This document shows positions 1 through 64,000 of a stretch of 64,000 nucleotides of DNA, one piece after another; position 1 is the stretch's first letter, and the number at the start of each line of letters is the position of its first letter. This DNA is from Isosphaeraceae bacterium EP7. Lineage in GTDB: Bacteria; Planctomycetota; Planctomycetia; Isosphaerales; Isosphaeraceae. Made by a program: the position numbers and the translations under genes. Where the stretch lies: positions 4,599,174 through 4,663,173 of the forward strand of contig CP151667.1 of assembly GCA_038400315.1 (NCBI GenBank). Reading direction: 5' to 3'. The notes below the pieces were generated by a model that saw only the letters and a program-made list of their open reading frames with translations, ran no database searches and had not been told where the DNA came from.

Positions 1-9
1 CTCGCGAGG

Positions 10-2511
10 ATGGCGACGCTCCTCGCATTCGGAATCTGGGGCTGCAACCTCGCGACCGCGGCGGAGTCGTTCGTGGAGCAGATCCTTCCGATTCTCGAGG
101 ATCACTGCTTCGCGTGCCACGGCAACGGGATCAAGAAGGGGGGCGTTGACCTGGAGTCGGCGACTCCCAGGGATTCGAAGCTATGGTGGGCCGTCCTGAA
201 GAACGTCCGCTCCGGCCTGATGCCGCCGGGCGATTCGCCGCAGCCATCCGCTCAAGAACGTCGACAGCTTGAATCCTGGATCAAGCTGGATGCATTTGGG
301 ATCGATCCGGAACATCCCGACCCGGGCCGCCTGACGGTCCACCGGCTCAATCGGGTGGAATATCGCAATACGATCCGCGACCTCATGGGCGTGGATTTCG
401 ACACGACCGCCGAGTTCCCATCAGACGACTCCGGCCACGGATTCGACAACAACGGCGACGTGCTGACGCTGTCTCCCCTGCTGATCGAGAAGTACCTGGC
501 CGCGGCGAAGTCGATCGTGGCCAGCGCGGTTCCTTCGACCTCGAAGGTGGTCGCCCGGCGAGAAATCCTCAGCCGTGACTTTCGTCGCGAAGGCGTTGCG
601 GAGCCTGCCTCCAAAGATCTCTCTCTCTCGTATTACGAGGCGGCGACTGTCAAGGCTGACATGGCAGTGGAGCATGGCGGCCAATACCGGCTGCTCCTCG
701 AAATGTCCGTGAGCGAGAAATATGTCGACGGCATGAACGACGAAAACCGGTGCCGACTTTTGGTGCGGATTGATGCCGAGGAACTGCACCGGGAGGAATT
801 CGGCCGGAGAGATGGGCGAACGATGAGGCTCGAGTTCGACCGCGAATTGGCGGCCGGCCCGCATGAGCTGTCGATCGAAATCCAGCCGCTTACCCCCGAG
901 AAGAAGCAAGTCCGGGCCCTGGCGATACGATTTAGGTCGATCGCGCTGGAAGGCCCTCAAGGCGAGAGATTCGGCGTCAAGCCTCCGAATTACGCCCGAT
1001 TCTTTCCGGGAACGGTGCCGGAAGACGGGGCCGGCCGTCATTCCTCCGCCCGCGAGATCCTGGGTCGGTTCGCGGAAAAGGCCTACCGACGACCGGTTGA
1101 CGAGCGGACGAAAGACCGACTCGCCGACATGGCGGAGGCGACCTGGGAATTGGATGGACAGACGTTCGAGGCGGGCGTTTCGCAGGCCATGACCGCGGTG
1201 CTCACCTCCCCGCGGTTCCTCTTCCGCGAAGAGGATGTCGATCCCGACTCGCCCGGCCGATATCCGCTCGTCGGAGAATATGAGCTGGCGTCGAGATTGT
1301 CGTATTTCTTGTGGTCAACGATGCCCGACGACGAGCTCTTCCGGCTGGCGGCCGAGCATCGTCTGCGTGAAAATTTAGGCCAACAGGTCGCTCGGATGCT
1401 CGCCGACTCCCGTTCTGGCGAATTCAGCCGCCACTTCGTCGGCCAGTGGCTCCAGGCACGCGACATCGAGACCGTGCTCATCAACGGCTCGGCGATTGCC
1501 GCACGCGATGAGCCGCCCGACCCGAGCGCCGAACGCCTCCGTGCCCGCTTTCGCCTCCTGAACCGCAAGGCCCCAGGCGAATTATCCGAGGAAGAAAAGA
1601 AGGAGCTCAGAGAGTCCCGGGAGGCCTTCCAGAAGTCGTTCCGCAGATTTCGTGAGTTCGAGCTCACGTCCGACCTTCGCAAGGACATGCGCCACGAGAC
1701 CGAGATGCTGTTCGAGCATGTCGTGCGCGAGGATCGGCCGTTGCTGGATCTCCTCGACGGCGATTACACGTTCCTCAATGAGCGGCTCGCTCGCCATTAT
1801 GGCATCGAGGGGATCAAGGGAGTTGAGCTGCGGCGTGTCGAACTGCCGGAGGGCAGTCCCCGAGGCGGCGTCCTGACTCAGGGCACAATCCTGGCAGTGA
1901 CGTCGAACCCGGACCGGACCTCGCCGGTGAAGCGTGGGCTGTTTATTCTCGAGAATATCCTGGGCTCTCCGCCCGCCCCTCCGCCGCCGAACATCCCCTC
2001 GCTGGAGGAATCCGGCAAGGCGATCGCCGGCCGGACCCCGACCTTGCGAGAGTCGATGGTGCTCCACCGGAGCATGCCGTTATGCTCCTCGTGCCACTCG
2101 CGGATGGACCCGCTCGGGCTTTCCCTCGAGAATTTCAATGCCCTCGGCCGATGGCGAGACAATGAGCGAACCGTCCCGATTGACGCGACCGGCAAGCTCA
2201 TCACGGGCGAGCCCTTCCGCGATATTCGAGACCTGAAACGCATCCTTGTCGAGAAGCACAGCCTCGACTTCTATCGATGCCTGAGCGAAAAAATGCTCAC
2301 CTACGCCTTGGGGCGAGGGCTGGAGCCCTACGACGTGCAGGCGGTCGACACGATCGTCGGGAGGATCGAGGCGGGAGAGGGGCGTGCCTCCGCCCTGGTC
2401 TCGGGAATTATCGACTCCGTCCCCTTCCAGAAGCGCCGTCGCGAGACCGCGATCGACACGGCAGACGTCCCGGTCCGGCAACCTCGCCGGGCTCCCGACT
2501 CGACCCGCTGA
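10..2511 (+). CDS. DUF1587/DUF1592/DUF1588/DUF1585 secreted planctomycete protein with heme c-like motif (5' end may be cut)
   Basis: Secreted multidomain protein of the planctomycete DUF1592 type; its biochemical role is unknown. A cytochrome c-like motif CFACH lies at residues 33-37. It is followed by a DUF1587 block (about 105-165, HRLNRVEYRNTIRDLMG), DUF1595 (about 350-410), DUF1592 (about 415-545), DUF1588 (about 605-710, with a second CSSCH motif) and DUF1585 (about 725-805). The first Met gives a short hydrophobic leader ending near ATAAES but with no basic n-region. The three codons before it (Leu-Ala-Arg) are open to the window edge, so the true start is probably just outside. The DUF1552 gene follows after 12 bp, and these two families are normally paired. 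The family assignment is strong; the function is not known. Confidence 0.9.
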   Translation: MATLLAFGIWGCNLATAAESFVEQILPILEDHCFACHGNGIKKGGVDLESATPRDSKLWWAVLKNVRSGLMPPGDSPQPSAQERRQLESWIKLDAFGIDPEHPDPGRLTVHRLNRVEYRNTIRDLMGVDFDTTAEFPSDDSGHGFDNNGDVLTLSPLLIEKYLAAAKSIVASAVPSTSKVVARREILSRDFRREGVAEPASKDLSLSYYEAATVKADMAVEHGGQYRLLLEMSVSEKYVDGMNDENRCRLLVRIDAEELHREEFGRRDGRTMRLEFDRELAAGPHELSIEIQPLTPEKKQVRALAIRFRSIALEGPQGERFGVKPPNYARFFPGTVPEDGAGRHSSAREILGRFAEKAYRRPVDERTKDRLADMAEATWELDGQTFEAGVSQAMTAVLTSPRFLFREEDVDPDSPGRYPLVGEYELASRLSYFLWSTMPDDELFRLAAEHRLRENLGQQVARMLADSRSGEFSRHFVGQWLQARDIETVLINGSAIAARDEPPDPSAERLRARFRLLNRKAPGELSEEEKKELRESREAFQKSFRRFREFELTSDLRKDMRHETEMLFEHVVREDRPLLDLLDGDYTFLNERLARHYGIEGIKGVELRRVELPEGSPRGGVLTQGTILAVTSNPDRTSPVKRGLFILENILGSPPAPPPPNIPSLEESGKAIAGRTPTLRESMVLHRSMPLCSSCHSRMDPLGLSLENFNALGRWRDNERTVPIDATGKLITGEPFRDIRDLKRILVEKHSLDFYRCLSEKMLTYALGRGLEPYDVQAVDTIVGRIEAGEGRASALVSGIIDSVPFQKRRRETAIDTADVPVRQPRRAPDSTR

Positions 2512-2523
2512 GGAGCCGATCCG

Positions 2524-3915
2524 ATGACCAGGGAACTCGACCCGACCTCCCCGTCTCCCTCCTCTGGCCCGAGCCGCCGCCTGTTCCTACGCGGTCTGGG
2601 GGCCTCGATCGCGTTGCCGGCGTTCGCATCGTCCCTGCCGACGCGTCTGCTGGCCGCGGATGGCTCGCCAGCCCTGGCGACGGCGGCATCGGGATCGCCC
2701 ATGCGGACCGCGTTCGTCTATTTTCCGAACGGAGCCATCCCGGCTTCCTGGTGGCCGGAGGGGCAGGGGACCGAGTTCAAGCTTGGCCGGACCCTTGCGC
2801 CTCTGGAGTCGTTCAAGGGCCAGATTCAGGTGATGGGCGGCCTGAATCACAAGACGGCCGAGGGGCGGGCCGACGGCGCCGGCGACCATGCGCGCGGGCT
2901 CGGGACATTCCTCACCGGTGTCCGGCTCAACAAGAGCGCGACCGATGTGCGGGCCGGAATCTCGATCGATCAGGTCATGGCGCAAAAAATCGGCCACCTG
3001 ACGCGGTTCCCCTCTCTCGAACTGGCCTGCGAGGCGAGCCGGAAGGCGGGGGCCTGCGACTCGGGCTATTCGTGCGCCTACCAGTACAACCTCTCTTGGA
3101 GTTCGCCGACCACCCCGGTCCCGGCCGAGTCGAACCCCCGCCTCGCCTTCGAACGCCTCTTCGGCAGCGGGTCGCCGGGGCAGAGAAAGGCCAGCCTGAA
3201 GCGGCGCCGCCAGGAGCAGCGATCCATTCTCGACTTCGCCATGGAGGATGCCCGCGCGATGCAGCGCCGGCTCGGCTCGGGCGACCGCGAGAAGCTGGGT
3301 CAATATCTCGACGGGGTCCGCGAGATCGAGACCCGGATCGAGAAGGCCGAACGGTTGGGAGACGGTCCGGAGCCGGCCGCAGAAACTCCCGCCGGCGTCC
3401 CCTCGGACTATGCGAATTATGTCCAGCTGATGTTCGACATCCTGATCCTGGCGTTCCAGACCGATTCGACCCGAGTCGCGACCCTGATGCTTGCCCACGA
3501 CGGCAGCAACCGCTCGTTCGACCACATCGGGATCTCCGAGGGGCACCACGACCTGACGCACCACCAGAATCGGACCGATTGGATCGACAAGGTGGCCGAC
3601 ATCGATCTCTGGTACGTCGGCCAGTTCGCCCGGTTCCTGGAGAAGTTGGAGGCGACCAAGGACGCCGACGGGACGCCTCTGCTCAGCAACTCGATGGTCG
3701 TCTATGGCAGTGGAAACGCCGACGCGAATCGTCACACTCACGACAATCTGCCCGTGATTTTGGCCGGCGGGGGGGGCGGCACCCTCAATGCCGGACGGTA
3801 CGTCAACCACGGCTCAGAGCCGCTCACGAACCTGTATCTCAGCATGGCCGACCGAATGGGGATCCGGGTCCTCGAACGATTCGGTGACTCCGCCGGTCGG
3901 CTGGCGAATCTCTGA
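2524..3915 (+). CDS. DUF1552 domain protein with Tat signal
   Basis: A 463-residue exported protein of the DUF1552 family, which is almost always encoded next to a DUF1592 protein in planctomycetes. The N-terminus has a twin-arginine signal: SRRLFLRG with the arginine pair at residues 18-19, then a hydrophobic stretch, then an Ala-rich cleavage region near LLAADG. The body shows the family blocks 'FVYFPNGAIPASWWPEG', 'GLNHKTAEG', 'GAGDHARG' and a C-terminal 'GSGNADANRHTHDNLP' histidine-rich segment. This last block resembles the metal-site end of the sulfatase-like DUF1501/DUF1552 fold. It lies 12 bp after the DUF1592 gene and is probably cotranscribed with it. Substrate unknown. Confidence 0.9.
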   Translation: MTRELDPTSPSPSSGPSRRLFLRGLGASIALPAFASSLPTRLLAADGSPALATAASGSPMRTAFVYFPNGAIPASWWPEGQGTEFKLGRTLAPLESFKGQIQVMGGLNHKTAEGRADGAGDHARGLGTFLTGVRLNKSATDVRAGISIDQVMAQKIGHLTRFPSLELACEASRKAGACDSGYSCAYQYNLSWSSPTTPVPAESNPRLAFERLFGSGSPGQRKASLKRRRQEQRSILDFAMEDARAMQRRLGSGDREKLGQYLDGVREIETRIEKAERLGDGPEPAAETPAGVPSDYANYVQLMFDILILAFQTDSTRVATLMLAHDGSNRSFDHIGISEGHHDLTHHQNRTDWIDKVADIDLWYVGQFARFLEKLEATKDADGTPLLSNSMVVYGSGNADANRHTHDNLPVILAGGGGGTLNAGRYVNHGSEPLTNLYLSMADRMGIRVLERFGDSAGRLANL

Positions 3916-4313
3916 TCTTGCAGGGTTCCCCGATCACCATCGATCGCTCTTGGCCTGGACGCGTTCGTTGTGTCCGGGTCTTTCAACCGAACAATGACCT
4001 CGCTCCGAGCGTTCTTGACATTCTCGAACCGAAACATCCGGAAGCGGGAGGATCTGGCTGAACTTCAATGTTTCTCGCCCATCTTTGCAGCGTTCACGGT
4101 TTGGAAGCGGTTAAGGATCATCCCCGCATCAACCGATTTAAACGCTAGGAGGCGTCATCGGCCGTCGACGGAGCCGCCCGACCGCCGGAACCATCGCATT
4201 CGAGGGTCGGATCCTGAGATCATCGAAACCTGGTCGTCCGCACTGACCGAGGCCTGATCTCGATTGCCGACCGGAGGATGCGTCTTTCCGACCAAGGATG
4301 GGGGAACGTCGTG
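3916..4313. other. Intergenic region without a convincing gene
   Basis: About 400 bp between the DUF1552 stop and the dockerin protein. A short open frame at 3970-4257 has no recognisable domain and no good ribosome binding site, so I do not call it. The promoter of the downstream gene is presumably here, but I see no clear motif. Confidence 0.5.
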
Positions 4314-5771
4314 ATGAAGGATTGGATGAAGTCGTTCGCAGGCCGCATGGGACCGGTCCTGAGCCTGAAGCGGGCTGAAAGGCCGCGACGAGCTTCCGGC
4401 GGTCGAACGATCCGACTCAAGGTCGACGGGCTCGAGCGGCGCGAGGTGCTAAGCACCGCGACCGTCACCCCGTTCCTCTCGGTCCCGGGCCAGGTTGGGG
4501 CATCGGGCCAAACAACCTCGGTCTCATTCCAACTCGCTCCCGGGTCTGTCAGCGCGGGCAAGAATGCCTCGACGGTCTTCCTGGGCTTCAAGGCGAGGCC
4601 GGCGGTCTCAACGTCTGCAACCCCCGTCGTCACCGGGGTCGTCGCCTCCGGCCTGGTGAAGGGGACTCTTCTCGGGTCGACAGGGAACCCCTTTCTCACC
4701 AAGGTCTCGGTCCCTCGAACCGGGGCCGACAATTACGCCGTGACGGTCGCGGGGGTCGACCCCCAGGCGGTTGATTTCGCGCTGGATTCGTTCTTGCCCG
4801 GCGATGTGAATGGAGACCTTCAGGTCGACCCGACGGACCTGCAAATCATCCAGTCGGCGTACGGCGCCTACCTCGGCGATTCGAAGTACAACGCGGTCGC
4901 CGACATCAACGCCGATGGCCGCGTCGGTGCTCTCGACAAGCTCTATGCCACGAAGAATCTCGGTGCGAAGGCGACCTCAGTCGCATCCGCACCTACCGGT
5001 GCCGCAGGAACCGCGCCGGTCGTCGTGACGCCCGTCACGGTGACGACGGTCCCGCCTGGGACGCCCGCGAACGCGATCCCGGTGACTCTCACGCCCGGAT
5101 CCGCGACCACGCAGACGGGTACGATCGTCGCCTCCGGTTCCTCCCTCTCCACGAACCAGCTTTACTATCTGGTACCGGCCGGCACGGCGCAGTCCACCAG
5201 TCGCGTCGGGGCCAACGTCACGATGACGCAATCGGCCGCCTCGACCACGTTCGGGAGCCCGGTTACCTTCAACGTGGGAGTGACCTCCGCGTCGAGCGGA
5301 ACGGCGGTGCCAACGGGGACGGTGACCTTTGCCGAGAACGGGAAGACCATCGCCTTGGTCAAGCTTGTCGACGGGGCAGGGACGTTCGTGGCCTCGTCGC
5401 TGTCCGCGGGGAATCCCACGATCACGGCGACCTACAGCGGCGACTCCTTGTTCACGCCCCAGAACAGCGCCACCGCGAACGTGGTCGTCAACCAGGACTC
5501 CACCGCGACGAAGGTGGAGATCGGCCATTACGCAGAGGGCTTGGTGCTCTCGGCTCGGGTCGACCCGGGCTCGGCCAGCGCGGCCATCCCGACCGGCAGC
5601 GTCACGGTGCTGCTCGACGGCGTTGTGCAAGGGACCGCAACCCTTTCCGGCGGCTCTTATCGCTGGTCGGTCCCGATCGTCAATATCGCCAAGGGGATGA
5701 GCTACACCGTCCTGTATCTCGGGGACACCAATTTCACTCCGAGCACATCGGCCCCCGCGGTCATCGGCTGA
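4314..5771 (+). CDS. Secreted dockerin type I and Ig-like repeat protein with LEPR-like N-terminal motif
   Basis: An extracellular protein of 485 residues. I chose the ATG at 4314 because GGGGGAA at 4300-4306 sits 7 nt upstream; the ATG at 4278 has GGAGG directly abutting it, which is too close. The N-terminal basic segment ends in 'LERREVLSTA', a variant of the planctomycete LEPR-XLL motif that marks large exported proteins. A dockerin-like pair of calcium loops follows at about residues 162-216 (GDVNGDLQVDPTDL and ADINADGRVGALDKL). A Thr/Pro/Val-rich linker and two bacterial Ig-like domains come next (about 295-395, containing 'TGTVTFAENGKTIALVKL' and 'ITATYSGDSLFTPQNS', and about 405-485). 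The role is probably adhesion or scaffolding at the cell surface. No enzymatic domain is seen. Confidence 0.82.
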   Translation: MKDWMKSFAGRMGPVLSLKRAERPRRASGGRTIRLKVDGLERREVLSTATVTPFLSVPGQVGASGQTTSVSFQLAPGSVSAGKNASTVFLGFKARPAVSTSATPVVTGVVASGLVKGTLLGSTGNPFLTKVSVPRTGADNYAVTVAGVDPQAVDFALDSFLPGDVNGDLQVDPTDLQIIQSAYGAYLGDSKYNAVADINADGRVGALDKLYATKNLGAKATSVASAPTGAAGTAPVVVTPVTVTTVPPGTPANAIPVTLTPGSATTQTGTIVASGSSLSTNQLYYLVPAGTAQSTSRVGANVTMTQSAASTTFGSPVTFNVGVTSASSGTAVPTGTVTFAENGKTIALVKLVDGAGTFVASSLSAGNPTITATYSGDSLFTPQNSATANVVVNQDSTATKVEIGHYAEGLVLSARVDPGSASAAIPTGSVTVLLDGVVQGTATLSGGSYRWSVPIVNIAKGMSYTVLYLGDTNFTPSTSAPAVIG

Positions 5772-6077
5772 GCGTTGACGCGAACGGACAACATTCGACG
5801 GGCCTGGTGCCGCGAGGATTTAGCTCGCGACATCAGGCCCTCTGTGTTGGGCCTGAACGCCGATTCGGGCGATCGCGTGCAAAGGCCTGTTTGGTGCTTG
5901 ACTGGGTCGAGGGTGGCCCATCCAATGAGATTTGGAATGCCCCACGAGGCCGGCTCGGCTCCGAGTCAACTCGGGGGGCGATCCCTCATCGCGGCGTTCG
6001 CCGATGCGCCGGGCCGGCGACGGGCAGGGCCTCGTCGGTCGAGGATGAACCCCCTGACCAACAACCGGATCGACCCC
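5772..6077. other. Intergenic region, nothing recognisable
   Basis: About 300 bp between the dockerin protein and the serine hydrolase. The hydrolase frame is open through this stretch, but its translation here looks random and precedes a clear signal peptide, so I treat it as upstream DNA. No hairpin with a T-run is visible. Confidence 0.45.
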
Positions 6078-7559
6078 ATGAAGACTTCCCTCTTCTCCGC
6101 GCTGGTTGCTTGTAGCGTTGCACTCGGTCTTGGGGCCGGGCCGCCTTCCGCGGGCCTGCCACGCAGCAGTCCCGAGGCGCAGGGCCTCTCGTCACTGGGA
6201 ATTCTCGCGTTCGTCGATGCCGTGGACAAGTCGGTCGACTCGCTCCACGGGCTCATCATCGTCAGGCACGGGCAGGTGGTGTCCGAGGGATGGTGGGCGC
6301 CCTATGACTCGACCACCCCGCATTCGCTCTTCTCGCTGAGCAAGAGCTTCACCTCAACGGCCGTGGGACTGGCCATCGCCGACGGTAAGTTGAGCGTCGA
6401 CGATCAGGTCTTGAAATTCTTTCCCGAGGATGCCCCGACCGATCCCAGCAAGAACCTCCAGGCGATGCGCGTCAGCGATCTCCTGCGGATGTCGACCGGG
6501 CAGCAGGAAGAACCCCCGCGGAAACCCGATCAATCGTGGACGAAGGCCTTCCTGGCCCAGCCCGTGCCGTTCAAGCCGGGCACCCACTTCCTGTACAACA
6601 CCTCGGCCACTTACATGCTCTCGGCCATCGTCCAGAAGGTGACGGGCATGACGGTCCTGGACTATCTGAAGCCCCGAATCTTCGAGCCGCTGGGCATCGA
6701 GAATCCGACCTGGGGGACAAGCCCGCAGGGCATCACGCTTGGCGGCTATGGCCTGAGCGTCCGGACCGAAGACATCGCCAAGTTCGGCCAACTCTTCCTC
6801 CAGAAAGGGGTCTGGCAGGGCAAGCAGCTCGTCCCCGAGTCGTGGGTCGACGCTGCCACCGCGATGCAGACGTCCAATGGCAGCAATCCCAAGAGCGACT
6901 GGGACCAGGGTTACGGCTACCAGTTCTGGCGAAGTCGCAACAACGCCTACCGTGGCGACGGGGCATTCGGCCAATACTGCGTCGTACTGCCTGAGCAGGA
7001 TGCGGTGATCGCCATCAACGCGGGCCTGAAAGACATGCAGTCGGTGCTCGACCTGGTCTGGGAGCATCTCCTCCCGGCCATGAAGCCCTCGGCCTTGCCC
7101 GCGAACGATGCACTCGTCGGGAAGCTCAAGGCCAGGCTCGAAGGACTCTCGATGCGCCCGCAGGACGGCTCGAAGTCGCCCGGGAAATTGTCCGGCAAGA
7201 CGTATACGTTCCCCGAGAACGAGAGGAAGATCGAATCGATCAAGCTGGTCGATGACGGCAAAGGCGATGGGGCGACGCTCGTCATCAGGACCGACGGCGA
7301 AGAGCGGACGATTGCCTGCGGCCGTGGCTCCTGGACCAGGGGACGGACCGCCTTCATGGCTCCACACGAGCAGGCATGCGCCGCCAGCGGCGCCTGGACC
7401 GCCGATGATACGTACAAGGCAAAAATCTGCTTGTATGAAACCCCGTTCGTCGTGACAACAACCCTGAAGTTCAACGGAGACGAACTGACCCTCGACCTCG
7501 ACTCGAACGTCGGCTTCGGCCAGACGACGCAAAAACAACTGGTCGGCAAGGCAAAGTGA
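6078..7559 (+). CDS. Secreted serine hydrolase, beta-lactamase class C / penicillin-binding protein-like (family S12)
   Basis: A 493-residue exported serine hydrolase. The start at 6078 gives a normal signal peptide (MKTSLFSALVACSVALGLGAG); an ATG at 6045 with GAGG just before it would add 11 residues. The S-x-x-K motif is SLSK at residues 86-89 in 'HSLFSLSKSFTSTAVG'. The second motif region is 'FLYNTSATYMLSAI', and the C-terminal 'GDGAFGQY' matches the usual third-motif neighbourhood of the S12 fold. The domain covers roughly residues 30-350. About 140 C-terminal residues form a separate beta-rich extension of unknown role. The family includes esterases, D-aminopeptidases and carboxypeptidases, and sequence alone does not choose between them. 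Confidence 0.88.
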   Translation: MKTSLFSALVACSVALGLGAGPPSAGLPRSSPEAQGLSSLGILAFVDAVDKSVDSLHGLIIVRHGQVVSEGWWAPYDSTTPHSLFSLSKSFTSTAVGLAIADGKLSVDDQVLKFFPEDAPTDPSKNLQAMRVSDLLRMSTGQQEEPPRKPDQSWTKAFLAQPVPFKPGTHFLYNTSATYMLSAIVQKVTGMTVLDYLKPRIFEPLGIENPTWGTSPQGITLGGYGLSVRTEDIAKFGQLFLQKGVWQGKQLVPESWVDAATAMQTSNGSNPKSDWDQGYGYQFWRSRNNAYRGDGAFGQYCVVLPEQDAVIAINAGLKDMQSVLDLVWEHLLPAMKPSALPANDALVGKLKARLEGLSMRPQDGSKSPGKLSGKTYTFPENERKIESIKLVDDGKGDGATLVIRTDGEERTIACGRGSWTRGRTAFMAPHEQACAASGAWTADDTYKAKICLYETPFVVTTTLKFNGDELTLDLDSNVGFGQTTQKQLVGKAK

Positions 7560-8275
7560 AGATTGGATTGAGGGGTCCGGGGGAGGGGAGGGCTGGATGG
7601 AGCCTTCCTCCGGCTCTCCTCTGACGTCACAATTCGAGACGCCCTGGCCGATCCGTTGACGATCTTTGGGCAGGAAGGGTGTCGGGGGACACCGCGACCT
7701 CGCCCGAATTGCGAGCCAGGAAAGGCTCCAAAGTCGGCCCGTCCAACTCGGGCGACGAGGACCCTGGCTTCGACCGAGCCGATCTCGGCAGTCGATGATC
7801 GATGGCGACATGGTCGCGAGAGGGGCGGCGAAACACGCATGTTTCCCCGGTCATCGAAGACGTTCGTGGAATAAATCCTGCCGCTTTTGAGCAATCGCCG
7901 GCGGGCGACTTACCCGTATGATTCCCCTGTTCCGCCCGATGCGGCAGCCCGGTGCTCCTCCCGGGAGGGCCGTGCCTCGTGACCAGAATCCTACCTCTCC
8001 GTCGGTTGCGTCGCACCTCGCCCATCCGCCCGCCGGCGCGTTCTCGTCCTCCAGAATCCTTGCAACGGTTCACGCGTCGAGGGTCCGAAGACTCCGGCCG
8101 GTACGGGCGACAACCGACGGCCGTTCGCTCCTTCGTTCGAACGTCTCACCTCCCATCGGGGCGCGGCACTCGACGACACCGACCGGTCGCAACTCGCTCA
8201 TCGCGAACCACTACTTCGATTACGCGACCGGCCGTTTTCACGGTCGAATCGTCCTCTTCTCCGAGGGAAATGGAC
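7560..8275. other. Long intergenic region upstream of the amine oxidase
   Basis: About 715 bp with no supported gene. Several overlapping open frames exist on both strands (for example 7627-8073 minus and 7952-8275 plus), but they are Arg/Ser/Pro-rich shadows typical of high-GC DNA and have no domains or signal sequences. No tRNA-like or terminator-like structure was recognised. The length suggests a long leader, an unrecognised small RNA, or a decayed gene. Confidence 0.45.
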
Positions 8276-10276
8276 ATGGCAGGCATCTGCAATCTCCTCG
8301 GTCGTTTGGCTGGGGCCGCCCTCCTCTCGTCCCTTATGCTCGTCGGCGATTCGTCCTCGATTGCCGAGGACAACCCTCCGAAAGTCGCGGCGGATGTCGA
8401 GCACCGACATCCACTCGACCCGCTCGACCCCGACGAGATCCGCCTGGCGGTCGCCACGCTTCGCAGTGAAAAGACGATTTCCGAGGACTTTCGGTTCGTG
8501 AGCATCTCGCTCAAGGAACCCGCCAAGGTCCTGCTTCAGAAGCCGCCCGGGGGCGGTCGCATCAACCGTGAGGCGTGCCTGGTCCTGCTGGACCGGGCGA
8601 GCGGGAGAGGCTACGAGGCCACCGTGAATCTGACGAGCAAGTCGGTCAGTCGGTTCGAGCCGCTGCCGCCGGGCATCCAGCCGGGCATCATGCTCGACGA
8701 GTTCGCGGAGTGCGAGGAGGCGGCCAAGAAGAGCCCGGCGTTCCTGGAGGCGCTCAAGAAACGCGGGATCGAAGACCCGAAGCTCGTGATGGTCGACGCC
8801 TGGTCGGCGGGGCATTACGGAAATGAGCCCGAGGAAGACAAGGGAAAGCGGATCGTCCGGTCGCTGAGCTGGATTCGCTACGGCGAGGCCGACAATGGCT
8901 ATGCCCACCCCATCGAGGGGCTCGTGACCGTCATCGACCTGAACCGCAAAGAGGTCGTGCGGGTCGAAGACCACGGCGTCGTGCCGATCCCGCAGAAGCC
9001 TGGCAACTGGAGCGGCAAGGCGCTGCCCGCCCCTCGCACCGGCCTGAAATCGCTGGAAGTCTCGCAGCCCGATGGGCCGAGCTTCGAAGTGAAGGGGCAG
9101 GAAGTCTCCTGGCAGAAGTGGGCCTTCCGCGTCGGATTCAACCCCCGCGAGGGCCTGGTCCTCAACACGGTCGCCTATGACGGCCGGCCGATCATGTTCC
9201 GCGGTTCGATCGCCGAGATGGTCGTCCCCTACGGAGATCCGAAGGTTTCGGCCTATCGCAAGAGTGTCTTCGACCTCGGCGAGTACGGCGTCGGCATGCT
9301 GGCAAACTCGCTGGAACTGGGCTGCGACTGCCTGGGGACGATCCGCTACTTCGACGGACACCTGGCCGACAATCTCGGGCGGCCTGTGACGATCAAGAAC
9401 GCGATCTGCGTGCACGAGGAGGACTCGGGCATGCTCTGGAAGCACACGGACTGGCGGACCGGCCAGTCCGAGGTCCGCAGGTCGCGCCGGCTGGCGGTCT
9501 CGATGATCGCCAATGTGGGCAATTATGACTATGGGTTCTACTGGTACTTCTATCAGGACGGGACGATCCAGCTCGAGGTGAAGCTCACCGGGATCGTGAA
9601 CACCCAGGCCCTCCATCCGGGCGAGGTGGCCGGGTTCGGGACCGAGGTCTCGCCGGGCCTGAATGCGCCCAATCATCAGCACTTCTTCAACGCGAGACTC
9701 GATCTGGACGTCGACGGCGAGATCAACACGGCCCAGGAGGTCAACACACGAAGCCTCCCCGAAGGCCCGCAAAACCCCTACGGCAATGCATTCATCGCCG
9801 AGGCGACCCCGCTAGCCAAGGAGATGGAAGCACGACGCAATACGGCACCTCTGTCGGGACGGTTCTGGCGTTTCGTCAACGAGACGAAAAAGAATGGGAT
9901 GGGAGGGCCGGTCGGCTACCGCCTCTGCCCGGGCGAGACGACCCTGCCGTACGCGCTTCCTTCGTCGGCCTTGCTCAGGCGTGCCGGCTTCCTGACCAAC
10001 AACGTCTGGGTCACCCCGTACCGCGCCGACGAGCGATACCCGGCGGGCGAGTATCCCAACCAGAACCCCGAGGACTCGGGGCTGGGAAAGTGGACGAAAG
10101 CGGACCGAAATGTTGCCGCGACCGACCTCGTCGTCTGGTACAACTTCGGACAGACTCACATCCCACGCATCGAGGACTGGCCGGTCATGCCGGTCACTTC
10201 CGTCGGCTTCCAGCTCAAGCCCGACGGGTTCTTCGACGCGAATCCGGCCCTCGACGCTCCGGCTCCGAAACACTGA
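8276..10276 (+). CDS. Secreted primary-amine oxidase (copper/topaquinone)
   Basis: Oxidises primary amines to aldehydes with release of ammonia and hydrogen peroxide, using copper and a topaquinone made from its own tyrosine. The topaquinone precursor is the Tyr of 'VGNYDYGFYW' (residue 417 from this start). The copper ligands match the NHQH pair in 'APNHQHFFNARLD' and the C-terminal 'HIPRIEDWPVMP'. The catalytic-base region 'VFDLGEYGVG' is present. The start at 8276 follows GAGGG at 8263-8267 by 8 nt; an ATG two codons earlier (8270) is too close to it. The leader (MAGICNLLGRLAGAALLSSLMLVG) predicts export. The 666-residue length is normal for the family. It lies alone between two long intergenic regions. 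Confidence 0.93.
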   Translation: MAGICNLLGRLAGAALLSSLMLVGDSSSIAEDNPPKVAADVEHRHPLDPLDPDEIRLAVATLRSEKTISEDFRFVSISLKEPAKVLLQKPPGGGRINREACLVLLDRASGRGYEATVNLTSKSVSRFEPLPPGIQPGIMLDEFAECEEAAKKSPAFLEALKKRGIEDPKLVMVDAWSAGHYGNEPEEDKGKRIVRSLSWIRYGEADNGYAHPIEGLVTVIDLNRKEVVRVEDHGVVPIPQKPGNWSGKALPAPRTGLKSLEVSQPDGPSFEVKGQEVSWQKWAFRVGFNPREGLVLNTVAYDGRPIMFRGSIAEMVVPYGDPKVSAYRKSVFDLGEYGVGMLANSLELGCDCLGTIRYFDGHLADNLGRPVTIKNAICVHEEDSGMLWKHTDWRTGQSEVRRSRRLAVSMIANVGNYDYGFYWYFYQDGTIQLEVKLTGIVNTQALHPGEVAGFGTEVSPGLNAPNHQHFFNARLDLDVDGEINTAQEVNTRSLPEGPQNPYGNAFIAEATPLAKEMEARRNTAPLSGRFWRFVNETKKNGMGGPVGYRLCPGETTLPYALPSSALLRRAGFLTNNVWVTPYRADERYPAGEYPNQNPEDSGLGKWTKADRNVAATDLVVWYNFGQTHIPRIEDWPVMPVTSVGFQLKPDGFFDANPALDAPAPKH

Positions 10277-10632
10277 TCCGACTAACCCGCAGGCTCGTCT
10301 CCGTCGCACCCCCGGCAATGTGCCGGGCCGCGCGGCGTCGTCGAGCACATAGAGGAGTAGTTTCCAGCGTTCGGGGGGGAAAGTGGGGCGACTCGGCTTT
10401 GTTTCGTTCAAGCTTCCCGACCGGAGAGTTGTTCCGTAGCCATCGGTATCCCCCTCGATTCTCTGTTGAATGGGGGCTTGGCGAAACAGACGAGGGCCCA
10501 GGGAGCCGAATGGCCCGACTTCCAGGGCGATCTTGTGGACGCGGGTGTTCGGTCCGGTTCCAATGCCTTTTCGGATGAGCCGGGCGGCGAGTTCAAGCCT
10601 CAGGTCTGGAATCCCGGCTCGAGGGTTGCTAG
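10277..10632. other. Intergenic region with a small hairpin
   Basis: About 355 bp between the amine oxidase and the next gene. A 7-bp inverted repeat (CCCGGCA, 10311-10317, and TGCCGGG, 10321-10327) lies 35 nt after the amine oxidase stop. It could end transcription, but no T-run follows. Nothing else is recognised. Confidence 0.35.
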
Positions 10633-12033
10633 ATGGCAACGAGACGCATCACATTTCCTCCGATCAACTTGGGGCCACACTCGCGAGCTCGGCTCGGTGT
10701 GTTGGCAGCCTGGTTCGCTTGCCTGATCTCGGCACCGATCTCGGGCCGGGAGCCGGATCACCGAGACAAGCCGCCGACCTTCGCCGGCGATGTTGCGAAG
10801 ATCCTCCAGGAGAAGTGCCAGATCTGCCATCGCCCGGACCGGGTCGGGCCGTTCGCCTTGGAAACCTACGAGCAGGCCCGGAAACGTGCCGCCGACATCG
10901 CCGAAGTCGTGTCAAGTCGGAAGATGCCCCCCTGGATGCCCGAGCCCGGGGTCGGCCCGCCACTCAAGGACGACCCGTCGCTCACGCGCGAGCAGATTGC
11001 CATCCTGGTTGACTGGTCCGCGGCGGGCGCCCCGCCGGGCGACCTGTCGACCATGCCTCCTCCGCCCCAGTTCGCCGACGACTGGAAGCTTGGGACGCCC
11101 GACCTCGTGCTCGAGCCGGCTGAGGAATTCTCGATCCCCGCTGGAGGACCCGACCTCTACCGCTGCTTCGTCGTCCCTTCGAAGCTCGCGCGTGATGTCT
11201 TCCTCTCCGCGATCGACTTCCGGCCCGCCAATCGCCGCGTGGTCCATCACATCACCGCGTACAGCATCCCCGCAGGCTCAGCCAGGCAGATCGACGAGGC
11301 CGACTCGGGCCCGGGATATTCCTCATACTCGGGGCCGGGAGTCGAATCGTCCGAAGTGCTCGGATTCTGGAGCGCCGGGCACGAGGCAAGCCACCTTCCG
11401 GCCGGGATCGGCCTCTTCCTGTCGGGATCAGCCGACTTGGTCTTCCAGATCCATTACCACCCGAGCGGCAAGCCCGAGGTCGATCGCACTCGGCTCGGGC
11501 TTTACTTCTCCCGCAAACCGGTCAAGCAGGCACTCCACTGGAACTCGGCCAAGGACCTCGACTTTCGGCTCCCGCCGGGCGACCCCGACATCGAGGTCGA
11601 AGCGAGCTGGTACGTGCCCGTCGATGTTGAGGCCCTGGCCGTCTCGCCCCACATGCACCTGCTCGGGCGGTCCATGAGCATGGCCGTCACCCATGCCGAT
11701 GGCCGCACCCAGGAACTGATCCGGGTGCCTGAATGGGATCCGGCGTGGCAGAGCGCGTACTTCTTCCAAGAGCCCCTCACCATGCGCAAGGGCTCGGTCC
11801 TCAAGGTGGTCGCCCACTTCGACAATTCGCCGCATCCGCGCAACCCCAATCGGCCGCCGAAGCTCGTCCGATGGGGCCACAGCGTGAACGACGAGATGTG
11901 CGACGGATACGTCGCCCTGGTCAAGAAGGACCAGGACCTCACGAGCCTCCGATCCACAGATGACCTCCCCGAAATCTTCGCAAGACAGCGGATGAAGAAC
12001 TTTCGCAAGGAGTCGGTCAAGCGGCGGCGCTAA
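10633..12033 (+). CDS. Secreted protein with heme c-like motif and copper type II ascorbate-dependent monooxygenase-like domain
   Basis: A 466-residue exported protein. After an N-terminal leader (basic start, hydrophobic segment about 21-36), a cytochrome c-like block contains 'CQICH' with the downstream 'KMPPWMPEPG' typical of planctomycete heme-domain proteins. The second half carries the histidine pattern of the peptidylglycine/dopamine monooxygenase fold: 'RRVVHHITAY', 'VFQIHYHPSG' and 'SPHMHLLGRSM'. These would bind two copper ions if functional. The likely activity is periplasmic oxidation of an unknown substrate, with the heme domain passing electrons. The start ATG has only a weak ribosome site. 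It is followed 79 bp later by an esterase gene on the same strand. Confidence 0.78.
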   Translation: MATRRITFPPINLGPHSRARLGVLAAWFACLISAPISGREPDHRDKPPTFAGDVAKILQEKCQICHRPDRVGPFALETYEQARKRAADIAEVVSSRKMPPWMPEPGVGPPLKDDPSLTREQIAILVDWSAAGAPPGDLSTMPPPPQFADDWKLGTPDLVLEPAEEFSIPAGGPDLYRCFVVPSKLARDVFLSAIDFRPANRRVVHHITAYSIPAGSARQIDEADSGPGYSSYSGPGVESSEVLGFWSAGHEASHLPAGIGLFLSGSADLVFQIHYHPSGKPEVDRTRLGLYFSRKPVKQALHWNSAKDLDFRLPPGDPDIEVEASWYVPVDVEALAVSPHMHLLGRSMSMAVTHADGRTQELIRVPEWDPAWQSAYFFQEPLTMRKGSVLKVVAHFDNSPHPRNPNRPPKLVRWGHSVNDEMCDGYVALVKKDQDLTSLRSTDDLPEIFARQRMKNFRKESVKRRR

Positions 12034-12112
12034 GCCGTCCGACGCCGGCCAGGATGCACGTCGGGGTGCGGGACGCGATGTCGAACTCATTTCAGCGGTG
12101 GGGGAAGTTCTC

Positions 12113-14152
12113 TTGAGGATCGCACACCGATTTCCGATTTCCGCCGCGTTTCTCATCATGTTCGTTGTCCAGGCGGTCGGTGCCGACGAGCCCAACCTTG
12201 GTACGGAAGATCGCCAGACGTTGGAACGACGACTCCACGACTTGACGCGACGGCTTGATGCCTTGCGGAGAGGCGAGGGGCAGAAGGATCAGCGAGATCG
12301 CCTGGCCGATGCGGAGGTGTTCGCCAAGGGCATCGCCTGGGGGCTGAGATACGACACGACCTTCACGACGGCCGACCAGACGCTCTTGAAGACAGCCCTC
12401 GAGAGGTGCCAGGGTCGGCTCGCCTCGCTCGAGGCTGGCCAGGCGCCCTGGACAGTGAGGAAGGGGAAGGTTGTTCGCGGCTTCGTCTCGGCGGTGGACG
12501 GATCGGTCCAGCCTTATGCCGTCATCGTGCCCGCAAGTTACGATCGGACTCGGCCCATCCGGCTCGACGTGGTGCTCCACGGCAGCAGCAAACCCGTGGG
12601 CATGAGCGAACTACGCTTCATGGCCCGCTTCGACGAAGTGGAAGGGAACGAACTCGGCGCAAACGCCCCCGACTGCGACTACATCGAGTTGCACCCGCTC
12701 GGCCGGGTCGAGAACGGCTATCGCTGGGCCGGCGAATCCGACGTATTCGAGGCGATCGAGGCGACCTGCCGGAACTACGCCGTGGACCGGGACAAGATCG
12801 TCCTGCGAGGAATGTCGATGGGGGCCTCCGGGGCCTGGCACCTCGGGCTCAAACACCCCGACCGTTTCGCGGCCCTGGGGCCCTATTGCGGTTACGTCGA
12901 CACGCATGAATTCTCGAAAACCCCGCTGCCAACCTTCGTCGAAGTCGGCAAGCTCCCTTCCGACCAGGAAAAGATGCTCCACATGCTCGACTCGGTCGAC
13001 TACGCCGCCAACGCGGGCATGGTCCCGAGCATCGCCTGCATGGGCGAGAAGGACGTCTTCTTCCAGGCCCACGAGATCATGGGCCGGGCGATGGCGAAGG
13101 AGGGGCTGCCGATGGTCAACATCATTTCCCCGGGGACCGGCCACGTCCTCGACTCCGTCACGCACGCGGAGCAGATGCGACGCATCGGCGAAATCATCGG
13201 CAAGGGGCGGGTGCATCCCCGCGAGCACGTCCGGTTCGTCACCTGGACGCTCAAGTACAGCCGGTGCGACTGGCTCCAGGTCCTCGGGATGGGCGAGCAC
13301 TACGCCCGCGCCGAGCTTGATGCGAAGTTCGGCATTAACGGAACGGTCGAGTTGGCGGAGCCGAAGAATGTCAGCCGCTTCGCCATCCTGCCTCCGGTGG
13401 CATCGGCATTGAAGACGATCCGGGTCGGGGGGGCGGTGGTCCAGGTTCCAGATCACCGAGATGGTACGGAGCGATCCGGCATCGTCCTCGGCAAAGAAGG
13501 CGGCCGGTGGTCCTATCTGGGCGCGCTCGACCGCCTGGAACTGGTCGGCAAGCGGCCCGGTTTGCAGGGGCCGATCGACGACGCGTTCACTGCCCCGTTC
13601 CTCTGCGTCAGGGGCACCGGCACGCCCTGGGACCCCGCCGTGCAGGCGTGGGCTGAAGCCAATATGAAACGGTTCTCTCACGAGTGGCGTCAGTATTTCC
13701 GCGGCGAACTGCCGATCAAGGACGACACCGCCGTCACCGAGGACGACGCCCGCCGGTTCAACCTGATCCTCTTCGGAGACCCCGGGAGCAACTCGTGGAT
13801 CGCTCGTGTGCTGCCCAAACTGCCGATTCGCTGGACGCGTGAGGAGTGCGCGATCGGCGGCCTGAGCGTTCCCTCCGCCGGTCACTCGCCCGTCCTGATC
13901 CAGCCGAACCCGCTCGGCGCGGGTCGCTATGTGGTCCTCAACAGCGGGCATACGTTCCATGAGAAGGAACTTGCCACGCTGAACTACCTCCTCTTCCCCC
14001 GCCTGGGAGACTGGGCCGTCGTCAAAGTTCGTGGCAAGCACAGCAGCGACCCGTCCGGGCCATCGGGAGAAGATGTCGTCCGCGACGGTTTCTTCGACGA
14101 ACAGTGGGCCGCTCCCCGGCTCAAGGATGATCGGGCTGGGAGCGGTCAGTAG
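12113..14152 (+). CDS. Secreted alpha/beta hydrolase (prolyl-oligopeptidase / polyhydroxybutyrate-depolymerase-like esterase)
   Basis: A 679-residue exported hydrolase. I prefer the TTG at 12113: GGGGGAAG at 12100-12107 lies 5 nt upstream and the product then begins MRIAHRFPISAAFLIMF, a good signal peptide. The alternative GTG at 12098 has no ribosome site. The nucleophile elbow is 'GMSMGASGAW' (Ser near residue 235). A conserved 'GTGHVLDS' provides the candidate catalytic histidine, and 'HGSSKPVGMSE' the oxyanion region. The N-terminal 110 residues are helical and charged. The C-terminal 300 residues form an extra region, also seen in planctomycete prolyl-oligopeptidase-family proteins. The real substrate (ester or peptide) is unknown. 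Confidence 0.78.
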   Translation: MRIAHRFPISAAFLIMFVVQAVGADEPNLGTEDRQTLERRLHDLTRRLDALRRGEGQKDQRDRLADAEVFAKGIAWGLRYDTTFTTADQTLLKTALERCQGRLASLEAGQAPWTVRKGKVVRGFVSAVDGSVQPYAVIVPASYDRTRPIRLDVVLHGSSKPVGMSELRFMARFDEVEGNELGANAPDCDYIELHPLGRVENGYRWAGESDVFEAIEATCRNYAVDRDKIVLRGMSMGASGAWHLGLKHPDRFAALGPYCGYVDTHEFSKTPLPTFVEVGKLPSDQEKMLHMLDSVDYAANAGMVPSIACMGEKDVFFQAHEIMGRAMAKEGLPMVNIISPGTGHVLDSVTHAEQMRRIGEIIGKGRVHPREHVRFVTWTLKYSRCDWLQVLGMGEHYARAELDAKFGINGTVELAEPKNVSRFAILPPVASALKTIRVGGAVVQVPDHRDGTERSGIVLGKEGGRWSYLGALDRLELVGKRPGLQGPIDDAFTAPFLCVRGTGTPWDPAVQAWAEANMKRFSHEWRQYFRGELPIKDDTAVTEDDARRFNLILFGDPGSNSWIARVLPKLPIRWTREECAIGGLSVPSAGHSPVLIQPNPLGAGRYVVLNSGHTFHEKELATLNYLLFPRLGDWAVVKVRGKHSSDPSGPSGEDVVRDGFFDEQWAAPRLKDDRAGSGQ

Positions 14153-14311
14153 CCGACGCTGGAACTCCGCTCATCCGCAGGGCCCGTCGACAAGGCGGCG
14201 AGATCCCTCTCCTGTCGAGGTTTCCGGGCGGCCGCCAATTCCTTGACGCCGCCCGGCATGCTCGAATCGCGCCGTTTTCATCTTCCTGGTGGTTGCAAGG
14301 TCCAATCCCAC

Positions 14312-16426
14312 TCAAGGGGACGCGGTGACCAACTCGGTGATGCGACGGTGGACCTCGGCTCTCGTCCGCTCACAGGTCATGGCCTCGACGTGCGACCGGT
14401 CCGTGCGAGTCAGCTGACCAAGAAGAACGGCGAGTTCGTTGAGGCCAAGGGTTCGCTGGGCCGCGTCGAGCGGGTGGGTCAGCAAGACTCGCCTGGGATG
14501 GGCGAGATCCAGGAGTTCGACCAGGTCGTGGTCATTCCCGAGGCCGGGAAGAATGGACCAGTGATAGGGCGGGGCGATCAGGCGACAGGTCGCGAAGTCA
14601 GTCTCTGCACCGGCGATGTAGGAAAGCGAAGTCCGGTCGAGCACCAGGCAGACCCCCGGCGGCAACAGTGGAGCCGAGGCCAGGAGAAGTACGCCGTCGA
14701 ACCCGTGAGCGACCAGCGACACCCGTCGTTGATCCGTGACGAACCCACGGTCGCGCAGGACGAGCAATGCGACCGACAGATCGCGGGCTCGCTCGGCGAG
14801 CAGCGAACGGCCCGAGGCCGTCAGCGCCGATCCGAGCTGCCCCTCGCGGTTCGCGTCGAGAGCCGCGCCGGTGTACGCAAGCGTGACCAGAACGGCGTGA
14901 TCCTTCACTCGGTCGTCCCAGTAGAGACGTTCGAGCTGTGGCTCGGGTCGGTCCCGATCCTCGAGGTGAATGACGACCTGCCCTACCTCATCTCCTCCGG
15001 CCGGTCGAGTGACGACGGCCGTGACGTCCCCGCCCAGGCCCGAGGTCCAGGAAAGCCGCTCGCGGGGGCCACCGCTCCTCGGGTCCGGGCCGAGGTCCCG
15101 ACGCTCGATGCGCGAGGGCAGGGAGGGTTCGCCGGACCAGCGGCGACGGATCGTTGACGCGAGCCGCTCGCGGTCGGCCTCGAGCATCCGCCCTCGAGCG
15201 GCCGTGTCACTGCCCGCCCCCGCACTTCGTAATCGTGATCGATTGAGGTCCGAGAGGGTCAGCGAGCCCTCGGGGAGGTCGCCGTCTGCGTAGCAGCCGA
15301 AGAGGTCGGCGTCTCGGGGACCATCGCCGGGGGGCAGGCTCGCTAGCTCGGTCAGACCGAACTGACGCCGGAACCAACCGATCTGCCGGTCGATCATCGC
15401 GTCGGTCCACTCGTGCGGGGCGTCGAATTCAGCAAACTCAACGGCCTCTTCCCGGCCATCCGCCGCGTAGAGCCGCTTCGCCTGGGCAAAGGCCGATCGG
15501 GCTCCCGCCACCGGAAAGATTGGGTCCCTCGTGCCGTTGACCACAAGGAGAGGCCTTGGATAGGCCATCGCCAGGAAAAGTCCGTGGTCGCCCACGGTGA
15601 GGATGTCATGGGCCAGCTCGCAGACGCACATCGTGGTATCGGCCAGGTCTGCGCGGAAGGTCGTCACGGCACAGGTGGGGGACGCGGCCTTGAGCCTCGG
15701 CTCGACCGCCATCGTATAAAGTGTCTGGCTTCCCCCTCCGGAGATGCCGGCCATGCCCAGTCGCTCGCCGTCTACGTCGGGCCGGGTCAGCAGGTAGTCC
15801 AGGCAGCGGATGTTGTCAAATACTTCCAGCGCCAGCAACTCGGTGCCCGTCAGTGCGAGCTGACCCCCCGCCTCGCCGTGCCCGGTGCCCCGCCGCTCCT
15901 GCTTGCCCCAGCCGTCCTTGGCCAGGACGATGAAACCCGCCTTGGCGAATCGCTGATAGGCGTTCTGGTAGATGGGCCGGTCGCGTCCACTGTGGCCGTG
16001 CGGAGAGAGTAAGGTCGGCTTACGCGTCGGTCCCGACTTCGGCACATAGAGATTGCAGGGGACGGGCACCCCCGGCGCGGCCTCGATGATCAGCTTCTCG
16101 ACGCGGTACTCCGGGAAATCCAAGACTCCAGCCGGAGTCACCGCGGGAGGACGGCGAGGTGTGTCCAGGTCGAGGTCCAGCAGCGAAAGGAATCGCGCCC
16201 GGGCCCGTGTGAGTTCGCGTGTGAGCGTCTCAGGGCCGTCGATCTTCGCGAGCCGTGCGTCATGCGACTCGCAGAGCCGGTCGATGTGGTCCTGGACGCC
16301 TTGGATCACCGGATCTTGATGCTTCGGGACTTCCGATCGCTCCGCTTGCGCGCGGGCCGCCGAGGGGAGGAAGACCATGAAGGTCGAGACGGTTGCCATT
16401 CCCAGCCACCGGAATCCACGCGCCAT
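14312..16426 (-). CDS. Secreted alpha/beta hydrolase of the acetylxylan-esterase/dienelactone-hydrolase type, with degenerate second half
   Basis: A 704-residue exported hydrolase. A signal peptide (about 1-27, ending PSAARAQA) precedes a complete alpha/beta hydrolase domain (about 95-350). The catalytic triad reads as Ser229 in 'MAGISGGGSQT', Asp301 in 'VNGTRDPIFP' and His338 in 'APHEWTD'. A loop 'GKQERRGTGHGEAGGQLAL' is typical of acetyl xylan esterase-like planctomycete proteins. The region 430-704 looks like a second hydrolase-like fold ('VSLVAHGFDGVLLLAS'), but with Phe where the nucleophile serine would be, so it is probably not catalytic. The likely role is deacetylation of plant or algal polysaccharide, inferred from family only. 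It is convergent with the preceding esterase. Confidence 0.82.
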   Translation of the reverse strand: MARGFRWLGMATVSTFMVFLPSAARAQAERSEVPKHQDPVIQGVQDHIDRLCESHDARLAKIDGPETLTRELTRARARFLSLLDLDLDTPRRPPAVTPAGVLDFPEYRVEKLIIEAAPGVPVPCNLYVPKSGPTRKPTLLSPHGHSGRDRPIYQNAYQRFAKAGFIVLAKDGWGKQERRGTGHGEAGGQLALTGTELLALEVFDNIRCLDYLLTRPDVDGERLGMAGISGGGSQTLYTMAVEPRLKAASPTCAVTTFRADLADTTMCVCELAHDILTVGDHGLFLAMAYPRPLLVVNGTRDPIFPVAGARSAFAQAKRLYAADGREEAVEFAEFDAPHEWTDAMIDRQIGWFRRQFGLTELASLPPGDGPRDADLFGCYADGDLPEGSLTLSDLNRSRLRSAGAGSDTAARGRMLEADRERLASTIRRRWSGEPSLPSRIERRDLGPDPRSGGPRERLSWTSGLGGDVTAVVTRPAGGDEVGQVVIHLEDRDRPEPQLERLYWDDRVKDHAVLVTLAYTGAALDANREGQLGSALTASGRSLLAERARDLSVALLVLRDRGFVTDQRRVSLVAHGFDGVLLLASAPLLPPGVCLVLDRTSLSYIAGAETDFATCRLIAPPYHWSILPGLGNDHDLVELLDLAHPRRVLLTHPLDAAQRTLGLNELAVLLGQLTRTDRSHVEAMTCERTRAEVHRRITELVTASP

Positions 16427-16559
16427 TGTCCATTCCTCCCAGGGACCGGCCTGGTCTCCGCACGGTTGCCCGCTCGATCAGCGGGAACCTGACGTTGAGC
16501 ACGACAGACATGGGCAAGGTCGCTCAAGGCCGCCGGAGCGGGCTGATGGACGATGTCGA

Positions 16560-17882
16560 TCAATCCAGCGGCTTGATCAGGACGTTGCGGAATGCCACGG
16601 GGTCGTTGTGCCCTGCGAAGCCGAAATAGCCCGATGTGCGGTCCTTGCCCGGGTGGGGAGTTCCGCTCTTGAACTCGGTGATCTTGCTGACATCGGCATC
16701 GACGATCACCGTCCCGTTCAGCTCGACCTTGATCCTCGGCCCATTGACCGTGACTTCCTGGAAGTTCCACTCGCCCACCGGTCGCAGATAGCCTCGCCTG
16801 GCGGCGACCATCCCGTAGATCGAGCCGTTGTACTGGCGAGGGTCGAGCTTGGCGTATTGGTCGGCCGTGTCATCGAGGATTTGAAGCTCGCACATGCCGG
16901 TGGATGAGGTGTTCCCATGGCCGGGGTATCGGATTGCCAGGCCGTTATTGCCGCCGGCCGGCACCTTGAACTCGACCCGCGCCACGAAGTTGGAAAGCTC
17001 CTTGGGATGGTAGAGCACGCCGCCCTTACCGGGCTTGCAGCGAATCAGGCCGTCGACGACTTCATAGTTCTGGACCGCGCCAGCCCAGCCGTCGACCGAC
17101 TTGCCGTCGAAGATGGGGGTGAAGGCCTTCGCGCCGGCTGCGGAGAGGATTGTGTTCGCCTCAACGGCGGGGATCTCGCGGAGGAAGAGGTTGCGCCAGC
17201 GGATCTCGGCGCCGTGGGTCTGGAGCTGGATCACGCCCCGCGCCAGCAGGGGAGCGGAGCGATCCCAATAGTTCTCCATGGTGGCATGGTCGACGACCAG
17301 CGTGTCGTTCAGGTAAACCGTCGTCCTCGCCCCGATCTGGATGATCCGCAGGTGGTTCCACTCACCAAACGGCTTGTCGGCCACGACGAGGGGGTCGCGG
17401 CCAGGAGTTCCGGGACTGTTGTTGAACAGGCCGCCCGAGCCCTTTTCCGACCCGATGGCCTTACTGGGCCCGCCGGGGGTCGCGTCCCAGATCTGAACCT
17501 GAGGAGTACCGCGGAGGTAGATGCCGCTGTCGGCCTTGGCGACGGTCTTGTAGTCGATGAGGAGCTCGATGTCGCCGAACTCCTTGTCGGTTGTCAGGTA
17601 AGCGCCGTGGCCGTCATTGACCAGTTCGCCCCCCTCAACCGTCCAGTGTTTCCTGGCGTCCTCGGTCCACACGGCGATCTGCCTGGACCGTTCCTCGTCG
17701 GTCATCGCGGCGAGCTTGCGGGGGTCGAAGTGGGGCATCCCGTGCCAGCCCGTCATGTCCTTGCCATTGAACAGGGCGACGAAACCCTTCGGCGGCTCGG
17801 TCCCTTCCACGGCGCGGGCATTGGACAGCATGCTGAAGGTCAGGGCCAGGCCGGCGGCGAGGCCTAAGGGACGGAGGTTCAT
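16560..17882 (-). CDS. Secreted protein with two DUF1080 (3-keto-disaccharide hydrolase-like) domains
   Basis: A 440-residue exported protein with two copies of the DUF1080 beta-sandwich. The start at 17882 gives a clean signal peptide (MNLRPLGLAAGLALTFSMLSNARA); the open frame extends 47 codons upstream, but that part is Arg-rich and unlike protein. Domain 1 (about 30-225) begins 'FVALFNGKDMTGWHGM'. Domain 2 (about 245-440) begins 'FTPIFDGKSVDGWAG' and ends 'SGYFGFAGHNDPVAFRNVLI'. DUF1080 domains are concanavalin-like; some cleave 3-keto-glycosides and others may only bind carbohydrate. The gene lies downstream of the DUF1549/DUF1501 pair on the same strand, 165 bp away, and may form the end of that transcript. 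Confidence 0.88.
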   Translation of the reverse strand: MNLRPLGLAAGLALTFSMLSNARAVEGTEPPKGFVALFNGKDMTGWHGMPHFDPRKLAAMTDEERSRQIAVWTEDARKHWTVEGGELVNDGHGAYLTTDKEFGDIELLIDYKTVAKADSGIYLRGTPQVQIWDATPGGPSKAIGSEKGSGGLFNNSPGTPGRDPLVVADKPFGEWNHLRIIQIGARTTVYLNDTLVVDHATMENYWDRSAPLLARGVIQLQTHGAEIRWRNLFLREIPAVEANTILSAAGAKAFTPIFDGKSVDGWAGAVQNYEVVDGLIRCKPGKGGVLYHPKELSNFVARVEFKVPAGGNNGLAIRYPGHGNTSSTGMCELQILDDTADQYAKLDPRQYNGSIYGMVAARRGYLRPVGEWNFQEVTVNGPRIKVELNGTVIVDADVSKITEFKSGTPHPGKDRTSGYFGFAGHNDPVAFRNVLIKPLD

Positions 17883-18047
17883 GGGGTGAGTCCGGATGGG
17901 AAGGAGGAATTGCGCGTTTCGAACGATTCGTTCTGATCCGCCACGCCGCCGATATCGCCGAGAATTGCCCCGTCGATCGCTGCAAACGAACGGCGACGCG
18001 ACCGGGCTCCAGGCCCGGCCCATGGTCGCCGAGGAGTCGCCAACGAG

Positions 18048-19514
18048 TCAGGCCAAGAGGTCGTCGACCACCTTCGCCGGCTGACCGTCCACGAGCGAGC
18101 CGTCCCCGCCGGGGCGAGCGAAGGCGAGCGTCTGATGGTCGAGGCCGAACAGGCGGAGGAGGGTCGCGTGGTAGTTGCTGTGAGTCACCACGTCCTCCAC
18201 GGCCTTGAGGCCGAGTTCATCGGTGGCACCGTGGGTGTGACCTCCCTTGAAGCCGCCGCCGGCCAGCCACATGCTGAAGCCATGCGTGTTGTGGTCTCGA
18301 CCGACGTTCTTCTCGTTCTGCACGACCGGCAGCCGGCCCATCTCGCCGCCCCAGGCGACCACGGTGGTGTCAAGCAGACCGATCCGCTTGAGGTCGGCGA
18401 CCAGGGCGGCCGAGGGGCCATCGACCTTGCGGCACATCTGGGGCAGGCCCTTGGCGATCCCGCCGTGGTGGTCCCAGTCCTGGTTGCCGGTACAGACCTG
18501 GACGTAGCGCACCCCGCGTTCGACGAGACGCCTTGCGATCAAGCAGCGGGTCCCATATTCGCGGGTGTCGTCGTGTTCAAGGCCGTACAACCGCTTGGTC
18601 TCGGCGCTCTCGCCCGACACGTCGAGCGCCTCGCGGGCTGCGTACTGCATCCGGGCCGCCAGTTCGTAGCTGGAGATCCGGGCGGCCAGATCATGGTTGC
18701 CGGCGTGCTCTGACAGGTGGTCGCGGTTGATCCGATCGAGGAGCCGGAGTGACCGGGCCTGGACCGTGCCGTCGAGGCCTGGCGGCGGATCGAGGTTGAG
18801 GATCCTCGGCTCGCGAGGGCGGATCACAGTGCCTTGATAGATCCCAGGCAGCCAGCCGCTCGACCAGTTGTCGACCCCAAGAACGGGAACGCCGCCCGGG
18901 TCGCTCAGCACGCAATAAGCCGGCAGGTTGTCGCTCTCCGACCCGAGCGCGTAGGTGAGCCAGGAGCCGACGACCGGCCTGCCCGCTGTGATCCGCCCGG
19001 TATTGAGCGCGTTGATCGACTGGCCGTGATTGTTGACGCCGGTCTGCATCGAGCGGACCAGGCAAATATCATCGGCGACCGAGCCAAGGCCGGGGAGGAG
19101 TTCGCTCAGGGCCATCCCGCAATCGCCCCGCGGGATGAACTTCCAGGGGGAGGCGAGCAACCGGGCGCTGGCCTCTCCCGCGTTGTCGCGACTGATCTCG
19201 CCGGTGAAGGTCTTGCCGTCGCTCTTCTGGAGTTCGGGCTTGGGGTCGAACAGGTCGAGGTGGCTGGGCCCGCCCTGCATGAACAGGGAGATCATCGCCC
19301 TGGCTCGCGCCTGGCGCGGCGGGGTCTTGGGCCGGAGGTCAAAGGTCGGCTTTTCCAGGTCCGGCTTTCGGGGGCCGGCGGCCTTGTCGGCGGCCAGGGC
19401 CAGCCCGTCGCGGTGGAGGAGCCAGGTCAGGGCGAGGCCGCCCAGGCTCATTCCCTGCTGGGCCAGGAGATGTCGACGGGTGACGTGCGAGCACGGCTCG
19501 AGCGGATGGGCCAC
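18048..19514 (-). CDS. DUF1501 domain protein with Tat signal
   Basis: A 488-residue protein of the DUF1501 family (sulfatase/alkaline-phosphatase-like fold), expected outside the cytoplasmic membrane. The N-terminus has a twin-arginine signal, TRRHLLAQQG with Arg13-Arg14, followed by a hydrophobic stretch GMSLGGLALTWLL. Family blocks include 'MISLFMQGGPSHLDLFDPKPEL', 'GVNNHGQSINALNTGR', 'GNQDWDHHGGIAKGLP' and 'GGEMGRLPVVQ'. The C-terminal 'GRDHNTHGFSMWLAGGGFKGG' contains likely metal-binding His and Asp residues. It lies 33 bp downstream of the DUF1549/DUF1553 gene, the standard planctomycete arrangement, and the two probably act together. The function of the pair is unknown. Confidence 0.92.
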   Translation of the reverse strand: MAHPLEPCSHVTRRHLLAQQGMSLGGLALTWLLHRDGLALAADKAAGPRKPDLEKPTFDLRPKTPPRQARARAMISLFMQGGPSHLDLFDPKPELQKSDGKTFTGEISRDNAGEASARLLASPWKFIPRGDCGMALSELLPGLGSVADDICLVRSMQTGVNNHGQSINALNTGRITAGRPVVGSWLTYALGSESDNLPAYCVLSDPGGVPVLGVDNWSSGWLPGIYQGTVIRPREPRILNLDPPPGLDGTVQARSLRLLDRINRDHLSEHAGNHDLAARISSYELAARMQYAAREALDVSGESAETKRLYGLEHDDTREYGTRCLIARRLVERGVRYVQVCTGNQDWDHHGGIAKGLPQMCRKVDGPSAALVADLKRIGLLDTTVVAWGGEMGRLPVVQNEKNVGRDHNTHGFSMWLAGGGFKGGHTHGATDELGLKAVEDVVTHSNYHATLLRLFGLDHQTLAFARPGGDGSLVDGQPAKVVDDLLA

Positions 19515-19547
19515 GATTCGGACTCCGCGGTCTCGGACTCGACTCGG

Positions 19548-22202
19548 TCAATCGACATAAAGGAACGCGTTCGATCCGAACAGAGCCTGCCCCAGCGTCG
19601 CCAGCGCGGCTCGCCCGTGATCGGGAGCAGGGGGAGCTGGACCGTCTTTCGGGGCGGGAGGCGGCGTCGAACGGGCGGAGAGATCGGCCTCCTGCTCGGC
19701 CAGGAAGCCGACGGCATCGGCCTTCTGCTCGGCCGTGGGCCCGTGCCCCAGCGCGATCCACCAGGCCCGATCCACCCGCGCCGCCGGGTCGGCCCCGGCG
19801 AGTCGGATCACCCGGTCGGCGAAGGCCAGGGATTGCTCGATCACGAATTCGTTGTTCATCAGAGCGAGAGACTGCGTCGCCACCGTCGAGCTGGCCCGCC
19901 GCTCGCAATTGGGCGTGAGCGTCGGCATGTCGAAGGCTTCGGAGAAGCTCAAGGGCAGGCTCCGCCGGACCTGGATGTAGAGGCTCCGGCGGAACTCGGA
20001 CCCCCCGAGCGAGCCCGGCTTGCCGCGCTGGCGGCCCGCGGTATCTCGGGTGTCCATCCCCACGAGCACCTGGCCCGCCTCGTCGAGTGCGACCGGCAAT
20101 GGCGGGCCGAACATCGTCTCATCGAGCTTGCCAGAGGCCGCGAGGATCGCGTCCCGGACCTCCTCGGCCTCCAATCTCTGGACCGCCATCCTCCCGAGCA
20201 GGCGATTGTCGGGGTCGCTCGCGATGGATGTCGCCGCCCGGCTCGACGCCTGACGATAGGCCGTCGACGTCATGATCTGTCGGTGGAGACGCTTGAGACT
20301 CCAGCCTCCGTCCATGAAGTCTGCGGCCAGCCAGTCGAGCAACTCGGGATGGGACGGACGATCGCCGAGGGTGCCGAAGTCGGCCGGCGTGGCGACGATC
20401 CCCCGGCCGAAGTGGTGCATCCAGACGCGATTGACCAGCACTCGGGCCACCAGCGGATGCTTCCCATCGGTGAGCCGACGGGCATACGCCAGCCTCCGGC
20501 CCGTGGTCGGCAGCGATGGGTCATCGTTGGGGATCTCCGCCGGGCCAGTCGAGGCGGCTAGCACGGTCAACTCCGCCGGCGCAACCTCGTGCGAGGGCTG
20601 TTTCGGATCGCCCCGCACTTGCAGCCTCGTGGGTGGGGCCGAGTTTGGGACTTCGGTCGTCGCGTGAACGTAGGCCTCAGCCGGTCGACCGAGGCGTGCT
20701 TCGGCGGCCTTCTTGTCGAACTCGGCGGTGATCTCACCGAAGGTCTTGCCGTCGTACAGGCTCACGTTTCCCGCGTTGACCAGCAATCTTGGATGGGCCT
20801 TCAGGAGTTCCTTCTGCTCGTCGGTCCGCTGCGTCTCCGGGGCATTGAGGGCCTCGCGACTCTTGGGTCTGAGGTCTTCCGGCAATTCGTCCATCTCGCG
20901 TTTGAGAACCTGGCCAACCAGTTCCTCGACCTTCTTTGTCCGTTCAGCCTCCACCATCTTGGCCCTGGCATCAACCTCGGCAGCCTTGGCACGATCGTCG
21001 GCCGACCAGAGCGAGACCAGCCGTTGGGTCGGCGTCCGCCATTGGCTGACGTTGTACGCCGGGTCGAAGATTGCCCGGAACCGGTAATAATCATCGTGAG
21101 TGATCGGGTCATATCGATGGGAATGGCACTGGGCGCAGCCGACGGTCAGGCCGAGCAGGGAGGACGAGACGACTTTGATCGCGTCGGCCACCACTTCATT
21201 TCGGGCGATGTCGGCGTCGACGCCCGGCTCGGAGGTGGTGTCGGGCACCATTCGGAGGAACCCGGTGGCGATCAGGCGACTGCGATCCTCGGCCGTCAGG
21301 TCCTGGTACGGCGGGATCAGCATCTCGTCGCCGGCCAGTTGCTCTCGGATCAAGACATCCCAGGGGCGGTCGCCGTTCAGGGCGCGAATGAGATAGTCGC
21401 GATAGTGGTAGGCGTAGGGCCGGACGGTGTCCTGGCTCGGCTCGCCGTCGCTGTCGGAGTAGCCCACAACGTCCAGCCAGTGCCGTGCCCAGCGCTCTCC
21501 ATATTGGGGGCTCATCAGCAACCGGTCGACCATCCGGTCGTAGGCATCGGGCGTTGTGTCGGCAAGGAAGGCTTCCACGTCCTCGGGCTTGGGGGGCAAA
21601 CCCGTCAGGTCGAAGCTAGCCCGGCGCATCAAGGTGGCCTTATCGGCCTCGGGGGCGAACGCGAGCCCGTCTTTCTCCAGGCGGTTGAGGAGGAAGGCGT
21701 CGATCGGGTTGCGGACGGCCTTGGATTGGGTGACTTGCGGCACCTCGGCGCGTGTGATCGGGCGGAACGACCAGAACTCGCGTTCCTCGTCGGTCAGGAC
21801 TGGACCGGGGGGCGGTAGGGTTTCGGGCTCGGGTCGCGCGGTGGGAATCCCGGCGACGATCCATTCTGCGAGCGCGGCCTTCTCTCGGGCCGACAACTTC
21901 TTGTCGCCCGGGGGCATCTCGTCGGCGTTGACTCGTTCCCAGATCTGGCTTTCATCAAGTCGGCCGGATTCCACCGCGGGACCAGATTCCCCACCGACGA
22001 CCATCGCGCGGACCCATCGCAGGTCGAGTCCACCTTTCGGCTTCGCCTCCTCGCCGTGGCAATGGAAGCAGTGAGCCTTCAGGATCGGCCGGACCGTCGC
22101 CTCGAACGTCGGGGCCACAGCCGATGTCTCGCCGGCAAGGGTACTAGCGGGGTTGAGCAGGGCCATCAGGACGGCCAAGTGCATAAGGCGGGGCGGCACC
22201 AT
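19548..22202 (-). CDS. Secreted DUF1549/DUF1553 protein with planctomycete cytochrome c-like domain
   Basis: An 884-residue exported protein. The start at 22202 is set by GGGAG 6 nt upstream on this strand; the ATG at 22223 has no such site. A leader ([24 protein letters not shown]) precedes the heme c-like motif CFHCH (Cys45, Cys48, His49) in '[20 protein letters not shown]'. DUF1549 follows (about 135-345, with '[16 protein letters not shown]' and '[18 protein letters not shown]'). DUF1553 comes after a variable spacer (about 560-815, including '[16 protein letters not shown]' and '[11 protein letters not shown]'). It is first in an operon with the DUF1501 gene. The family is widespread in planctomycetes and its biochemical role is not established. 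Confidence 0.92.
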
Positions 22203-22649
22203 GGTGGGCTCCCGGGCGGGCAAGGGGTGGGGCGAGGCAGAGAATCGGGTGGCCTCTCGTTAAACATATCGCCAACACGAGTGTCAGACAACAGTTCGGA
22301 TCCCGCCCACCAACCCCGGAGACGATCAGGGACTCCCTTCCGTTCACGATCGATGCAAGGCTCGTTGGTTCGTCACGCCGACGAATTCGCGGAGGGGCCT
22401 GCCTTGTTTCGAGGTCTTCGAATCGCACTCGAGCAAGTTAAACCAGAGACGATGACCGGAAACTGGTGACTCGTGACCTTGAGATCTCGTCGATGCGGCC
22501 GCCCACCGTTCCCGGTACGAACGCCCGGCCACGTGGGGTTCATCAGTCTGGAGCCGGGCGTCGGGGGATCGTGGGCGTACCAGTACCGGGGCCGGACAGG
22601 GATCGTCGGACCATGATTACGACGGAGCCGAGGTTGCGTCGCGAGGCGA
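22203..22649. other. Intergenic region, promoter side of the DUF1549 operon
   Basis: About 445 bp between the DUF1549 gene start and the stop of the next minus-strand gene. I find no open frame with protein-like composition and no clear promoter or terminator. Confidence 0.4.
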
Positions 22650-24062
22650 TCACCGCTTCAAGGCTTCGCCGACGAATCCGAACAACGCGATCGTGCCAGG
22701 ATCGTCGGGCACGCCGAGATCCGCGTTGAGCTTATTGTGGGTCGATTCCCGGGCACCGAAGACACTGACCGAGACGCCCGAGTTCTTGAGCACGCTCGCA
22801 AGGGCCTGCGCCTGCACGCTCGTGTCGGGATTCTCGGCGACATGCATGATCAAGAAGGGAGGGATGCCTTTCTCCTTGGCAACATGCGAAACGGCGGAGA
22901 AGTCGCGATGCTTCGCCGGATCGTTGCCGAACTTCTCGCGGTGGCCAAACGTCGCTTGCGGCTGGCCATGGACCCGACGACGGGTCTCGGCTGTCTCGAT
23001 GATGGCCGGCACGTCGTAGGTGTCGCCATCGACGGGGACGCACCCTTTGATCATCTCAAGCGACAGCCCCTCGGCCTTCAAATATCGATCATCGGTGCAG
23101 ACCAGCGCGGCGAGTTGCGCACCGGCGGAATGACCCATGACGAAAACGCGCTGCGGGTCGCCTCCGTAGTCGGAGATATGGTCGTGCACCCAGCGGATCG
23201 ACGTGGCGATGTCGCGCACGATGGTCCCCATGTCGACATGCGGCAGGAGTCGGTACCCGGTGGAGACGAAGACGAACCCCTTGTCCATGAACGCCTGCGG
23301 CTTGACCTGGACGTCCGACTTATCGCCGGCCTGCCAGCCGCCGCCGTGAATCCAGAAGACAACCGGCAGGTTCTTCGCATGTGCCGGTGAGTAAACGTCA
23401 AGCATCTGGCGTTCGTGCGCCGGGGTTGCATATGGGATGTCGCGTTTGACTTCCTGTGCACGCGACTCCCGCTTGATCCGGAGATTTCGGTACTCGACCA
23501 CGTTGGTCTCGGATTGCAGCGAGAGCGGTCCGTTGGCGGGGACTTCGAGGGCCTCTTCCAGCACCTCGCCGTTGCAGGTGCAGCGAGCCCTGGTGCCGGT
23601 GACGACCACCTCGATCGCGTTCCAGTCGTCGGCCTTGTAAGACTTCAGCGTCTTGTACGGGCCGACTCGGGGATAGTCGCGGATCTGGAACTGATGCGCG
23701 AAGGCCTTGTCCCGCAGGTGAAGGCCGCTGTTGGCGTCCCTGGAGGCGCGGAATTCCAGGCGGAGGGTGAAGTCGCCGTCATACGAATCCACCGTGTCGA
23801 TCTCGGCCATCTTGGGAGGCGAGTCCTTCGATCCGGTGATGACGAGGATGCCGTCCTTGACCGCGAAGCGGCCGTCCTCAGTCGCTGTTCTTCCGGACAA
23901 CGGCGTCGTGCCCGCGCGCCAGCCGGTCAGGTCCTTCCCGTTGAAGATGGAGAGGAAGGCGGGCTCGTCAGCACGAGCCGCAGTGAGAAGGAATGTCCAA
24001 ACGAGGAGAGTGAAGACGCTCGACTGAGCCGCGTATCGTCGAAGAATCCGCGTCATCATCAT
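22650..24062 (-). CDS. Secreted fusion of a DUF1080 domain and an alpha/beta hydrolase (esterase)
   Basis: A 470-residue exported two-domain protein. After a signal peptide (about 1-32) comes a DUF1080 domain (36-198, '[16 protein letters not shown]' through '[11 protein letters not shown]'). An alpha/beta hydrolase of the BD-FAE/acetyl-esterase type follows (205-470). The hydrolase has the oxyanion motif HGGGW (239-243), the nucleophile elbow GHSAG with Ser312, a likely Asp413 in 'AENPDTSV', and His442 in 'ESTHNKL'. All catalytic positions look intact. The fusion suggests the DUF1080 part brings the esterase to a carbohydrate substrate. It stands alone, with nearly 600 bp upstream before the tRNA gene. 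Confidence 0.87.
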
Positions 24063-24648
24063 GCCCTCGGGATGGATCAGGCCTCGAACGAAGTCTCGTC
24101 ACAGGATAGGCGAGCCGTCACGAGCGAGCAATCCAGGGCGTGGAGGGCGGATCCGATCGAGTGAACGAGAGCTTCGGCGTGATCTTCTGGCCATGGAGCC
24201 GCCAACTCGGAAGCTCACGATGGCTCGCACCGGTTTGCAGTGACCGGCGTAAAAGTCCCGGCATGGAGGCACCGATTCGACTCGGTCGCCCGCCGGATCA
24301 GGGCACGGCTCGCTCGCAGCGAGCACATGACTCGGGCGTCATCTCAGTCAGCGACGCTGATCGGAGAAAATGGGCCAGTCGCCCCGAGGAAACGCGGTTT
24401 GCCACCAAGCTTCGGCTGACCAGAGCTTGACTGTTGGAGCAGGGGCGGCGTTACCTGCTGGGCGACAAAGTACTCGGATCGTCAGCGCGGTACCCAATCA
24501 GTCGAGAGGGGAACGAACTGCGGCCCTCGAGCCGAGGGGATCGGCTACCCTCAAGTGGTCGCACGATGCAGATGCCAACTCGACTTTGCACACAGATCGG
24601 CACCGATATTGGCGATCTCGGATCGCCGTTAGCCCTTGCCCTACCTAA
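24063..24648. other. Intergenic region between the DUF1080-esterase gene and tRNA-Ala
   Basis: About 585 bp. Open frames on the plus strand here (24140-24430, 24434-24802) are Arg/Ser-rich, and the second runs through the tRNA, so they are not genes. A 7-bp hairpin close to the tRNA 3' end is listed separately. Otherwise I see nothing. Confidence 0.45.
24611..24627 (-). terminator. Hairpin downstream of tRNA-Ala, possible terminator
   Basis: An inverted repeat of 7 bp with a 3-nt loop (GGCGATC, TCG, GATCGCC on the plus strand) lies 21 nt beyond the tRNA 3' end on the minus strand. No proper T-run follows, so termination is inferred from position and structure only. Confidence 0.35.
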
Positions 24649-24721
24649 TGGAGACGAGGGGGATCGAACCCCTAACCTCCTGGTTGCAAACCAGGCGCTC
24701 TCCCAATTGAGCTACGTCCCC
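24649..24721 (-). tRNA. tRNA-Ala (anticodon TGC)
   Basis: A complete cloverleaf can be folded on the minus strand. The acceptor stem GGGGACG pairs with CGTCTCC (one G-T pair). The D-arm starts TAGCTCAATTGGGAGAGC. The anticodon stem CCTGG/CCAGG encloses the loop TTTGCAA, so the anticodon is TGC (Ala). The T-arm carries GGTTCGATCC. The discriminator is A and the CCA end is not encoded. Length is 73 nt. Confidence 0.96.
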
Positions 24722-24808
24722 GAATCGTTCGATTTCGATCAGGAGTATCATACCCGGCAATTCGCCGGTCGCAAGAATCTCGTGAACTCGACGCGAAGGT
24801 GACGAACA

Positions 24809-24848
24809 ATGCGACGGAAACGCCCCGTTGGATGGCGTCTCGTCGCAT
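24809..24848 (-). terminator. Stem-loop between rpsU and tRNA-Ala
   Basis: An 8-bp outer stem (ATGCGACG at 24809-24816 with CGTCGCAT at 24841-24848) and a 5-bp inner stem (ACGCC at 24820-24824 with GGCGT at 24834-24838) enclose a 9-nt loop, with a 3/2-nt internal bulge. It lies about 67 nt past the rpsU stop on the minus strand. No strong T-run follows, so the terminator role is tentative. Confidence 0.4.
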
Positions 24849-24915
24849 GCTCATTTCATCGAGTCCGCAAGGAAACCGCTCAGGTCGGCTGTGCGTTTCG
24901 TTCGATGACCAACGA

Positions 24916-25104
24916 TCAGACGCGGATCGCCTGACGGGCCTTTCGCAGACGCTTCAGCTCCTCGCGGCGACGACGCTCGCTGGGCTTTTCATAATACGCC
25001 TTGCGGCGCATCTCTTTGCGCAGGCCGCTCCGCTCGCAGAGCTTGCGGAAGCGGCGGACCGCTTCCTGGATCGACTCGCCCGCCCGAACCCTGAGCTTCA
25101 CCAC
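24916..25104 (-). CDS. rpsU: 30S ribosomal protein bS21
   Basis: Small-subunit ribosomal protein S21, 62 residues, involved in translation initiation. The sequence begins [19 protein letters not shown] and shows the family pattern '[19 protein letters not shown]' followed by '[19 protein letters not shown]'. The open frame extends upstream, but the protein must start at one of two tandem GTG codons (25104 or 25101). GGGAGG lies 8 nt before the first, so I take 25104. The family's usual length is 60-75 residues. It is monocistronic here, with the tRNA-Ala gene downstream on the same strand. Confidence 0.95.
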
Positions 25105-25325
25105 GGCCCGAACCTCCCGCCAACAATGCAATCTCAACCAGACAGAAAGGTCACGCGAACCCGACGCCGAGGGCGGAGGCTCGCACAGCCCATCGATCAT
25201 TCCCTTGGGTCGCCTCCGAGGCGATGGGAAAGAGTCCCAGCTTAACCGACCCGGCCCGCTTTGCCAAGGGCCGGCAGTCCTGCGAGATCGGTGGACCGGG
25301 CGGCCACCGATCTCGAGGGCTCAAT

Positions 25326-26579
25326 TCATGACAGGCAGCGATCGACTCGCGGCAGCAACTTCGCGAAGTTCAGGCCGTTCGGGCAGGCCGCGCGGGCGGC
25401 CTCCAGGTCGGCTCCCGACCAGTCTCGGTCGGCGTTGGGTAACTCGGAGTAGAGCCGCTTGGCCTCTCCGCGGAAGCCGTGGTGGTCGTGGTAGGTCAGG
25501 AGCCGGGTCAAGTCGCCCAGCGAGGCCTCGGTCCCGGCCGCGCGGCCGCAACGCCCGTCGCAGTCGGCGCACAGGGTCGGGCCCACGGCCAGGAAACCGT
25601 CTCGTAGCTGATGAATTTCGGCCTTTGTCAGAGGCTTGGTGAACGACCGCGCGGCCTGGACGTTCTCGCGGATCTGCTCGATCGAGCGCATTGACACGCA
25701 CGAGGTCGCAATCCGCTCGTCCGACCAGATCGCGTGCAGCAGCCCCTGGTAAGGGGTCAGGCCCTTTTCCTTGAGCATCGGCGTGCGACGGACGACCTCG
25801 GCGAGCGGGTCGATCTTGTCGTCGAGGCCCGCACCCTGTCCGGCGACCTGCTTCATCGAGATCAGGCCGATGCCCGCCTTGTGGCAGGCGTCGAGCGACC
25901 GATTCAGGTCATCGTCCTTGTCCAGCCAGGGGGTGTACTGGACCATGATCGCGTCGATGAACCCACCCTCGGCGGCCGACTTCAAATACTGCGCACGCTT
26001 CGCGTCGTGGCATGAGAAGCCGACGAACTTTGCCTTGCCCGACTTCTTGATCGCCTCGACCGTCTCGCGGAATTCCTTGCTCTTGGGGAGGTCGACGGGG
26101 TTCGATCCGCCGATCCCATGCAAGAAATAGAGGTCGACGTAGTCGGTTTGCAGCGTCTCGAGCCGCTTATCAAGCGTCTTGATCAGGTCGGACACCTTCT
26201 GCGGGTGGTCCTTCGTGACCAGGAAGATGTCCTTGCGGACTTCGGGCATCGCCTTGAACCACGACGCGATGCCGGGTTCCGAGCCATAAGAGGCGGCGGT
26301 GTCGAAATATCTGACGCCGTTGGCGTAGGCGAATCTGAGCAGTCGGTTGAGGCCGGGGTTTCGCCAGGTTCCCAGGTTCAAGAGCGTGACGTCGACGCCC
26401 GTCTTACCCAGAGTCCGCCTGGGCAGGGGGGGAAGCGGATCAACCTTCGGTATGCCCGGGGCCTGGGGGGCGGCCGACGCCAGTCCAGCGGTGGCTGACA
26501 GGGCCGCGGTTGCCAGGGTGCCCGACTTCAAGAACTCACGGCGATCGACTTGGAGCGGCGAATAATCCGACTGGGGCAT
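25326..26579 (-). CDS. Aldo/keto reductase with Tat signal and C-terminal Cys-rich segment
   Basis: A 417-residue aldo/keto reductase predicted to be exported folded by the Tat system (VDRREFLKSG, Arg13-Arg14, then an Ala-rich hydrophobic stretch ending LASAAP). The TIM-barrel domain (about 55-335) has the family tetrad Asp93 and Tyr98 in 'YFDTAASYGS', Lys123 in 'LVTKDHP' and His154 in 'YFLHGIGG'. The C-terminal part contains the cysteines of 'LCADCDGRCG' and one more in 'ACPNGLNF'. This resembles the ferredoxin-like tail of planctomycete aldo/keto reductases and could hold an iron-sulfur cluster. Substrate unknown. Tat export fits assembly of a cofactor-bearing protein in the cytoplasm. Confidence 0.88.
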   Translation of the reverse strand: MPQSDYSPLQVDRREFLKSGTLATAALSATAGLASAAPQAPGIPKVDPLPPLPRRTLGKTGVDVTLLNLGTWRNPGLNRLLRFAYANGVRYFDTAASYGSEPGIASWFKAMPEVRKDIFLVTKDHPQKVSDLIKTLDKRLETLQTDYVDLYFLHGIGGSNPVDLPKSKEFRETVEAIKKSGKAKFVGFSCHDAKRAQYLKSAAEGGFIDAIMVQYTPWLDKDDDLNRSLDACHKAGIGLISMKQVAGQGAGLDDKIDPLAEVVRRTPMLKEKGLTPYQGLLHAIWSDERIATSCVSMRSIEQIRENVQAARSFTKPLTKAEIHQLRDGFLAVGPTLCADCDGRCGRAAGTEASLGDLTRLLTYHDHHGFRGEAKRLYSELPNADRDWSGADLEAARAACPNGLNFAKLLPRVDRCLS

Positions 26580-26864
26580 GGGGCGACTCCCGGGGCTGCC
26601 GCGTCTCGGCCGTCGCGAAATCGGCCGGGCCGGCGGACCTTGGCCATTGATGCATTCTGGGCCCGATGTCCCAGGCTAGCACGCCCCTGACACACTCAGG
26701 CAACAAATTCCGCGGGCCGATCGGGACCAATGCCCTCGGCCCTCGTCCGCCAAATCTCGCCGACGCACCTTGTTCCCGGCGGCGTCATCCGCTATCGTTC
26801 CGCCTCGGCCGGTTGGCGACGAGGTCAACGGTTGAGCGGATCTGAATCTCCGCGGACAGGTCGA

Positions 26865-27062
26865 TCAGATCTGAATGCTCACCGGCTGCTTCACGAGAAC
26901 GCCATCGTGATGGTTCGGGGCGATCTCCTGACGGAAGACCGGGACGTGATGCGGGGCTTCGATGCCCAGGCGGACCTGATTGCGGTCGATCTTGACCACC
27001 GTGATCACGATGTCGTCGCCGATGACAATCCGTTCGTTCAGCTTTCGGCTCAGGACCAGCAT
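26865..27062 (-). CDS. csrA: Carbon storage regulator CsrA
   Basis: A 65-residue RNA-binding post-transcriptional regulator that binds GGA motifs near ribosome sites as a dimer. The sequence is canonical: [17 protein letters not shown] at the start, then '[18 protein letters not shown]' and 'VPVFRQEI'. The first-strand Arg (R6) and C-terminal RNA-contact region are kept. The frame is open 25 codons upstream, but the conserved Met at 27062 has GGGAGG 6 nt before it. This ribosome site (AGGGAGGATGCC) itself contains GGA, so autoregulation is possible. It lies alone, divergent from ispF across 433 bp. Confidence 0.96.
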
Positions 27063-27495
27063 GGCATCCTCCCTGGTTCGCCCATCGGGCGATCGACGGC
27101 GGGTTAACTCATGAGTGCGGCTGGAACAGTCGGGCATCCCGTGCCCCGTCGTCCACCGCGTTAACCCGCGATAGATTTAAGTATTGCACGGGCCATGCCG
27201 ACATCGAACAACTTTTTTTCGAATCATTAAAGTCGGTCGCCTCTCCCAACTTGCGCCTCAGAAATTCTCCAGGGGTGTTCGCTCGTTCATTGTCATTTCG
27301 TGAAATTGACCTTGATCCTTGGTCATTTTGGCAGCCCATTGCCCCGTTCTCGCCCAGGGTTGCCGCGGAGGCCCTCCAGGCCCGAGATGCGGGAAGGATG
27401 GCCTTCGGAATGCCGAATGGATACCATCCTTTGCGTTGCACTCGACTGCGCACGGGCGGGCTTGGTTCCTCCCAACCGATCATGAAGGGGACGAA
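27063..27495. promoter_or_regulatory. Divergent csrA/ispF intergenic region, AT-richer than its surroundings
   Basis: This 433-bp spacer contains an AT-rich stretch (about 27165-27330) with T7 at 27213-27219, unusual for this GC-rich DNA. A weak sigma70-like pair for csrA can be read on the minus strand (TTGTTC, 17 nt, TGCAAT). The minus strand also has AAGGAT (27315-27320) flanked by ACC and GGT, a possible CsrA-type hairpin motif. The ispF frame is open through here but does not look like protein before 27496. Confidence 0.4.
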
Positions 27496-28011
27496 GTGCG
27501 GATTGGCATCGGCCACGACACGCATCGACTCGAGGCCAACCGGCCTCTGATCCTGGGCGGCATACGGATCGAGCATGAGCTGGGGCTGGCGGGTCACTCC
27601 GACGCCGATGTCGTGCTGCATGCCGTGGCCGATGCCCTGCTCGGGGCGTCGGCGCTCGGCGACATCGGCGAGCATTATCCGGACACCGACGCCCGCTGGT
27701 CCGGCCTGGATAGCGGCGTCCTGCTCGCCGAGGTCGTCGCCCGAGTCGCACGCGCCGGGTGGCGTCCCTCGAATCTCGACCTGACCGTGCACGCCCAGCG
27801 GCCGAAGCTCCTGACTCACAAGCCCGCCATCCGCGCCAACATCGCTCGGCTGCTCGGCCTCGACCCGTCGGCCGTGAGCGTGAAGGCCAAGACCGGAGAG
27901 CTGGTCGGCCCGATCGGCCGCGGCGAGGCCATCTCGTGCGAGGCCGTCGTCCTGCTGATCCCCTCGGCGATCGACGCCCAGGCGACCCCCGCGCCAACCG
28001 CTTCATGTTGA
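27496..28011 (+). CDS. ispF: 2-C-methyl-D-erythritol 2,4-cyclodiphosphate synthase
   Basis: Fifth step of the non-mevalonate (MEP) isoprenoid pathway, converting CDP-methylerythritol phosphate to the 2,4-cyclodiphosphate. The 171-residue protein begins at a GTG (27496), with AAGGGG 5 nt upstream, and reads MRIGIGHDTHRLE. The metal-binding D-x-H of 'GHDTHR' and the His of 'GHSDADVVLHAV' are present. So are 'LGDIGEHYPDTD' and the C-terminal signature 'VSVKAKTGELVGPIGRGEA'. Length matches the family (155-170). It is followed 176 bp later by cysS, a common bacterial neighbourhood (ispD/ispF/cysS). Confidence 0.96.
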   Translation: MRIGIGHDTHRLEANRPLILGGIRIEHELGLAGHSDADVVLHAVADALLGASALGDIGEHYPDTDARWSGLDSGVLLAEVVARVARAGWRPSNLDLTVHAQRPKLLTHKPAIRANIARLLGLDPSAVSVKAKTGELVGPIGRGEAISCEAVVLLIPSAIDAQATPAPTASC

Positions 28012-28187
28012 AGCCGCACGCGCCGCGATGGATACTCAGATGCTCCGGCGAGGGCGTGACCCGCCACCCGCGCACCCCCCCGCGGTCGCCTTCTTGCCTG
28101 TTTGACCTCTCTCGTTCGCGTGATTCGCCCGCCCCCGCCGGATCGGACGACCTTTAACGCACCTGACACGAACCGAAGCGACCGCCC

Positions 28188-29660
28188 ATGCTCCGCCTTT
28201 ATAATACGCTGACCCAGGCCAAGGAACCGTTCCAGCCCGTCGTGCCCGGCGAGGTCGGGATGTACGTCTGCGGGCCGACGGTCTACTCCAAGAGCCACGT
28301 CGGTCACATGGTCGGGCCGGTCATCTTCGACACCGTCAAGCGATACCTCAGCTATCGCGGATATAAGGTGACCTGGGTCGTCAACATCACCGACGTTGAC
28401 GACAAGCTGATCGTCCAGGCGAAGAAAGAAGGGACTAGCGTCAAGGAGCTCGCCGAGCGCATTACCGGCGACTACCTCGATTGCCTGGCTTCCCTGGGCG
28501 TCGACGGCATCGACCACATGCCGCGCGCCACCGAGCACATCGCCGAGATCATCGAGATCAATCGGGGCCTCATCGAGAAGGGGTTCGCCTACGCGTCGGG
28601 CGGAGACGTTTATTTCGACGTTAGCCGCGCCCCCGAGTACGGCAAGCTCAGCCATCGTAACCCCGAGGACCTCGAGGCCGGCGCACGGATCGAGCCCAGC
28701 AGCCTGAAGCGGCACCCCGGCGACTTCGCGCTCTGGAAGGCCTCCAAAGAGGGCGAGCCCTTCTGGGAAAGCCCCTGGGGGCCCGGCCGACCGGGCTGGC
28801 ACATCGAATGCTCGGCCATGAGCATGAAGCTCCTCGGCCCGCACTTCGACATCCACGGCGGCGGCATCGACCTGGTCTTCCCCCACCACGAGAACGAGGT
28901 CGTACAGTCCGAGTCCTTCAGCGGCCAGCAATTCGCCACCTACTGGATGCATAACGGCCTGCTGACCAAGGAAGGCCGGAAGATCTCCAAGAGCGACCCC
29001 AACACGATCGTCCTGATGGCCGACCTGATGGCCAAGCACGACGCGGACACCATCCGTGGCCTGCTCCTGTCCAGCCACTATCGGAGCCCGATCGACTACG
29101 GCCCGACCCGGCTCGACGAGGTCGCACGCAGCTTCCAGGCGTTCCGCAACCTCTTCGAACGGTTCGAACGGATGACCGGCGAGTCGTTCTACACCCTGGA
29201 TGCGCCGAACCGAGAAGGGGAGGTTGGGCCCGAGGTCTCTACCGAGGTGTCCGACCGCCGCCGCGAGTTCCTCGAAGCGATGGACGACGACTTCAACACG
29301 GGGGCGGCCCTCGGCGAGCTGTTCGAGCTGGTCCGCACCCTGAATCGTCAGGCCGACGCCGACAAGCTCGAGACCGCCGGAGAGTCCGCATCCAGGGCCA
29401 CCTTCCGCGCCGGGATCGTGGTCTTGAAGGAACTCTGCCAGCTCCTCGGCCTCTTCGGCAAGCCGCCCGCCAGGGCCGAGGCCGCCGCCGACACCCTGAC
29501 GCCGGCCCTGCTCGACTTGCTGATGGACCTGCGAAAGCAAGTCCGGGCCAAGAAGGACTTCAGCCTCGCCGACTCGATCCGAGACCGCCTCGGCGAGCTC
29601 GGCGTGGTCCTCGAAGACCGTCCCGAGGGGACGCGCTGGAAGATCGAGCGAGGTTCCTGA
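28188..29660 (+). CDS. cysS: Cysteinyl-tRNA synthetase
   Basis: Class I aminoacyl-tRNA synthetase charging tRNA-Cys; 490 residues, normal length. The first zinc ligand is Cys28 in 'VCGPTVY'. The HIGH-box is HVGH (37-40). Further zinc ligands lie in 'GWHIECSAM' and in 'PHHENEVVQSE'. The KMSKS loop reads KISKS (about 265-269). The anticodon-binding helical domain fills the last 170 residues. An ATG start with the usual MLRLYNTLTQ opening leaves little doubt. A hairpin 16 nt after the stop may end the transcript before ruvC. Confidence 0.97.
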   Translation: MLRLYNTLTQAKEPFQPVVPGEVGMYVCGPTVYSKSHVGHMVGPVIFDTVKRYLSYRGYKVTWVVNITDVDDKLIVQAKKEGTSVKELAERITGDYLDCLASLGVDGIDHMPRATEHIAEIIEINRGLIEKGFAYASGGDVYFDVSRAPEYGKLSHRNPEDLEAGARIEPSSLKRHPGDFALWKASKEGEPFWESPWGPGRPGWHIECSAMSMKLLGPHFDIHGGGIDLVFPHHENEVVQSESFSGQQFATYWMHNGLLTKEGRKISKSDPNTIVLMADLMAKHDADTIRGLLLSSHYRSPIDYGPTRLDEVARSFQAFRNLFERFERMTGESFYTLDAPNREGEVGPEVSTEVSDRRREFLEAMDDDFNTGAALGELFELVRTLNRQADADKLETAGESASRATFRAGIVVLKELCQLLGLFGKPPARAEAAADTLTPALLDLLMDLRKQVRAKKDFSLADSIRDRLGELGVVLEDRPEGTRWKIERGS

Positions 29661-29675
29661 ACACGATCCTCAAGA

Positions 29676-29708
29676 CCATGCGGGCGGCTCGATTCGCCTC
29701 CCGCATGG
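29676..29708 (+). terminator. Possible intrinsic terminator after cysS
   Basis: A 9-bp perfect inverted repeat (CCATGCGGG at 29676-29684, CCCGCATGG at 29700-29708) begins 16 nt after the cysS stop. Its inner part can extend the stem past one mismatch. The following CCTGAGCATTTGTCT has only a weak T-run, so the call rests mainly on position and stem strength. Confidence 0.45.
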
Positions 29709-29818
29709 CCTGAGCATTTGTCTCCCACGGCTCGCCCTCGGATGCTACACTCTCCGTTGTAGGCCCGGGCCGACGCGGGTGCCGGCCGGCCGATCCCAGG
29801 GAAGGGAGCGACCCGACG

Positions 29819-30379
29819 ATGTTGACTTCCGCGCGAGCCGACATGGATGACACGACCCCGCATGCTCACCCCCGCCGAGTCCTGGGCATCGACCCTGGGC
29901 TGAACGTCACCGGCTACGCCGTCATCGAGCCGTCCCGGAGTGGGACGTTCGTCGTCGAGGCCGGGGTGATCCGCCCTCGCAAGCCCGCCGGTGCCGACGC
30001 CCTGGCAGCACGCCTGGCGGTGCTACATAACGGCGTCCTGGAGATTATCGACGCGTTCACGCCCGAATCGATGGCGCTGGAGCAGGTGCACAGCCACGTC
30101 AGGCACCCGCGCACCGCCATCTTGATGGCACACGCGCGAGGCGTGATCATGCTCGCCGCCGCCTTGCGGGGGATCCCCGTCTCGGGCTATGCCGCATCGA
30201 GAATCAAGGCGACGCTCACCGGCAGCGGCGCGGCCCCCAAGCTCCAGATGCAGCACGCCATCAGAACCGAACTGGGCCTCGACCAGCTCCCCGAGCCGCA
30301 CGACGTCGCCGATGCCTGCGCCGTGGCCATCTGCCATCTTCAGATCGGCCATATCTTGCGTACATTGCGCGATCATTAA
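29819..30379 (+). CDS. ruvC: Crossover junction endodeoxyribonuclease RuvC
   Basis: Holliday junction resolvase that cuts four-way junctions together with RuvAB. The acidic active site is complete: Asp25 in 'VLGIDPGLNVTGYAV', Glu88 in 'MALEQVHSH', and His161/Asp162/Asp165 in 'PHDVADACAVAICH'. The 186-residue length is slightly long because of an N-terminal extension of about 20 residues. GGGAG lies 10 nt before the ATG at 29819. An internal ATG at 29843 would give a shorter product closer to the usual length. No ruvA or ruvB gene is adjacent. Confidence 0.95.
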   Translation: MLTSARADMDDTTPHAHPRRVLGIDPGLNVTGYAVIEPSRSGTFVVEAGVIRPRKPAGADALAARLAVLHNGVLEIIDAFTPESMALEQVHSHVRHPRTAILMAHARGVIMLAAALRGIPVSGYAASRIKATLTGSGAAPKLQMQHAIRTELGLDQLPEPHDVADACAVAICHLQIGHILRTLRDH

Positions 30380-30404
30380 TCTCCGCGCAGGCCGCCTGAT
30401 CGAC

Positions 30405-30806
30405 TTATGCGGTCTCGGGCAACGAGTACTCGAAGCGGTATGAGTGCGCGTCGTCCGTGATTTCGATGGCCATCACTCCGGCGAGCCCGGCAAGCTCGCC
30501 GGTTCCCGAGTCGGGCACGACAGTCACGAGCAGATGTGGAACCCCTCGATCCATCGTCCCGCTGTGCTGGAGCGCGAAGCTGCCTTCACGCCCGCTCAAG
30601 GTCCCCGTGACGCGCTCCATCGCGACGTAGCCGGCCGATCCGCGTTCGGTGCGGAGGGCCAGCATCTCGCCCTTGCTGGTGGCCGCCAGGTCGCCTTGGA
30701 ACTGCTTGTCGATGGCGAGCCTGCCGACTCCCGGGTCGCCGACACCCTCGACCGGCGCCTGCGGAGAGAGCTTCACCAGGAATAGCCCGCTTGCATGTGT
30801 CGCCAT
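30405..30806 (-). CDS. DUF3224 domain protein
   Basis: A 133-residue cytoplasmic protein of the DUF3224 family, a small beta-barrel group of unknown function. The start at 30806 is set by AGGAGG 5 nt upstream. Family features are 'LAIDKQFQGDLAATSKGEML', 'GSAGYVAMERVTGTL', 'SFALQHSGTMDRG' and 'VVPDSGTGELAGLAGVMAI'. It converges on ruvC with 25 bp between the stops. No neighbour suggests a role. Confidence 0.88.
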   Translation of the reverse strand: MATHASGLFLVKLSPQAPVEGVGDPGVGRLAIDKQFQGDLAATSKGEMLALRTERGSAGYVAMERVTGTLSGREGSFALQHSGTMDRGVPHLLVTVVPDSGTGELAGLAGVMAIEITDDAHSYRFEYSLPETA

Positions 30807-30983
30807 CACATCCTCCTGTTCGCATGGACAGAGGCCCGGAGGATAAACGACGCTGAGGCTCACGGGCAAGGTCGTCTCGTCCCGATCAACGGTCGGGAAT
30901 CCAGGGGCGCATGCAAACGGCCCGCGTCCATCCGGGGTCGGAGGGCGCGGGCCGTCGTCGCTGAGTCGGGGGCGATTCTCGGC

Positions 30984-31445
30984 TCAGCCCAGCAGCGTCT
31001 TGACGACGCCGGCGAGGTCGTTGCCGGTCTCGGTCAGGCTGTAGAAGTTGTTCTTGCCCGAGCGGCGCGGGGCGATGACGCCGCCGTGGCGGAGCAGGGC
31101 CAGGTGGTGGCTGACGGCCGGCTGGCTCTGGCTCAGGCGGTCGCAGAGCGCGCCGACATGCTGCTCACCTTCGGACAGGATCAGGATGACCTGAAGGCGG
31201 GTCGGGTCGCTGACGTGCTTCAGCAAGGTGGAGGCGCGCCGGGCCTTCTGCAGGCTTTGGGCCTCGGCGGTCGCCTTGGCCTTCTTCACGGACGCCTTGA
31301 TGGCGGGGGCCTTCTTGGGGGCGGCCTTGACGGCGGGGGCCGGGGCCGGCGCGGCGGCCTTCGGTGTGGCGGCCTTGGCGGCCGCCTTGGGTGCGGCGAC
31401 CGGTGCGGGCTGGGCTTGCTTGGCGGCGGCCTTGGTCGGGGGCAT
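30984..31445 (-). CDS. ArsR-family winged-helix regulator with Ala/Lys/Pro-rich N-terminal tail
   Basis: A 153-residue DNA-binding protein in two parts. Residues 1 to about 65 are a low-complexity tail almost only of Ala, Lys and Pro (repeats like PKAAAKAA and VKAAPKKA), similar in composition to histone H1-like tails. Residues about 68-153 are an ArsR/HTH_5 winged helix: 'LLKHVSDPTRLQVILILSEGE', recognition helix 'SQSQPAVSHHLALLRHGGVI', wing 'PRRSGKNNFYSLTETG'. Only one Cys occurs in the region where metal-sensing ArsR proteins have CxC, so metal sensing is doubtful. The start at 31445 has AGGAGC 8 nt upstream; earlier Met codons lack a ribosome site. Confidence 0.85.
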   Translation of the reverse strand: MPPTKAAAKQAQPAPVAAPKAAAKAATPKAAAPAPAPAVKAAPKKAPAIKASVKKAKATAEAQSLQKARRASTLLKHVSDPTRLQVILILSEGEQHVGALCDRLSQSQPAVSHHLALLRHGGVIAPRRSGKNNFYSLTETGNDLAGVVKTLLG

Positions 31446-31802
31446 CGCGTGAGGCTCCTGGTTCCGGGACGTCGTCATCATCGGCGGGTGTCGATCATGC
31501 GGAGGTCGGTCCCGGGCGTACATTCCATCTCGTCGATCGGTAGGACAAGCAATGTCCGCGCCGGGGACACGCGAGAGTCTCGTGGCCCGGCACACCGCCG
31601 ACGTGCCGGCCGTCTTCTGTGGACAGTCCATGCATCGGTGGCGGTTAGCTACTTCCAATCTAGCACGCGTCGTGGAATAGACAATATCAATCTTCTAAAT
31701 GGTCAATGGTCTAAGACCTTTCAGACGTCATGGTCCCTCATGAGTCGATCTTTGGGGCGTGAGGGCCTTCCGAGACGGCCCGATTCCTCCATGCGACGGC
31801 CT
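31446..31802. promoter_or_regulatory. Intergenic region upstream of the ArsR regulator, with AT-rich island and small palindrome
   Basis: About 355 bp. An AT-rich island (about 31650-31725) stands out from the GC-rich background and contains the perfect 5-bp palindrome GGTCT-A-AGACC (31708-31718) and TTGACC on the minus strand (31701-31706). It could hold the promoter and operator of the regulator, but I cannot assign a good -10 box. No gene is seen. Confidence 0.35.
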
Positions 31803-32753
31803 CTAGGGCAGCAGGCTCGCGACCGTCTTGAGCATCTCGGGGGCGGTCCATTCGTTGGCCGTGCCACCCACGTCCAGGCGGGCTAGCCGGCCGTCGGGGC
31901 CGATGACCGCCGTCGTCAAGTTATGGATGATCTCGTCTTTCGTCGGCCCATACATCAGGCCCAAGGGGGCGGCAACCTTCGACAGTTCCTCGTGCTGGGC
32001 GACCGCGAAGGTCCAGAGCGGAGGCGCGGCGCCCTGCAATTTCGCGTGCTTGGACAGCACCTCGGGCGTGTCGTGCTCGGGGTCGAAGCTTATCGACAGC
32101 AGCCTGACCTTCTCAGCACGGCCCGAGACCGCGCCGACCAGAGATGCAAGCGCCGAGAATCGCCGATCCATCGCCGGGCAGAAGTTCGGCAGCGGGCATC
32201 TCGTGTAGATAAACGTCAGCACCACCACCTTCCCGCGCAACTCCGACAGCCTCAGCGGCTTCCCCTCCTGAGTCGTCAACGCGAAATCGGGGACTTCCTG
32301 CCCGATTTCGAGCCGCGCGGGGGTCGCCTTCAGCGTCGCCCCGCCCTTGCCCAGGTTCAGGGTCATGGTGGGCGGTGGGGCCATCTCGGTCACTTCGAGC
32401 TTCGTCAGGAAGGAGTCGTCCCCCTTCACCGCGAGCGTCCCGGCGACCTTGTCACCCACCTGCACGTCGTCCAGCAGGGCCTTGTCGCGGACCCGGAACG
32501 GCATCGTCATCGAGGGCATGTACCCATCGATCGCCTCGTGCTTGATCGTCACGCCGAGCGTCGCGGGGTCAACTGCCCTGACGATTCCCACAACCGGATA
32601 GTCGAATTCCGCGGCCTTTTTAACCACGCTTTCGACCTTGGGCGCGGGGGCAGCCGCGTCGCCGCAGCCGCTAAATCCTGCCAGAACGCATGCCGATGCC
32701 AGGCCATGTTGAACCATCGAGTGCCTTGACATTATCACTTTGAGCAAGCGCAT
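31803..32753 (-). CDS. CusF-like copper-binding domain fused to SCO1/SenC thioredoxin-fold protein, probable lipoprotein
   Basis: A 316-residue exported copper protein. The N-terminus ends in a lipobox-like 'LAGFSGC' with Cys30, suggesting a membrane-anchored lipoprotein. Residues 52-123 form a CusF-like beta-barrel with candidate ligands His72 and the Met pair of 'GYMPSMTMPF' (Met82, Met84). Residues 150-316 are a SCO1/SenC domain with Cys186 and Cys192 in 'TRCPLPNFCP' and the copper His277 in 'EIIHNLTTAVIG'. SCO proteins deliver copper to cytochrome oxidase CuA. The spacing between the two Cys (five residues) is wider than the usual CxxxC. It ends a minus-strand pair, 6 bp after the creatininase gene. 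Confidence 0.87.
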   Translation of the reverse strand: MRLLKVIMSRHSMVQHGLASACVLAGFSGCGDAAAPAPKVESVVKKAAEFDYPVVGIVRAVDPATLGVTIKHEAIDGYMPSMTMPFRVRDKALLDDVQVGDKVAGTLAVKGDDSFLTKLEVTEMAPPPTMTLNLGKGGATLKATPARLEIGQEVPDFALTTQEGKPLRLSELRGKVVVLTFIYTRCPLPNFCPAMDRRFSALASLVGAVSGRAEKVRLLSISFDPEHDTPEVLSKHAKLQGAAPPLWTFAVAQHEELSKVAAPLGLMYGPTKDEIIHNLTTAVIGPDGRLARLDVGGTANEWTAPEMLKTVASLLP

Positions 32754-32759
32754 CTCGCC

Positions 32760-33527
32760 TCAATAAGGGAATCGTTCGTCCGCCGGCGAGGCCGACAGCT
32801 CGATCAGGAAATCCGCAAGCCGGCCGACGACCACCTCCGTCATCGCCCGGCCCTTCTCCGCCGACGCGGGCCGAGGGTCGCCGGCCCCGCTGTTCGTCGT
32901 CAAGAGGTGCCAGGGGCGGGTGATGTCCACCCAGCCATTGTTCACCGCCTCGAACCGCGTCGCCGCCATCGTCCCGGCGTCGGCCTGCTCGCTGAAGACC
33001 AGGGCCGGCGCGTGCGCCAGCATCATGCTCGTCTCCATCTCACCGGCGTGGTCGCCCGGGTCTTCGAAGATCTCCGAGTCCTTCCCCTTGGCGGCCCGCC
33101 ACCAGTTGCACAGGAACAGGTGCACAGGTGACTTCGAGAATTGCTCGCGCAAGACCCACTTCAGGTCATTCCCCCCGTGCCCGTTGAGCAGGAGGCACTT
33201 GCGGATCCCGTGCACGGCCAGCGAGTCCACCACGTCGACGATCACGCGCGCGACCGTCGACGGGTCGAGGTTGATCGCCAGCGGGAACCGCATCTGGTTG
33301 GTCTCGGTGCCGAACGGGATCGTCGGCAGCCGCAGCACCCTGGCGCCCTTCGCGTGGGCCCTTTCGCAGGCCAGGTCGGCCACCGCGTCCACCTGATAGG
33401 TGTCGGTCCCATAGGGAAGGTGCAGGTTGTGGGGCTCGGTGGCTCCCAGCGGCAGGACGGCCACCTCGAAGGGGGGGGCGTCCTTCACGGCCTGGTAGTT
33501 TAACTCGGCGAGGTGCCAGGGACGCAT
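32760..33527 (-). CDS. Creatininase family protein
   Basis: A 255-residue metal-dependent amidohydrolase of the creatininase/FAPy-deformylase-like family. The start at 33527 (MRPWHLAELNYQAV) is where similarity begins; the 60 upstream codons are not protein-like. Metal-site motifs are present: Glu/His in 'LGATEPHNLHLPYGTD', the Asp of that motif, 'LLNGHGGN', and the Glu of 'GDHAGEMETSMML'. The reaction may be ring opening of a cyclic amide, but many planctomycete members are uncharacterised. It is divergent from the glutamate dehydrogenase gene and only 6 bp ahead of the CusF-SCO gene, so the two are probably cotranscribed. Confidence 0.9.
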   Translation of the reverse strand: MRPWHLAELNYQAVKDAPPFEVAVLPLGATEPHNLHLPYGTDTYQVDAVADLACERAHAKGARVLRLPTIPFGTETNQMRFPLAINLDPSTVARVIVDVVDSLAVHGIRKCLLLNGHGGNDLKWVLREQFSKSPVHLFLCNWWRAAKGKDSEIFEDPGDHAGEMETSMMLAHAPALVFSEQADAGTMAATRFEAVNNGWVDITRPWHLLTTNSGAGDPRPASAEKGRAMTEVVVGRLADFLIELSASPADERFPY

Positions 33528-33687
33528 AAGTCGGCGGGCTCGCGTGGTGTCGGCATTGGGACGGGCCACCCGCGCGTTGCGGGTGTGCGTCGTGGTCCGG
33601 TAGGATCTGTGGGCGGCGCCGAGGCCATCGCACCCCGTTGCGGTTGCGCCGCTCCCACGATCACTTGATACGGAGATCAACCGCCCG

Positions 33688-34917
33688 ATGCAAGCCTTCG
33701 AGGCCACGAACCTCTATTTCGACCGAGCGGCCAGGCTGCTCGACCTCTCCGACAACACCCGCACCATGCTCATCGTCCCCGACCGCGAGCTGCGCGTCGA
33801 GGTCGCCATCGAGATGGACTCAGGCCAGATCGGCAACTTCATCGGCTACCGCGTCCAGCACGACAACGCACGCGGGCCGTTCAAGGGGGGGCTCCGCTAC
33901 CATCCCCACGTCGACGTCGACGAGGCCCGTTCGCTCGCCAGCTTGATGACCTGGAAGACGGCCGTCGTCGATCTCCCCTACGGCGGGGCCAAGGGGGGCA
34001 TCAACTGCGACCCTTCGAAACTCTCGCGCGGCGAACTCGAGCGCGTCACGCGCCGGTTCACCCAGCAGATCCACGACTTCATCGGCCCCGACAAGGACAT
34101 CCCGGCCCCCGACGTCGGCACCGACGGCCAGGTGATGGCCTGGATCATGAACGAATACAGCAAGTTCCACGGGTTCCATCCCGCCGTCGTCACCGGCAAG
34201 CCGGTCGAGTACCACGGCTCGGCCGGCCGAGAGGCCGCAACCGGCTACGGGGTCGCCCTCATCTGCCGAGAGGCCCTCAAGCGCGAAGACCGCGAGGTCG
34301 CCGGCACCTCCTTCGCCCTCCAGGGCTACGGCAACGTCGGCAGCTTCGCGGCGCGCTTCCTCCACCGGATGGGAGGCAAGATCGTCGCCGTCTCCGACGC
34401 CTTCGGCGCCCTGCTCAACCCGCAAGGTATCGACATCCCCGCCCTCGACGCCCACGTCGCCGCCCATCGCAAGGTCATCGGCTTCGGAGGAGCCAAGGCC
34501 GGCTCCAACCACGACCTCCTGACCATGCCCGTCGACGTCCTCATCCCGGCCGCCCTCGGCGGAGTCTTCGACGCCAAGCTCGCCCGAGAGGTCAAGGCCA
34601 CCATGATCGTCGAGGCCGCCAACGGCCCCACCTGGCCCGAGGCCGACGACGTCTTCCACGAGCGAGGCATCACTGTCGTCCCCGACATCCTCGCCAACGC
34701 CGGCGGCGTCATCGTCAGCTACTTCGAGTGGGTCCAGAACCTCCAGCACTTCCGCTGGCCCCTCGAACAGATCCAACGCGAGCAGGAAACCCGGATGGTC
34801 GAGAGCTTCGACAAGGTCTACGAGACCGCCAAGAAAAAGTCCGTCAGCCTCCGAACCGCCGCCTTCCTCGTCGCCATCTCTCGGGTGGGGCGTGCGCGGG
34901 TCCTGGGTGGGATCTGA
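33688..34917 (+). CDS. Glutamate dehydrogenase (Glu/Leu/Phe/Val dehydrogenase family)
   Basis: Oxidative deamination of glutamate, or reductive amination of 2-oxoglutarate, with NAD(P). The 409-residue length is typical of the short hexameric class. Substrate-binding 'GPFKGGLRYHP' and catalytic 'PYGGAKGG' with Lys102 are present. 'PAPDVGTDGQVMAWIMNEY' supplies the catalytic Asp. The nucleotide-binding loop is 'LQGYGNVGS' (about 210). No single residue decides between NAD and NADP. An ATG start with no upstream alternative; monocistronic, or followed 15 bp later by a small unknown gene. Confidence 0.95.
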   Translation: MQAFEATNLYFDRAARLLDLSDNTRTMLIVPDRELRVEVAIEMDSGQIGNFIGYRVQHDNARGPFKGGLRYHPHVDVDEARSLASLMTWKTAVVDLPYGGAKGGINCDPSKLSRGELERVTRRFTQQIHDFIGPDKDIPAPDVGTDGQVMAWIMNEYSKFHGFHPAVVTGKPVEYHGSAGREAATGYGVALICREALKREDREVAGTSFALQGYGNVGSFAARFLHRMGGKIVAVSDAFGALLNPQGIDIPALDAHVAAHRKVIGFGGAKAGSNHDLLTMPVDVLIPAALGGVFDAKLAREVKATMIVEAANGPTWPEADDVFHERGITVVPDILANAGGVIVSYFEWVQNLQHFRWPLEQIQREQETRMVESFDKVYETAKKKSVSLRTAAFLVAISRVGRARVLGGI

Positions 34918-34932
34918 GCGAGGAAGAAGCCG

Positions 34933-35205
34933 ATGGCGACTCCGTCGCGGATCGACCACGAATTCACGCTGACGCTCGGGGGTTTTCCGAAGGCGGGGAC
35001 GAAGGCCGCCTTCCGGGAAATCGCCGAGATCCTCATCGTTGGAACAATGCATGACGCCGCCCCGACTCTCCGGGACGGACGCATCTACGTCAACTTCTGC
35101 CGCAAGGCCGCGACGATTCGGGCCGCGGTCTCATCAGCCCTGCGAGACGTCGAGAGGCTCGGCCTGACCACGGTCAACATTGAAATCCACATCATTCATG
35201 ACTGA
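34933..35205 (+). CDS. Small hypothetical protein
   Basis: A 90-residue cytoplasmic protein with no recognised domain. The composition is normal for a folded alpha/beta protein: 'HEFTLTLGGFPKAGTKAAFREIAEIL', 'DGRIYVNFCRKAATIRAAVSSALRDVERLGL', then a C-terminal beta strand 'TTVNIEIHIIHD'. It follows the glutamate dehydrogenase gene by 15 bp on the same strand, with AGGAAGAAG as ribosome site. Its last 14 bp overlap the stop end of the next, oppositely oriented, small gene. I do not recognise the family. Confidence 0.6.
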   Translation: MATPSRIDHEFTLTLGGFPKAGTKAAFREIAEILIVGTMHDAAPTLRDGRIYVNFCRKAATIRAAVSSALRDVERLGLTTVNIEIHIIHD

Positions 35206-35551
35206 ACCGAGCGATCCAACCCTCGTCCGAATAAAGCTCCCCGCACAGTCCATCGGAGATCTCTCTCAGGTCGGACACTGTCTGGTCGCCAAGTTCAATG
35301 GAGACCCTCAGGTCTTCTTCTTGCTCGAGCAGCCAAAGGAGATTGTGAATAGTTCGATCGACGCTTTCTGACACGAGAGTCATCGCGAATTCTCGATCGC
35401 TCGGAGACATTTGCGACAGGCGAGCATGGATATTTACGGATTCCTCTCCTTTCATTCGTCCATCTTCGATCATCTTCAACTGTTGGATCGTCTGGTCACG
35501 AACATGTTCCATGAGCAACTTACCAAACAGGTCCAAAGCGGCTTTCGACAT
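35192..35551 (-). CDS. Small hypothetical protein, helical
   Basis: A 119-residue protein with no recognised domain, lower in GC than its neighbours. The first 75 residues look like two or three amphipathic helices ('KAALDLFGKLLMEHVRDQTIQQLKMI', 'LSQMSPSDREFAMTLVSESVDRTIHNLLWLLEQ'), and the rest is acidic ('DLRVSIELGDQTVSDLREISDGLCGELYSDEGW'). The style resembles immunity or antitoxin proteins, but nothing specific supports this. Its 3' end overlaps that of the preceding plus-strand gene by 14 bp. Confidence that it is a real gene is moderate. Confidence 0.6.
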   Translation of the reverse strand: MSKAALDLFGKLLMEHVRDQTIQQLKMIEDGRMKGEESVNIHARLSQMSPSDREFAMTLVSESVDRTIHNLLWLLEQEEDLRVSIELGDQTVSDLREISDGLCGELYSDEGWIARFSHE

Positions 35552-35636
35552 CGTTGCTTACCTTAACTTGGAATCCAACGCTCTTGCCACGAAAGAACCC
35601 CGGTTTACCCCGTCAGGTTGATGACAGAGACTACGC

Positions 35637-36587
35637 TCAGCATTCAGATCTGCACCAATCGACATACCGACGAATGCCCTCTGCAAACACGGTTGACGGC
35701 GAATATCCAAGATCTGCGGCGGCCCGGCTAATATCCGCGCACGTCATCCGCACGTCGCCAGGCTGCTCGGGCTTTCGTTCGATGATCGGCTCTCGGCCGA
35801 CGGCGCGGCCGATGGTCGCGATCATCTCCGAGAGGGCCACCGGATTGGTGTTCCCAAGATTATAAATGTGGTAGCCCGAGCATTCTTCGATCGCGCGGAC
35901 GACGCCGTCGACGATGTCCTCGACGAAGGTGTAGTCGCGTTTGGTCGATCCGTCGCCGAACATGGGGACGGGTTCGCCCCGCTCGATGAGGGCGGTGAAC
36001 TTGGCGATGGCCAGGTCGGGTCGGTTGCGGGGTCCGTAGGCGGTGAAGAAGCGGAGTCCGGTGGTGGGCAAGGCGTGGAGGTGGTGGAAGGTGTGGGCGA
36101 GTAGTTCGCAGGCTTTCTTGGTTGCGGCGTAGGGGCTGACCGGGTTGTCGACTGAGTCGCTCTCGCGGAAGGGGGCGTTGTCGCGGTCGCCGTAGACGCT
36201 GGAGCTGGACGCGTAGACGAATTTGGGGAGGGTCGAGAGGCGTGATGCGGCCTCGAGGAGGTTCACCGTCCCGGTCACGTTCACGTCGGCGTACAGCGAG
36301 GGCTGCTCGATGCTCGGGCGCACGCCGGCCCTGGCGGCGAGGTGGACGACCGCGTCGGGCCTGATCTCATCGAAGATCTTGTCCATCAGCGGCTTGTCGC
36401 GGATGTCGCCCTGGATCAGGCGGAAACGTTCGTGGCCCATCGCGGCGGACAGGTTTCGGCGCTTGGTCGCCTCGGCATAGAACCCGTCGAAATTGTCGAG
36501 CGCCACCACCTCGCCGCCATCGGCGAGCAGGCGGTCGACGAGGGTCGAGCCGATGAATCCGGCCCCGCCGGTGACGATCGTCCGCAT
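35637..36587 (-). CDS. NAD-dependent sugar-nucleotide epimerase (UDP-glucuronate 4-epimerase-like)
   Basis: A 316-residue short-chain dehydrogenase/reductase of the extended epimerase type. The glycine-rich NAD motif is 'VTGGAGFIGS' (5-14). The active-site residues are the Ser stretch 'YASSSSVYGD' and Tyr153/Lys157 in 'SPYAATKKACE'. The C-terminal 'FTAYGPRNRPDLAI' and 'MFGDGSTKRDYTFVEDIVDGV' are typical of UDP-glucuronate 4-epimerases and UDP-glucose 4-epimerases. It probably supplies activated sugars for polysaccharide or O-glycan synthesis. The start at 36587 is the conserved MRTIVTGG. It is 41 bp downstream of the large secreted protein gene on the same strand. Confidence 0.92.
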   Translation of the reverse strand: MRTIVTGGAGFIGSTLVDRLLADGGEVVALDNFDGFYAEATKRRNLSAAMGHERFRLIQGDIRDKPLMDKIFDEIRPDAVVHLAARAGVRPSIEQPSLYADVNVTGTVNLLEAASRLSTLPKFVYASSSSVYGDRDNAPFRESDSVDNPVSPYAATKKACELLAHTFHHLHALPTTGLRFFTAYGPRNRPDLAIAKFTALIERGEPVPMFGDGSTKRDYTFVEDIVDGVVRAIEECSGYHIYNLGNTNPVALSEMIATIGRAVGREPIIERKPEQPGDVRMTCADISRAAADLGYSPSTVFAEGIRRYVDWCRSEC

Positions 36588-36628
36588 GGTCGCGCCCCTC
36601 GTGCCCAGTCGAATCAAATCAAATCGGA

Positions 36629-39481
36629 TCAATCGGCGATCAGTTCCCAGTGCCGGGTACCAGGATTGCCGTCCAGCCGTAGTCTCGGCCCGTCGCTGCC
36701 CGCGTCCAGCTTCACCTCGGCCGCACGCTTGCCGGTCGCGTCCAGCGCATAGGCCTTCACCGCTCCCTTGCGGTTCCAGGTCACGCTCCCACGGATCGGC
36801 TCGGCAAGCAGGGGGGGCGTTCCGGGGCTGGCCAGGTCGCGGCGGCTCTCATCGGCGAAGGTCATCCCGGTCGGCTCGACCCGGCCGACGGCCGTCACGA
36901 GCAGCCGCTTCGCCTCGGCGATCGGGGCGTCGCCCAGCGACGACGCGACCACCGACGCATAGGTGTTCTCGACGCTCACCGCGATCGACTCGCAAGACGC
37001 GGACAGCCCGCCTGGCCAGCCGGCAACCCCCTGCGTGTGCGGCGTATCGATCAGGATTCGGCCCGATTGCGCATCCCAACCCGGCACCGTTCCGCTCACG
37101 GCCTGATCTCCCTTCGGCCGGCGCAGGGCCAGGGTCGCGGCGTGCGGCCAGAGGTCGTAGACCTGCGGGTTGGCGTTCAGTGCCTCGGGAATCCGGTAGA
37201 TGTCCTCGGCACCGCCGGTCCCAGGCGAGGCCGAGCCCCAGACCTTCGGGTGCAGGAAGATGCCTCGTCGGGCCATCGCGTCCCAGTCCTTGGCCGCCAT
37301 CGTCCGGGCGGCCAGCAGCAGCTCGGCCCCTTCGAAGGCTTGAGCCCATGCCCCGTTCGTCTGGTCGCACCACTGGCCGATCACATAAGGATGATCGTCC
37401 TTCCGCTTGCCGTCCATCGCCGCGAGGCCGCCTTCGGTGGACAGCACGAACGAGCGCCGGTCGGGATCCATCGCCAGGGAAGGGGCCCAGTACAGCCGGT
37501 CGTCCACCAGGTCCAGGCCGGGGGCCATCAAGGTCGCGAGGAACTCGGGCTCACGCCGCCAGTGCGAAACGCCGGCGATCGGCACCCGCACGCCTGCGCC
37601 TCGAAGGTCGCGGGCAATCGACGGCCAGGTCGCATTCTCGAGGGCCTGCCAGCCTCGGCGACCCGAGGCGCCGACCCCCTTCAGGTGCTCTCGCAACGAC
37701 GCCAACGCCCCGGCGTTGAGCTGGCCGGGGTCGTCGATCAGGTCGAACAGCGAGAGTTCCCCGGCGATGGTCAGCCAGGCGAACGCGGGGTCGTTCTTCA
37801 GCGCGAGCCCGGTTTCCGGGTTCATATGGCCAACAAGCGCCTTCGCGAACTCGCGTATTCGCTTGCCGATCTCCGGATCGAAGGCCGCCGCCGGGCCGCC
37901 ACCCGGGGGGAGCACGCCCAGCCGTCCAAGATTGTCTCCTTCGCGGAACCGCCTCGACGAATGCAGCTCAATCGCTAGGTAGATCCCGCGCTTTTTCAGC
38001 GCCGCGATCAAGTGGTCGAGCCTTGCGAGCGCCACGGTGTCCATCGAAAGGGTGTCGTCGCGATTGTCATCGATCAGGCTCTGCCCGGGCCCGTAGGCAG
38101 CGTCCAAGTCGCCCAGCCGGACCAGGTTCACGCCCATCCGCGCCAGCCGATCGGCCAGGTCGTCGGCCTGTTTGGCTTCCAGGAAGGCGGTCGGCGGCAG
38201 TAGCGTGACCCCGAAGAACCGGGCCCGGCCGCCGTCGGCGAAGTGCAGCCGACCCTTGTCGACCTTCACGAACCCATGCTTGCCCGCCGGCGCATCGAGC
38301 AATGCCGACGCATCCAGGGCCGAGCCCGGCTCGATTCCCGACGACCCCTCGACCGGTTCCCAGCCCTTCGTGTCGGTCCCGGCATGGTCCGGGGTCCATG
38401 TCCCAGCCTGGGGGTCGGGCCCGGCCGTGACCGTCACGTCGTCGAGCTTGAGCGTCCCCTGGCCGTCGAGCTTCTCGAACTGGAGTACCGCCCGCCGCGT
38501 CCCTTTCGGCACGTTCACACGCGTCTTGTCGGTTCGCCAGTCATAGGTCCCGCCGAACGTCAGGATCGGCCGATCTCCGATCGGGATCGGCCGGCCATCG
38601 GCGTCGACGAAGAAGAAGATGGCTCCCACGCCGCCGGAACCCCTGAGCCTCGTCCCCTTCGAACGGACCGACAATTCCAGCGACCCGAATTGATCAACCG
38701 GCAATGCCAAGGGCACCAGGGCCCGCGCGCCCGCCTCCGGGAGCTCGAGCGCCGCGGTCGACTTGTCCCCCGGGTAGGAGCGCCTCGCACCCTTCTCGAC
38801 GACCCAACCCGAGGGCTCGGGCGACCCCAGCTCGAAGTCGCCGTTGGGCACCAGGTTGGTCGTCGGCTGACCTCCGCGTGGGATCAACTCGACGGTCAGA
38901 TCGTCCATTTCCAGGACGCCCGTCGCGCCCAGGAGGCCGACGGAGAAGATCACGTCGAGCGTCTCGGGCGGGACCGGGATCCGCTTCACTACCCGCGCCC
39001 ACTTCGCCCCGACGTTCTTGCCGGTCCATGGGCCCATGCTCCCCCGGCCGACCGTGCGAAGTCCATCGCCCAGGAAGTCGACGATCAGGGCCGGGTCGTC
39101 GCCCACGCGCTCGCCGGAGCGGGGCGCCTCGGGTAGTCGGATCCAGAGGCCCATCACGATCGCCTCGGTCGTGCGGCCGTCGACCCCAAAGGCCCGGCTG
39201 ATCCGCGCGGGACGGCCTGGCTTGCGGTTTTCGAACCGGATGCACGTCTTGCCGTTGATCCCGCCGGGGGCCATCGCGCCGTCGCGGAGGTTGTACCAGC
39301 CGTCCGGCACGCCGTCGCCGTTGCTGTCCACCTCGAGGCTATCGCGCGCCGGCGGGCCCTGGCGCACGATCAGATCGTCTTCCTGGGCGAAGACGGACGC
39401 GGGGACGCAGGCAGCCAGTGCCAGCGCGACGCTCCTCAATTGCGACATCAAACGGGCGAGACCCTGGGTCTGTGCGATCAC
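36629..39481 (-). CDS. Large secreted protein with glycoside-hydrolase-5-like TIM-barrel region
   Basis: A 950-residue exported protein. The GTG start overlaps the upstream gene's TGA (GTGA, 39478-39481) and has GGAGG 10 nt before it, so translation is probably coupled. The ATG at 39448 is an alternative with a shorter leader. The leader (VALALAACVPASVFAQ) is followed by beta-rich, carbohydrate-binding-like regions (about 40-370, 'NLVPNGDFELGSPEPSGW', 'KLDDVTVTAG'). A barrel-like region (about 400-720) resembles the cellulase/GH5 clan: 'RLARMGVNLVRLGDLDAAYG' and 'ALKKRGIYLAIELH'. I do not see the standard GH5 Asn-Glu acid/base motif with confidence; 'LTIAGELSLFDL' is the nearest candidate. 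The role is probably glycan binding or cleavage. Confidence 0.75.
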   Translation of the reverse strand: MIAQTQGLARLMSQLRSVALALAACVPASVFAQEDDLIVRQGPPARDSLEVDSNGDGVPDGWYNLRDGAMAPGGINGKTCIRFENRKPGRPARISRAFGVDGRTTEAIVMGLWIRLPEAPRSGERVGDDPALIVDFLGDGLRTVGRGSMGPWTGKNVGAKWARVVKRIPVPPETLDVIFSVGLLGATGVLEMDDLTVELIPRGGQPTTNLVPNGDFELGSPEPSGWVVEKGARRSYPGDKSTAALELPEAGARALVPLALPVDQFGSLELSVRSKGTRLRGSGGVGAIFFFVDADGRPIPIGDRPILTFGGTYDWRTDKTRVNVPKGTRRAVLQFEKLDGQGTLKLDDVTVTAGPDPQAGTWTPDHAGTDTKGWEPVEGSSGIEPGSALDASALLDAPAGKHGFVKVDKGRLHFADGGRARFFGVTLLPPTAFLEAKQADDLADRLARMGVNLVRLGDLDAAYGPGQSLIDDNRDDTLSMDTVALARLDHLIAALKKRGIYLAIELHSSRRFREGDNLGRLGVLPPGGGPAAAFDPEIGKRIREFAKALVGHMNPETGLALKNDPAFAWLTIAGELSLFDLIDDPGQLNAGALASLREHLKGVGASGRRGWQALENATWPSIARDLRGAGVRVPIAGVSHWRREPEFLATLMAPGLDLVDDRLYWAPSLAMDPDRRSFVLSTEGGLAAMDGKRKDDHPYVIGQWCDQTNGAWAQAFEGAELLLAARTMAAKDWDAMARRGIFLHPKVWGSASPGTGGAEDIYRIPEALNANPQVYDLWPHAATLALRRPKGDQAVSGTVPGWDAQSGRILIDTPHTQGVAGWPGGLSASCESIAVSVENTYASVVASSLGDAPIAEAKRLLVTAVGRVEPTGMTFADESRRDLASPGTPPLLAEPIRGSVTWNRKGAVKAYALDATGKRAAEVKLDAGSDGPRLRLDGNPGTRHWELIAD

Positions 39482-40314
39482 GGCTTCTTCGCCTCCGTCC
39501 CGGTCCCTTTGCCCGCGGCCTTGTCCTTGTCGACCTTGCCGGCCGATTTGGCCTTCGCCTGCCGTCGCTCCTCGGCCGCCTCGCGCTGGGCACGGCCGGT
39601 CATGGGCACGAACAGTGTGGGCTTCAGGATCTTATCGCTCAATTTGCCGTCCCGCTTGACCATCAGGTGGACCACCTGGTCGAACCGTGACCCAAGTGGG
39701 ATGACCAGCCGGCCCCCTTCCTTGAGCTGCTCGACCAGCGGGGGCGGGATCTTTTCTGGGGCGCACGTCACGATGATCGCGTCGAACGGAGCCGCCTCGG
39801 GCCAGCCCAGATACCCGTCGCCCACCCTGGTGTGGATGTTGTCGTATCCCACCTCCTTGATCACCTTCGCCGCGCGGTCCCCAAGCGCCTTGTGGATCTC
39901 GACGGAGTAGACCTCCTTGACGCACCTGGAGAGGATCGACGCCTGATAGCCCGAGCCGGTCCCCACCTCATAAACCTTGTCCGTCGGCTTGGGCTCCAGC
40001 GCCTCGGTCATGAACGCAACGTCGTAAGGCGGGGTAATCGTCTGCCCCTCGCCGATCGGAATCGACTCGTCGTCATAAGCCTGCCGCCGGGTGTCCGGTG
40101 GGAGATACTTGTGCCTGGGGACTGTCCTGAACGCCTTCAAGACCGCCGGATCCTTGATCCCGCGCTCCACCAGGTGCCGCTCCACCATCCGATTCCGGGC
40201 CGCAGCCGTCGGGTCGTCTTCCGCCCCACCGCACCACCAGCAGGCCGCCAGCACCGCACCCATCACCCCGACCAAACGACACGCACGTCCCGCAACCCAA
40301 GCCACGCTACCCAT
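39478..40314 (-). CDS. pcm: Protein-L-isoaspartate O-methyltransferase, predicted exported
   Basis: Methylates isoaspartyl residues in damaged proteins using S-adenosylmethionine. The catalytic core has 'IPIGEGQTITPPYDVAFMTEAL', the SAM motif I 'VYEVGTGSGYQASILSR' and 'HTRVGDGYLGWPEAAPFDAIIVTCAPEKIP'. Unusually it begins with a hydrophobic leader (MGSVAWVAGRACRLVGVMGAVLAACWW) and ends in a Lys/Ala-rich tail (AKAKSAGKVDKDKAAGKGTGTEAKK), so it may act outside the cytoplasm or at the membrane. The start at 40314 has GGGAGG 8 nt upstream. It overlaps the large secreted protein gene by 4 nt, implying cotranslation. Confidence 0.9.
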   Translation of the reverse strand: MGSVAWVAGRACRLVGVMGAVLAACWWCGGAEDDPTAAARNRMVERHLVERGIKDPAVLKAFRTVPRHKYLPPDTRRQAYDDESIPIGEGQTITPPYDVAFMTEALEPKPTDKVYEVGTGSGYQASILSRCVKEVYSVEIHKALGDRAAKVIKEVGYDNIHTRVGDGYLGWPEAAPFDAIIVTCAPEKIPPPLVEQLKEGGRLVIPLGSRFDQVVHLMVKRDGKLSDKILKPTLFVPMTGRAQREAAEERRQAKAKSAGKVDKDKAAGKGTGTEAKKP

Positions 40315-40524
40315 CGCCAAATCCTCCCATCCCTGATCCAACCGGACCCGGCCGACCGGCCCGTCCCATCCCTTAGATCATCCTACGTCAGCCCCGACCA
40401 ACATGGCAGTTGCCACGCTTCGAAGTCCTGCGATCCCGAGACCACATCCAGGAACCGGGCCTGAATGTTCTCCTTCGCCCTGAATGATGCCCCGACACCA
40501 CACGAACGGGACGTTGAGCGAGGT

Positions 40525-40545
40525 TTTCGGAAATTCTTTCCGAAA
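40525..40545. repeat. 9-bp inverted repeat with 3-nt loop
   Basis: TTTCGGAAA at 40525-40533 and TTTCCGAAA at 40537-40545 form a perfect hairpin around TTC. It may be an operator or a transcript-end structure. Confidence 0.6.
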
Positions 40546-40577
40546 GTAGGGAGAGATTCGATCGCCCGAAGGATGGT

Positions 40578-40623
40578 TTCCAGTAGGGACGTTCTCCCAC
40601 CACGGAGCATGTCCCTACTGGAA
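40578..40623. repeat. 13-bp perfect inverted repeat with 20-nt spacer
   Basis: TTCCAGTAGGGAC (40578-40590) and GTCCCTACTGGAA (40611-40623) are exact reverse complements. It could be the ends of a tiny mobile relic, a terminator for convergent transcripts, or a regulatory stem. Confidence 0.65.
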
Positions 40624-40788
40624 CCAGGCTCTTTCTCAATTCGGAACTCCGACGGACGCCGCGCGACCTGCTGTCATCTGACAGAAGGCATAGCAGGCCC
40701 GCAATCGCACGGCAAGTGTTTCGCCCCGCCTTCAGAGGGCCCGACGTGTCGATGCGAAACGAAGCCAAGACCCGACCATGGCGAGAAG

Positions 40789-40838
40789 ACGAAACGAACC
40801 CGGGCCCATCGAAAACCCGTTTTACGAAACGAACCCGG
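40789..40838. repeat. Direct repeats of ACGAAACGAACCCGG
   Basis: Two exact 15-bp copies (40789-40803 and 40824-40838), 20 bp apart, with a degenerate third copy at about 40755-40766 (CGAAACGAAGCC). They lie just beyond the stop of the sensor kinase gene. Confidence 0.6.
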
Positions 40839-40873
40839 CGCCTCGCAGCTTGCCGTGGCCAAACGACTTGCGT

Positions 40874-42736
40874 CTAGGATTTCGGCCGGAGCGAGAACGG
40901 GTCGAGCAGCGAGCGTCGCGGCGGCGGCGGCACCGGGCCGACCACTCCGGTGGGGACGTGCGAGGCTTGAAGGACGGGAAGGGTCGGCACCCTGGGCTCG
41001 ATCCGACGGGCCTTCGAGAGGTCGATCCGCTCGTCGGAGACGTTGACCTCGAACCGCCGATTCCCGGGCAGTTGCAGCGGGATCCGCACCGTGAAGATGC
41101 TGCCGTGGCCGAGCCTGCTTTCCAGGTGGACATCTCCGCCCAGCAGCCTGGCCAGCTCGCGGACGATTGATAGGCCCAGGCCGGTTCCCTGGTGCTCGCG
41201 GGTCAGGATCGAGCTCGGCCCGTCCGGCCCGCTGACCTGGCGGAACTTCTCGAAGATCTTCTCGCGGTCTTCCTCGGCGATCCCGATGCCGGTGTCGGCC
41301 ACCGAGAGGACGACCGAGCGCCCCTCGACGGCCACCTTCATCGTGACCTTGCCCCCTTCGGGCGTGAACTTCACCGCGTTGGAGAGCAGGTTGTAGATGA
41401 TCTGGCGGATCTTGCCAGGGTCTTGCCGGAGCAGGGGGATGGCCTCATCGAGCCTGCATTCCAGGTCAATCTCCTTCTTCTCGGCGGTCGGCCTCATCAG
41501 GCTCGTCAAGGCTTCGCAGACATCGCGGATCGAGAAGTCCTCGGTTCGGACCTCCATCTTGCCGCTCTCGATCTTGGCTAGGTCGAGGATGTCGTTGATC
41601 ATGCCCAGCAGCATCTTGCCCGACGACTGGATGTTCGTCGCATACCGCTTCTGGCGCTCGGGCAGGTGGTCGCTGCCGGTGAGGACCTCGGAAAACCCGA
41701 TGATCGAGTTCAAGGGCGTGCGCAGTTCGTGGCTCATCGTGGCGAGGAAGTCGCTCTTGAGCCGGTTCATCTCGAACAGGGCGAGGTTTGCCTGCGCCAG
41801 CTCGTCCACCTTCTTGTCCAGGTCGCCGTTGACCTGCCGCAGCTCCTGCTGCATCGCCACCAGGTTGTGGAGCATCCGGTTGAACGCGTGCGAAAGCTCC
41901 TCGAAATCGTCACCCGTCTGGATGTGAGCCCTGATGTTCAGCTTGCCCGCGGCGATGGCGTCCGAGACGTCGCGCAAGTGCTTGAGCGGCTTGACGATGA
42001 CGTATCGGACGATCGTCGCCGATCCATACATCGCGATGAGGGCGGTGACCAGGGCCGACGTGATCAGGAACGCGCGATTCTGGTGGATCGCTTTGCGGGT
42101 CTGGTCCATCGGCAGGCCGACGACCACCGCGCCGGCAAGCTCGTCTTCCTTCACCAACTCGTACTTACCGTCCGCCTTCTCTCGACTGCCGTGGCAGCCG
42201 CCCGAGAAGCAACCGCTCCGGAACTGGATCGCCTGCACGTACTGGAACTGTTTCTTCTGTTCGTTGATCTGCCAGCGTTCCATCGGGGTGTTGTCGGGAA
42301 AGCTGAACGGCTTCCGCGTCACGCCCGGAGGAGTCTTGGTGTTCGCCGCCGCGAGGAAGATGGCGAGCGACTCGCGTTCGTAGGCATCGAGCTTCTTCTG
42401 CTCCTCAGCCTTCTTGCCGATCGGGTAGGCCGACAGGATGTGCTGCTCGAAATTGGGCAGGTCGTCCCGCCCCTTGATCCCGTCGAACATGCCGGAGATG
42501 ACCGGCAGGTTGTAGACGTCGGAGAAGTTCCGCTTGTAGTGGTCCATCATCAGGACCTGGTCGACCAGCCGGCGCGCAGCCTGGGTGGTCTGCCCGATCA
42601 CCAGGCCCTCGGTCTTCTGGCCGTACCACCAGAAGCTGAACGTGACCAGGAAGAAGATGCCGCCCGCGAAGATGTAGCGGCACTTGCGCTCGAGGCTCGT
42701 CTCGCCAAGCAAGTGTTTGAATGAGCGGTACGACAC
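40874..42736 (-). CDS. Membrane sensor histidine kinase with DUF3365-type (heme-like) periplasmic domain and HAMP
   Basis: A 620-residue two-component sensor. A membrane segment (22-37) and a second one (222-246) bracket a periplasmic DUF3365-like domain. This domain holds the Cys-x4-Cys-His motif CFSGGCH (Cys176, Cys181, His182), a possible c-type heme site with wider than normal spacing. HAMP (about 243-296), a short coiled coil, HisKA with phospho-acceptor His336 in 'ATMSHELRTPLNS' and HATPase ('NLLSNAVKFTPEGG', 'DTGIGIAEEDREKIFEKF', 'GTGLGLSIVRELA') follow. It ends with a Pro/Arg-rich tail. It probably senses redox or a gas through heme. No response regulator is adjacent. Confidence 0.9.
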   Translation of the reverse strand: MSYRSFKHLLGETSLERKCRYIFAGGIFFLVTFSFWWYGQKTEGLVIGQTTQAARRLVDQVLMMDHYKRNFSDVYNLPVISGMFDGIKGRDDLPNFEQHILSAYPIGKKAEEQKKLDAYERESLAIFLAAANTKTPPGVTRKPFSFPDNTPMERWQINEQKKQFQYVQAIQFRSGCFSGGCHGSREKADGKYELVKEDELAGAVVVGLPMDQTRKAIHQNRAFLITSALVTALIAMYGSATIVRYVIVKPLKHLRDVSDAIAAGKLNIRAHIQTGDDFEELSHAFNRMLHNLVAMQQELRQVNGDLDKKVDELAQANLALFEMNRLKSDFLATMSHELRTPLNSIIGFSEVLTGSDHLPERQKRYATNIQSSGKMLLGMINDILDLAKIESGKMEVRTEDFSIRDVCEALTSLMRPTAEKKEIDLECRLDEAIPLLRQDPGKIRQIIYNLLSNAVKFTPEGGKVTMKVAVEGRSVVLSVADTGIGIAEEDREKIFEKFRQVSGPDGPSSILTREHQGTGLGLSIVRELARLLGGDVHLESRLGHGSIFTVRIPLQLPGNRRFEVNVSDERIDLSKARRIEPRVPTLPVLQASHVPTGVVGPVPPPPRRSLLDPFSLRPKS

Positions 42737-42879
42737 GGGGCGGCTCCCAAGGCTCCACTGGTCTCACCACAGCTGAGGACACCCCGGAGTCATCGTTCAC
42801 CATACTCCAAATCCGACGCCCGGAATAGCGAGGTTCCCCAATCGCATCGCCGGCCCAGCCAATGTCCTCAACTCGTTTC

Positions 42880-43746
42880 TCAGACAGGCTTTCTGGTCGT
42901 CCGAACCTTCGGCTTGAGCGGCTGGCAGGTCGGGCAAAGATAGGTCGGACGCCCGATTAGCCCGGCGATCTTCCGCTTCTGGACCGCCTCGCCGCACCCG
43001 GGGCAGGGCTTCCCCTCCCGGCCGTACATGGCGTTGAGTGCGAGGAACCCCCCCTCCAGCCCCAGGACGGTTCGGTATCCCGCGTCGAAGCTCGACCCCT
43101 CCGCCGCGATCGCCTCGGACAGCACCGCACCGATCGCGGCATGGATCCGGCCGACCTCGGCCGCCTTCAGCGACGACGCAGGCCGCTCGGGATGGATCCG
43201 AGCCCGGAACAACGTCTCGTCGGCGTAGATATTGCCGATCCCCGCCAGCACCTTCTGATCCATCAGGGTCGGCTTGATCGGCCTGGAGGTCTTCGCCAGC
43301 CGGGCCAGCAGATCATCCGCCCCGATCGCCAGCGCATCGGGCCCGTGCGACCGTGCGAAGGCGGCCTCGGCAATTTCCTCGTTCGCGTACCAGGCGATCT
43401 TGCCCAGGCGTCGGGCGTCGCAGAACAGGACGGGAAGGTCCGACCCGACGATCCGGAATGTCAGGCGCACGTGTGCGGGTCGGTCGGCCGGAATAAGCCA
43501 AAAGCCTCCAGTCATACGGGGTTGGATGACGATCAATCCCCTGTCCTCGTCGAGCTCGATGACGACCCACTTGCCGCGTCGGAAGACTGATTTAACCAGG
43601 GACGTGCCGACTTGACGGGTGAATTCCTCGGAGTCGATCCCCTGGAGCATCGAGGGGTCGTGCACCTCGACCGCCCGGACTTCTCGACCCACCAGGGCAG
43701 GCCTGAGACCCCGGACCATCGTCTCGACTTCCGGCAACTCTGGCAT
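42880..43746 (-). CDS. mutM: Formamidopyrimidine-DNA glycosylase
   Basis: Removes oxidised purines such as 8-oxoguanine and nicks the abasic site. The N-terminal catalytic Pro and Glu are present (MPELPEVETMVRGL). 'RRGKWVVIEL' and 'IQPRMTGGFW' follow, then the helix-two-turn-helix with 'DQKVLAGIGNIYADETLFRA'. A C-terminal zinc finger has its four cysteines in 'PCPGCGEAV' and 'TYLCPTCQP'. The 288-residue length is normal. The start at 43746 has AAAGGAG 9 nt upstream; the much longer open frame on this strand is an artefact. It is divergent from the microcompartment operon across 207 bp. Confidence 0.95.
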   Translation of the reverse strand: MPELPEVETMVRGLRPALVGREVRAVEVHDPSMLQGIDSEEFTRQVGTSLVKSVFRRGKWVVIELDEDRGLIVIQPRMTGGFWLIPADRPAHVRLTFRIVGSDLPVLFCDARRLGKIAWYANEEIAEAAFARSHGPDALAIGADDLLARLAKTSRPIKPTLMDQKVLAGIGNIYADETLFRARIHPERPASSLKAAEVGRIHAAIGAVLSEAIAAEGSSFDAGYRTVLGLEGGFLALNAMYGREGKPCPGCGEAVQKRKIAGLIGRPTYLCPTCQPLKPKVRTTRKPV

Positions 43747-43881
43747 CGGTCCGGTCTCCTTTGGAAGGGATGAAACCCTCTCGAACAAGTCTAGCGGATC
43801 GACGAGGTCGGCGAATCGGGCCGACCGGGAGAATCCGCCTGATTGGTCTTGAGTGGTTTTGATGAAATCTTTTGAAGGTTC

Positions 43882-43910
43882 TTGACAGGCCCTGACGCCG
43901 GGTGCAGACT
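43882..43910 (+). promoter_or_regulatory. Candidate sigma70-type promoter of the microcompartment operon
   Basis: TTGACA (43882-43887), identical to the -35 consensus, is followed after 17 bp by CAGACT (43905-43910), a weak -10 box. It lies 44 bp before the DeoR gene in an AT-richer stretch. The sequence before it (TTTGATGAAATCTTTTGAAGG, 43858-43878) could include an operator, but no clear palindrome is seen. Confidence 0.4.
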
Positions 43911-43953
43911 CGACTTCTCGGATGGCGCCGACCGATACTCCCATTGGGACCAC

Positions 43954-44790
43954 ATGCTCGCCGAAACCCGCCGCAAAAGGCTGATGGAACTCATCACCAA
44001 CCAGGGCTTCGCCACCCTGGAAGAGCTGGTGCGCGGCCTCGGTGTCTCGGAGAGCACGGTCCGCCGCGACCTGGAGGCGCTCGACGCCGCCGGGGCAATA
44101 CGCCGGACGCACGGCGGTGCGGTCGTCCCGGGTGAGGGGCGGGCAATGCCTGCCCTGGAAGATCGGTCGACCACCGCACAGGACGAGAAACGGGCCATCG
44201 GCCAGGCCGCCGCCGCCCTGGTCGAGGACGGCGACACAATTCTGCTGGACGGCGGCACGACGACCCTGGAGGTGGCCCGCGCCCTGGCCCACAGGCCGGT
44301 GCAGGTCGTCACGAACAGCCTGCCCATCGCCCAGTTGTTGACCTCGAGCAAGGATATCGACCTGATCCTGGTCGGCGGTTACGTCTATCCCAGGACCGGC
44401 GTGGCCATGGGGCCGCTGGCCACAGCGACGCTTCAAGGCATCCGGGTGCGTCACGCCATCCTGGGCGCCGGAGGGATCGTGGCCGATGGGGTGTACAACT
44501 CCAACGGCCTGCTGGTCGAGACCGAACGCGAGATGATGGCCTGTGCCCAGGACGTGATGATCGTCGCCGATCGGTCGAAGTTCGGCCGGATCTCGCTGAG
44601 CTGGCTCTGCGGCTTCGACGCCATCCGCCTCCTGGTCACCGACCCGGGGCTGCCCGACGAGTATCGGTCGCTGCTGGAGGCCGCGGGCGTCCAGATCAAG
44701 ATCGCCACGCCGGACGTCGAGCCTGCCGACGTGGCCCGAGGCAACGGCCTGGCACGCGTCAATGGAACGGGAACGAGGGACCACGCATGA
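43954..44790 (+). CDS. DeoR-family transcriptional regulator of the microcompartment operon
   Basis: A 278-residue repressor-type regulator. The N-terminal DeoR helix-turn-helix reads '[25 protein letters not shown]' with recognition helix '[28 protein letters not shown]'. The C-terminal DeoRC sugar-phosphate sensor domain carries '[15 protein letters not shown]', '[12 protein letters not shown]' and '[16 protein letters not shown]'. DeoRC proteins respond to phosphorylated sugars, so the inducer may be a fuculose or rhamnulose phosphate. Its stop overlaps the pduL start by 4 nt (ATGA), making it the first gene of the operon. The start at 43954 is the conserved MLAETRR; the earlier frame is not protein-like. 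Confidence 0.92.
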
Positions 44791-45488
44791 GCACTCTGGC
44801 CTCGCGGGAGAATGTCGAGTCGATCGTCCGGGCGATCCTTCGCGACCGCCTCAAGACCTCGACGCCCGCCCCCTCGAACGGCGAAGCCCGCGCAACTGCC
44901 GCGACGGGCTACACGCCGAACCTGGTGGTGAACATCTCGGCGAGGCATTGCCACCTGAAGCAGGAGGATGTCGATGTCCTATTCGGCAAGGGCTATCAAC
45001 TGACCGAGCTGAAGCGGCTCTATCAGTCGACCGACTTCGCCGCCAATGAGACCGTCGCCGTCGTCGGGCCTCGTCAGCGAATGATCCCCGGCGTGCGGAT
45101 CCTCGGCCCCTGCCGTCCGTTCAGCCAGGTTGAGCTGTCCTTCACGGACTCGATCAGCCTGGGGATCGAGCTGCCGGTGAAGCTCTCGGGCGACGTCGAG
45201 GGGACCCCCGGCTGCCTGCTCATCGGGCCGGCCGGGAGCCTGGTTCTTCCCTTCGGCGTCATCCGCGCCGAGCGGCATGTCCACATGGGCCCGAAGGACG
45301 CCGAGTACTACGACGTGAAGGCCAAGGACCGGATGAGCCTGCGGATCCACTCGTCCTGCCCGACCACGCTGGAAGGGCTGCTCGTGCGGACCCACCCTGA
45401 CTGGAAGCTCGAGGTCCACATCGACACCGACGAGGCGAACTGCAGCGACCTGCCGAACGCCTCGAAGGTCGAGCTGATCAAGTCCTGA
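44787..45488 (+). CDS. pduL: Phosphate propanoyltransferase PduL with N-terminal encapsulation peptide
   Basis: Exchanges CoA for phosphate on an acyl group, recycling CoA inside the microcompartment. Here the acyl is probably lactyl (or propionyl). The 233 residues contain both PduL domains, with zinc ligands His54/His56 in '[10 protein letters not shown]' and His164/His166 in '[11 protein letters not shown]'. Residues 7-22 ([16 protein letters not shown]) form an amphipathic helix joined by a Ser/Pro/Gly/Ala linker, the layout of an encapsulation peptide that targets cargo to the shell. The ATG overlaps the DeoR stop. This enzyme is a core gene of PVM-type loci. Confidence 0.94.
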
Positions 45489-45585
45489 CCTGATCCGAAC
45501 CGATCAAACCGAGCCGAATCGGTCTCCAACGCGTCAATCTACCCCACTTGCAACCGCATACTGCACCGAACCGAAGGAGTGCCTG

Positions 45586-45924
45586 ATGGCCTCGTCCTCG
45601 CTTGAAGCGCTCGGCATGATCGAGACGAAGGGTTTCGTGGCGTTGGTCGAGGCCAGCGACGCGATGTTGAAGGCCGCCAACGTCGAGTTGATCGGCTGGG
45701 ACAAGATCGGCAGCGGCCTGGTCACGGCCTTCGTCGTGGGCGACGTCGCTGCGGTCAAGGCGGCCATCGACGCCGGTGCGGCCGCGGCCAGCCGGATCGG
45801 TGAGGTCGTCAGCGTCCAGGTCATCGCCCGCCCGCATGAAGACCTCGGCGGCGTGCTCACCTTCGCCAAGCCGGCGTCCCCCGCCGCGGCGATCACCACC
45901 AGCAACACCAAGGAAGGGGCCTGA
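45586..45924 (+). CDS. Microcompartment shell protein BMC-H (first of three)
   Basis: Hexameric shell tile with one BMC domain (PF00936), 112 residues. The canonical sequence '[37 protein letters not shown]' carries the standard KIGSG pore loop found in PduA/EutM types, so small polar metabolites are likely to pass. The C-terminal 25 residues (Pro/Ala/Thr-rich, ending TSNTKEGA) extend beyond the domain. An AAGGAG ribosome site lies a few nt upstream. The next BMC-H gene starts 3 bp after its stop. It is probably the major shell component. Confidence 0.95.
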
Positions 45925-45927
45925 GCC

Positions 45928-46248
45928 GTGGCGACCATCCAGCGAAGCGGCCAGCGTGCCCTCCCCGGCTCCAACGGCTCCGGCGAGGCCCTCGGCCTTG
46001 TTGAGACCAAGGGCCTCGTCGGCGTCATCGAGGCGACCGACGCCATGCTGAAGTCGGCCAATGTCACCCTGCTCGGCCGGGTGAGCATCGGCGCGGCCTT
46101 CATCACCACCCTCGTCCGCGGCGACGTCGGCAGCGTCCGCGCCGCCGTCGAGGCCGGAGCCGAGGCCGCCAGCCGCGTCGGCGAGCTGGTCAGCGCTCAC
46201 GTCATCCCACGCCCCTCCGAGGACGTCCTCAAGACGTTCCTCGGCTGA
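45928..46248 (+). CDS. Microcompartment shell protein BMC-H (second), with N-terminal extension
   Basis: Shell hexamer protein of 106 residues. It starts at GTG 45928 with AAGGAAGGGG 8 nt upstream. A 20-residue polar extension ([20 protein letters not shown]) precedes the BMC domain ('[30 protein letters not shown]'). The pore-loop position reads RVSIGAA instead of KIGSG, which should change pore lining and selectivity. The second half '[34 protein letters not shown]' is nearly identical to that of the third BMC-H, suggesting a duplication. 116 bp separate it from the next start. Confidence 0.94.
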
Positions 46249-46364
46249 GACGCCGCAGGATGGACCGGGTTGCGGGCCGCCCACCGAGGCGGCCCACTTC
46301 CCCGGCTCCGACACCCCTCGACCTCGACGCTCAAACGAATGCACACGACAGAAGGACGACCCCG

Positions 46365-46652
46365 ATGAACGGCTCGGCGCTGGGGCTCATTGAAACGCAG
46401 GGGCTGGTCTGCCTCATCTCCGCGATCGACGCGATGCTCAAGGCGGCCAGCGTCGACCTGGCCAGCACCGTCATCAAGCTCGACGGCGGCGTCGTCAGCG
46501 TCATGGTGCGCGGCGACGTCAGTAGCGTCCGCGCCGCCGTGGAAGCCGGCGCCGAGGCCGCCAGCCGCGTCGGCGACCTCAAGGCCGCACACGTCATTCC
46601 CAGGCCTGGCGCCGAGGTCCTCCGCACCTTCGGCGGGGGGACGGTCCGTTGA
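46365..46652 (+). CDS. Microcompartment shell protein BMC-H (third)
   Basis: Shell hexamer protein of 95 residues, the shortest of the three. The start at 46365 has GAAGGA 8 nt upstream; the open frame upstream is not protein-like. The BMC domain runs 'ALGLIETQGLVCLISAIDAMLKAASVDL' to 'SRVGDLKAAHVIPRPG'. The pore-loop position reads VIKLDGG, different from both neighbours and carrying an acidic residue. Its stop overlaps the TTG start of the kinase gene (TTGA). It is similar to the second BMC-H in the C-terminal half. Confidence 0.94.
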   Translation: MNGSALGLIETQGLVCLISAIDAMLKAASVDLASTVIKLDGGVVSVMVRGDVSSVRAAVEAGAEAASRVGDLKAAHVIPRPGAEVLRTFGGGTVR

Positions 46653-47848
46653 AGATCCTCGTCGCCAATCTCGGCAGCACCAGCTTCAAGTATCGCCTCT
46701 ACGACCTGACCGAAGGCGGCGACGAGATCCTCCTCGCCCGCGGCGCCGTCGAGCGCATCGGGTCCGATAACGCCAAGGTCTCGGTCAAATCGCCCAAGGG
46801 TGATGCCGAGGAAGTCCGACGCGTGGGCGACCACGGCGAGGCCCTCCGCCTCTGCATCGAGCAGCTCACCGATCCCAAGCTCGGCGTCCTCGGCTCGGCC
46901 GCGGACGTCGCCGCTATCGGGTTCAAGGCCGTTCACGCCAAGGGGATCACCGGCGTGCATCGGGTCGATGAGACGGTGCTCGTGGCGATGGAGGCTTTCT
47001 CCGACGTCGCACCCGCTCATAACCCGCCGTACATCAAGGCGATGCGGACCCTTCTGAGCCAATTCCCCGAGCTACCGTTGGTCGCCGCCTTCGAGACCGG
47101 TTTCCACCGGACGATGCCCGAGGCGATGCAGCGTTACGCTGTGCCCGAAGAGTGGTCCACCGAGCTGGGCATCCGCCGCTGGGGTTTCCACGGCGCCAGC
47201 CACCGTTACATCGCCGGCCGGATGGCCGAGCTGACCGGTCGCAATGACCTGAAGCTCATCTCGTGCCACCTTGGCGGCAGCTCGTCGCTCTGCGCCATCA
47301 AGGATGGCAAGTCGATGGGGTGCAGCCTGGGCATGAGCCCGCAGTCGGGCCTGCCGCAGAACAACCGGGTCGGCGACCTCGACGTTTTCGCCCTGCCTGC
47401 CATCCTCAAGGCGACCGGCCAGACCCTCGACCAGGTGCTCGACACGCTGGCCAATCGGTCGGGCCTCGAAGGCATCAGCGGTGTCGGTAACGACCTGCGC
47501 GACATCGAGAAGGCGGCCGAGGCGGGCGATGCCCGCGCCAGGCTGGCCCTCGACGTCTACATCGCCGCGGTCAGGCAGTACCTCGGCGGATTCATGGTCG
47601 CGCTTGGTGGCGTCGATGCGATCGTCTTCACCGGCGGCATCGGCGAGAACTCGACAGTCATCCGGTCGGGCGTCCTCCGCGACCTGGACTGGTTCGGCAT
47701 CACGATCGACCCGGCCAGCAATGCCGGCGGGCCGCCCGAGCGGAAGGTCTCCCTCGCCGGGGCTCGGGTTGATGTCTGGACCGTGCCGACCAATGAAGAG
47801 ATCGTCGTCGCCCGCCAGACCCGCGACATCCTGACGGCCAAGTCCTGA
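46649..47848 (+). CDS. ackA: Acetate/propionate kinase of the microcompartment
   Basis: Transfers phosphate from an acyl phosphate to ADP, making ATP at the end of the compartment pathway; the substrate here is probably lactyl or propionyl phosphate. The 399 residues match the family: 'ILVANLGSTSFKYRLYDL' start, 'VAAFETGFHRTMPEAMQRYAVP', 'GFHGASHRYIAGRM', 'SCHLGGSSSLCAIKDGKSM' and 'IVFTGGIGENSTVIR'. The TTG start overlaps the third BMC-H stop, so translation is likely coupled. No encapsulation helix is obvious. Confidence 0.93.
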   Translation: MKILVANLGSTSFKYRLYDLTEGGDEILLARGAVERIGSDNAKVSVKSPKGDAEEVRRVGDHGEALRLCIEQLTDPKLGVLGSAADVAAIGFKAVHAKGITGVHRVDETVLVAMEAFSDVAPAHNPPYIKAMRTLLSQFPELPLVAAFETGFHRTMPEAMQRYAVPEEWSTELGIRRWGFHGASHRYIAGRMAELTGRNDLKLISCHLGGSSSLCAIKDGKSMGCSLGMSPQSGLPQNNRVGDLDVFALPAILKATGQTLDQVLDTLANRSGLEGISGVGNDLRDIEKAAEAGDARARLALDVYIAAVRQYLGGFMVALGGVDAIVFTGGIGENSTVIRSGVLRDLDWFGITIDPASNAGGPPERKVSLAGARVDVWTVPTNEEIVVARQTRDILTAKS

Positions 47849-47879
47849 GGCGGCCCCGGTTCCACGACGGAGGTAGCCC

Positions 47880-48227
47880 ATGTTCGTCGCCCGAGTGACC
47901 GGCAGCCTGGTGGCCACGCAGAAGCTGCCCTCGATGACCGGCCACAAGCTCCTGCTGGTCGAGCCCTACCGTGTTGACGAGAAGACCCGCGATCGCCTGG
48001 TTCCCACCGGCCGTTCGTTCGTCGTGGTCGACACGCTGGGCGCGGGCCTCGACGAGATGGTGCTCGTCTGCCAGGGGTCGAGCGCCCGACTGACGCCCGA
48101 GACCGAGAAACTGCCGATCGACGCGGTGGTCATCGGCCTGATTGACACCGTGGATGTCGCCGGCAAGACGATCTTCTCGAATCGGTCGACCCAGGCCGAG
48201 CCGCTCGAGACAACGAACGCGAACTGA
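47880..48227 (+). CDS. Microcompartment vertex protein BMC-P (EutN/CcmL type, first of three)
   Basis: Pentameric protein that caps the shell vertices, 115 residues. The family sequence 'MFVARVTGSLVATQKLPSMTGHKLLLVEP' is followed by 'FVVVDTLGAGLDEMVLVCQGSSAR' and 'PIDAVVIGLIDTVDV'. It is the longest and most canonical of the three BMC-P genes here. It lies 31 bp after the kinase gene, with GGAGG 5 nt before the ATG. Confidence 0.95.
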   Translation: MFVARVTGSLVATQKLPSMTGHKLLLVEPYRVDEKTRDRLVPTGRSFVVVDTLGAGLDEMVLVCQGSSARLTPETEKLPIDAVVIGLIDTVDVAGKTIFSNRSTQAEPLETTNAN

Positions 48228-48281
48228 CGCCCAGATCGAACCTAACCAGCCAAGACGCGAGCCCGCGTTGGGGTGCCAGCC

Positions 48282-49715
48282 ATGCAAATGTCCGAGGACC
48301 TGATCCGAAGCCTGGTCCAGGAAGTCCTCTCTCAGATGGGTGGCAACGGCGCGGCCGCGACCAACGGCAACGGCGTCTCCCGCCCACCGAGCGGCCGCCT
48401 GGGCGTCCATTCCACGGTCGATGAGGCGGTCAAGGCCGCCGAGGCCGCCTTCCAGCAGTACCGGACCCGGCCCTACGCCGACCGACGTGCCGTGGTCGCG
48501 GCCATCAAGTCGATCTGCGTGAACCAAGCTGAAGAGCTCGGCAAGCTGGAGTTCGAGGAGACCGGCATCGGCCGCCTCGACCACAAGATCGCCAAGCTCC
48601 GAGACGCCATCCCCAGGGCTCCCGGCGTCGAGTTCCTGCACACGCTCAACGCGTCGGGCGACGATGGCCTGATGCTCACCGATTTCTCGCCTTTCGGCGT
48701 GATCGGTGCCACCACGCCGGTGACCCACAGCCTGCCGACCCTCGCCGGCAATGCGATCAGCATGCTCGCCGCGGGCAACACGGTGGTCTTCAACGCCCAC
48801 CCGTCGGGTGCCAAGATCGCCGCCGAGGGCGTGCGACGCTTCAACAAGGCGTTCATCGAAGCCATCGGCATCGAGAACCTGATCAACATCGTCGACCCGC
48901 CCACGCTGGAGACGGCCAACGACCTTTTCCAGCACCGAGGTGTCAAGGTCCTGGTCGTCACCGGCGGGCCCGCAGTGGCCCGCGCCGCCCTGGGCAACAA
49001 GCGACGCGCGATCGTGGCCGGCCCCGGCAATCCCCCTGTGGTCGTCGATTCCACGGCCGACCTGGACCTGGCCGCGAAGTCGATCATCACCGGCGCCGCG
49101 TTCGACAACAACCTGCTCTGCATCGGCGAGAAGCAAGTCTTTGCCGTCTCCGACATCTTCGACAAGCTGATGGAGGCGGTCGCCAAGCACGGCGGGTATC
49201 GCCTGAACTCGGGGCAGATCGACGCCCTGACCCAGAAGGCGTTCATCGCGGGCAAGGATGGCGCCCTGCACGTCAACAAGGACCTGGTCGGGCAGGGGCC
49301 CGTCGTCCTCGGCAAGTATGCCGGAGTCTCGGTCCCGGCCGAGGCCCAGATCCTCTTCGGCGAGACCGGCGACGACCACCCGTTCGTCGATCATGAGCAG
49401 ATGATGCCGTTCATCCCTTTCGTCCGCGTCTCCAACGTGGACAGGGCCCTGGCCCTGGCCAAGTCGAGCGAGCACGGTTACGGCCACACCGCCGTCCTGC
49501 ACTCACGCGACCTGAACGTCATGAGCCGCATGGGCAAGCTGATGGATTGCACCATCTTTGTCGTCAACGGGCCGAGCACCGCGGGCCTCGGGCTCGGCGG
49601 CGAAGGGTTCCTGTCATTCTCTATCGCCGGGCCGACCGGCGAGGGCGTGACGACACCACTGACCTTCTGCCGCCAACGCCGGACGACCATCGCTGGCGGG
49701 ATGCGGTTCGTTTGA
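48282..49715 (+). CDS. CoA-acylating aldehyde dehydrogenase (PduP-like) with encapsulation peptide
   Basis: Converts an aldehyde (lactaldehyde or propionaldehyde) plus CoA and NAD+ to acyl-CoA; the signature core enzyme of catabolic microcompartments. The 477 residues contain the catalytic Cys280 in 'FDNNLLCIGEKQVF', the NAD region 'VIGATTPVTHSLPT' and 'VTGGPAVARAALGN'. Residues 4-17 (SEDLIRSLVQEVLS) form an amphipathic helix followed by a Gly/Asn/Ala linker, the usual encapsulation peptide. I take the ATG at 48282; GTG 48273 and ATG 48288 are alternatives close by. It is followed by the second BMC-P gene. Confidence 0.94.
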   Translation: MQMSEDLIRSLVQEVLSQMGGNGAAATNGNGVSRPPSGRLGVHSTVDEAVKAAEAAFQQYRTRPYADRRAVVAAIKSICVNQAEELGKLEFEETGIGRLDHKIAKLRDAIPRAPGVEFLHTLNASGDDGLMLTDFSPFGVIGATTPVTHSLPTLAGNAISMLAAGNTVVFNAHPSGAKIAAEGVRRFNKAFIEAIGIENLINIVDPPTLETANDLFQHRGVKVLVVTGGPAVARAALGNKRRAIVAGPGNPPVVVDSTADLDLAAKSIITGAAFDNNLLCIGEKQVFAVSDIFDKLMEAVAKHGGYRLNSGQIDALTQKAFIAGKDGALHVNKDLVGQGPVVLGKYAGVSVPAEAQILFGETGDDHPFVDHEQMMPFIPFVRVSNVDRALALAKSSEHGYGHTAVLHSRDLNVMSRMGKLMDCTIFVVNGPSTAGLGLGGEGFLSFSIAGPTGEGVTTPLTFCRQRRTTIAGGMRFV

Positions 49716-49781
49716 TCGGCTGATTTCAGGCGAGCAGGCCGAGTCCCTCGGCCTGCTCAAGCGTTGACCCGGAGCCCATCG

Positions 49782-50036
49782 ATGCAAGTCGGCCGCGTGC
49801 TGGGATCGGCGACCTCGACCGTCAAGCACCCCTCGTTCGAGGGGGAGCGGATGCTCGTCGTCCAGTTCCTCACCGGCGACGGCAAGCCCGAAGGCGAGCC
49901 GGTCCTGGCCTTCGACCGGATGGGCGCGGGCCGGGGCGATCTGGTGATGCTGACCAGTGACGGGGCGATCTTGAGTGAGCTGCTCGGGCGGAATACGCCC
50001 GGCCGCTGGAGCGTGATGGGGCTTCCCGACCGATGA
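49782..50036 (+). CDS. Microcompartment vertex protein BMC-P (second)
   Basis: Pentameric vertex protein, 84 residues. The EutN/CcmL pattern is 'MQVGRVLGSATSTVKHPSFEGERMLVVQFL', then 'VLAFDRMGAGRGDLVMLTSDGAILSELLG'. The start at 49782 has GGAG 7 nt upstream. The stop overlaps the next gene (ATGA at 50033-50036). It lacks the longer C-terminal part of the first BMC-P. Confidence 0.93.
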   Translation: MQVGRVLGSATSTVKHPSFEGERMLVVQFLTGDGKPEGEPVLAFDRMGAGRGDLVMLTSDGAILSELLGRNTPGRWSVMGLPDR

Positions 50037-50884
50037 CCAACCGCCAACAGCCCGGACAGTCCGAAGTGGAGGCCGCCGTCCGCGCGGTGCTCGCCGGCAT
50101 GGGTCTGCTGGGCGGTCGCCCTCGCGCCTCGGAATTGGCGACCGTCACCGCAGCGGGAGTCGAGCCTTACGCCGGCCGCCTCTTCGGTGCCCGTCAGGTC
50201 GAATCGCTCTCGGCCGAGACCCGCGAGATTCAGCTAGCACCGGCCACCATCATCACGCCACTCGCCCGAGACCTGCTCAAGCGACTCGGGATCACCGTGA
50301 CGCGGGTCGCAAGGCTCAAGGTCGAGCGGCCCGGCGAGTGGGGCTTCGGCGTCGAGGTCGAATCGGGCGTCACCGAATCAATTCGACGCACCTGGCTGGA
50401 TTCGCCCGTGCTCTGGACCGACCTCGGTCCCGATGTCGACGAGGTCGCCCGCTGGATCTCCGACGGGTCGGATCGTGGAGCGTTGGTGCTGACGCCTCAG
50501 GCCTCGGTAGCCCACTGGCGGGCGAGCCAGGTCGCCGAGGTCCGGGCCGCGACGGTCAATGATGGTGACTCCGTGGCCCGTGCCATCCGGTTCCTGGGCG
50601 CCAACCTGCTGGTGATCGAGCCGGCTGGCAGAACCATTCATGAGTTGAAGTCTGTGGCCGATGCGTTCCGCGCCGGGGGGGCGCCGAGGCGGCCCGACTG
50701 GCTGGCCGGGACTGTCGGACTTGGGAGCTTGGGCCATGCGGATCGCCGAGGTGATCGGACGGGTGACGCTCTCCAGGCAGCATCCCAGCTTGCACGGGGC
50801 CCGGTTCCTGCTGGCCTTGCCGATGACTTACGAGGGCCTGATGGACGACTCGCCCTCACGCGGGGAGGAGGTCATCGTGTATGA
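50033..50884 (+). CDS. Microcompartment-associated protein with encapsulation-like helix and RpiB-like domain; 3' end overlaps the next gene
   Basis: A 283-residue protein of unknown role within the operon. Residues 9-24 (QSEVEAAVRAVLAGMG) look like an encapsulation helix. A motif 'ATIITPLARDLLKRLGITV' (72-89) resembles one found in other microcompartment-linked proteins such as cobalamin adenosyltransferases. Residues about 104-222 resemble ribose-5-phosphate isomerase B/LacAB ('DRGALVLTPQASVAHWRASQVAEVRAA' and 'AIRFLGANLLVIEPAG'), but without its usual catalytic Cys/His pattern. From residue 235 on, the frame overlaps the next BMC-P gene by 149 bp and looks like shadow sequence. The natural stop may have been lost, or a frameshift is present. 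Function not known. Confidence 0.7.
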   Translation: MTNRQQPGQSEVEAAVRAVLAGMGLLGGRPRASELATVTAAGVEPYAGRLFGARQVESLSAETREIQLAPATIITPLARDLLKRLGITVTRVARLKVERPGEWGFGVEVESGVTESIRRTWLDSPVLWTDLGPDVDEVARWISDGSDRGALVLTPQASVAHWRASQVAEVRAATVNDGDSVARAIRFLGANLLVIEPAGRTIHELKSVADAFRAGGAPRRPDWLAGTVGLGSLGHADRRGDRTGDALQAASQLARGPVPAGLADDLRGPDGRLALTRGGGHRV

Positions 50885-51014
50885 CGACCTCGGTGCCCGG
50901 CCCGGCGATCTGATCGGCCTGAGCGAGGGGGGCGAGGCGGCCAAGCCGTTCGGTCGCCGAAAGGTGCCGATCGACGCCTATAACGCATGCCTGCTCGACG
51001 CGATTTCAATCTGA
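50736..51014 (+). CDS. Microcompartment vertex protein BMC-P (third)
   Basis: Pentameric vertex protein, 92 residues: 'MRIAEVIGRVTLSRQHPSLHGARFLLALPM', then 'VIVYDDLGARPGDLIGLSEGGEAAKPF' and 'KVPIDAYNACLLDAISI'. The ATG at 50736 has GGGAG about 7-8 nt upstream. The gene starts inside the preceding open frame, overlapping it by 149 bp. It is clearly the real gene in that overlap because the whole EutN/CcmL fold is readable. Confidence 0.93.
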   Translation: MRIAEVIGRVTLSRQHPSLHGARFLLALPMTYEGLMDDSPSRGEEVIVYDDLGARPGDLIGLSEGGEAAKPFGRRKVPIDAYNACLLDAISI

Positions 51015-51103
51015 CACGATCCGCGATAGAGACAAAAGCAACGCCGTCGCGACGCGAGTCGCCGGTCAATCGACGCTCAGAGACACTCGAAAGGGCACGA
51101 CCC

Positions 51104-52078
51104 ATGGCCGGCGAATCTTCGATCATGAGCGAATGGAAGCTGCGGGAGCAGATGTGCGAGATCGGCAGGCGCGTGTACGCCAAGGGCTTCGCCGCCGCCA
51201 ATGACGGTAACATCAGCATGAAGCTGAGCGACGACCGCGTCCTCTGCACGCCGACTCGCATCAGCAAGGGCTTCATGAAGCCCGACGACCTCTGCATCGT
51301 CGACATGGACGGCAAGCAGATCTCGGGTAAGCGCAAGCGTTCCAGCGAGATCCTGCTGCATCTGACCGTGATGAAGACCCGGCCCGACGTGAAGGCCTGT
51401 GTGCACTGCCACCCGCCCCACGCCACCGCCTTCGCCGTGGCCCACGAGCCGATTCCCAAGTGCACGATGCCGGAGTTCGAGGTCTTCCTCGGCGAAGTTC
51501 CGATCGCCCCTTACGAGACCCCTGGTTCGCAGAACTTCGCCGACACGATCATCCCGTACGCCAAGGATACCGACACGATCCTGCTGGCCAACCACGGGAC
51601 GATCACCTACGGCGGCGACCTGGAAGACGCCTACTTCAAGACCGAGATCATCGACGCCTACTGCCGGATCCTGCTGCTGACCCGTCAGCTCGGCCGGGTG
51701 AACTACTACTCGGACGAGAAGGCGGCCGAGCTGATCAAGCTCAAGCCGCTGCTCGGCATCGCCGACCCCCGCTTGACCCGTGGCCTCGAAAATTGCGACC
51801 TCTGCGGCAACAGCCTGTTCCGCGAGGGGTACAGCGACTTCAAGCCCGAGCCCAAGGCCTTCATCCCGGCCAAATTCCAGAGCCAGCAGAAGCCCGAGGG
51901 CGACTGCGGATGCCACGGCGGCGGTTCGGTTGAGAAGGCCAAGACCGCGGCGAATCTCTCCGATCAGGACATGGACACCCTCGTCAGGCTCATCTCCGAC
52001 CAGGTGATGAAGGCCATCGAGGGGGGCTCGGGTTCGGGCAACGCGAATCGTGCCCGCTCGGGCGCCTCGTCGAACTGA
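51104..52078 (+). CDS. Class II aldolase (fuculose/rhamnulose-1-phosphate type) with C-terminal encapsulation peptide
   Basis: Cleaves a deoxy-ketose 1-phosphate to dihydroxyacetone phosphate and lactaldehyde, the aldehyde fed to the compartment. The aldolase/adducin core has catalytic Glu82 in 'RSSEILLH', zinc ligands His101 and His103 in 'CVHCHPPHA', and His164 in 'LANHGTITYG'. After the core come Cys pairs 'CDLCGN' (231-236) and 'CGCHGG' (268-273), then a linker. An amphipathic helix at 286-306 (SDQDMDTLVRLISDQVMKAIE) matches a C-terminal encapsulation peptide, followed by a Gly/Ser/Asn tail. The start at 51104 has AAGGG 9 nt upstream; 51125 is an alternative. 324 residues. Confidence 0.92.
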   Translation: MAGESSIMSEWKLREQMCEIGRRVYAKGFAAANDGNISMKLSDDRVLCTPTRISKGFMKPDDLCIVDMDGKQISGKRKRSSEILLHLTVMKTRPDVKACVHCHPPHATAFAVAHEPIPKCTMPEFEVFLGEVPIAPYETPGSQNFADTIIPYAKDTDTILLANHGTITYGGDLEDAYFKTEIIDAYCRILLLTRQLGRVNYYSDEKAAELIKLKPLLGIADPRLTRGLENCDLCGNSLFREGYSDFKPEPKAFIPAKFQSQQKPEGDCGCHGGGSVEKAKTAANLSDQDMDTLVRLISDQVMKAIEGGSGSGNANRARSGASSN

Positions 52079-52154
52079 AGGTGGTCTGTCGTCGGGACCG
52101 GGCCAGTCCAGTGAGCGAACCAACCCGCGAGAGTCGCGGAGCGAGAGTGACCGG

Positions 52155-53252
52155 ATGAACGTCAGCATTATCGGTGGCGGAGGGCTGGTCGGCTCGTGCG
52201 CCGCATACGCCCTGCAGTGCGGCGGACTGGCCAGCGGGCTCGACCTGATCGACCTGAACGCGGACCTATGCCGCGGTCAGGCCCTCGACCTGCTCCACGG
52301 GGCCTCGATTGCGGCCGACCAGCGCATCCGCGCCGTCGGGTACGAGGCGATCCCGTCGAGCGACATCGTCGTCATCACCGCGGGCCTGCGACGCAAGCCC
52401 GATGAGAGCCGGCTCGACCTGATCAATCGTAACGTCGAGCTGTTCCTGGGCATCCTCGCCCAGGTCAAGGCCGCCGGATTGAAGAAGGACGCGAAGGTCC
52501 TGGTCGTCTCCAACCCGGTCGACGTCCTCACGTACCTGGCCACCAAGCAGCTCGGTCTGCCGTCGTCACAGGTCATCGGCCTGGGGACGCAGCTCGACTC
52601 GGCTAGGTTCCGCAGCCTGATCGCCGAAGCCCTCAAGCTGCCAGCCACTCAGGTCACCGCGACGATCCTGGGCGAGCACGGCGACAGCATGGTCCCGATC
52701 TGGTCGGCCGCGCAGGCGGCGGGCCTTCCCCTGGAAAAGTTCCCGGGCTGGAACGCCGGGTCGGCCGACGCCCTGTTCGCCAAGACCAAGGGGAGCGGCG
52801 CCGAGGTCATCAAGCTGAAGGGCGGGGCAGGCTTCGCCGTCGGCCTGGCCATCCGCGAGGTGGTCGACGCGATCATCCTCGACCGCAAGCGAATCCTGCC
52901 GGTCGCCTCTCTGGTCGACGGGGTTTATGGGCTGCGTGACGTCTGCATCTCGGTTCCCTCGGTCATCGGCCGCGCCGGCGTCGAGAGCCAGATCGAGATC
53001 GAGCTCTGGCCGAAAGAACTGTCGGCCTTGCAGCACTCGGGCCGGGTGTTGCGCGAGACGATCGACCTTGTCCTGAGCAAGAACCCCAACGCGACCAAGG
53101 GGGCGCCCGCTTCGGTACCGGTCCAGGTCCTGCGGCCCACGATCGTCGGCCACCCGGTCAGGGTGACGACGGGTGGCGGCGGATCTGGCAACGGCGGCGG
53201 ATCGTCCCGGGTCACGATCTCAGGGCAGCACGGCGGGGGTCGCAATGGATAA
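52155..53252 (+). CDS. Lactate/malate dehydrogenase-like NAD-dependent enzyme of the microcompartment
   Basis: NAD-dependent 2-hydroxyacid (or lactaldehyde) oxidoreductase, 365 residues. The Rossmann motif is 'VSIIGGGGLVGS' (3-14). The LDH/MDH active site shows Arg80 and Arg86 in 'GLRRKPDESR', Asp148 and Arg151 in 'QLDSARFR', and His175 in 'ILGEHGDSMVP'. In PVM loci this enzyme is thought to recycle NADH made by the aldehyde dehydrogenase. A 30-residue Gly/Ser-rich tail (VTTGGGGSGNGGGSSRVTIS and beyond) is not part of the fold and may interact with the shell. The stop lies 8 nt inside the next gene. The ATG at 52155 has only a weak ribosome site (CCGGA). Confidence 0.9.
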   Translation: MNVSIIGGGGLVGSCAAYALQCGGLASGLDLIDLNADLCRGQALDLLHGASIAADQRIRAVGYEAIPSSDIVVITAGLRRKPDESRLDLINRNVELFLGILAQVKAAGLKKDAKVLVVSNPVDVLTYLATKQLGLPSSQVIGLGTQLDSARFRSLIAEALKLPATQVTATILGEHGDSMVPIWSAAQAAGLPLEKFPGWNAGSADALFAKTKGSGAEVIKLKGGAGFAVGLAIREVVDAIILDRKRILPVASLVDGVYGLRDVCISVPSVIGRAGVESQIEIELWPKELSALQHSGRVLRETIDLVLSKNPNATKGAPASVPVQVLRPTIVGHPVRVTTGGGGSGNGGGSSRVTISGQHGGGRNG

Positions 53253-54507
53253 GTCGCTCGACCGCAAGCTCGCCGCAATCCGGGCCGACTCGAACTCGCG
53301 CGAATTCATCCTCGCCGATGCCAAGGACGCCGACATGGCGTTCGGCATCGGCGCGCCGGGGCTTTCGCCCGAGTCCCACCCGGGCGAGGTCCGTCACAAG
53401 ACCCTCGCCCAGTATCGAGCCCAGATCCGAGAGATCACGCAGCAAGGTCTGGTCGACATCATGCTGATGTCCGCCAGTACCAATCATGCGTTGACGATCG
53501 AGGAACGGATCTTCGAGAACTCGCACATCACGCCCGCCATCCGGGCCAATGACACGACCGACGTGCATATCGCCCGTGGCTCGCATTACGCGGAAAGCGC
53601 CTCCAGGCCGTTCCGCAGCGCCAGCCTCGACCATGCCCAGTGCGGTCACCTCGACTGCACGCCCGAGGAACGATCGATCGGGGCGAATCTCGGCCTGTAC
53701 TCTGTCACGTTCAATAACGATCTGGAACGCGACCTCGAGACGCTCGAAGCCTTCCACGTCTTCCGCGCCGAGGCCGAACGCAAGGGGTTCCGGTACTTCC
53801 TTGAGGTCTTCGACCCGAATCTTCCGGGCGTCGTCGCCCCCGAGATCCTGGGCGGTTACATCAACGACATGATTGCGAGGATGCTCGCGGGCGTCGCCCC
53901 CGCCGGCAGGCCGCAGTTCCTCAAGATGGTCTATCACGGCCCTTCCGCGATGGAAGAGCTGTTCCGCTATGACCCGAATCTGGTCATCGGCATCCTCGGC
54001 GGCTCGGCCGGCACTACGCGCGATGCCTTCCAACTCCTGGCCGACGCCCAGAAGTATGGGGCAAAGGTCGCGCTTTTCGGCCGCAAGATCAACGGGGCCG
54101 AGAACCAACTCGCATTCGTCCAGTTCCTCCGCCTGATCGTCGACGGCGTCATCGGGCCGGTCGACGCGGTGAAGGCCTACCATGCCGTGCTGGGCAAGCT
54201 CGGCATCAAGCCGCACCGCAATCTGGAAGACGACCTTCAGGTGCAGAGTCTGGCGATGAGCTACGGCGGGACGTCGACCAGCGTCACCGTCCCGCCCAAG
54301 CCGGCGCCCGCTCCGGCAACAGCCCCCGCGCCCAAACTGGTGGCGACCGTCGTTCCCGCCGCGAAGTCGAATGGTCAGGTCCATGCGAATGGGAATGGCA
54401 ACTCGTCGGCCTTCCCGACTCATGCCGACGGTCTGCCCGACTTCGGCAAGATGGACGTGACGCAGCGGCTTGCCTATCACCGGCAGCGGCTGGGCCTCGG
54501 GAACTGA
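53245..54507 (+). CDS. Conserved-looking microcompartment protein of unknown function, TIM-barrel aldolase-like
   Basis: A 420-residue protein ending the operon, starting at ATG 53245 inside the dehydrogenase stop region (8-nt overlap). Residues 1-335 look like an alpha/beta barrel: 'LVDIMLMSASTNHALTIEER', 'GFRYFLEVFDPN', 'QFLKMVYHGPSAMEEL', 'LVIGILGGSAGTTRDAFQLL' and 'YGAKVALFGRKINGAENQLAF'. This pattern recalls class I aldolases of the LacD/DeoC type, but I cannot name a Schiff-base lysine with confidence. A Pro/Ala/Asn-rich linker (about 350-395) leads to a short conserved-looking end 'KMDVTQRLAYHRQRLGL'. Membership in the operon suggests a second aldol step or an accessory role. Function unknown. 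Confidence 0.8.
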   Translation: MDKSLDRKLAAIRADSNSREFILADAKDADMAFGIGAPGLSPESHPGEVRHKTLAQYRAQIREITQQGLVDIMLMSASTNHALTIEERIFENSHITPAIRANDTTDVHIARGSHYAESASRPFRSASLDHAQCGHLDCTPEERSIGANLGLYSVTFNNDLERDLETLEAFHVFRAEAERKGFRYFLEVFDPNLPGVVAPEILGGYINDMIARMLAGVAPAGRPQFLKMVYHGPSAMEELFRYDPNLVIGILGGSAGTTRDAFQLLADAQKYGAKVALFGRKINGAENQLAFVQFLRLIVDGVIGPVDAVKAYHAVLGKLGIKPHRNLEDDLQVQSLAMSYGGTSTSVTVPPKPAPAPATAPAPKLVATVVPAAKSNGQVHANGNGNSSAFPTHADGLPDFGKMDVTQRLAYHRQRLGLGN

Positions 54508-54535
54508 CTAAGAGGAACGGGATGCGCGTCGGTCG

Positions 54536-56437
54536 TCATTGGCCTTCACGCATCCAGACCTCGGCAGCCTGGGCGGCACTCGTCCGGGTCCCGTGGGGCA
54601 TTAACTGCCATTGAGGCTGCCCGCCGTCGGCCGCCGTGATTCGTTGGATCCACTCGTCGATGGCCGACAGCGACTGGCTGACCATCGCCGCCCGGCGGAT
54701 CATGTTCCCAGGGATCGGCTGCGCGAACATCACGAAGTAATAGGGCGGCGCGACGAAGTTGATCTTCCCGAGATAAGTCCGCATCGCTTTCTCGAGCTTG
54801 ATCGGGTCTCCAGGAAAGGCCAGGCGGAAGTCGGTAAGTTGCTGATCTGGAGTCCGCGTGGAGAGAGGCTCGAGCTTGGACATGAGCTTCAGATAGCTCC
54901 AGAATTCGTCCTTGCGCTTATTCGCCAGGTAATGGACCAGCGCCCACGACAGGGCGTAGTCCGTCGGGCTCAGGTCGACGCTGCGGACGATCTGCGGGAT
55001 CAATGGCCTGGTCGGATCGCGTGGAGGAGGCGGCTGGCCCGACCCGTTGTACTGGAGCGCGGCCTGGTCGTAGAGGTCGTGGATCGTGGCCATGTGAAGC
55101 GCGTTGATCTTGCCCAGGCCGGCCCAGTCCACGGTATTCTTCTTCGTGGTCGTCGCCGGTGAACAGAACTCGGCGAAGCCCTCGATCAACCAGAGCGGCC
55201 AGGGGGCCAAGCGGGGTTGTACGCCGACATTCGAGAGGATCTGATGAGTTCCCTCGTGGGCGACCGTTTGCGGCTTGCGCAGGGCGAGCGCCGGATTATC
55301 CCCGCCCTGGTCGGCGGTCTCGTAGAAGAAGATCCGGTTCGAGTCGATCTCGTAATAGGCCTGGACGTCGGCGGCAACCTCGCGGTGGGCCCTGAATTCG
55401 CGTTCGGTCGCGAAGATGACGGCCACCAGCGGGAATTCGGTCTCATGCACCTCGAGCCCGCGATCTTTCAGGCCCGCGGTGAGCTTGCTGTACAGGTTCT
55501 CGAGCAGTGTCCGGCTTCCCTTGGCGAAGTAGTCGGAGCACATGGCGAAGATCAGGTAATGTTTGGACTCATAGATTCGATAGCCTCGATATGGGCCGTT
55601 CTCGAGGCGTTGTCTCATTTCGGCCAAGGTCAGCGGCACGAACGGTTCTTCGGTAGAGATTAAGCGAGAAGGATAGCCAAGCTGACCGTCGGGCAAGAGC
55701 GTGATGACCCGGTCGCCGTTCCGGCCGTGCTCGCGAACGACGACTTCTCGACCCGTCTCGTCATGGACCTTGTAGCGAGGCTCTGAGGCGACCGGCGCGG
55801 CGAGTTCCATCGCCGCGGTCGGATTCGAGGGCGTCGGAGCCTCAACATGTCCGGGCGGAGCAGGCGTCGCCGGTTGAATCGTCGCGGCCTGCGGATCTGA
55901 TGAACTCGCTGGCACCTGAGATCCGGCCGAGACGGTCGAAACCTGCTCGATGGGAACAGCATCCGCCTCGACAATGCCAAGCGGCGGAGTCGAATGGAGA
56001 TTGGCCACCTCAGCGAGCTTGACGGAGACCGGACAGGCAATCCCGGGCAAGGGATTTCTGGCCTCGATGACCCTCGGGTCGAGCTCGGGAGGAATGACAC
56101 CCTTCCAGGCGGCAACTCCCATGGCACCTGCGGTCAAGAAAAGAGCCAGGGCGGTGAGTGACCTCACGGCTCGAGGAGTTTCAGACTTGATCGGAGGGTT
56201 GAGTCGAAAGTTGGATGAGGGAATCTCGACGGCGATGTCGAGCGAAGACGCAACCGAGCGAGTCATCGGCTCAGGAAACGGCCCTGCCTCCCCGGGGTCG
56301 GTCCCGAAGATCGAGGCGACTGATTCAGCGAGTGAAATCTGGCAGCGTGGGCAAGCTCTGGAGGCGGCGCGTTCGGGGCTGGAAGTGCGGATCTTCGCCC
56401 CACATCCAAGACAAATCACCAGAACGTGTTCCATCAC
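54536..56437 (-). CDS. DUF1570 membrane-anchored protein with zinc ribbon and HExxH metalloprotease-like motif
   Basis: A 633-residue protein. It starts with a zinc-ribbon-like pair (CLGCGAKIRTSS then ACPRC), then a transmembrane helix (about 94-112, 'LTALALFLTAGAMGVAAW'), then a Pro/Ser/Thr-rich linker. The DUF1570 domain (about 290-610) contains the HExxH-type motif 'VAHEGTHQIL' and the downstream Glu of 'LIEGFAEFCSP', consistent with a gluzincin-like metallopeptidase facing outward. Substrate unknown. The ATG at 56437 has AGGGG 6 nt upstream. It is convergent with the microcompartment operon (28 bp between stops) and is not part of it. Confidence 0.87.
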   Translation of the reverse strand: MMEHVLVICLGCGAKIRTSSPERAASRACPRCQISLAESVASIFGTDPGEAGPFPEPMTRSVASSLDIAVEIPSSNFRLNPPIKSETPRAVRSLTALALFLTAGAMGVAAWKGVIPPELDPRVIEARNPLPGIACPVSVKLAEVANLHSTPPLGIVEADAVPIEQVSTVSAGSQVPASSSDPQAATIQPATPAPPGHVEAPTPSNPTAAMELAAPVASEPRYKVHDETGREVVVREHGRNGDRVITLLPDGQLGYPSRLISTEEPFVPLTLAEMRQRLENGPYRGYRIYESKHYLIFAMCSDYFAKGSRTLLENLYSKLTAGLKDRGLEVHETEFPLVAVIFATEREFRAHREVAADVQAYYEIDSNRIFFYETADQGGDNPALALRKPQTVAHEGTHQILSNVGVQPRLAPWPLWLIEGFAEFCSPATTTKKNTVDWAGLGKINALHMATIHDLYDQAALQYNGSGQPPPPRDPTRPLIPQIVRSVDLSPTDYALSWALVHYLANKRKDEFWSYLKLMSKLEPLSTRTPDQQLTDFRLAFPGDPIKLEKAMRTYLGKINFVAPPYYFVMFAQPIPGNMIRRAAMVSQSLSAIDEWIQRITAADGGQPQWQLMPHGTRTSAAQAAEVWMREGQ

Positions 56438-56561
56438 ACAATCCCCTGGCGCGATCCTTCGTTGCGATCGTTTCCCGCCTCAAAGAAAGATACCGAACCG
56501 AGGGGGGCGGGGGTAGACCCGGCGCTCATAATTCAAGGTCAAAAGACCGATTCTGCCCTTC

Positions 56562-56599
56562 GGTTCGAGACTTTGCCCGAACGGGCAAAGTCTCGAACC
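56562..56599. repeat. 38-bp perfect palindrome (18-bp arms, 2-bp centre)
   Basis: GGTTCGAGACTTTGCCCG (56562-56579) and its exact reverse complement (56582-56599) are separated only by AA. Any transcript would form a very stable hairpin. No T-run follows on either strand. Confidence 0.85.
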
Positions 56600-56958
56600 C
56601 GCAGCTTCGACATTTGGGACGCAACGGCAGGCAGACCTTCGATCCGAAAGGGGAAGAGGTCAGGACTTCTCCTCGACTGGGAGATAGGCATCATGGCGGG
56701 CGTAGTGAATCACAGCCTCATTTTTTTCCCTTGGGTCGGGTTTCCTCCCACCTCGCCAATCGGACCACGCTTCGATCGCATCCAGGGCGAGTTGGACCAG
56801 AAGAACTGAACGCAGCGATCGATCTTTGGGACAGGTTCGAGTCCCTTCTTCATCTCCCGGGCAGATCAGAGCGAGTTCGTGGCGCCTGCGCCGGGACCTC
56901 CTTCTGCGAAGATTTCCAAAGGCTGATAAGGATCGGAATCATCAAATTTATCTAAGTC

Positions 56959-56976
56959 ATCGATCAAATCGATCAA
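56959..56976. repeat. Tandem pair of ATCGATCAA
   Basis: Two exact adjacent copies of the 9-mer ATCGATCAA in an AT-rich stretch just past the endonuclease gene stop. Confidence 0.5.
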
Positions 56977-57014
56977 TTTCCTTGCCAAAAATCGCTCCTA
57001 AATCATCGAACTGA

Positions 57015-57794
57015 TCAAGGATGACTGGTCGATTTTGACATCCTATTCTGGCCAAACTGACAAATGTCAAGAAGCACACACACGCGGCAGCGTGGGCTTT
57101 TTGCATCGCAGACTTTCTGACCGTGTATCATCAGAACTTCGTGATTGTCGTAAACCTCCTGGGCGGATGAGTTGGGGGGAAGCTGCGCCTCGAGAAGTGC
57201 GTGGGCCTTGCCCACGGGCACATTTGCGGGGATAAGTCCTAACCGGGCGGCCACCCGATGATGGTGACTGTCGACCGGCAATGCGGGCCTTCGCAGCGAA
57301 CTGAAGAGGAGCACTGCCGCGCTCGTCTTGGGACCGATCCCGCGGAGCGATTCAAGCCACGAGCGGGCCTCGGGGACGGTCATCTCGGCGAGGAAGTCGA
57401 GGTTCAACTCACCTCGTCGCTCGCCGATCTCGCGGAGTATCTCCCGCAATCGAGGGGCTTTTTGCTCGGGCCATGTGCAGGGGGCGAGTGCGTCCTGGAT
57501 TTCGGCGGTCGGGGCGTCGCGGACCAGTTCCCAGGTGGGAAATCGCCTGCGAAGCTCCTTGAACGCCCGGCCCGAGTCCGAGTTTCGTGTGCGATGGGAC
57601 AGGAGCGAGGAGACGAGTTCGCTCAGCGGGTCGAAGTTGTGGAAGAAGGGGATCGGGCATCCGTAGGTGGCGCAGAGGCGTTCATGGACGAGCCTGGCGA
57701 ACGCCATCAGTTCGTCGGAGGCGGTTGCACACCTCGCCGCGTTGGGCACAGTCGTCGCTCCGTCCTGGGTGAGGGGCGGTTGCGACGAACTCAA
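57015..57794 (-). CDS. HhH-GPD endonuclease III-like DNA glycosylase with 4Fe-4S cluster
   Basis: A 259-residue base-excision-repair glycosylase. The helix-hairpin-helix is 'LRGIGPKTSAAVLLF', with the Lys expected for a glycosylase/lyase. The catalytic Asp lies in 'LPVDSHHHRVAARLGL'. The iron-sulfur motif C-x6-C-x2-C-x5-C is complete in 'VCDAKSPRCRVCVLLDIC'. The N-terminal 30 residues are extra and an internal Met (MAFARLVHERL) could be the real start. It differs enough from classic Nth (for example RPALPVDSHHHR in place of VDTHV) that substrate preference is uncertain, so I give no gene symbol. Confidence 0.88.
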   Translation of the reverse strand: MSSSQPPLTQDGATTVPNAARCATASDELMAFARLVHERLCATYGCPIPFFHNFDPLSELVSSLLSHRTRNSDSGRAFKELRRRFPTWELVRDAPTAEIQDALAPCTWPEQKAPRLREILREIGERRGELNLDFLAEMTVPEARSWLESLRGIGPKTSAAVLLFSSLRRPALPVDSHHHRVAARLGLIPANVPVGKAHALLEAQLPPNSSAQEVYDNHEVLMIHGQKVCDAKSPRCRVCVLLDICQFGQNRMSKSTSHP

Positions 57795-57860
57795 GGCACA
57801 TGGCGCGCCAGCGCGGCGTCGTCCCGCGCGGGCGGCCTATGTTGTCCGCTGATCAGACGA

Positions 57861-59378
57861 TCAACGTGAAAGGATGCGCACCTTGAAGCCCAGGGCGCGA
57901 GACAGGGCGACGAGCTCGCCGAAGATGTCACCGTAAGCGACGGCGACATGGTTGCTCATGTAATGCGCCATGATGGTCTCCTTCGAGCAGCCGAGGTCGG
58001 CGGCCATGAACGGCCACTGGCGGGTGGTGCCCTTCCACCAAGCTTCGCGGACATCTTCGGGGAGGGCGACCGACTCGCCGCGTCCGATGTCCATGACGAG
58101 CTCGCCCTGACGGTCGATCCAGGCCCTCGACCAGGTGAGCGGGCCGGGCAAGCTCTCGCCCGCGAAGGTGCCGCCGGCGACCGGGAAGTAGCCCGAAGGC
58201 TGCCTGTAGCTGTGCACGCCGCTCAGGCTGGTGATGTCGTGGTTGAACGCGTAGGCGCCGCAGCTCCCGGAATTCAGGAGAACCCAGAGGAACCGACCTT
58301 CATGCTCGGCCCCCCAGCGCACGTCGTGGAAGAGGACCGAGCCGGGCAGGCCCTTCGCCTCGAGGATGCGTTTCATCAACTCCATCGGCACCAAGTTCCC
58401 CTGGTCGGCCTCGGTGCTGGTGATGACGACGTGGCCGTTGCCCTCGGGGCGGGCGTGGGAATTGAGCAGCCCCTCGCTGAAATCGCTGGGGGGAAGAGCC
58501 TTGATGAGGCCGAGCTGATATTGCCAGCCCAGGCAGTCGGCCTTGAACTCGGCCATCAGGTCGAGCACGGCCAGGTAGCAGCGGAGCTGGTCGCGGGTCG
58601 ACTGGGGGGTGAAGTCCTCGGCGTCTTGCTCGCGCCAGTGGAAGGTGACGCCCTTCTCATTGACGAACTTGAACGCGTCTTCCACTCGGGCGTCGGCCAC
58701 CAGCTGGGCACGCTCGATGAGCCAGGCCTGGTCGACCTTGTGCTCGCTGAAGCCGATGGGGTAGAGCAACCGGGGCCCGAAATAGCCGTTGATCATGCCC
58801 ATCGACGTGTCGCCCAGCATCAGGGCGAGCACGCGTTTGCGGCGGATCTCGGCGTGCACCGTCTCGGCGAGTGCGATGGCCTCGGGGGTGAGGGCCGCGG
58901 TGTGTTTGATCTCGGACTCATCGTAAACGATCCGGCCGGTGGTGCACCACTCGTCGAGCCGCTCCATGAACTGTGCGTCGGCGGTCCAGTCGGTGCTGTC
59001 AGTCCAGGCCCTCGACGCGTGCCTGCCGACGCTTTCCAGCGAGGCCCCGGTGTTGAGGAGGGCGACGAGGCCGGGCCAGGTCCCCGAGAAGTTCGAGGCC
59101 AGGAGCAGCGGGTTGTCCTTGCCGACCACGCCGTCGACGGTGTGCGGGGCATACGCCCAGTGGACAAAGACGCCGACCATCGGGTCGTCGATCGGTCCGA
59201 GCTTACTGATCGCCTGGTCGGGGCGGGTGAGGTAGCCCTCGACCTGATACGGAGTGCGTCCCAGCTTCTTCAGCGCCGAGACGAGTTGCCCGGTCGTCTC
59301 CCTGGACTGCTCGAGGGCCCATTCATTCGGCTTAGCCCGATAATCACCGGGCCAGAAAACGGCGACTTTCTTCGACAT
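57861..59378 (-). CDS. L-fucose/L-arabinose isomerase-like protein
   Basis: A 505-residue cytoplasmic protein resembling the fucose isomerase family (ketol isomerases of deoxy-hexoses). The N-terminal Rossmann-like half begins 'KKVAVFWPGDYRAKPNEWAL'. The C-terminal half has 'VVITSTEADQGNLVPMELM', 'VLFHDVRWGAEHEGRFLWVLLNSGSCGAYA' and the terminal 'ETIMAHYMSNHVAVAYGD', whose Glu, Asp and His match the metal-site pattern of the family. The substrate may be fucose, rhamnose-like or another sugar. It lies 3.4 kb beyond the microcompartment operon on the other strand and could feed it with a ketose, after phosphorylation by a kinase not in this window. Family placement is moderately sure; substrate is inference. 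Confidence 0.65.
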   Translation of the reverse strand: MSKKVAVFWPGDYRAKPNEWALEQSRETTGQLVSALKKLGRTPYQVEGYLTRPDQAISKLGPIDDPMVGVFVHWAYAPHTVDGVVGKDNPLLLASNFSGTWPGLVALLNTGASLESVGRHASRAWTDSTDWTADAQFMERLDEWCTTGRIVYDESEIKHTAALTPEAIALAETVHAEIRRKRVLALMLGDTSMGMINGYFGPRLLYPIGFSEHKVDQAWLIERAQLVADARVEDAFKFVNEKGVTFHWREQDAEDFTPQSTRDQLRCYLAVLDLMAEFKADCLGWQYQLGLIKALPPSDFSEGLLNSHARPEGNGHVVITSTEADQGNLVPMELMKRILEAKGLPGSVLFHDVRWGAEHEGRFLWVLLNSGSCGAYAFNHDITSLSGVHSYRQPSGYFPVAGGTFAGESLPGPLTWSRAWIDRQGELVMDIGRGESVALPEDVREAWWKGTTRQWPFMAADLGCSKETIMAHYMSNHVAVAYGDIFGELVALSRALGFKVRILSR

Positions 59379-59663
59379 GACGGCGACCCTTTAAGCGGAA
59401 CTCGGCCCGGCCGCTCGCTCGGCGGGCCTGGCCGATGATGCCACGTCGGCCCCGTCAATGGAACGACCCCGGCAGGCCAATCGGGCCAACCGGGGTCGGT
59501 TCTGATTCAAAGTCCGATCCGGTCGCGTGATCGCGATGGAGGCGGATCGGTCGATCCTCAGGGCCAGTGAGCCGTCTTCGCGACGTGCCCCGAGTCCGGC
59601 CGGCGGATGTCTGTCCGCGGCGAGGGACCAGGAAGCCGATCGCGTGCGGCCGGCCGGCCCATA

Positions 59664-59753
59664 TTATTTCTTGCGATGACGGATGCGGCTCCGCATCCTC
59701 CGCTTCTTCCGACCGACCTTGCGGCGACCCTTTCCTCGACGACGACTGGCCAT
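59664..59753 (-). CDS. Very small, very basic protein (29 residues), possibly a ribosomal or nucleic-acid-binding factor
   Basis: An unlisted 29-residue gene on the minus strand: ATG at 59753 to TAA ending at 59664. The product begins MASRRRGKGRRKVGRKK and ends MRSRIRHRKK; more than half its residues are Arg or Lys. A strong ribosome site GGAGAGG precedes the ATG by about 4 nt. The pattern of basic blocks recalls the AURKAIP1/COX24 (bS22/mS38-like) small ribosomal proteins, which are also about 30 residues in bacteria. That identity is my inference; the open frame, start and Shine-Dalgarno sequence are directly visible. It stands alone between two minus-strand genes and is too short for most gene finders. 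Confidence 0.8.
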   Translation of the reverse strand: MASRRRGKGRRKVGRKKRRMRSRIRHRKK

Positions 59754-59909
59754 GCGACCTCTCCAGGGCGATTCGAAGGGCGAATCATGCGGGCGACGAA
59801 AGCTCGAAGGCCTCGTCCGGGATAGTCTCAGAGCGTAACCGATTGGGCGGCCAGACTCAAGGTGAAGGGGCCGACGATGCGAGGAGCGGGGTTCGTCTGG
59901 CCGGCCGCA

Positions 59910-60839
59910 TCACCGGGGCGAAACGCCCTGGGCCCGCCAGTCGACCCCCGACAACCGCGCCAGAGCCAGGATTAAAGACTGGGTTCCCAGCCGTCCGTCG
60001 CCGTGGGCTTCCACCGCCCGATAAAGTTGCTGAGCCAGGGCCAGGCCGGGGAGTGAAAGTTTCAGCCGGCCCGCCTCGGCCAGGGCGATCCCCATATCTT
60101 TGAGGAAATGCTCGACGAGGAAGCCGGGGTCGAAGTTGCCCGCGATCATGCGCGGGGCGAGGTTGGACAGGCTCCAGGACCCGGCCGCGCCACTGCTGAC
60201 GCTTTTCAGGACCGTCTCGGGATCCAGCCCCGCTTTGTAGCCGTAGAGCAGCGCCTCGCAGACGCCGACCATGTTGGTGGCGATCAGGATCTGATTGACC
60301 ATCTTCGTGTGCTGGCCCGCGCCGGCCGACCCCTGGTGGACGATCGTCTTGCCCATCGCCTCGAACAGGGGCATCAGGAAGTCGACGGCCTCGGTATCTC
60401 CCCCGATCATGATCGAGAGTCGTGCTTCCTTGGCCCCGATGTCGCCTCCCGAAACCGGCGCGTCAACGGACCGGACGCCCTTCGCCTTTGCGGCCTCGGC
60501 GATGTCGACGGCCAGGGTCGGCTCGCTCGTCGTCATGTCCACGAGCGTGGAGCCGGCCGAGGCACCAGCGAGCGTCCCATCATCCCCGAGGGTCACCTGC
60601 CGGACATCCTGCGGGTAACCCACGATCGTGAAGACGACGTCGGAGGCCTGGGCGACCTCCTTCGGGTTGCCGGCCGCCTTCGCCCCCTTCTTGATGAGTG
60701 ATTCCAGCTTCGACGGGCTCCGGTTGAAGACGGTGGCCGAATACCCCGCGTCGATCAGGTGGCCGCACATCGACGAGCCCATGACCCCGGTGCCCACCCA
60801 GCCGATGCGCGTCTGTCCCGGTTTCGCTTGACCCGGCAT
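59910..60839 (-). CDS. NAD(P)-dependent beta-hydroxyacid dehydrogenase (3-hydroxyisobutyrate / tartronate semialdehyde reductase family)
   Basis: A 309-residue oxidoreductase. The nucleotide-binding motif is '[13 protein letters not shown]' and the substrate motif '[20 protein letters not shown]'. The catalytic Lys lies in '[13 protein letters not shown]', and a C-terminal helical domain contains '[12 protein letters not shown]'. Enzymes of this family reduce tartronate semialdehyde or oxidise 3-hydroxyisobutyrate; the exact substrate cannot be read from sequence. The start at 60839 has AGGAGAG 6 nt upstream. It is divergent from the following gene. Confidence 0.92.
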
Positions 60840-60999
60840 GGCGGACTCTCCTGCAGGCTTCATCGAGGTCGAATTCGAGCCGGCGAGAACCTCAGGTCGG
60901 GATCTCGCTCACCGCTCGCAGGTTCGTAAGATACGGACTAGAGCCCTTGAATTCCACGGCAGGCCCCCTGTTCGACACCTCGATCCGGAGGTCCGACGC

Positions 61000-61983
61000 A
61001 TGATTCCGGCCCCGAGCCCACGGCGAGCTTCGGTCGTTACCCACTTCTGGTGGTCCACGCTCGTCATTCTGGGGATGACGGGAAGTTTCCCCGCGAATGT
61101 CCGGGGTGCCGAGCCGGAGCAACGCGCGATCGCGTTCCTGGCCCGCGAGGTCCCCGCCTGGTCGGCCGAGCATCGTTGCTTCTCGTGCCACAACAACGGA
61201 GACGGAGCCCGGGCCTTGTTCGATGCCCGGCTCCGTGGCTGGAAGGTGGCCGATGGGGCATTGACGGCGACCTCGGCGTGGTTGGCGAATCCCGCCGGTT
61301 GGCGGGAGAACGGCGGGGATGGGCCGTTCAGCGATCGAAGGCTGGCACGACTCCAGTTCAGCCTGGCGCTCGCGGCGTCAGTCGCATCGGGCAACTCGCA
61401 GTCCCGGCCTGCCTTGATCGTTGCCGCGAAGGAACTTGCGGCCGATCAACTCGAGGATGGTCGATGGACCATCGACGGGCCGGAGGCCCTCGGTTCGCCA
61501 GCGACGTACGGCACTCCGCTAGCAACCTGGTTCGCGATGGACGTGCTTCGTCAGGCCGACGAAACTCATTTTCGCACGACGATCGAGAAGGCCCGCTCCT
61601 GGCTGGCCCGGCTCAAGCCTGTCACCCTGCTCGATGGCGCGGCGATCCTCTTCGCCGGCGTGGGGGACCGCGACGCGGCACTCTCCCTGATTCAGACCGG
61701 GCAATCCGACGACGGCGGCTGGGGACCCTATTCGAATTCCCCACCAGAGCCGTTCGATACCGCGGTCGTCTTGATCTCCCTGACACGAATCCACGGGCCG
61801 ACTCCCGAGATCGCGTCCCGGCTCCGACGCGGTCGCGCTTACCTTGTTGCTACACAGGGCGAGGACGGTGCCTGGACCGAGACGACGAGGCCGGCCGGGG
61901 GCGAAAGCTATGCCCAGCGACTCTCCACAACGGGCTGGGCCACGCTCGCGCTGCTTGCGACGAGCCCGAAACCCCCTCGTTAA
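61000..61983 (+). CDS. Secreted heme c-motif protein with prenyltransferase/squalene-cyclase-like repeats
   Basis: A 327-residue exported protein. The ATG at 61000 has GGAGG 8 nt upstream, and the product starts with a leader (WWSTLVILGMTGSFPANVRGA). A cytochrome c-like CFSCH (Cys60, Cys63, His64) follows in 'EHRCFSCHNNGDGARAL'. The rest is built of repeats of the prenyltransferase/squalene oxidase alpha-toroid type, seen in 'QLEDGRWTIDG', 'QSDDGGWGPYSNSP' and 'QGEDGAWTETTRP'. No catalytic DxDD motif is visible, so cyclase activity is unlikely. Such combinations occur in planctomycetes with unknown roles. Convergent with the sensor kinase (9 bp between stops). Confidence 0.82.
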   Translation: MIPAPSPRRASVVTHFWWSTLVILGMTGSFPANVRGAEPEQRAIAFLAREVPAWSAEHRCFSCHNNGDGARALFDARLRGWKVADGALTATSAWLANPAGWRENGGDGPFSDRRLARLQFSLALAASVASGNSQSRPALIVAAKELAADQLEDGRWTIDGPEALGSPATYGTPLATWFAMDVLRQADETHFRTTIEKARSWLARLKPVTLLDGAAILFAGVGDRDAALSLIQTGQSDDGGWGPYSNSPPEPFDTAVVLISLTRIHGPTPEIASRLRRGRAYLVATQGEDGAWTETTRPAGGESYAQRLSTTGWATLALLATSPKPPR

Positions 61984-61992
61984 ACGAGAGCG

Positions 61993-64000
61993 TCAGGCGA
62001 GTGGCGACGTCGCGGCGACGAGATCGCACCGAGTCGCCAGCCGTTGGATCTCCGATTCGAGGGTGGAGAAGTTGACGGGCTTGGTGAGGTGGGCACGGAA
62101 TCCGGCCGAGAGGCATCGCTGGACGTCGGCCTCCATTCCGTAGCCGCTCAGGGCAAGCGCCGGGACGTCTCGGTCCTCTCGTAATTGGCGGATCAGGTCG
62201 ATGCCGGTGCCGTCGGGCAGGCCGAGGTCGCTGACCAGGATGTCAAAACGCGACGTTGCCGCGAGATTCAAGGCCGCTGCGATGCTATCCGCGGTGAGGA
62301 CCTCGTGGCCGCGCCGCCTCAGCAAATTTGCCATCACCCGGAGCGTGTCCGGGTCATCCTCTACCAGCAGGATTGAGCAGGCTCGGTTCCCGGGGGCTTC
62401 GTCGGGGCCGAGCTGGGCGAATCTCGGGGCCGGGATCGGCGCCGGGGCGGTCGGGAATTCGAGCCGGAACGTCGCCCCCTTGCCGATGCCGGGGCTGTAC
62501 GCAGATAGGGTTCCTCCGAGCGCCTCGGTAACCCCCCGGCAGATGGCCAGCCCCAGGCCCAGCCCGCCAAACCTGCGTGTCGTCGTCCCCCCGCCTTGTT
62601 CGAACGCGTTGAAGATCTTGGGGAGAACCTCGGGAGAAATCCCGACGCCATCGTCGCTAAATTCCAGGACGATCCTGGGACGGCCGTCCGGCTCGTCGCC
62701 CGGGACGTTGAATGTGCGGATGACGAGATGACCTCCAGCGGGCGTGAACTTCAGGGCGTTTTTGAGCAGATTCCAGAAGACCTGCTGCATCCGGGCCATG
62801 TCTACGAGGATGAAGACGTCATCGGCATGAAGCTCGGTTTCGATGGTGAGCTGCCCCGGCTTCATATCCGCGGTGGCAACCTCCAGGGCGCGCTGGAGTA
62901 GAACATGCGCATGAATGACCTCCATCGAGAGGCGGAGCTTCCCCTGGCTGATCCTCGTGATGTCGAGGAGGTCGTCAATGAGGCGGGCCTCCAGCTCGAT
63001 ATTCCGCTTGGTCATCTCCAGGGTTGGCCCGAGCGTGGGCGGGGTATCGGGGTCGTCGAGCATCGCCGAGACCGCCGCGAGAACCGGGGTCAGCGGGGTC
63101 CGTAACTCGTGGGAGAGGTCGGCGAGGAATCGGTCCTTCGCCTTGCCCGCCCCTTCGAGCGCCACGTTCGCTTGTTCCAGGAGCATCTCGGAGTGCTTCC
63201 GTTCGGTCACCTCGACGACGACGACGCCAACGCCCCAGAGTTCCTGGAGTTGAGAATGGACCGGGTAATAGCTGACCACGAAGCAGCGAGGATGTTCGGA
63301 AGAAGCCTCCAGCTCTTCGTCTACCTCGATGTCAAGAATCGGCCGGCCCGTCTCCAGGACCTCGCCCAACTCGGGACCTAGAATGATGCCGAGCGGCGAT
63401 GGTTCGCCGTCGTTCCATCGTTCAAGGGCATCGTTGGGGTCGAGGCCGCAGATGGCGTTGAGCGTCCCGTTCATGCGGACGAGCTGCAGATCGTGGTCGA
63501 AGTAGGCGAGGCCGACGGGCGCCGTATAGAAGAGTGTGTCGAGCAGCGCGATCGCCTCGTTCATCGATCGGATGGCCTCGCGCGACTCCCGATACAATCG
63601 TGCATTGTCGACCGCCTGGGCCACCCTGGCGGCCAGATCGTCGACCATCTCGAGGTCAGCGAGGTCGTAGATCCTGCCAGATTCGGCGGTCACGACGCTG
63701 ATGACCCCGAGCGTCCGCCCTCGCGCGATCATGGGGGCCGAGATCGCCGAGCGGAACCCAAATCCTCGCAGGACCTCCAGGTGCTGTTCGTCACGCGCGA
63801 TGCCCTGCAGGATTGCATCGTTGATGGTCGGATAAAGCTCGGCCTGGCCGGTACGCAGCACTCTAGCCTGAGCGTGGCGTGCGTCCGGGGCAAAGGCATC
63901 GTCGCGGCCGACCGGCGTCGCCAGGGCCATCTTCGCGGGGTCGCTGTGGAAGAGGGCGTGCCGTCTGACCGATCCGTCGGGCTCGACCATCTCGACGAAA
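61993..64000 (-). CDS. Hybrid sensor histidine kinase / response regulator (GAF-PAS-HisKA-HATPase-REC), 5' end cut by window
   Basis: At least 665 residues are present; the frame is open to the right edge and the first visible Met falls inside a GAF domain, so the start is missing. Order: GAF (about 1-135, 'SAISAPMIARGRTLGVISVV'), PAS (about 145-265, 'APVGLAYFDHDLQLVRMNGT'), HisKA with the phospho-acceptor His in 'FLADLSHELRTPLTPV', and HATPase ('NLLKNALKFTPAGG', 'FSDDGVGISPEVLPKIF', 'GGLGLGLAICRGV'). A C-terminal receiver follows with its acidic pair in 'ILLVEDDPDT', Asp in 'LVSDLGLPDGTG' and Lys in 'HLTKPVNFS'. It is soluble as far as seen. The signal sensed is unknown. Confidence 0.93.
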   Translation of the reverse strand, partial: FVEMVEPDGSVRRHALFHSDPAKMALATPVGRDDAFAPDARHAQARVLRTGQAELYPTINDAILQGIARDEQHLEVLRGFGFRSAISAPMIARGRTLGVISVVTAESGRIYDLADLEMVDDLAARVAQAVDNARLYRESREAIRSMNEAIALLDTLFYTAPVGLAYFDHDLQLVRMNGTLNAICGLDPNDALERWNDGEPSPLGIILGPELGEVLETGRPILDIEVDEELEASSEHPRCFVVSYYPVHSQLQELWGVGVVVVEVTERKHSEMLLEQANVALEGAGKAKDRFLADLSHELRTPLTPVLAAVSAMLDDPDTPPTLGPTLEMTKRNIELEARLIDDLLDITRISQGKLRLSMEVIHAHVLLQRALEVATADMKPGQLTIETELHADDVFILVDMARMQQVFWNLLKNALKFTPAGGHLVIRTFNVPGDEPDGRPRIVLEFSDDGVGISPEVLPKIFNAFEQGGGTTTRRFGGLGLGLAICRGVTEALGGTLSAYSPGIGKGATFRLEFPTAPAPIPAPRFAQLGPDEAPGNRACSILLVEDDPDTLRVMANLLRRRGHEVLTADSIAAALNLAATSRFDILVSDLGLPDGTGIDLIRQLREDRDVPALALSGYGMEADVQRCLSAGFRAHLTKPVNFSTLESEIQRLATRCDLVAATSPLA

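Follow-up and report, generated by a model that had tools for sequence, protein, structure and literature searches.

What does a PVM-type microcompartment operon do with two genes, orfK and X420, that the initial annotation left unassigned, and with a dehydrogenase named only as LDH-like? PVM compartments are the published planctomycete route for lactaldehyde from fucose and rhamnose. The window, a 64,000-nucleotide stretch of DNA from Isosphaeraceae bacterium EP7, contains one such operon. With a probability of about 0.65, it encodes a PVM compartment in which X420 is a class I ketose-phosphate aldolase with a gained tail, an MDH-type enzyme reoxidizes NADH, and orfK is non-catalytic. As an operon, the locus is already known; the reading of three genes (orfK, X420 and the LDH-like gene) is new.

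Organization of the operon

The plus-strand operon spans 43954-54507, and all genes named in the initial annotation were confirmed from open reading frames, Pfam/NCBIfam matches and checks of starts and stops. The regulator had been started at 43882, where a TTG is indeed present, but a start at ATG 43954 agrees better with the DeoR family.

43954..44790, plus: DeoR-family regulator (PvmA-like); PF00455 156 bits, PF08220 65 bits; ATG start
44787..45488, plus: PduL phosphotransacylase (PvmB-like) with a possible N-terminal encapsulation peptide; PF06130 230 bits
45586..45924, plus: BMC-H shell protein 1; PF00936 96 bits
45928..46248, plus: BMC-H shell protein 2, GTG start; PF00936 94 bits
46365..46652, plus: BMC-H shell protein 3 (a third copy, as Isosphaeraceae-like loci have); PF00936 82 bits
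46649..47848, plus: acetate/propionate-family kinase (AckA), TTG start; TIGR00016 338 bits, above cut-off
47880..48227, plus: BMC-P shell protein 1; PF03319 96 bits
48273..49715, plus: CoA-acylating aldehyde dehydrogenase (AldDH) with an encapsulation-peptide-like N terminus; NF011927 567 bits
49782..50036, plus: BMC-P shell protein 2; PF03319 72 bits
50033..50884, plus: orfK, an N-terminal helix, an EutQ/PduM/TIGR02536-like stretch and a degenerate RpiB/LacB domain
50736..51014, plus: BMC-P shell protein 3, ATG 50736; PF03319 69 bits
51104..52078, plus: class II aldolase, the PVM signature enzyme, with a C-terminal tail; PF00596 168 bits (cut-off 22.2)
52155..53252, plus: LDH/MDH-family dehydrogenase with malate-type specificity residues (R80, A225); PF00056/PF02866
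53245..54507, plus: X420, a class I aldolase-like barrel with a conserved C-terminal tail (residues about 398-420)
57861..59378, minus: FucI-like isomerase outside the operon, a possible pathway partner; PF02952 63 bits, above cut-off

AldDH may start at GTG 48273 or ATG 48282, and the class II aldolase at ATG 51104 or 51125. The several overlaps of 4-8 nt described earlier proved to be four: three of 4 nt (DeoR/PduL, BMC-P2/orfK and, provided the TTG is the AckA start, BMC-H3/AckA) and one of 8 nt between the LDH-like gene and X420, the last gene of the operon. A long fifth overlap of 149 nt (50736-50884), unmentioned before, joins orfK and BMC-P3. Homology shows a predicted shell of BMC-H and BMC-P proteins, a predicted pathway of PduL, AldDH, AckA, aldolase and the LDH/MDH-family enzyme, and DeoR as the putative regulator.

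The operon belongs to the PVM type

AldDH, PduL, acetate kinase, the LDH/MDH-family enzyme and the DeoR regulator occur all together, with BMC-H and BMC-P genes and without BMC-T. Class II aldolase, DeoR, acetate kinase and an LDH/MDH gene are given for the PVM type in the available text of PMC4207490. The PVM assignment made in the initial annotation is supported by gene content, gene order and a locus survey, which agree with the PVM locus descriptions in the accessible parts of PMC4207490 and PMC11958385.

Related loci were the best 80 of 557 in a sample without Verrucomicrobia, so distant copies are under-sampled. BMC-P3 and X420 were both present in 50 of these 80 loci. The proposed comparison of gene order was carried out on the 39 largely complete loci (those with PduL, AldDH and X420) among the best 80 of 557; allowing for missing genes, 38 kept the order, the exception being L076, and 34 of the 38 had both the class II aldolase and the LDH-like gene. 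Chance is excluded because 50/80 loci share BMC-P3 and X420 and 38/39 share the gene order. Three or more BMC-H matches were found in 12 of the 39 loci. In substance the order is already described for the PVM type, and no description for this genus was found in the literature searched.

A PF00936 search of the whole 7.2-Mb genome gave three matches, all in this operon, which is the only BMC-H locus. None is a BMC-T, and the kinase in the operon is of the acetate family, so the two absences that had been singled out, BMC-T and a sugar kinase, are real. They are usual for PVM, however: neither is in the PVM lists seen in PMC4207490, and a rhamnulokinase-like gene is present elsewhere in the genome. 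Lack of BMC-T or of a sugar kinase was therefore rejected as the mark of a new type.

X420 is predicted to have a class I aldolase fold

X420 is left unnamed by standard family libraries. Forty members (alignment A1: the window and 39 of the 80 X420 loci, hand-picked for spread) gave only chance-like matches to Pfam at E 10. Membership in PF01791 (DeoC/LacD) was rejected, as neither these 40 members at E 10 nor four plasmid relatives matched it, and hhalign comparison with five LacD-like planctomycete proteins gained no support. The AF2 model is a TIM barrel (pLDDT 79) with MJ0400, an ADH synthase, as the nearest fold (Foldseek 4.9e-9; for 2qji, VIA Z 22.4 and rmsd 3.2 across 254 residues). 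The best folds were MJ0400, LsrF, archaeal FBPA, LacD and sulfohexulose-1-P aldolase, and the top eleven entries had Z 20.9-22.4. The modeled (beta/alpha)8 barrel is alignable to class I aldolases and so belongs to their fold group.

Profile A4 (17 rows: the window, six planctomycete-type loci and ten plasmid relatives) placed LsrF first (E 0.01) and MJ0400 second (0.034). D25, E187, K227, G252-G253 and G279-R280 are invariant in 17/17 rows, as are three further lysines (K8, K27 and K281). K227 lies on predicted strand 6 (E226-228), presumably one residue off the LsrF catalytic position in the sole LsrF alignment covering that strand. On this reading, X420 would have been recruited from sugar catabolism outside compartments and would cleave ketose phosphates as a Schiff-base (class I) aldolase. 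No class I aldolase in PVM loci was named in the literature searched at title and abstract level; a 2014 paper by Erbilgin et al. is said to treat the P. limnophila locus.

The relatives bear on the type of reaction. A match was found in 47 plasmid records, and ten, on proteobacterial plasmids, were read in context. There the X420 relatives sit among sugar genes, with a sugar-type kinase nearby in nine of the ten regions and DhaK-DhaL in the tenth, sugar ABC importers in eight and a GlpD-like oxidase in four. Three relatives were scanned with family models; the Vibrio protein matched NF005556 (1.3e-5) and NF040816 (6e-5), the Shinella protein did so weakly (0.0017 and 0.047), and the Agrobacterium protein gave no match. 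X420 could instead be an LsrF-like thiolase or another class I-fold C-C lyase or transferase, for example with a CoA or 2-oxo acid substrate. LsrF is both the best profile match and among the nearest folds (Z 21.5), and the nearest fold of all, MJ0400, is that of an ADH synthase, but the neighboring sugar importers and kinases argue against this assignment and make it improbable. In Lichenicola the relative is directly before DhaK-DhaL, a position that suggests dihydroxyacetone (phosphate) as a product.

X420 carries a conserved tail and is often linked to shell genes

In X420 a variable linker leads into a short, conserved peptide, the tail. It was found in 79 of 80 planctomycete copies (best 80 of 557) with a profile derived from the window plus 39 of the same copies, and in 0 of 10 plasmid relatives, which are of the non-compartment kind; the aldolase would thus have gained a lineage-specific C-terminal extension. 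The tail moment was 0.11 against a shuffle mean of 0.25, the shuffle fraction fell below 0.05 in 0/40 rows, and the best 11-mer was matched by 70% of shuffles. This is a noisy test: only the best 11-mer lets PduL and AldDH pass (matched by 2.8% and 0.1% of shuffles, versus 33% and 12% for the chosen N-terminal 18-mers), and the class II aldolase tail passes only with the chosen 20-mer (2.4%, versus 16% for the best 11-mer). The X420 tail is not amphipathic in either form of the test and is therefore no textbook encapsulation peptide, and a canonical amphipathic signal was rejected.

Alternatively, X420 is no cargo but merely parked at the end of an ordinary PVM locus, as a TIM-barrel protein with a housekeeping or regulatory role. 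In a phylum sample of 31 X420 genomes (two of 33 matches, G229 and G175, with <21 bits and stops, were dropped), linkage judged by eye placed X420 within 10 kb of BMC-H in at least 18, while 13 had no BMC-H within 10 kb among the matches listed. Among the best 80 of 557 loci, 12 were clearly unlinked; all 12 of these copies keep the tail, and the neighborhoods of six gave no substrate hint. One genome carries X420 without BMC-H. These unlinked copies and the non-amphipathic tail favor a parked protein. BMC-H occurs in 30/31 X420 genomes, which is weak evidence against it because 39/40 sampled genomes of the class have BMC-H; 12 of those 39 lack X420. The linked genomes, the terminal position with its 8-nt overlap and the lack of a tail in all ten relatives outside planctomycetes also weigh against a parked protein, which we regard as unlikely, if a little less so than the thiolase or lyase assignment.

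As a compartment aldolase, X420 may act alongside, or in place of, the class II aldolase. In the Phycisphaerae locus L076, X420 is present and neither the class II aldolase nor the LDH-like gene was found.

The LDH-like enzyme has malate-type specificity residues

LDH-like remains a correct family label, although the enzyme has malate-type specificity residues. R80 together with A or S225 was found in 67/67 rows; the window is counted, its duplicates (L001-L003, L084) are left out, and the rows are not otherwise deduplicated, some loci having been fetched twice (e.g. L012/L085, with the same C terminus). The R80 column aligns with LDH Q102 and the residue 225 column with T246, in what we take to be the LDH numbering. 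Arg102 and Ala/Ser246 are specificity determinants of LDH-like malate dehydrogenases. The operon enzyme scores 282.4 of 283 bits, just below the curated NF004863 cut-off, and carries E84 at a position occupied by Met in the cellular MDH. That separate MDH, at C1:854 kb, is above its curated cut-off; the operon enzyme as the cell's only MDH was thus rejected. The gene is missing from 5 of the 39 largely complete loci (best 80 of 557).

Two products can be weighed for NADH reoxidation. R80 and R151, presumably the substrate-carboxylate positions, are invariant (67/67 rows) and fit a 2-oxo-dicarboxylate, whereas lactaldehyde has no carboxylate. The operon enzyme need not be a TCA enzyme because a separate MDH exists. 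Reduction of lactaldehyde to 1,2-propanediol, the role that published work proposes for the core AlcDH, is doubtful on these grounds, although a review names propanediol as the product in its available text (PMC12078418), and it is the least improbable of the three alternatives. The residues suggest that an MDH-type enzyme converting oxaloacetate to malate would more likely reoxidize NADH.

orfK has a degenerate RpiB domain

The orfK alignment (A2) held the window and 34 of 36 hand-picked candidates; L018 and L077 were dropped for wrong frames. At E up to 1, PF02502 matched 25/35 members (best 1.8e-11), TIGR02536 14/35 (best 7.7e-7), PduM 5/35 (best 0.011) and EutQ 3/35 (best 0.052). The profile retrieved LacB 4lfk at 3.1e-8, and the AF2 model matches RpiB structures. 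The family has a predicted RpiB fold, the window member alone reaching only E 0.22 for PF02502. The CG(T/S)GIG active-site loop is replaced (profile consensus versus 4lfk, 6fxs and 6fxw), and orfK may be a non-catalytic internal protein.

Proposed pathway

By analogy, we infer fucose and rhamnose as the substrates from the available text of PMC4207490 and PMC11958385. As in the characterized P. limnophila system, L-fucose and L-rhamnose ketose-1-phosphates would be cleaved to DHAP and L-lactaldehyde; AldDH would convert lactaldehyde to lactyl-CoA, PduL would form lactyl phosphate and AckA lactate. The FucI-like protein reached only 34 bits of 775 for NF008220 and had no match at E 1e-5 in the ORFs of 103 loci, many too short for such a neighbor; RhaA (PF06134) was not found in the genome.

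Packaging of X420 as an aldolase would call for a revision of the PVM substrate range and of the signature-enzyme concept, and the tail would be a new cargo signal. With X420 able to replace the class II aldolase, as L076 may show, a PVM compartment would take more than one ketose phosphate. Should the LDH-like enzyme prove to be an MDH, the published redox scheme (lactaldehyde to propanediol) is wrong or incomplete. It is a tentative extension, and hardly the likelier outcome, that many planctomycete PVM compartments captured, from plain sugar breakdown, a second aldolase unrelated to the class II enzyme, namely a non-Pfam class I family with a new non-amphipathic docking tail, take more than one ketose phosphate and export malate, not propanediol.

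Comparison with known systems

The P. limnophila PVM cluster (pvmABDEGHIJKLMNO) likewise places shell genes together with a DeoR regulator and the genes for the rhamnose/fucose pathway, and is rhamnose-induced, according to the accessible part of PMC11958385. Three BMC-H genes are present here versus two in Planctopirus limnophila (letters D and E, their meaning being inferred), and X420 follows the LDH-like gene where, comparing gene names only, the P. limnophila cluster ends at pvmO. In SPU microcompartments, too, the BMC locus combines a protein of RpiB fold with a class I aldolase, as described in the available text of PMC4207490. The SPU pair is a DeoC-type class I aldolase plus RpiB, whereas X420 has no PF01791 match and the orfK RpiB domain has lost the CG(T/S)GIG loop.

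About 250 residues of X420 share the predicted fold of the class I DhnA/LsrF/archaeal FBPA/LacD aldolases (Z 20-22), and its invariant lysine lies on predicted strand 6. X420 differs in its low identity (12-15% in most top aldolase rows), in the weak matches of its relatives to these family models and in carrying roughly 80 additional C-terminal residues, linker included. The operon dehydrogenase resembles LDH-like malate dehydrogenases in the Arg at the Q102 column and the Ala/Ser at the T246 column, and differs in an NF004863 score just short of the cut-off and in E84 versus the Met of cellular MDH.

Operon content and gene order

The operon extends from 43954 to 54507 on the plus strand. 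By Pfam and NCBIfam it encodes a DeoR regulator, PduL, three BMC-H proteins, an acetate-family kinase, three BMC-P proteins and a CoA-acylating aldehyde dehydrogenase (AldDH), along with a class II aldolase and an enzyme of the LDH/MDH family. Two further genes, orfK and X420, match no family in either database at E 0.001. The genes discussed individually and the operon's neighbors are as follows.

42880-43800, minus strand: upstream neighbor ORF, whose second half presumably resembles formamidopyrimidine-DNA glycosylase
50033-50884, plus strand: orfK
52155-53252, plus strand: LDH/MDH-family dehydrogenase
53245-54507, plus strand: X420, the last operon gene
54536-56437, minus strand: DUF1570 protein (Pfam), downstream neighbor of the operon
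57861-59378, minus strand: FucI-like isomerase gene (PF02952, 63 bits), 3.4 kb beyond the operon

The short gene overlaps (4, 4, 4 and 8 nt) reported in the initial annotation are all real. BMC-P3 starts inside orfK in another frame, and the two genes share 149 nt (50736-50884). A C-terminal extension of orfK in two related loci, L019 and L021, resembles the stretch overlapped by BMC-P3. The three BMC-H genes account for every BMC-H match in the genome (7.2 Mb, 5 contigs).

The best 80 of at least 557 X420 relatives were fetched from GTDB species genomes; the named species ranking high among these 80 include Singulisphaera sp. GP187, Paludisphaera soli, Aquisphaera insulae and Tautonia sociabilis, which makes an Isosphaeraceae origin of the window probable. 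X420 shares its locus with one or more shell, AldDH or PduL genes in 50 of the 80, adjoins only a class II aldolase or LDH-like gene in a further 13 and is clearly unlinked in 12; linkage could not be judged in 5. Counted separately, BMC-P3 and X420 occur together in 50 of the 80 loci. The 39 loci with PduL, AldDH and X420 were taken as the largely complete set. The class II aldolase is found in 38 of them, the LDH-like gene in 34 (absent from 5) and at least three BMC-H matches in 12, and the window's gene order is kept in 38/39 when missing genes are allowed. The gene families, the locus survey and the shared order bear out the initial assignment of the operon to the PVM microcompartment type. 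The gap between BMC-P1 and AldDH is larger in L022, L024 and other loci outside the Isosphaeraceae-like group, where it could accommodate a further gene that the window lacks.

The FucI-like gene reaches just 34 bits with the curated model for fucose isomerase and has no match in the other PVM loci compared, many of which are short. A rhamnulokinase-like gene is located at 0.10 Mb of the genome (TIGR02627, 468 bits; cut-off, 528), and a genome search with PF06134 found no RhaA of that type.

X420 resembles class I aldolases in predicted fold

Pfam holds no family that fits X420, and the window protein has no NCBIfam match either. A profile of 40 rows (the window plus 39 of the fetched loci) retrieved no aldolase from PDB sequences and had one chance-like match. 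The AF2 model calculated from these rows is a barrel (pLDDT 79, pTM 0.73). The top structures returned by Foldseek and a second-look aligner are MJ0400, LsrF, an archaeal FBP aldolase, LacD and sulfohexulose-1-phosphate aldolase (Foldseek E 4.9e-9; Z 20.9-22.4 over the top eleven entries).

X420 has relatives with 41-53% identity in 47 plasmid records, among them plasmids of Rhizobium, Shinella, Agrobacterium, Sinorhizobium and Vibrio. Where annotated they are hypothetical proteins, except for a partial match in Sagittula named monooxygenase. None of the four scanned matched Pfam at E 10. Among three scanned with NCBIfam, the Vibrio protein matched ADH synthase (1.3e-5) and class I FBP aldolase (6e-5), the Shinella protein matched weakly and the Agrobacterium protein had no match. 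Gene context was read for 10 of the 47 records. Near the X420 relative, 9/10 regions encode a sugar-type kinase of the FGGY, PfkB or another family, and in the tenth, from Lichenicola, DhaK-DhaL is directly downstream. Sugar ABC importers occur in 8/10 regions and an annotated GlpD-like oxidase in 4/10. This unnamed, aldolase-like family on proteobacterial plasmids (L145-L154) falls into at least two operon types, one with an FGGY kinase and GlpD-like oxidase and the other with different sugar kinases and ABC importers.

A joint alignment of 17 rows (the window, six planctomycete-type loci and ten plasmid relatives) gave a profile that ranked LsrF first among PDB sequences (E 0.01), followed by MJ0400 (0.034). 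K227, on predicted strand 6 of the barrel, is invariant in both alignments, as are D25, E187, GG252-253 and GR279-280. X420 would thus fit a class I ketose-phosphate aldolase, given the modeled fold, the sugar-gene context on plasmids, and invariant K227 and the other residues. Three points count against this reading: a strong sequence link to aldolases was not found, the weak LsrF alignment places K227 one residue off what we take to be the LsrF catalytic lysine, and K8, K27 and K281 are also invariant.

X420 matches occur in 33 of 392 genomes of the phylum, two of them negligible. BMC-H is present in 30 of the remaining 31, and X420 lies within 10 kb of BMC-H in at least 18. Among 40 sampled genomes of the window's class, 27 have X420 and 39 have BMC-H, with 12 having BMC-H without X420. 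A Fisher test of co-occurrence gives 2.7e-15, a value that ignores kinship and is not to be leaned on. In a single case, locus L076 (from a MAG labeled Phycisphaerae), X420 follows BMC-P3, and neither the class II aldolase nor the LDH-like gene was found in the 21 kb covered; either could lie elsewhere in that genome.

The X420 C-terminal tail

Planctomycete X420 proteins end in a conserved peptide, P-D/N-F-x-x-M-T/S, after a variable linker. A tail profile based on the window copy plus 39 of the fetched loci matches 79/80 planctomycete copies (the exception, L074, has an early stop), including 12/12 unlinked copies, and 0/10 plasmid relatives. Such a distribution is what one would expect if a cargo signal had been acquired together with the compartment. 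The tail, however, is not amphipathic (moment 0.11 versus 0.25 in shuffles), none of 40 rows has a shuffle fraction under 0.05, and 70% of shuffles reach the value of its best 11-mer. The yardstick is noisy, as its two scorings disagree for the AldDH N-terminus (0.1% of shuffles by best 11-mer versus 12% by chosen 18-mer), the PduL N-terminus (2.8% versus 33%, likewise) and the class II aldolase tail (2.4% by chosen 20-mer versus 16% by best 11-mer). By this noisy measure the X420 tail is not a textbook encapsulation peptide; it may act in oligomerization or other binding.

orfK has an RpiB-like domain

Window orfK has scarcely any family match (PF02502, E 0.22). Among 35 orfK family members searched at E up to 1, matches were to LacAB_rpiB in 25 (best 1.8e-11), TIGR02536 in 14 (7.7e-7), PduM in 5 (0.011) and EutQ in 3 (0.052). 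Of 22 PDB hits listed with the orfK profile, 21 are RpiB/LacB-type proteins (E 3.1e-8 to 0.011). The AF2 model has an N-terminal helix, without significant amphipathicity, and an RpiB-like domain; in the window member the EutQ stretch covers residues 70-93. Three loci (L055, L070 and L071) have only a short orfK, the RpiB-like half without the helix and EutQ-like stretch. The profile consensus lacks the RpiB loop CG(T/S)GIG. orfK is read as a non-catalytic internal protein.

The dehydrogenase has malate-type residues

The column of LDH Gln102 holds Arg in 67/67 rows, as does the genome's other MDH, and the column of LDH Thr246 holds Ala in 59 and Ser in 8. All 67 rows also share R151, D148 and H175. 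We take the first two columns to be malate dehydrogenase determinants and the latter three residues to be catalytic. Lactaldehyde appears an unlikely substrate because the enzyme has two carboxylate-binding arginines, and its residues make oxaloacetate/malate the likelier pair, with the gene's absence from 5/39 loci as a caveat. PMC4207490 proposes that the LDH/MDH-family enzyme supplies alcohol dehydrogenase function. The protein end (about 53100-53252) is a Gly/Ser-rich tail with RVTxxG repeats in Isosphaeraceae-like loci, absent from the other loci among 40 rows compared.

Relation to known systems

The operon type is already known because PVM loci, the P. limnophila cluster and three-copy shell genes have been published. 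PMC4207490 describes PVM loci with aldolase, DeoR, acetate kinase and LDH/MDH genes, PMC11958385 reports the P. limnophila cluster pvmABDEGHIJKLMNO and rhamnose induction, and according to PMC8857213 Verrucomicrobiota MAGs also carry triplicate BMC-H and BMC-P genes. The value added to these known systems is a testable assignment of X420, orfK and the dehydrogenase.

Follow-up and report, generated by a model that had tools for sequence, protein, structure and literature searches.

Results

A short basic gene with its own ribosome site

The window analyzed here is a 64,000-nucleotide stretch of the genome of Isosphaeraceae bacterium EP7 (contig CP151667.1). On its minus strand, at positions 59664..59753, lies a small gene with an ATG start and a TAA stop that encodes a 29-residue basic protein (MASRRRGKGRRKVGRKKRRMRSRIRHRKK). 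Four bases (TCGC) 5' of the ATG there is a Shine-Dalgarno-like site, GGAGAGG (59758..59764, minus strand); the sequence 5' of the ATG on this strand is CTGGAGAGGTCGC. A preliminary description of this DNA had proposed a full gene with a ribosome site at 59664-59753. These coordinates were exact, the minus strand being absent from that description, and the site (GGAGAGG-TCGC-ATG) is conserved in relatives. The consensus kept in relatives is GGAGA[AG]CGC-ATG; their remaining upstream DNA is unrelated, and nothing is kept downstream of the stop.

The gene is flanked on its 3' side by a fucose-isomerase-like gene (57861-59378, minus) and on its 5' side by a 2-hydroxy-3-oxopropionate-reductase-like gene (59910-60863, minus), with intergenic regions of about 285 and 155 bases, respectively. 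Searching the whole genome revealed only this copy. Scanning near the gene recognized no sigma-70-like promoter and no intrinsic terminator. A few bases 3' of the stop (window positions 59648-59659) there is a GC-rich self-complementary run, GGCCGGCCGGCC, with no T-run after it, which is not conserved in relatives.

The open reading frame is a conserved protein-coding gene

Since 99 open reading frames (ORFs) of at least 25 amino acids overlap the 8 kb around the gene, a 29-residue ORF is by itself no evidence for a gene. The check set by the preliminary description, amino-acid conservation in related genomes, was run, and the gene withstood it: a full-length or near full-length copy was found in 57 of 58 related genomes (E 2e-9 to 4e-4), and the sole genome without a copy is a 68%-complete assembly. 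Within the same family, 24 genomes representing 15 genera encode the identical 29-residue protein, by 24 distinct DNA sequences. Among these copies the first, second and third codon positions vary in 4, 0 and 27 of the 29 codons, respectively, with all four variable first positions representing synonymous arginine changes, and the conservation ends at the ribosome site and at the stop codon. Amino-acid identity among the copies is 100% in the gene frame as compared to 56-86% in the other five frames, four of which contain stops in some of the copies. Elsewhere in the class, other families use ATG, GTG or TTG as the start codon at the same position, which fits a genuine start.

Short ORFs are common in a GC-rich genome, and one could imagine an ORF without a product, conserved on account of an element in the DNA or RNA. 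However, the changes are limited to the synonymous positions of exactly the gene frame, and the start, the stop and the ribosome site are all retained; the codon-position pattern and the six-frame comparison refute such a reading, to which we attach a vanishingly small probability. The small ORF is thus a real, very strongly conserved, single-copy protein-coding gene, most likely overlooked due to its shortness.

The encoded protein contains 18 lysine or arginine residues out of 29 (62%), no acidic residues and no cysteine, with a pI of 12.0 and a mass of 3.7 kDa. AlphaFold2 predicts a single helix (residues 8-28, mean pLDDT 80) for a 30-residue relative; short basic peptides are frequently predicted to be helical, so that this prediction is weak evidence. 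Across the class, particular Arg, Lys, Gly and His residues do not vary. Mean pairwise identity within the family is 97.8% for the small protein versus 84.6% for the ribosomal protein bL36 of the same genomes, and the identity between families is 72% versus 77%.

Distribution and genomic context

Members of the protein family are 25-31 residues long. Named matches were all in planctomycete-labelled records, from Isosphaeraceae (Singulisphaera, Aquisphaera, Paludisphaera, Tautonia), Pirellulales and Planctomycetaceae; several of these records are metagenome bins, and their species names could be incorrect. Across 294 genomes sampled evenly from the phylum, a match was present in every one of the 21 that belong to the same class. 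An iterated profile (A1 to A4), searched within the phylum, was used to reach more distant relatives, and retrieved shorter proteins in other planctomycete lineages (MAKPRRRRKIGSKKRRARWKVRHKIS, MAFKPRRRRKIGSKKRRMRKLMRKKK, MASGKKTGRGRRKIGSKKRRARRRRRKKRGK and MRKKHRGRRKLGQKKRRARKKRRQKK); overall, about 41 genomes of the sample match at E <4e-4. Weak matches above approximately E = 0.001 fell mostly inside larger frames or contained stops, and were counted only where a short ORF with the core could be read. This core, common to all branches, is RRK[ILVM]GxKKR, and a basic tail follows it. Profile comparison shows kinship between the Planctomycetia branch and the others, with none of 200 column shuffles scoring as well. 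In one other class a match was found in just 144 of 317 genomes, and therefore the gene was either lost or changed past recognition in many lineages of that class.

A conserved operon was sought across the family and none was found; in most genomes the neighbors are unrelated to translation. Some Planctomycetaceae have the gene in a trmD-rplS-yraN cluster, about 1.6 kb downstream of rplS, and the trigger factor gene follows further on. The neighborhood in the other class is often fixed: a RACo-like ferredoxin gene lies 150-1575 bases downstream, and at 400-1500 bases upstream, in divergent orientation, there are genes for a small protein of about 90 amino acids without a Pfam match and for an ECF sigma factor, the latter gene facing the small gene. 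Neither the rplS-cluster context nor the ferredoxin/ECF sigma context settles the function.

Comparison with known tiny ribosomal proteins

No Pfam or NCBIfam model matched any of 12 diverse members, even at E = 1, and a PDB sequence search with the protein and two profiles matched no chain. We conclude that this is a new family of tiny basic proteins, probably ribosomal.

The preliminary description had suggested kinship with AURKAIP1/COX24 (bS22-like) proteins. The small protein shows the length of about 30 residues, the Lys/Arg content of 55-65% and the predicted helix that characterize bS22. In bacteria, proteins of the bS22/mS38 family are 28-33 residues long, 55-65% basic and helical, and their gene is often unannotated (PMC10618245, PMC10085706); the same 55-65% Lys/Arg has been reported for bS22/eL41 (PMC10085706). 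Indeed, the gene for Borrelia bS22 was unannotated and found by translated search, and more such proteins are expected (PMC10618245). Unlike bS22, the small protein has no K-M-x-K-H-K-like core and carries RRK[ILVM]GxKKR instead.

Searching 59 related genomes with PF08213 (COX24_C) gave no match over the cut-off, which one control genome did exceed. In the phylum sample PF08213 was over the cut-off in 10 of the 294 genomes, belonging to other planctomycete families, and the proteins found there (for example MSSVIKKRRKKMNKHKHKKLRSRMRHKSKRKK) are ordinary bS22 that look different from the small protein. The phylum therefore contains both bS22 and the small-protein family, in different genomes of the sample; no genome has both, which is not significant (chance probability about 0.2). 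Kinship was evaluated by hhalign profile-profile scores against column-shuffled controls. For the small protein against bS22, 11 of 200, 189 of 300 or 75 of 300 shuffles were as good, depending on the member set, as compared to 0 of 200 for the positive control, in which the Actinobacteria-type and Bacteroidota/Borrelia-type branches of bS22 were aligned. A PDB search with canonical bS22 queries recovers the solved bS22 and mS38 chains. With no PF08213 match over the cut-off, no Pfam or NCBIfam match, and profile scores within the shuffled range, there is no support for placing the small protein in AURKAIP1/COX24 (bS22), as the preliminary description had suggested. A literature search, with most subscription papers outside it, retrieved no paper naming both planctomycetes and bS22, and a search for planctomycete ribosome structures retrieved none.

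Kinship with eL41/eS32 was likewise unsupported, with hhalign scores not above the shuffled controls. The best subset was the branch from the other class (..KKRRARWKVRHK), whose alignment to archaeal eL41 (..KKGRMRWKWIKK) is weak, 29 of 300 shuffles being as good (not significant). eL41 resembles the small protein in its length of about 25 residues, single helix and Arg/Lys richness, but contains RRLKR motifs and lacks a conserved glycine at its center. bL36 (PF00444) is also a tiny, basic protein encoded by a core gene, with comparable conservation in the same genomes, but has a conserved Cys/Cys/Cys/His set, whereas the small protein has no cysteine.

bTHX is another basic protein of similar size (about 26 residues), embedded in 16S rRNA. 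It has been reported from Isosphaera pallida, and its gene is mostly located apart from ribosomal operons (PMC3353972). The THX model did not match the small protein, and identity with bTHX can be rejected since 10 of 21 relatives carry a separate bTHX gene (TIGR04560, over the family cut-off) located elsewhere than the small gene. In the window's own genome no bTHX was found over the curated cut-off. Given this patchy occurrence, members of one family may differ in the composition of their ribosomes.

Discussion

A core, single-copy gene that is strongly conserved in its lineage, as found here, is what one expects of a ribosomal protein gene. Because the gene is core and single-copy, and its product nearly invariant, very basic and preceded by its own ribosome site, a ribosomal subunit buried in rRNA is the best explanation, and we infer, with reasonable though far from full confidence, that it makes a small structural protein of the planctomycete ribosome. 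The planctomycete ribosome-associated factor of the preliminary description thus persists as the best reading, now on a size and a charge typical of tiny ribosomal proteins rather than on bS22. Also supporting it are the rplS-adjacent location in some Planctomycetaceae and the combination of no fixed neighborhood across the family with an own ribosome site, as for bTHX (PMC3353972). Against it stand the lack of any solved ribosomal protein with a matching sequence in the PDB, the translation-unrelated neighbors in most genomes, and the other class, in which 144 of 317 genomes have a copy.

In the proposed mechanism, the peptide would insert after its synthesis into a groove of ribosomal RNA, where nearly every side chain would contact a phosphate or a base, and would stabilize the subunit in the manner of bS22, bTHX, bL36 or eL41. 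Such contacts of almost all side chains could explain the near-total invariance of the protein. The leading candidate site, which we propose tentatively and at well under an even chance, would be the pocket formed by 16S h2/h27/h44/h45 and 23S H68, which houses bS22 in some bacteria and eL41 in eukaryotes and archaea.

As for the identity of such a ribosomal protein, we see somewhat less than an even chance that it is an undescribed one, unrelated to bS22, bTHX and eL41 and fixed in the Planctomycetia and in several other planctomycete lineages, which either uses an rRNA site that no known bacterial protein uses or independently replaces bS22/eL41 in the pocket beside the decoding center. It is unlikely that the small protein is instead a diverged but genuine homologue of AURKAIP1/COX24 (bS22, mS38) in the same small-subunit pocket: its length, charge and predicted helix are like those of bS22, its C-terminal RSRIRHRK resembles the RSRMRHKSK of a canonical bS22 from another family of the phylum, and the two never occur together in the sample, but none of the relatives has a PF08213 match over the cut-off and the alignment to bS22 stays inside the shuffled range, a range from which the two bS22 branches are clearly separated. 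The same low probability applies to a protein that came to occupy the bS22/eL41 pocket by convergence, or through a kinship too old to see. bS22 and eL41 occupy this same pocket (PMC10618245, PMC10085706) yet cannot be aligned to each other, 91 of 200 shuffles being as good; since they fail the very test that the small protein fails, its lack of similarity does not exclude this site. The weak alignment of the other-class branch to archaeal eL41 points in the same direction, but it is not significant, and a helix of this kind could fit other rRNA grooves.

The charge of the small protein would suit any nucleic-acid binder, and planctomycetes have condensed nucleoids. A non-ribosomal function, as a nucleoid-compacting peptide of the protamine-like or histone-tail-like type or as an RNA-binding peptide acting with RNase P, SRP or tmRNA, nevertheless seems quite improbable to us: sequences of the protamine type accept exchanges between Lys and Arg and differences in length, unlike the Arg, Lys, Gly and His positions fixed here across the class.

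That a gene kept residue for residue in many genera is absent from two curated libraries suggests that the list of known core genes for the phylum is incomplete. If the protein is ribosomal, the bacterial ribosome would gain one more protein, and an unassigned helical density is predicted in any planctomycete 70S map. Together with bS22 and eL41, the family would then also make a third test case of how different basic helices are recruited into rRNA grooves. The profiles built in this analysis could be used for annotating the small-protein family.
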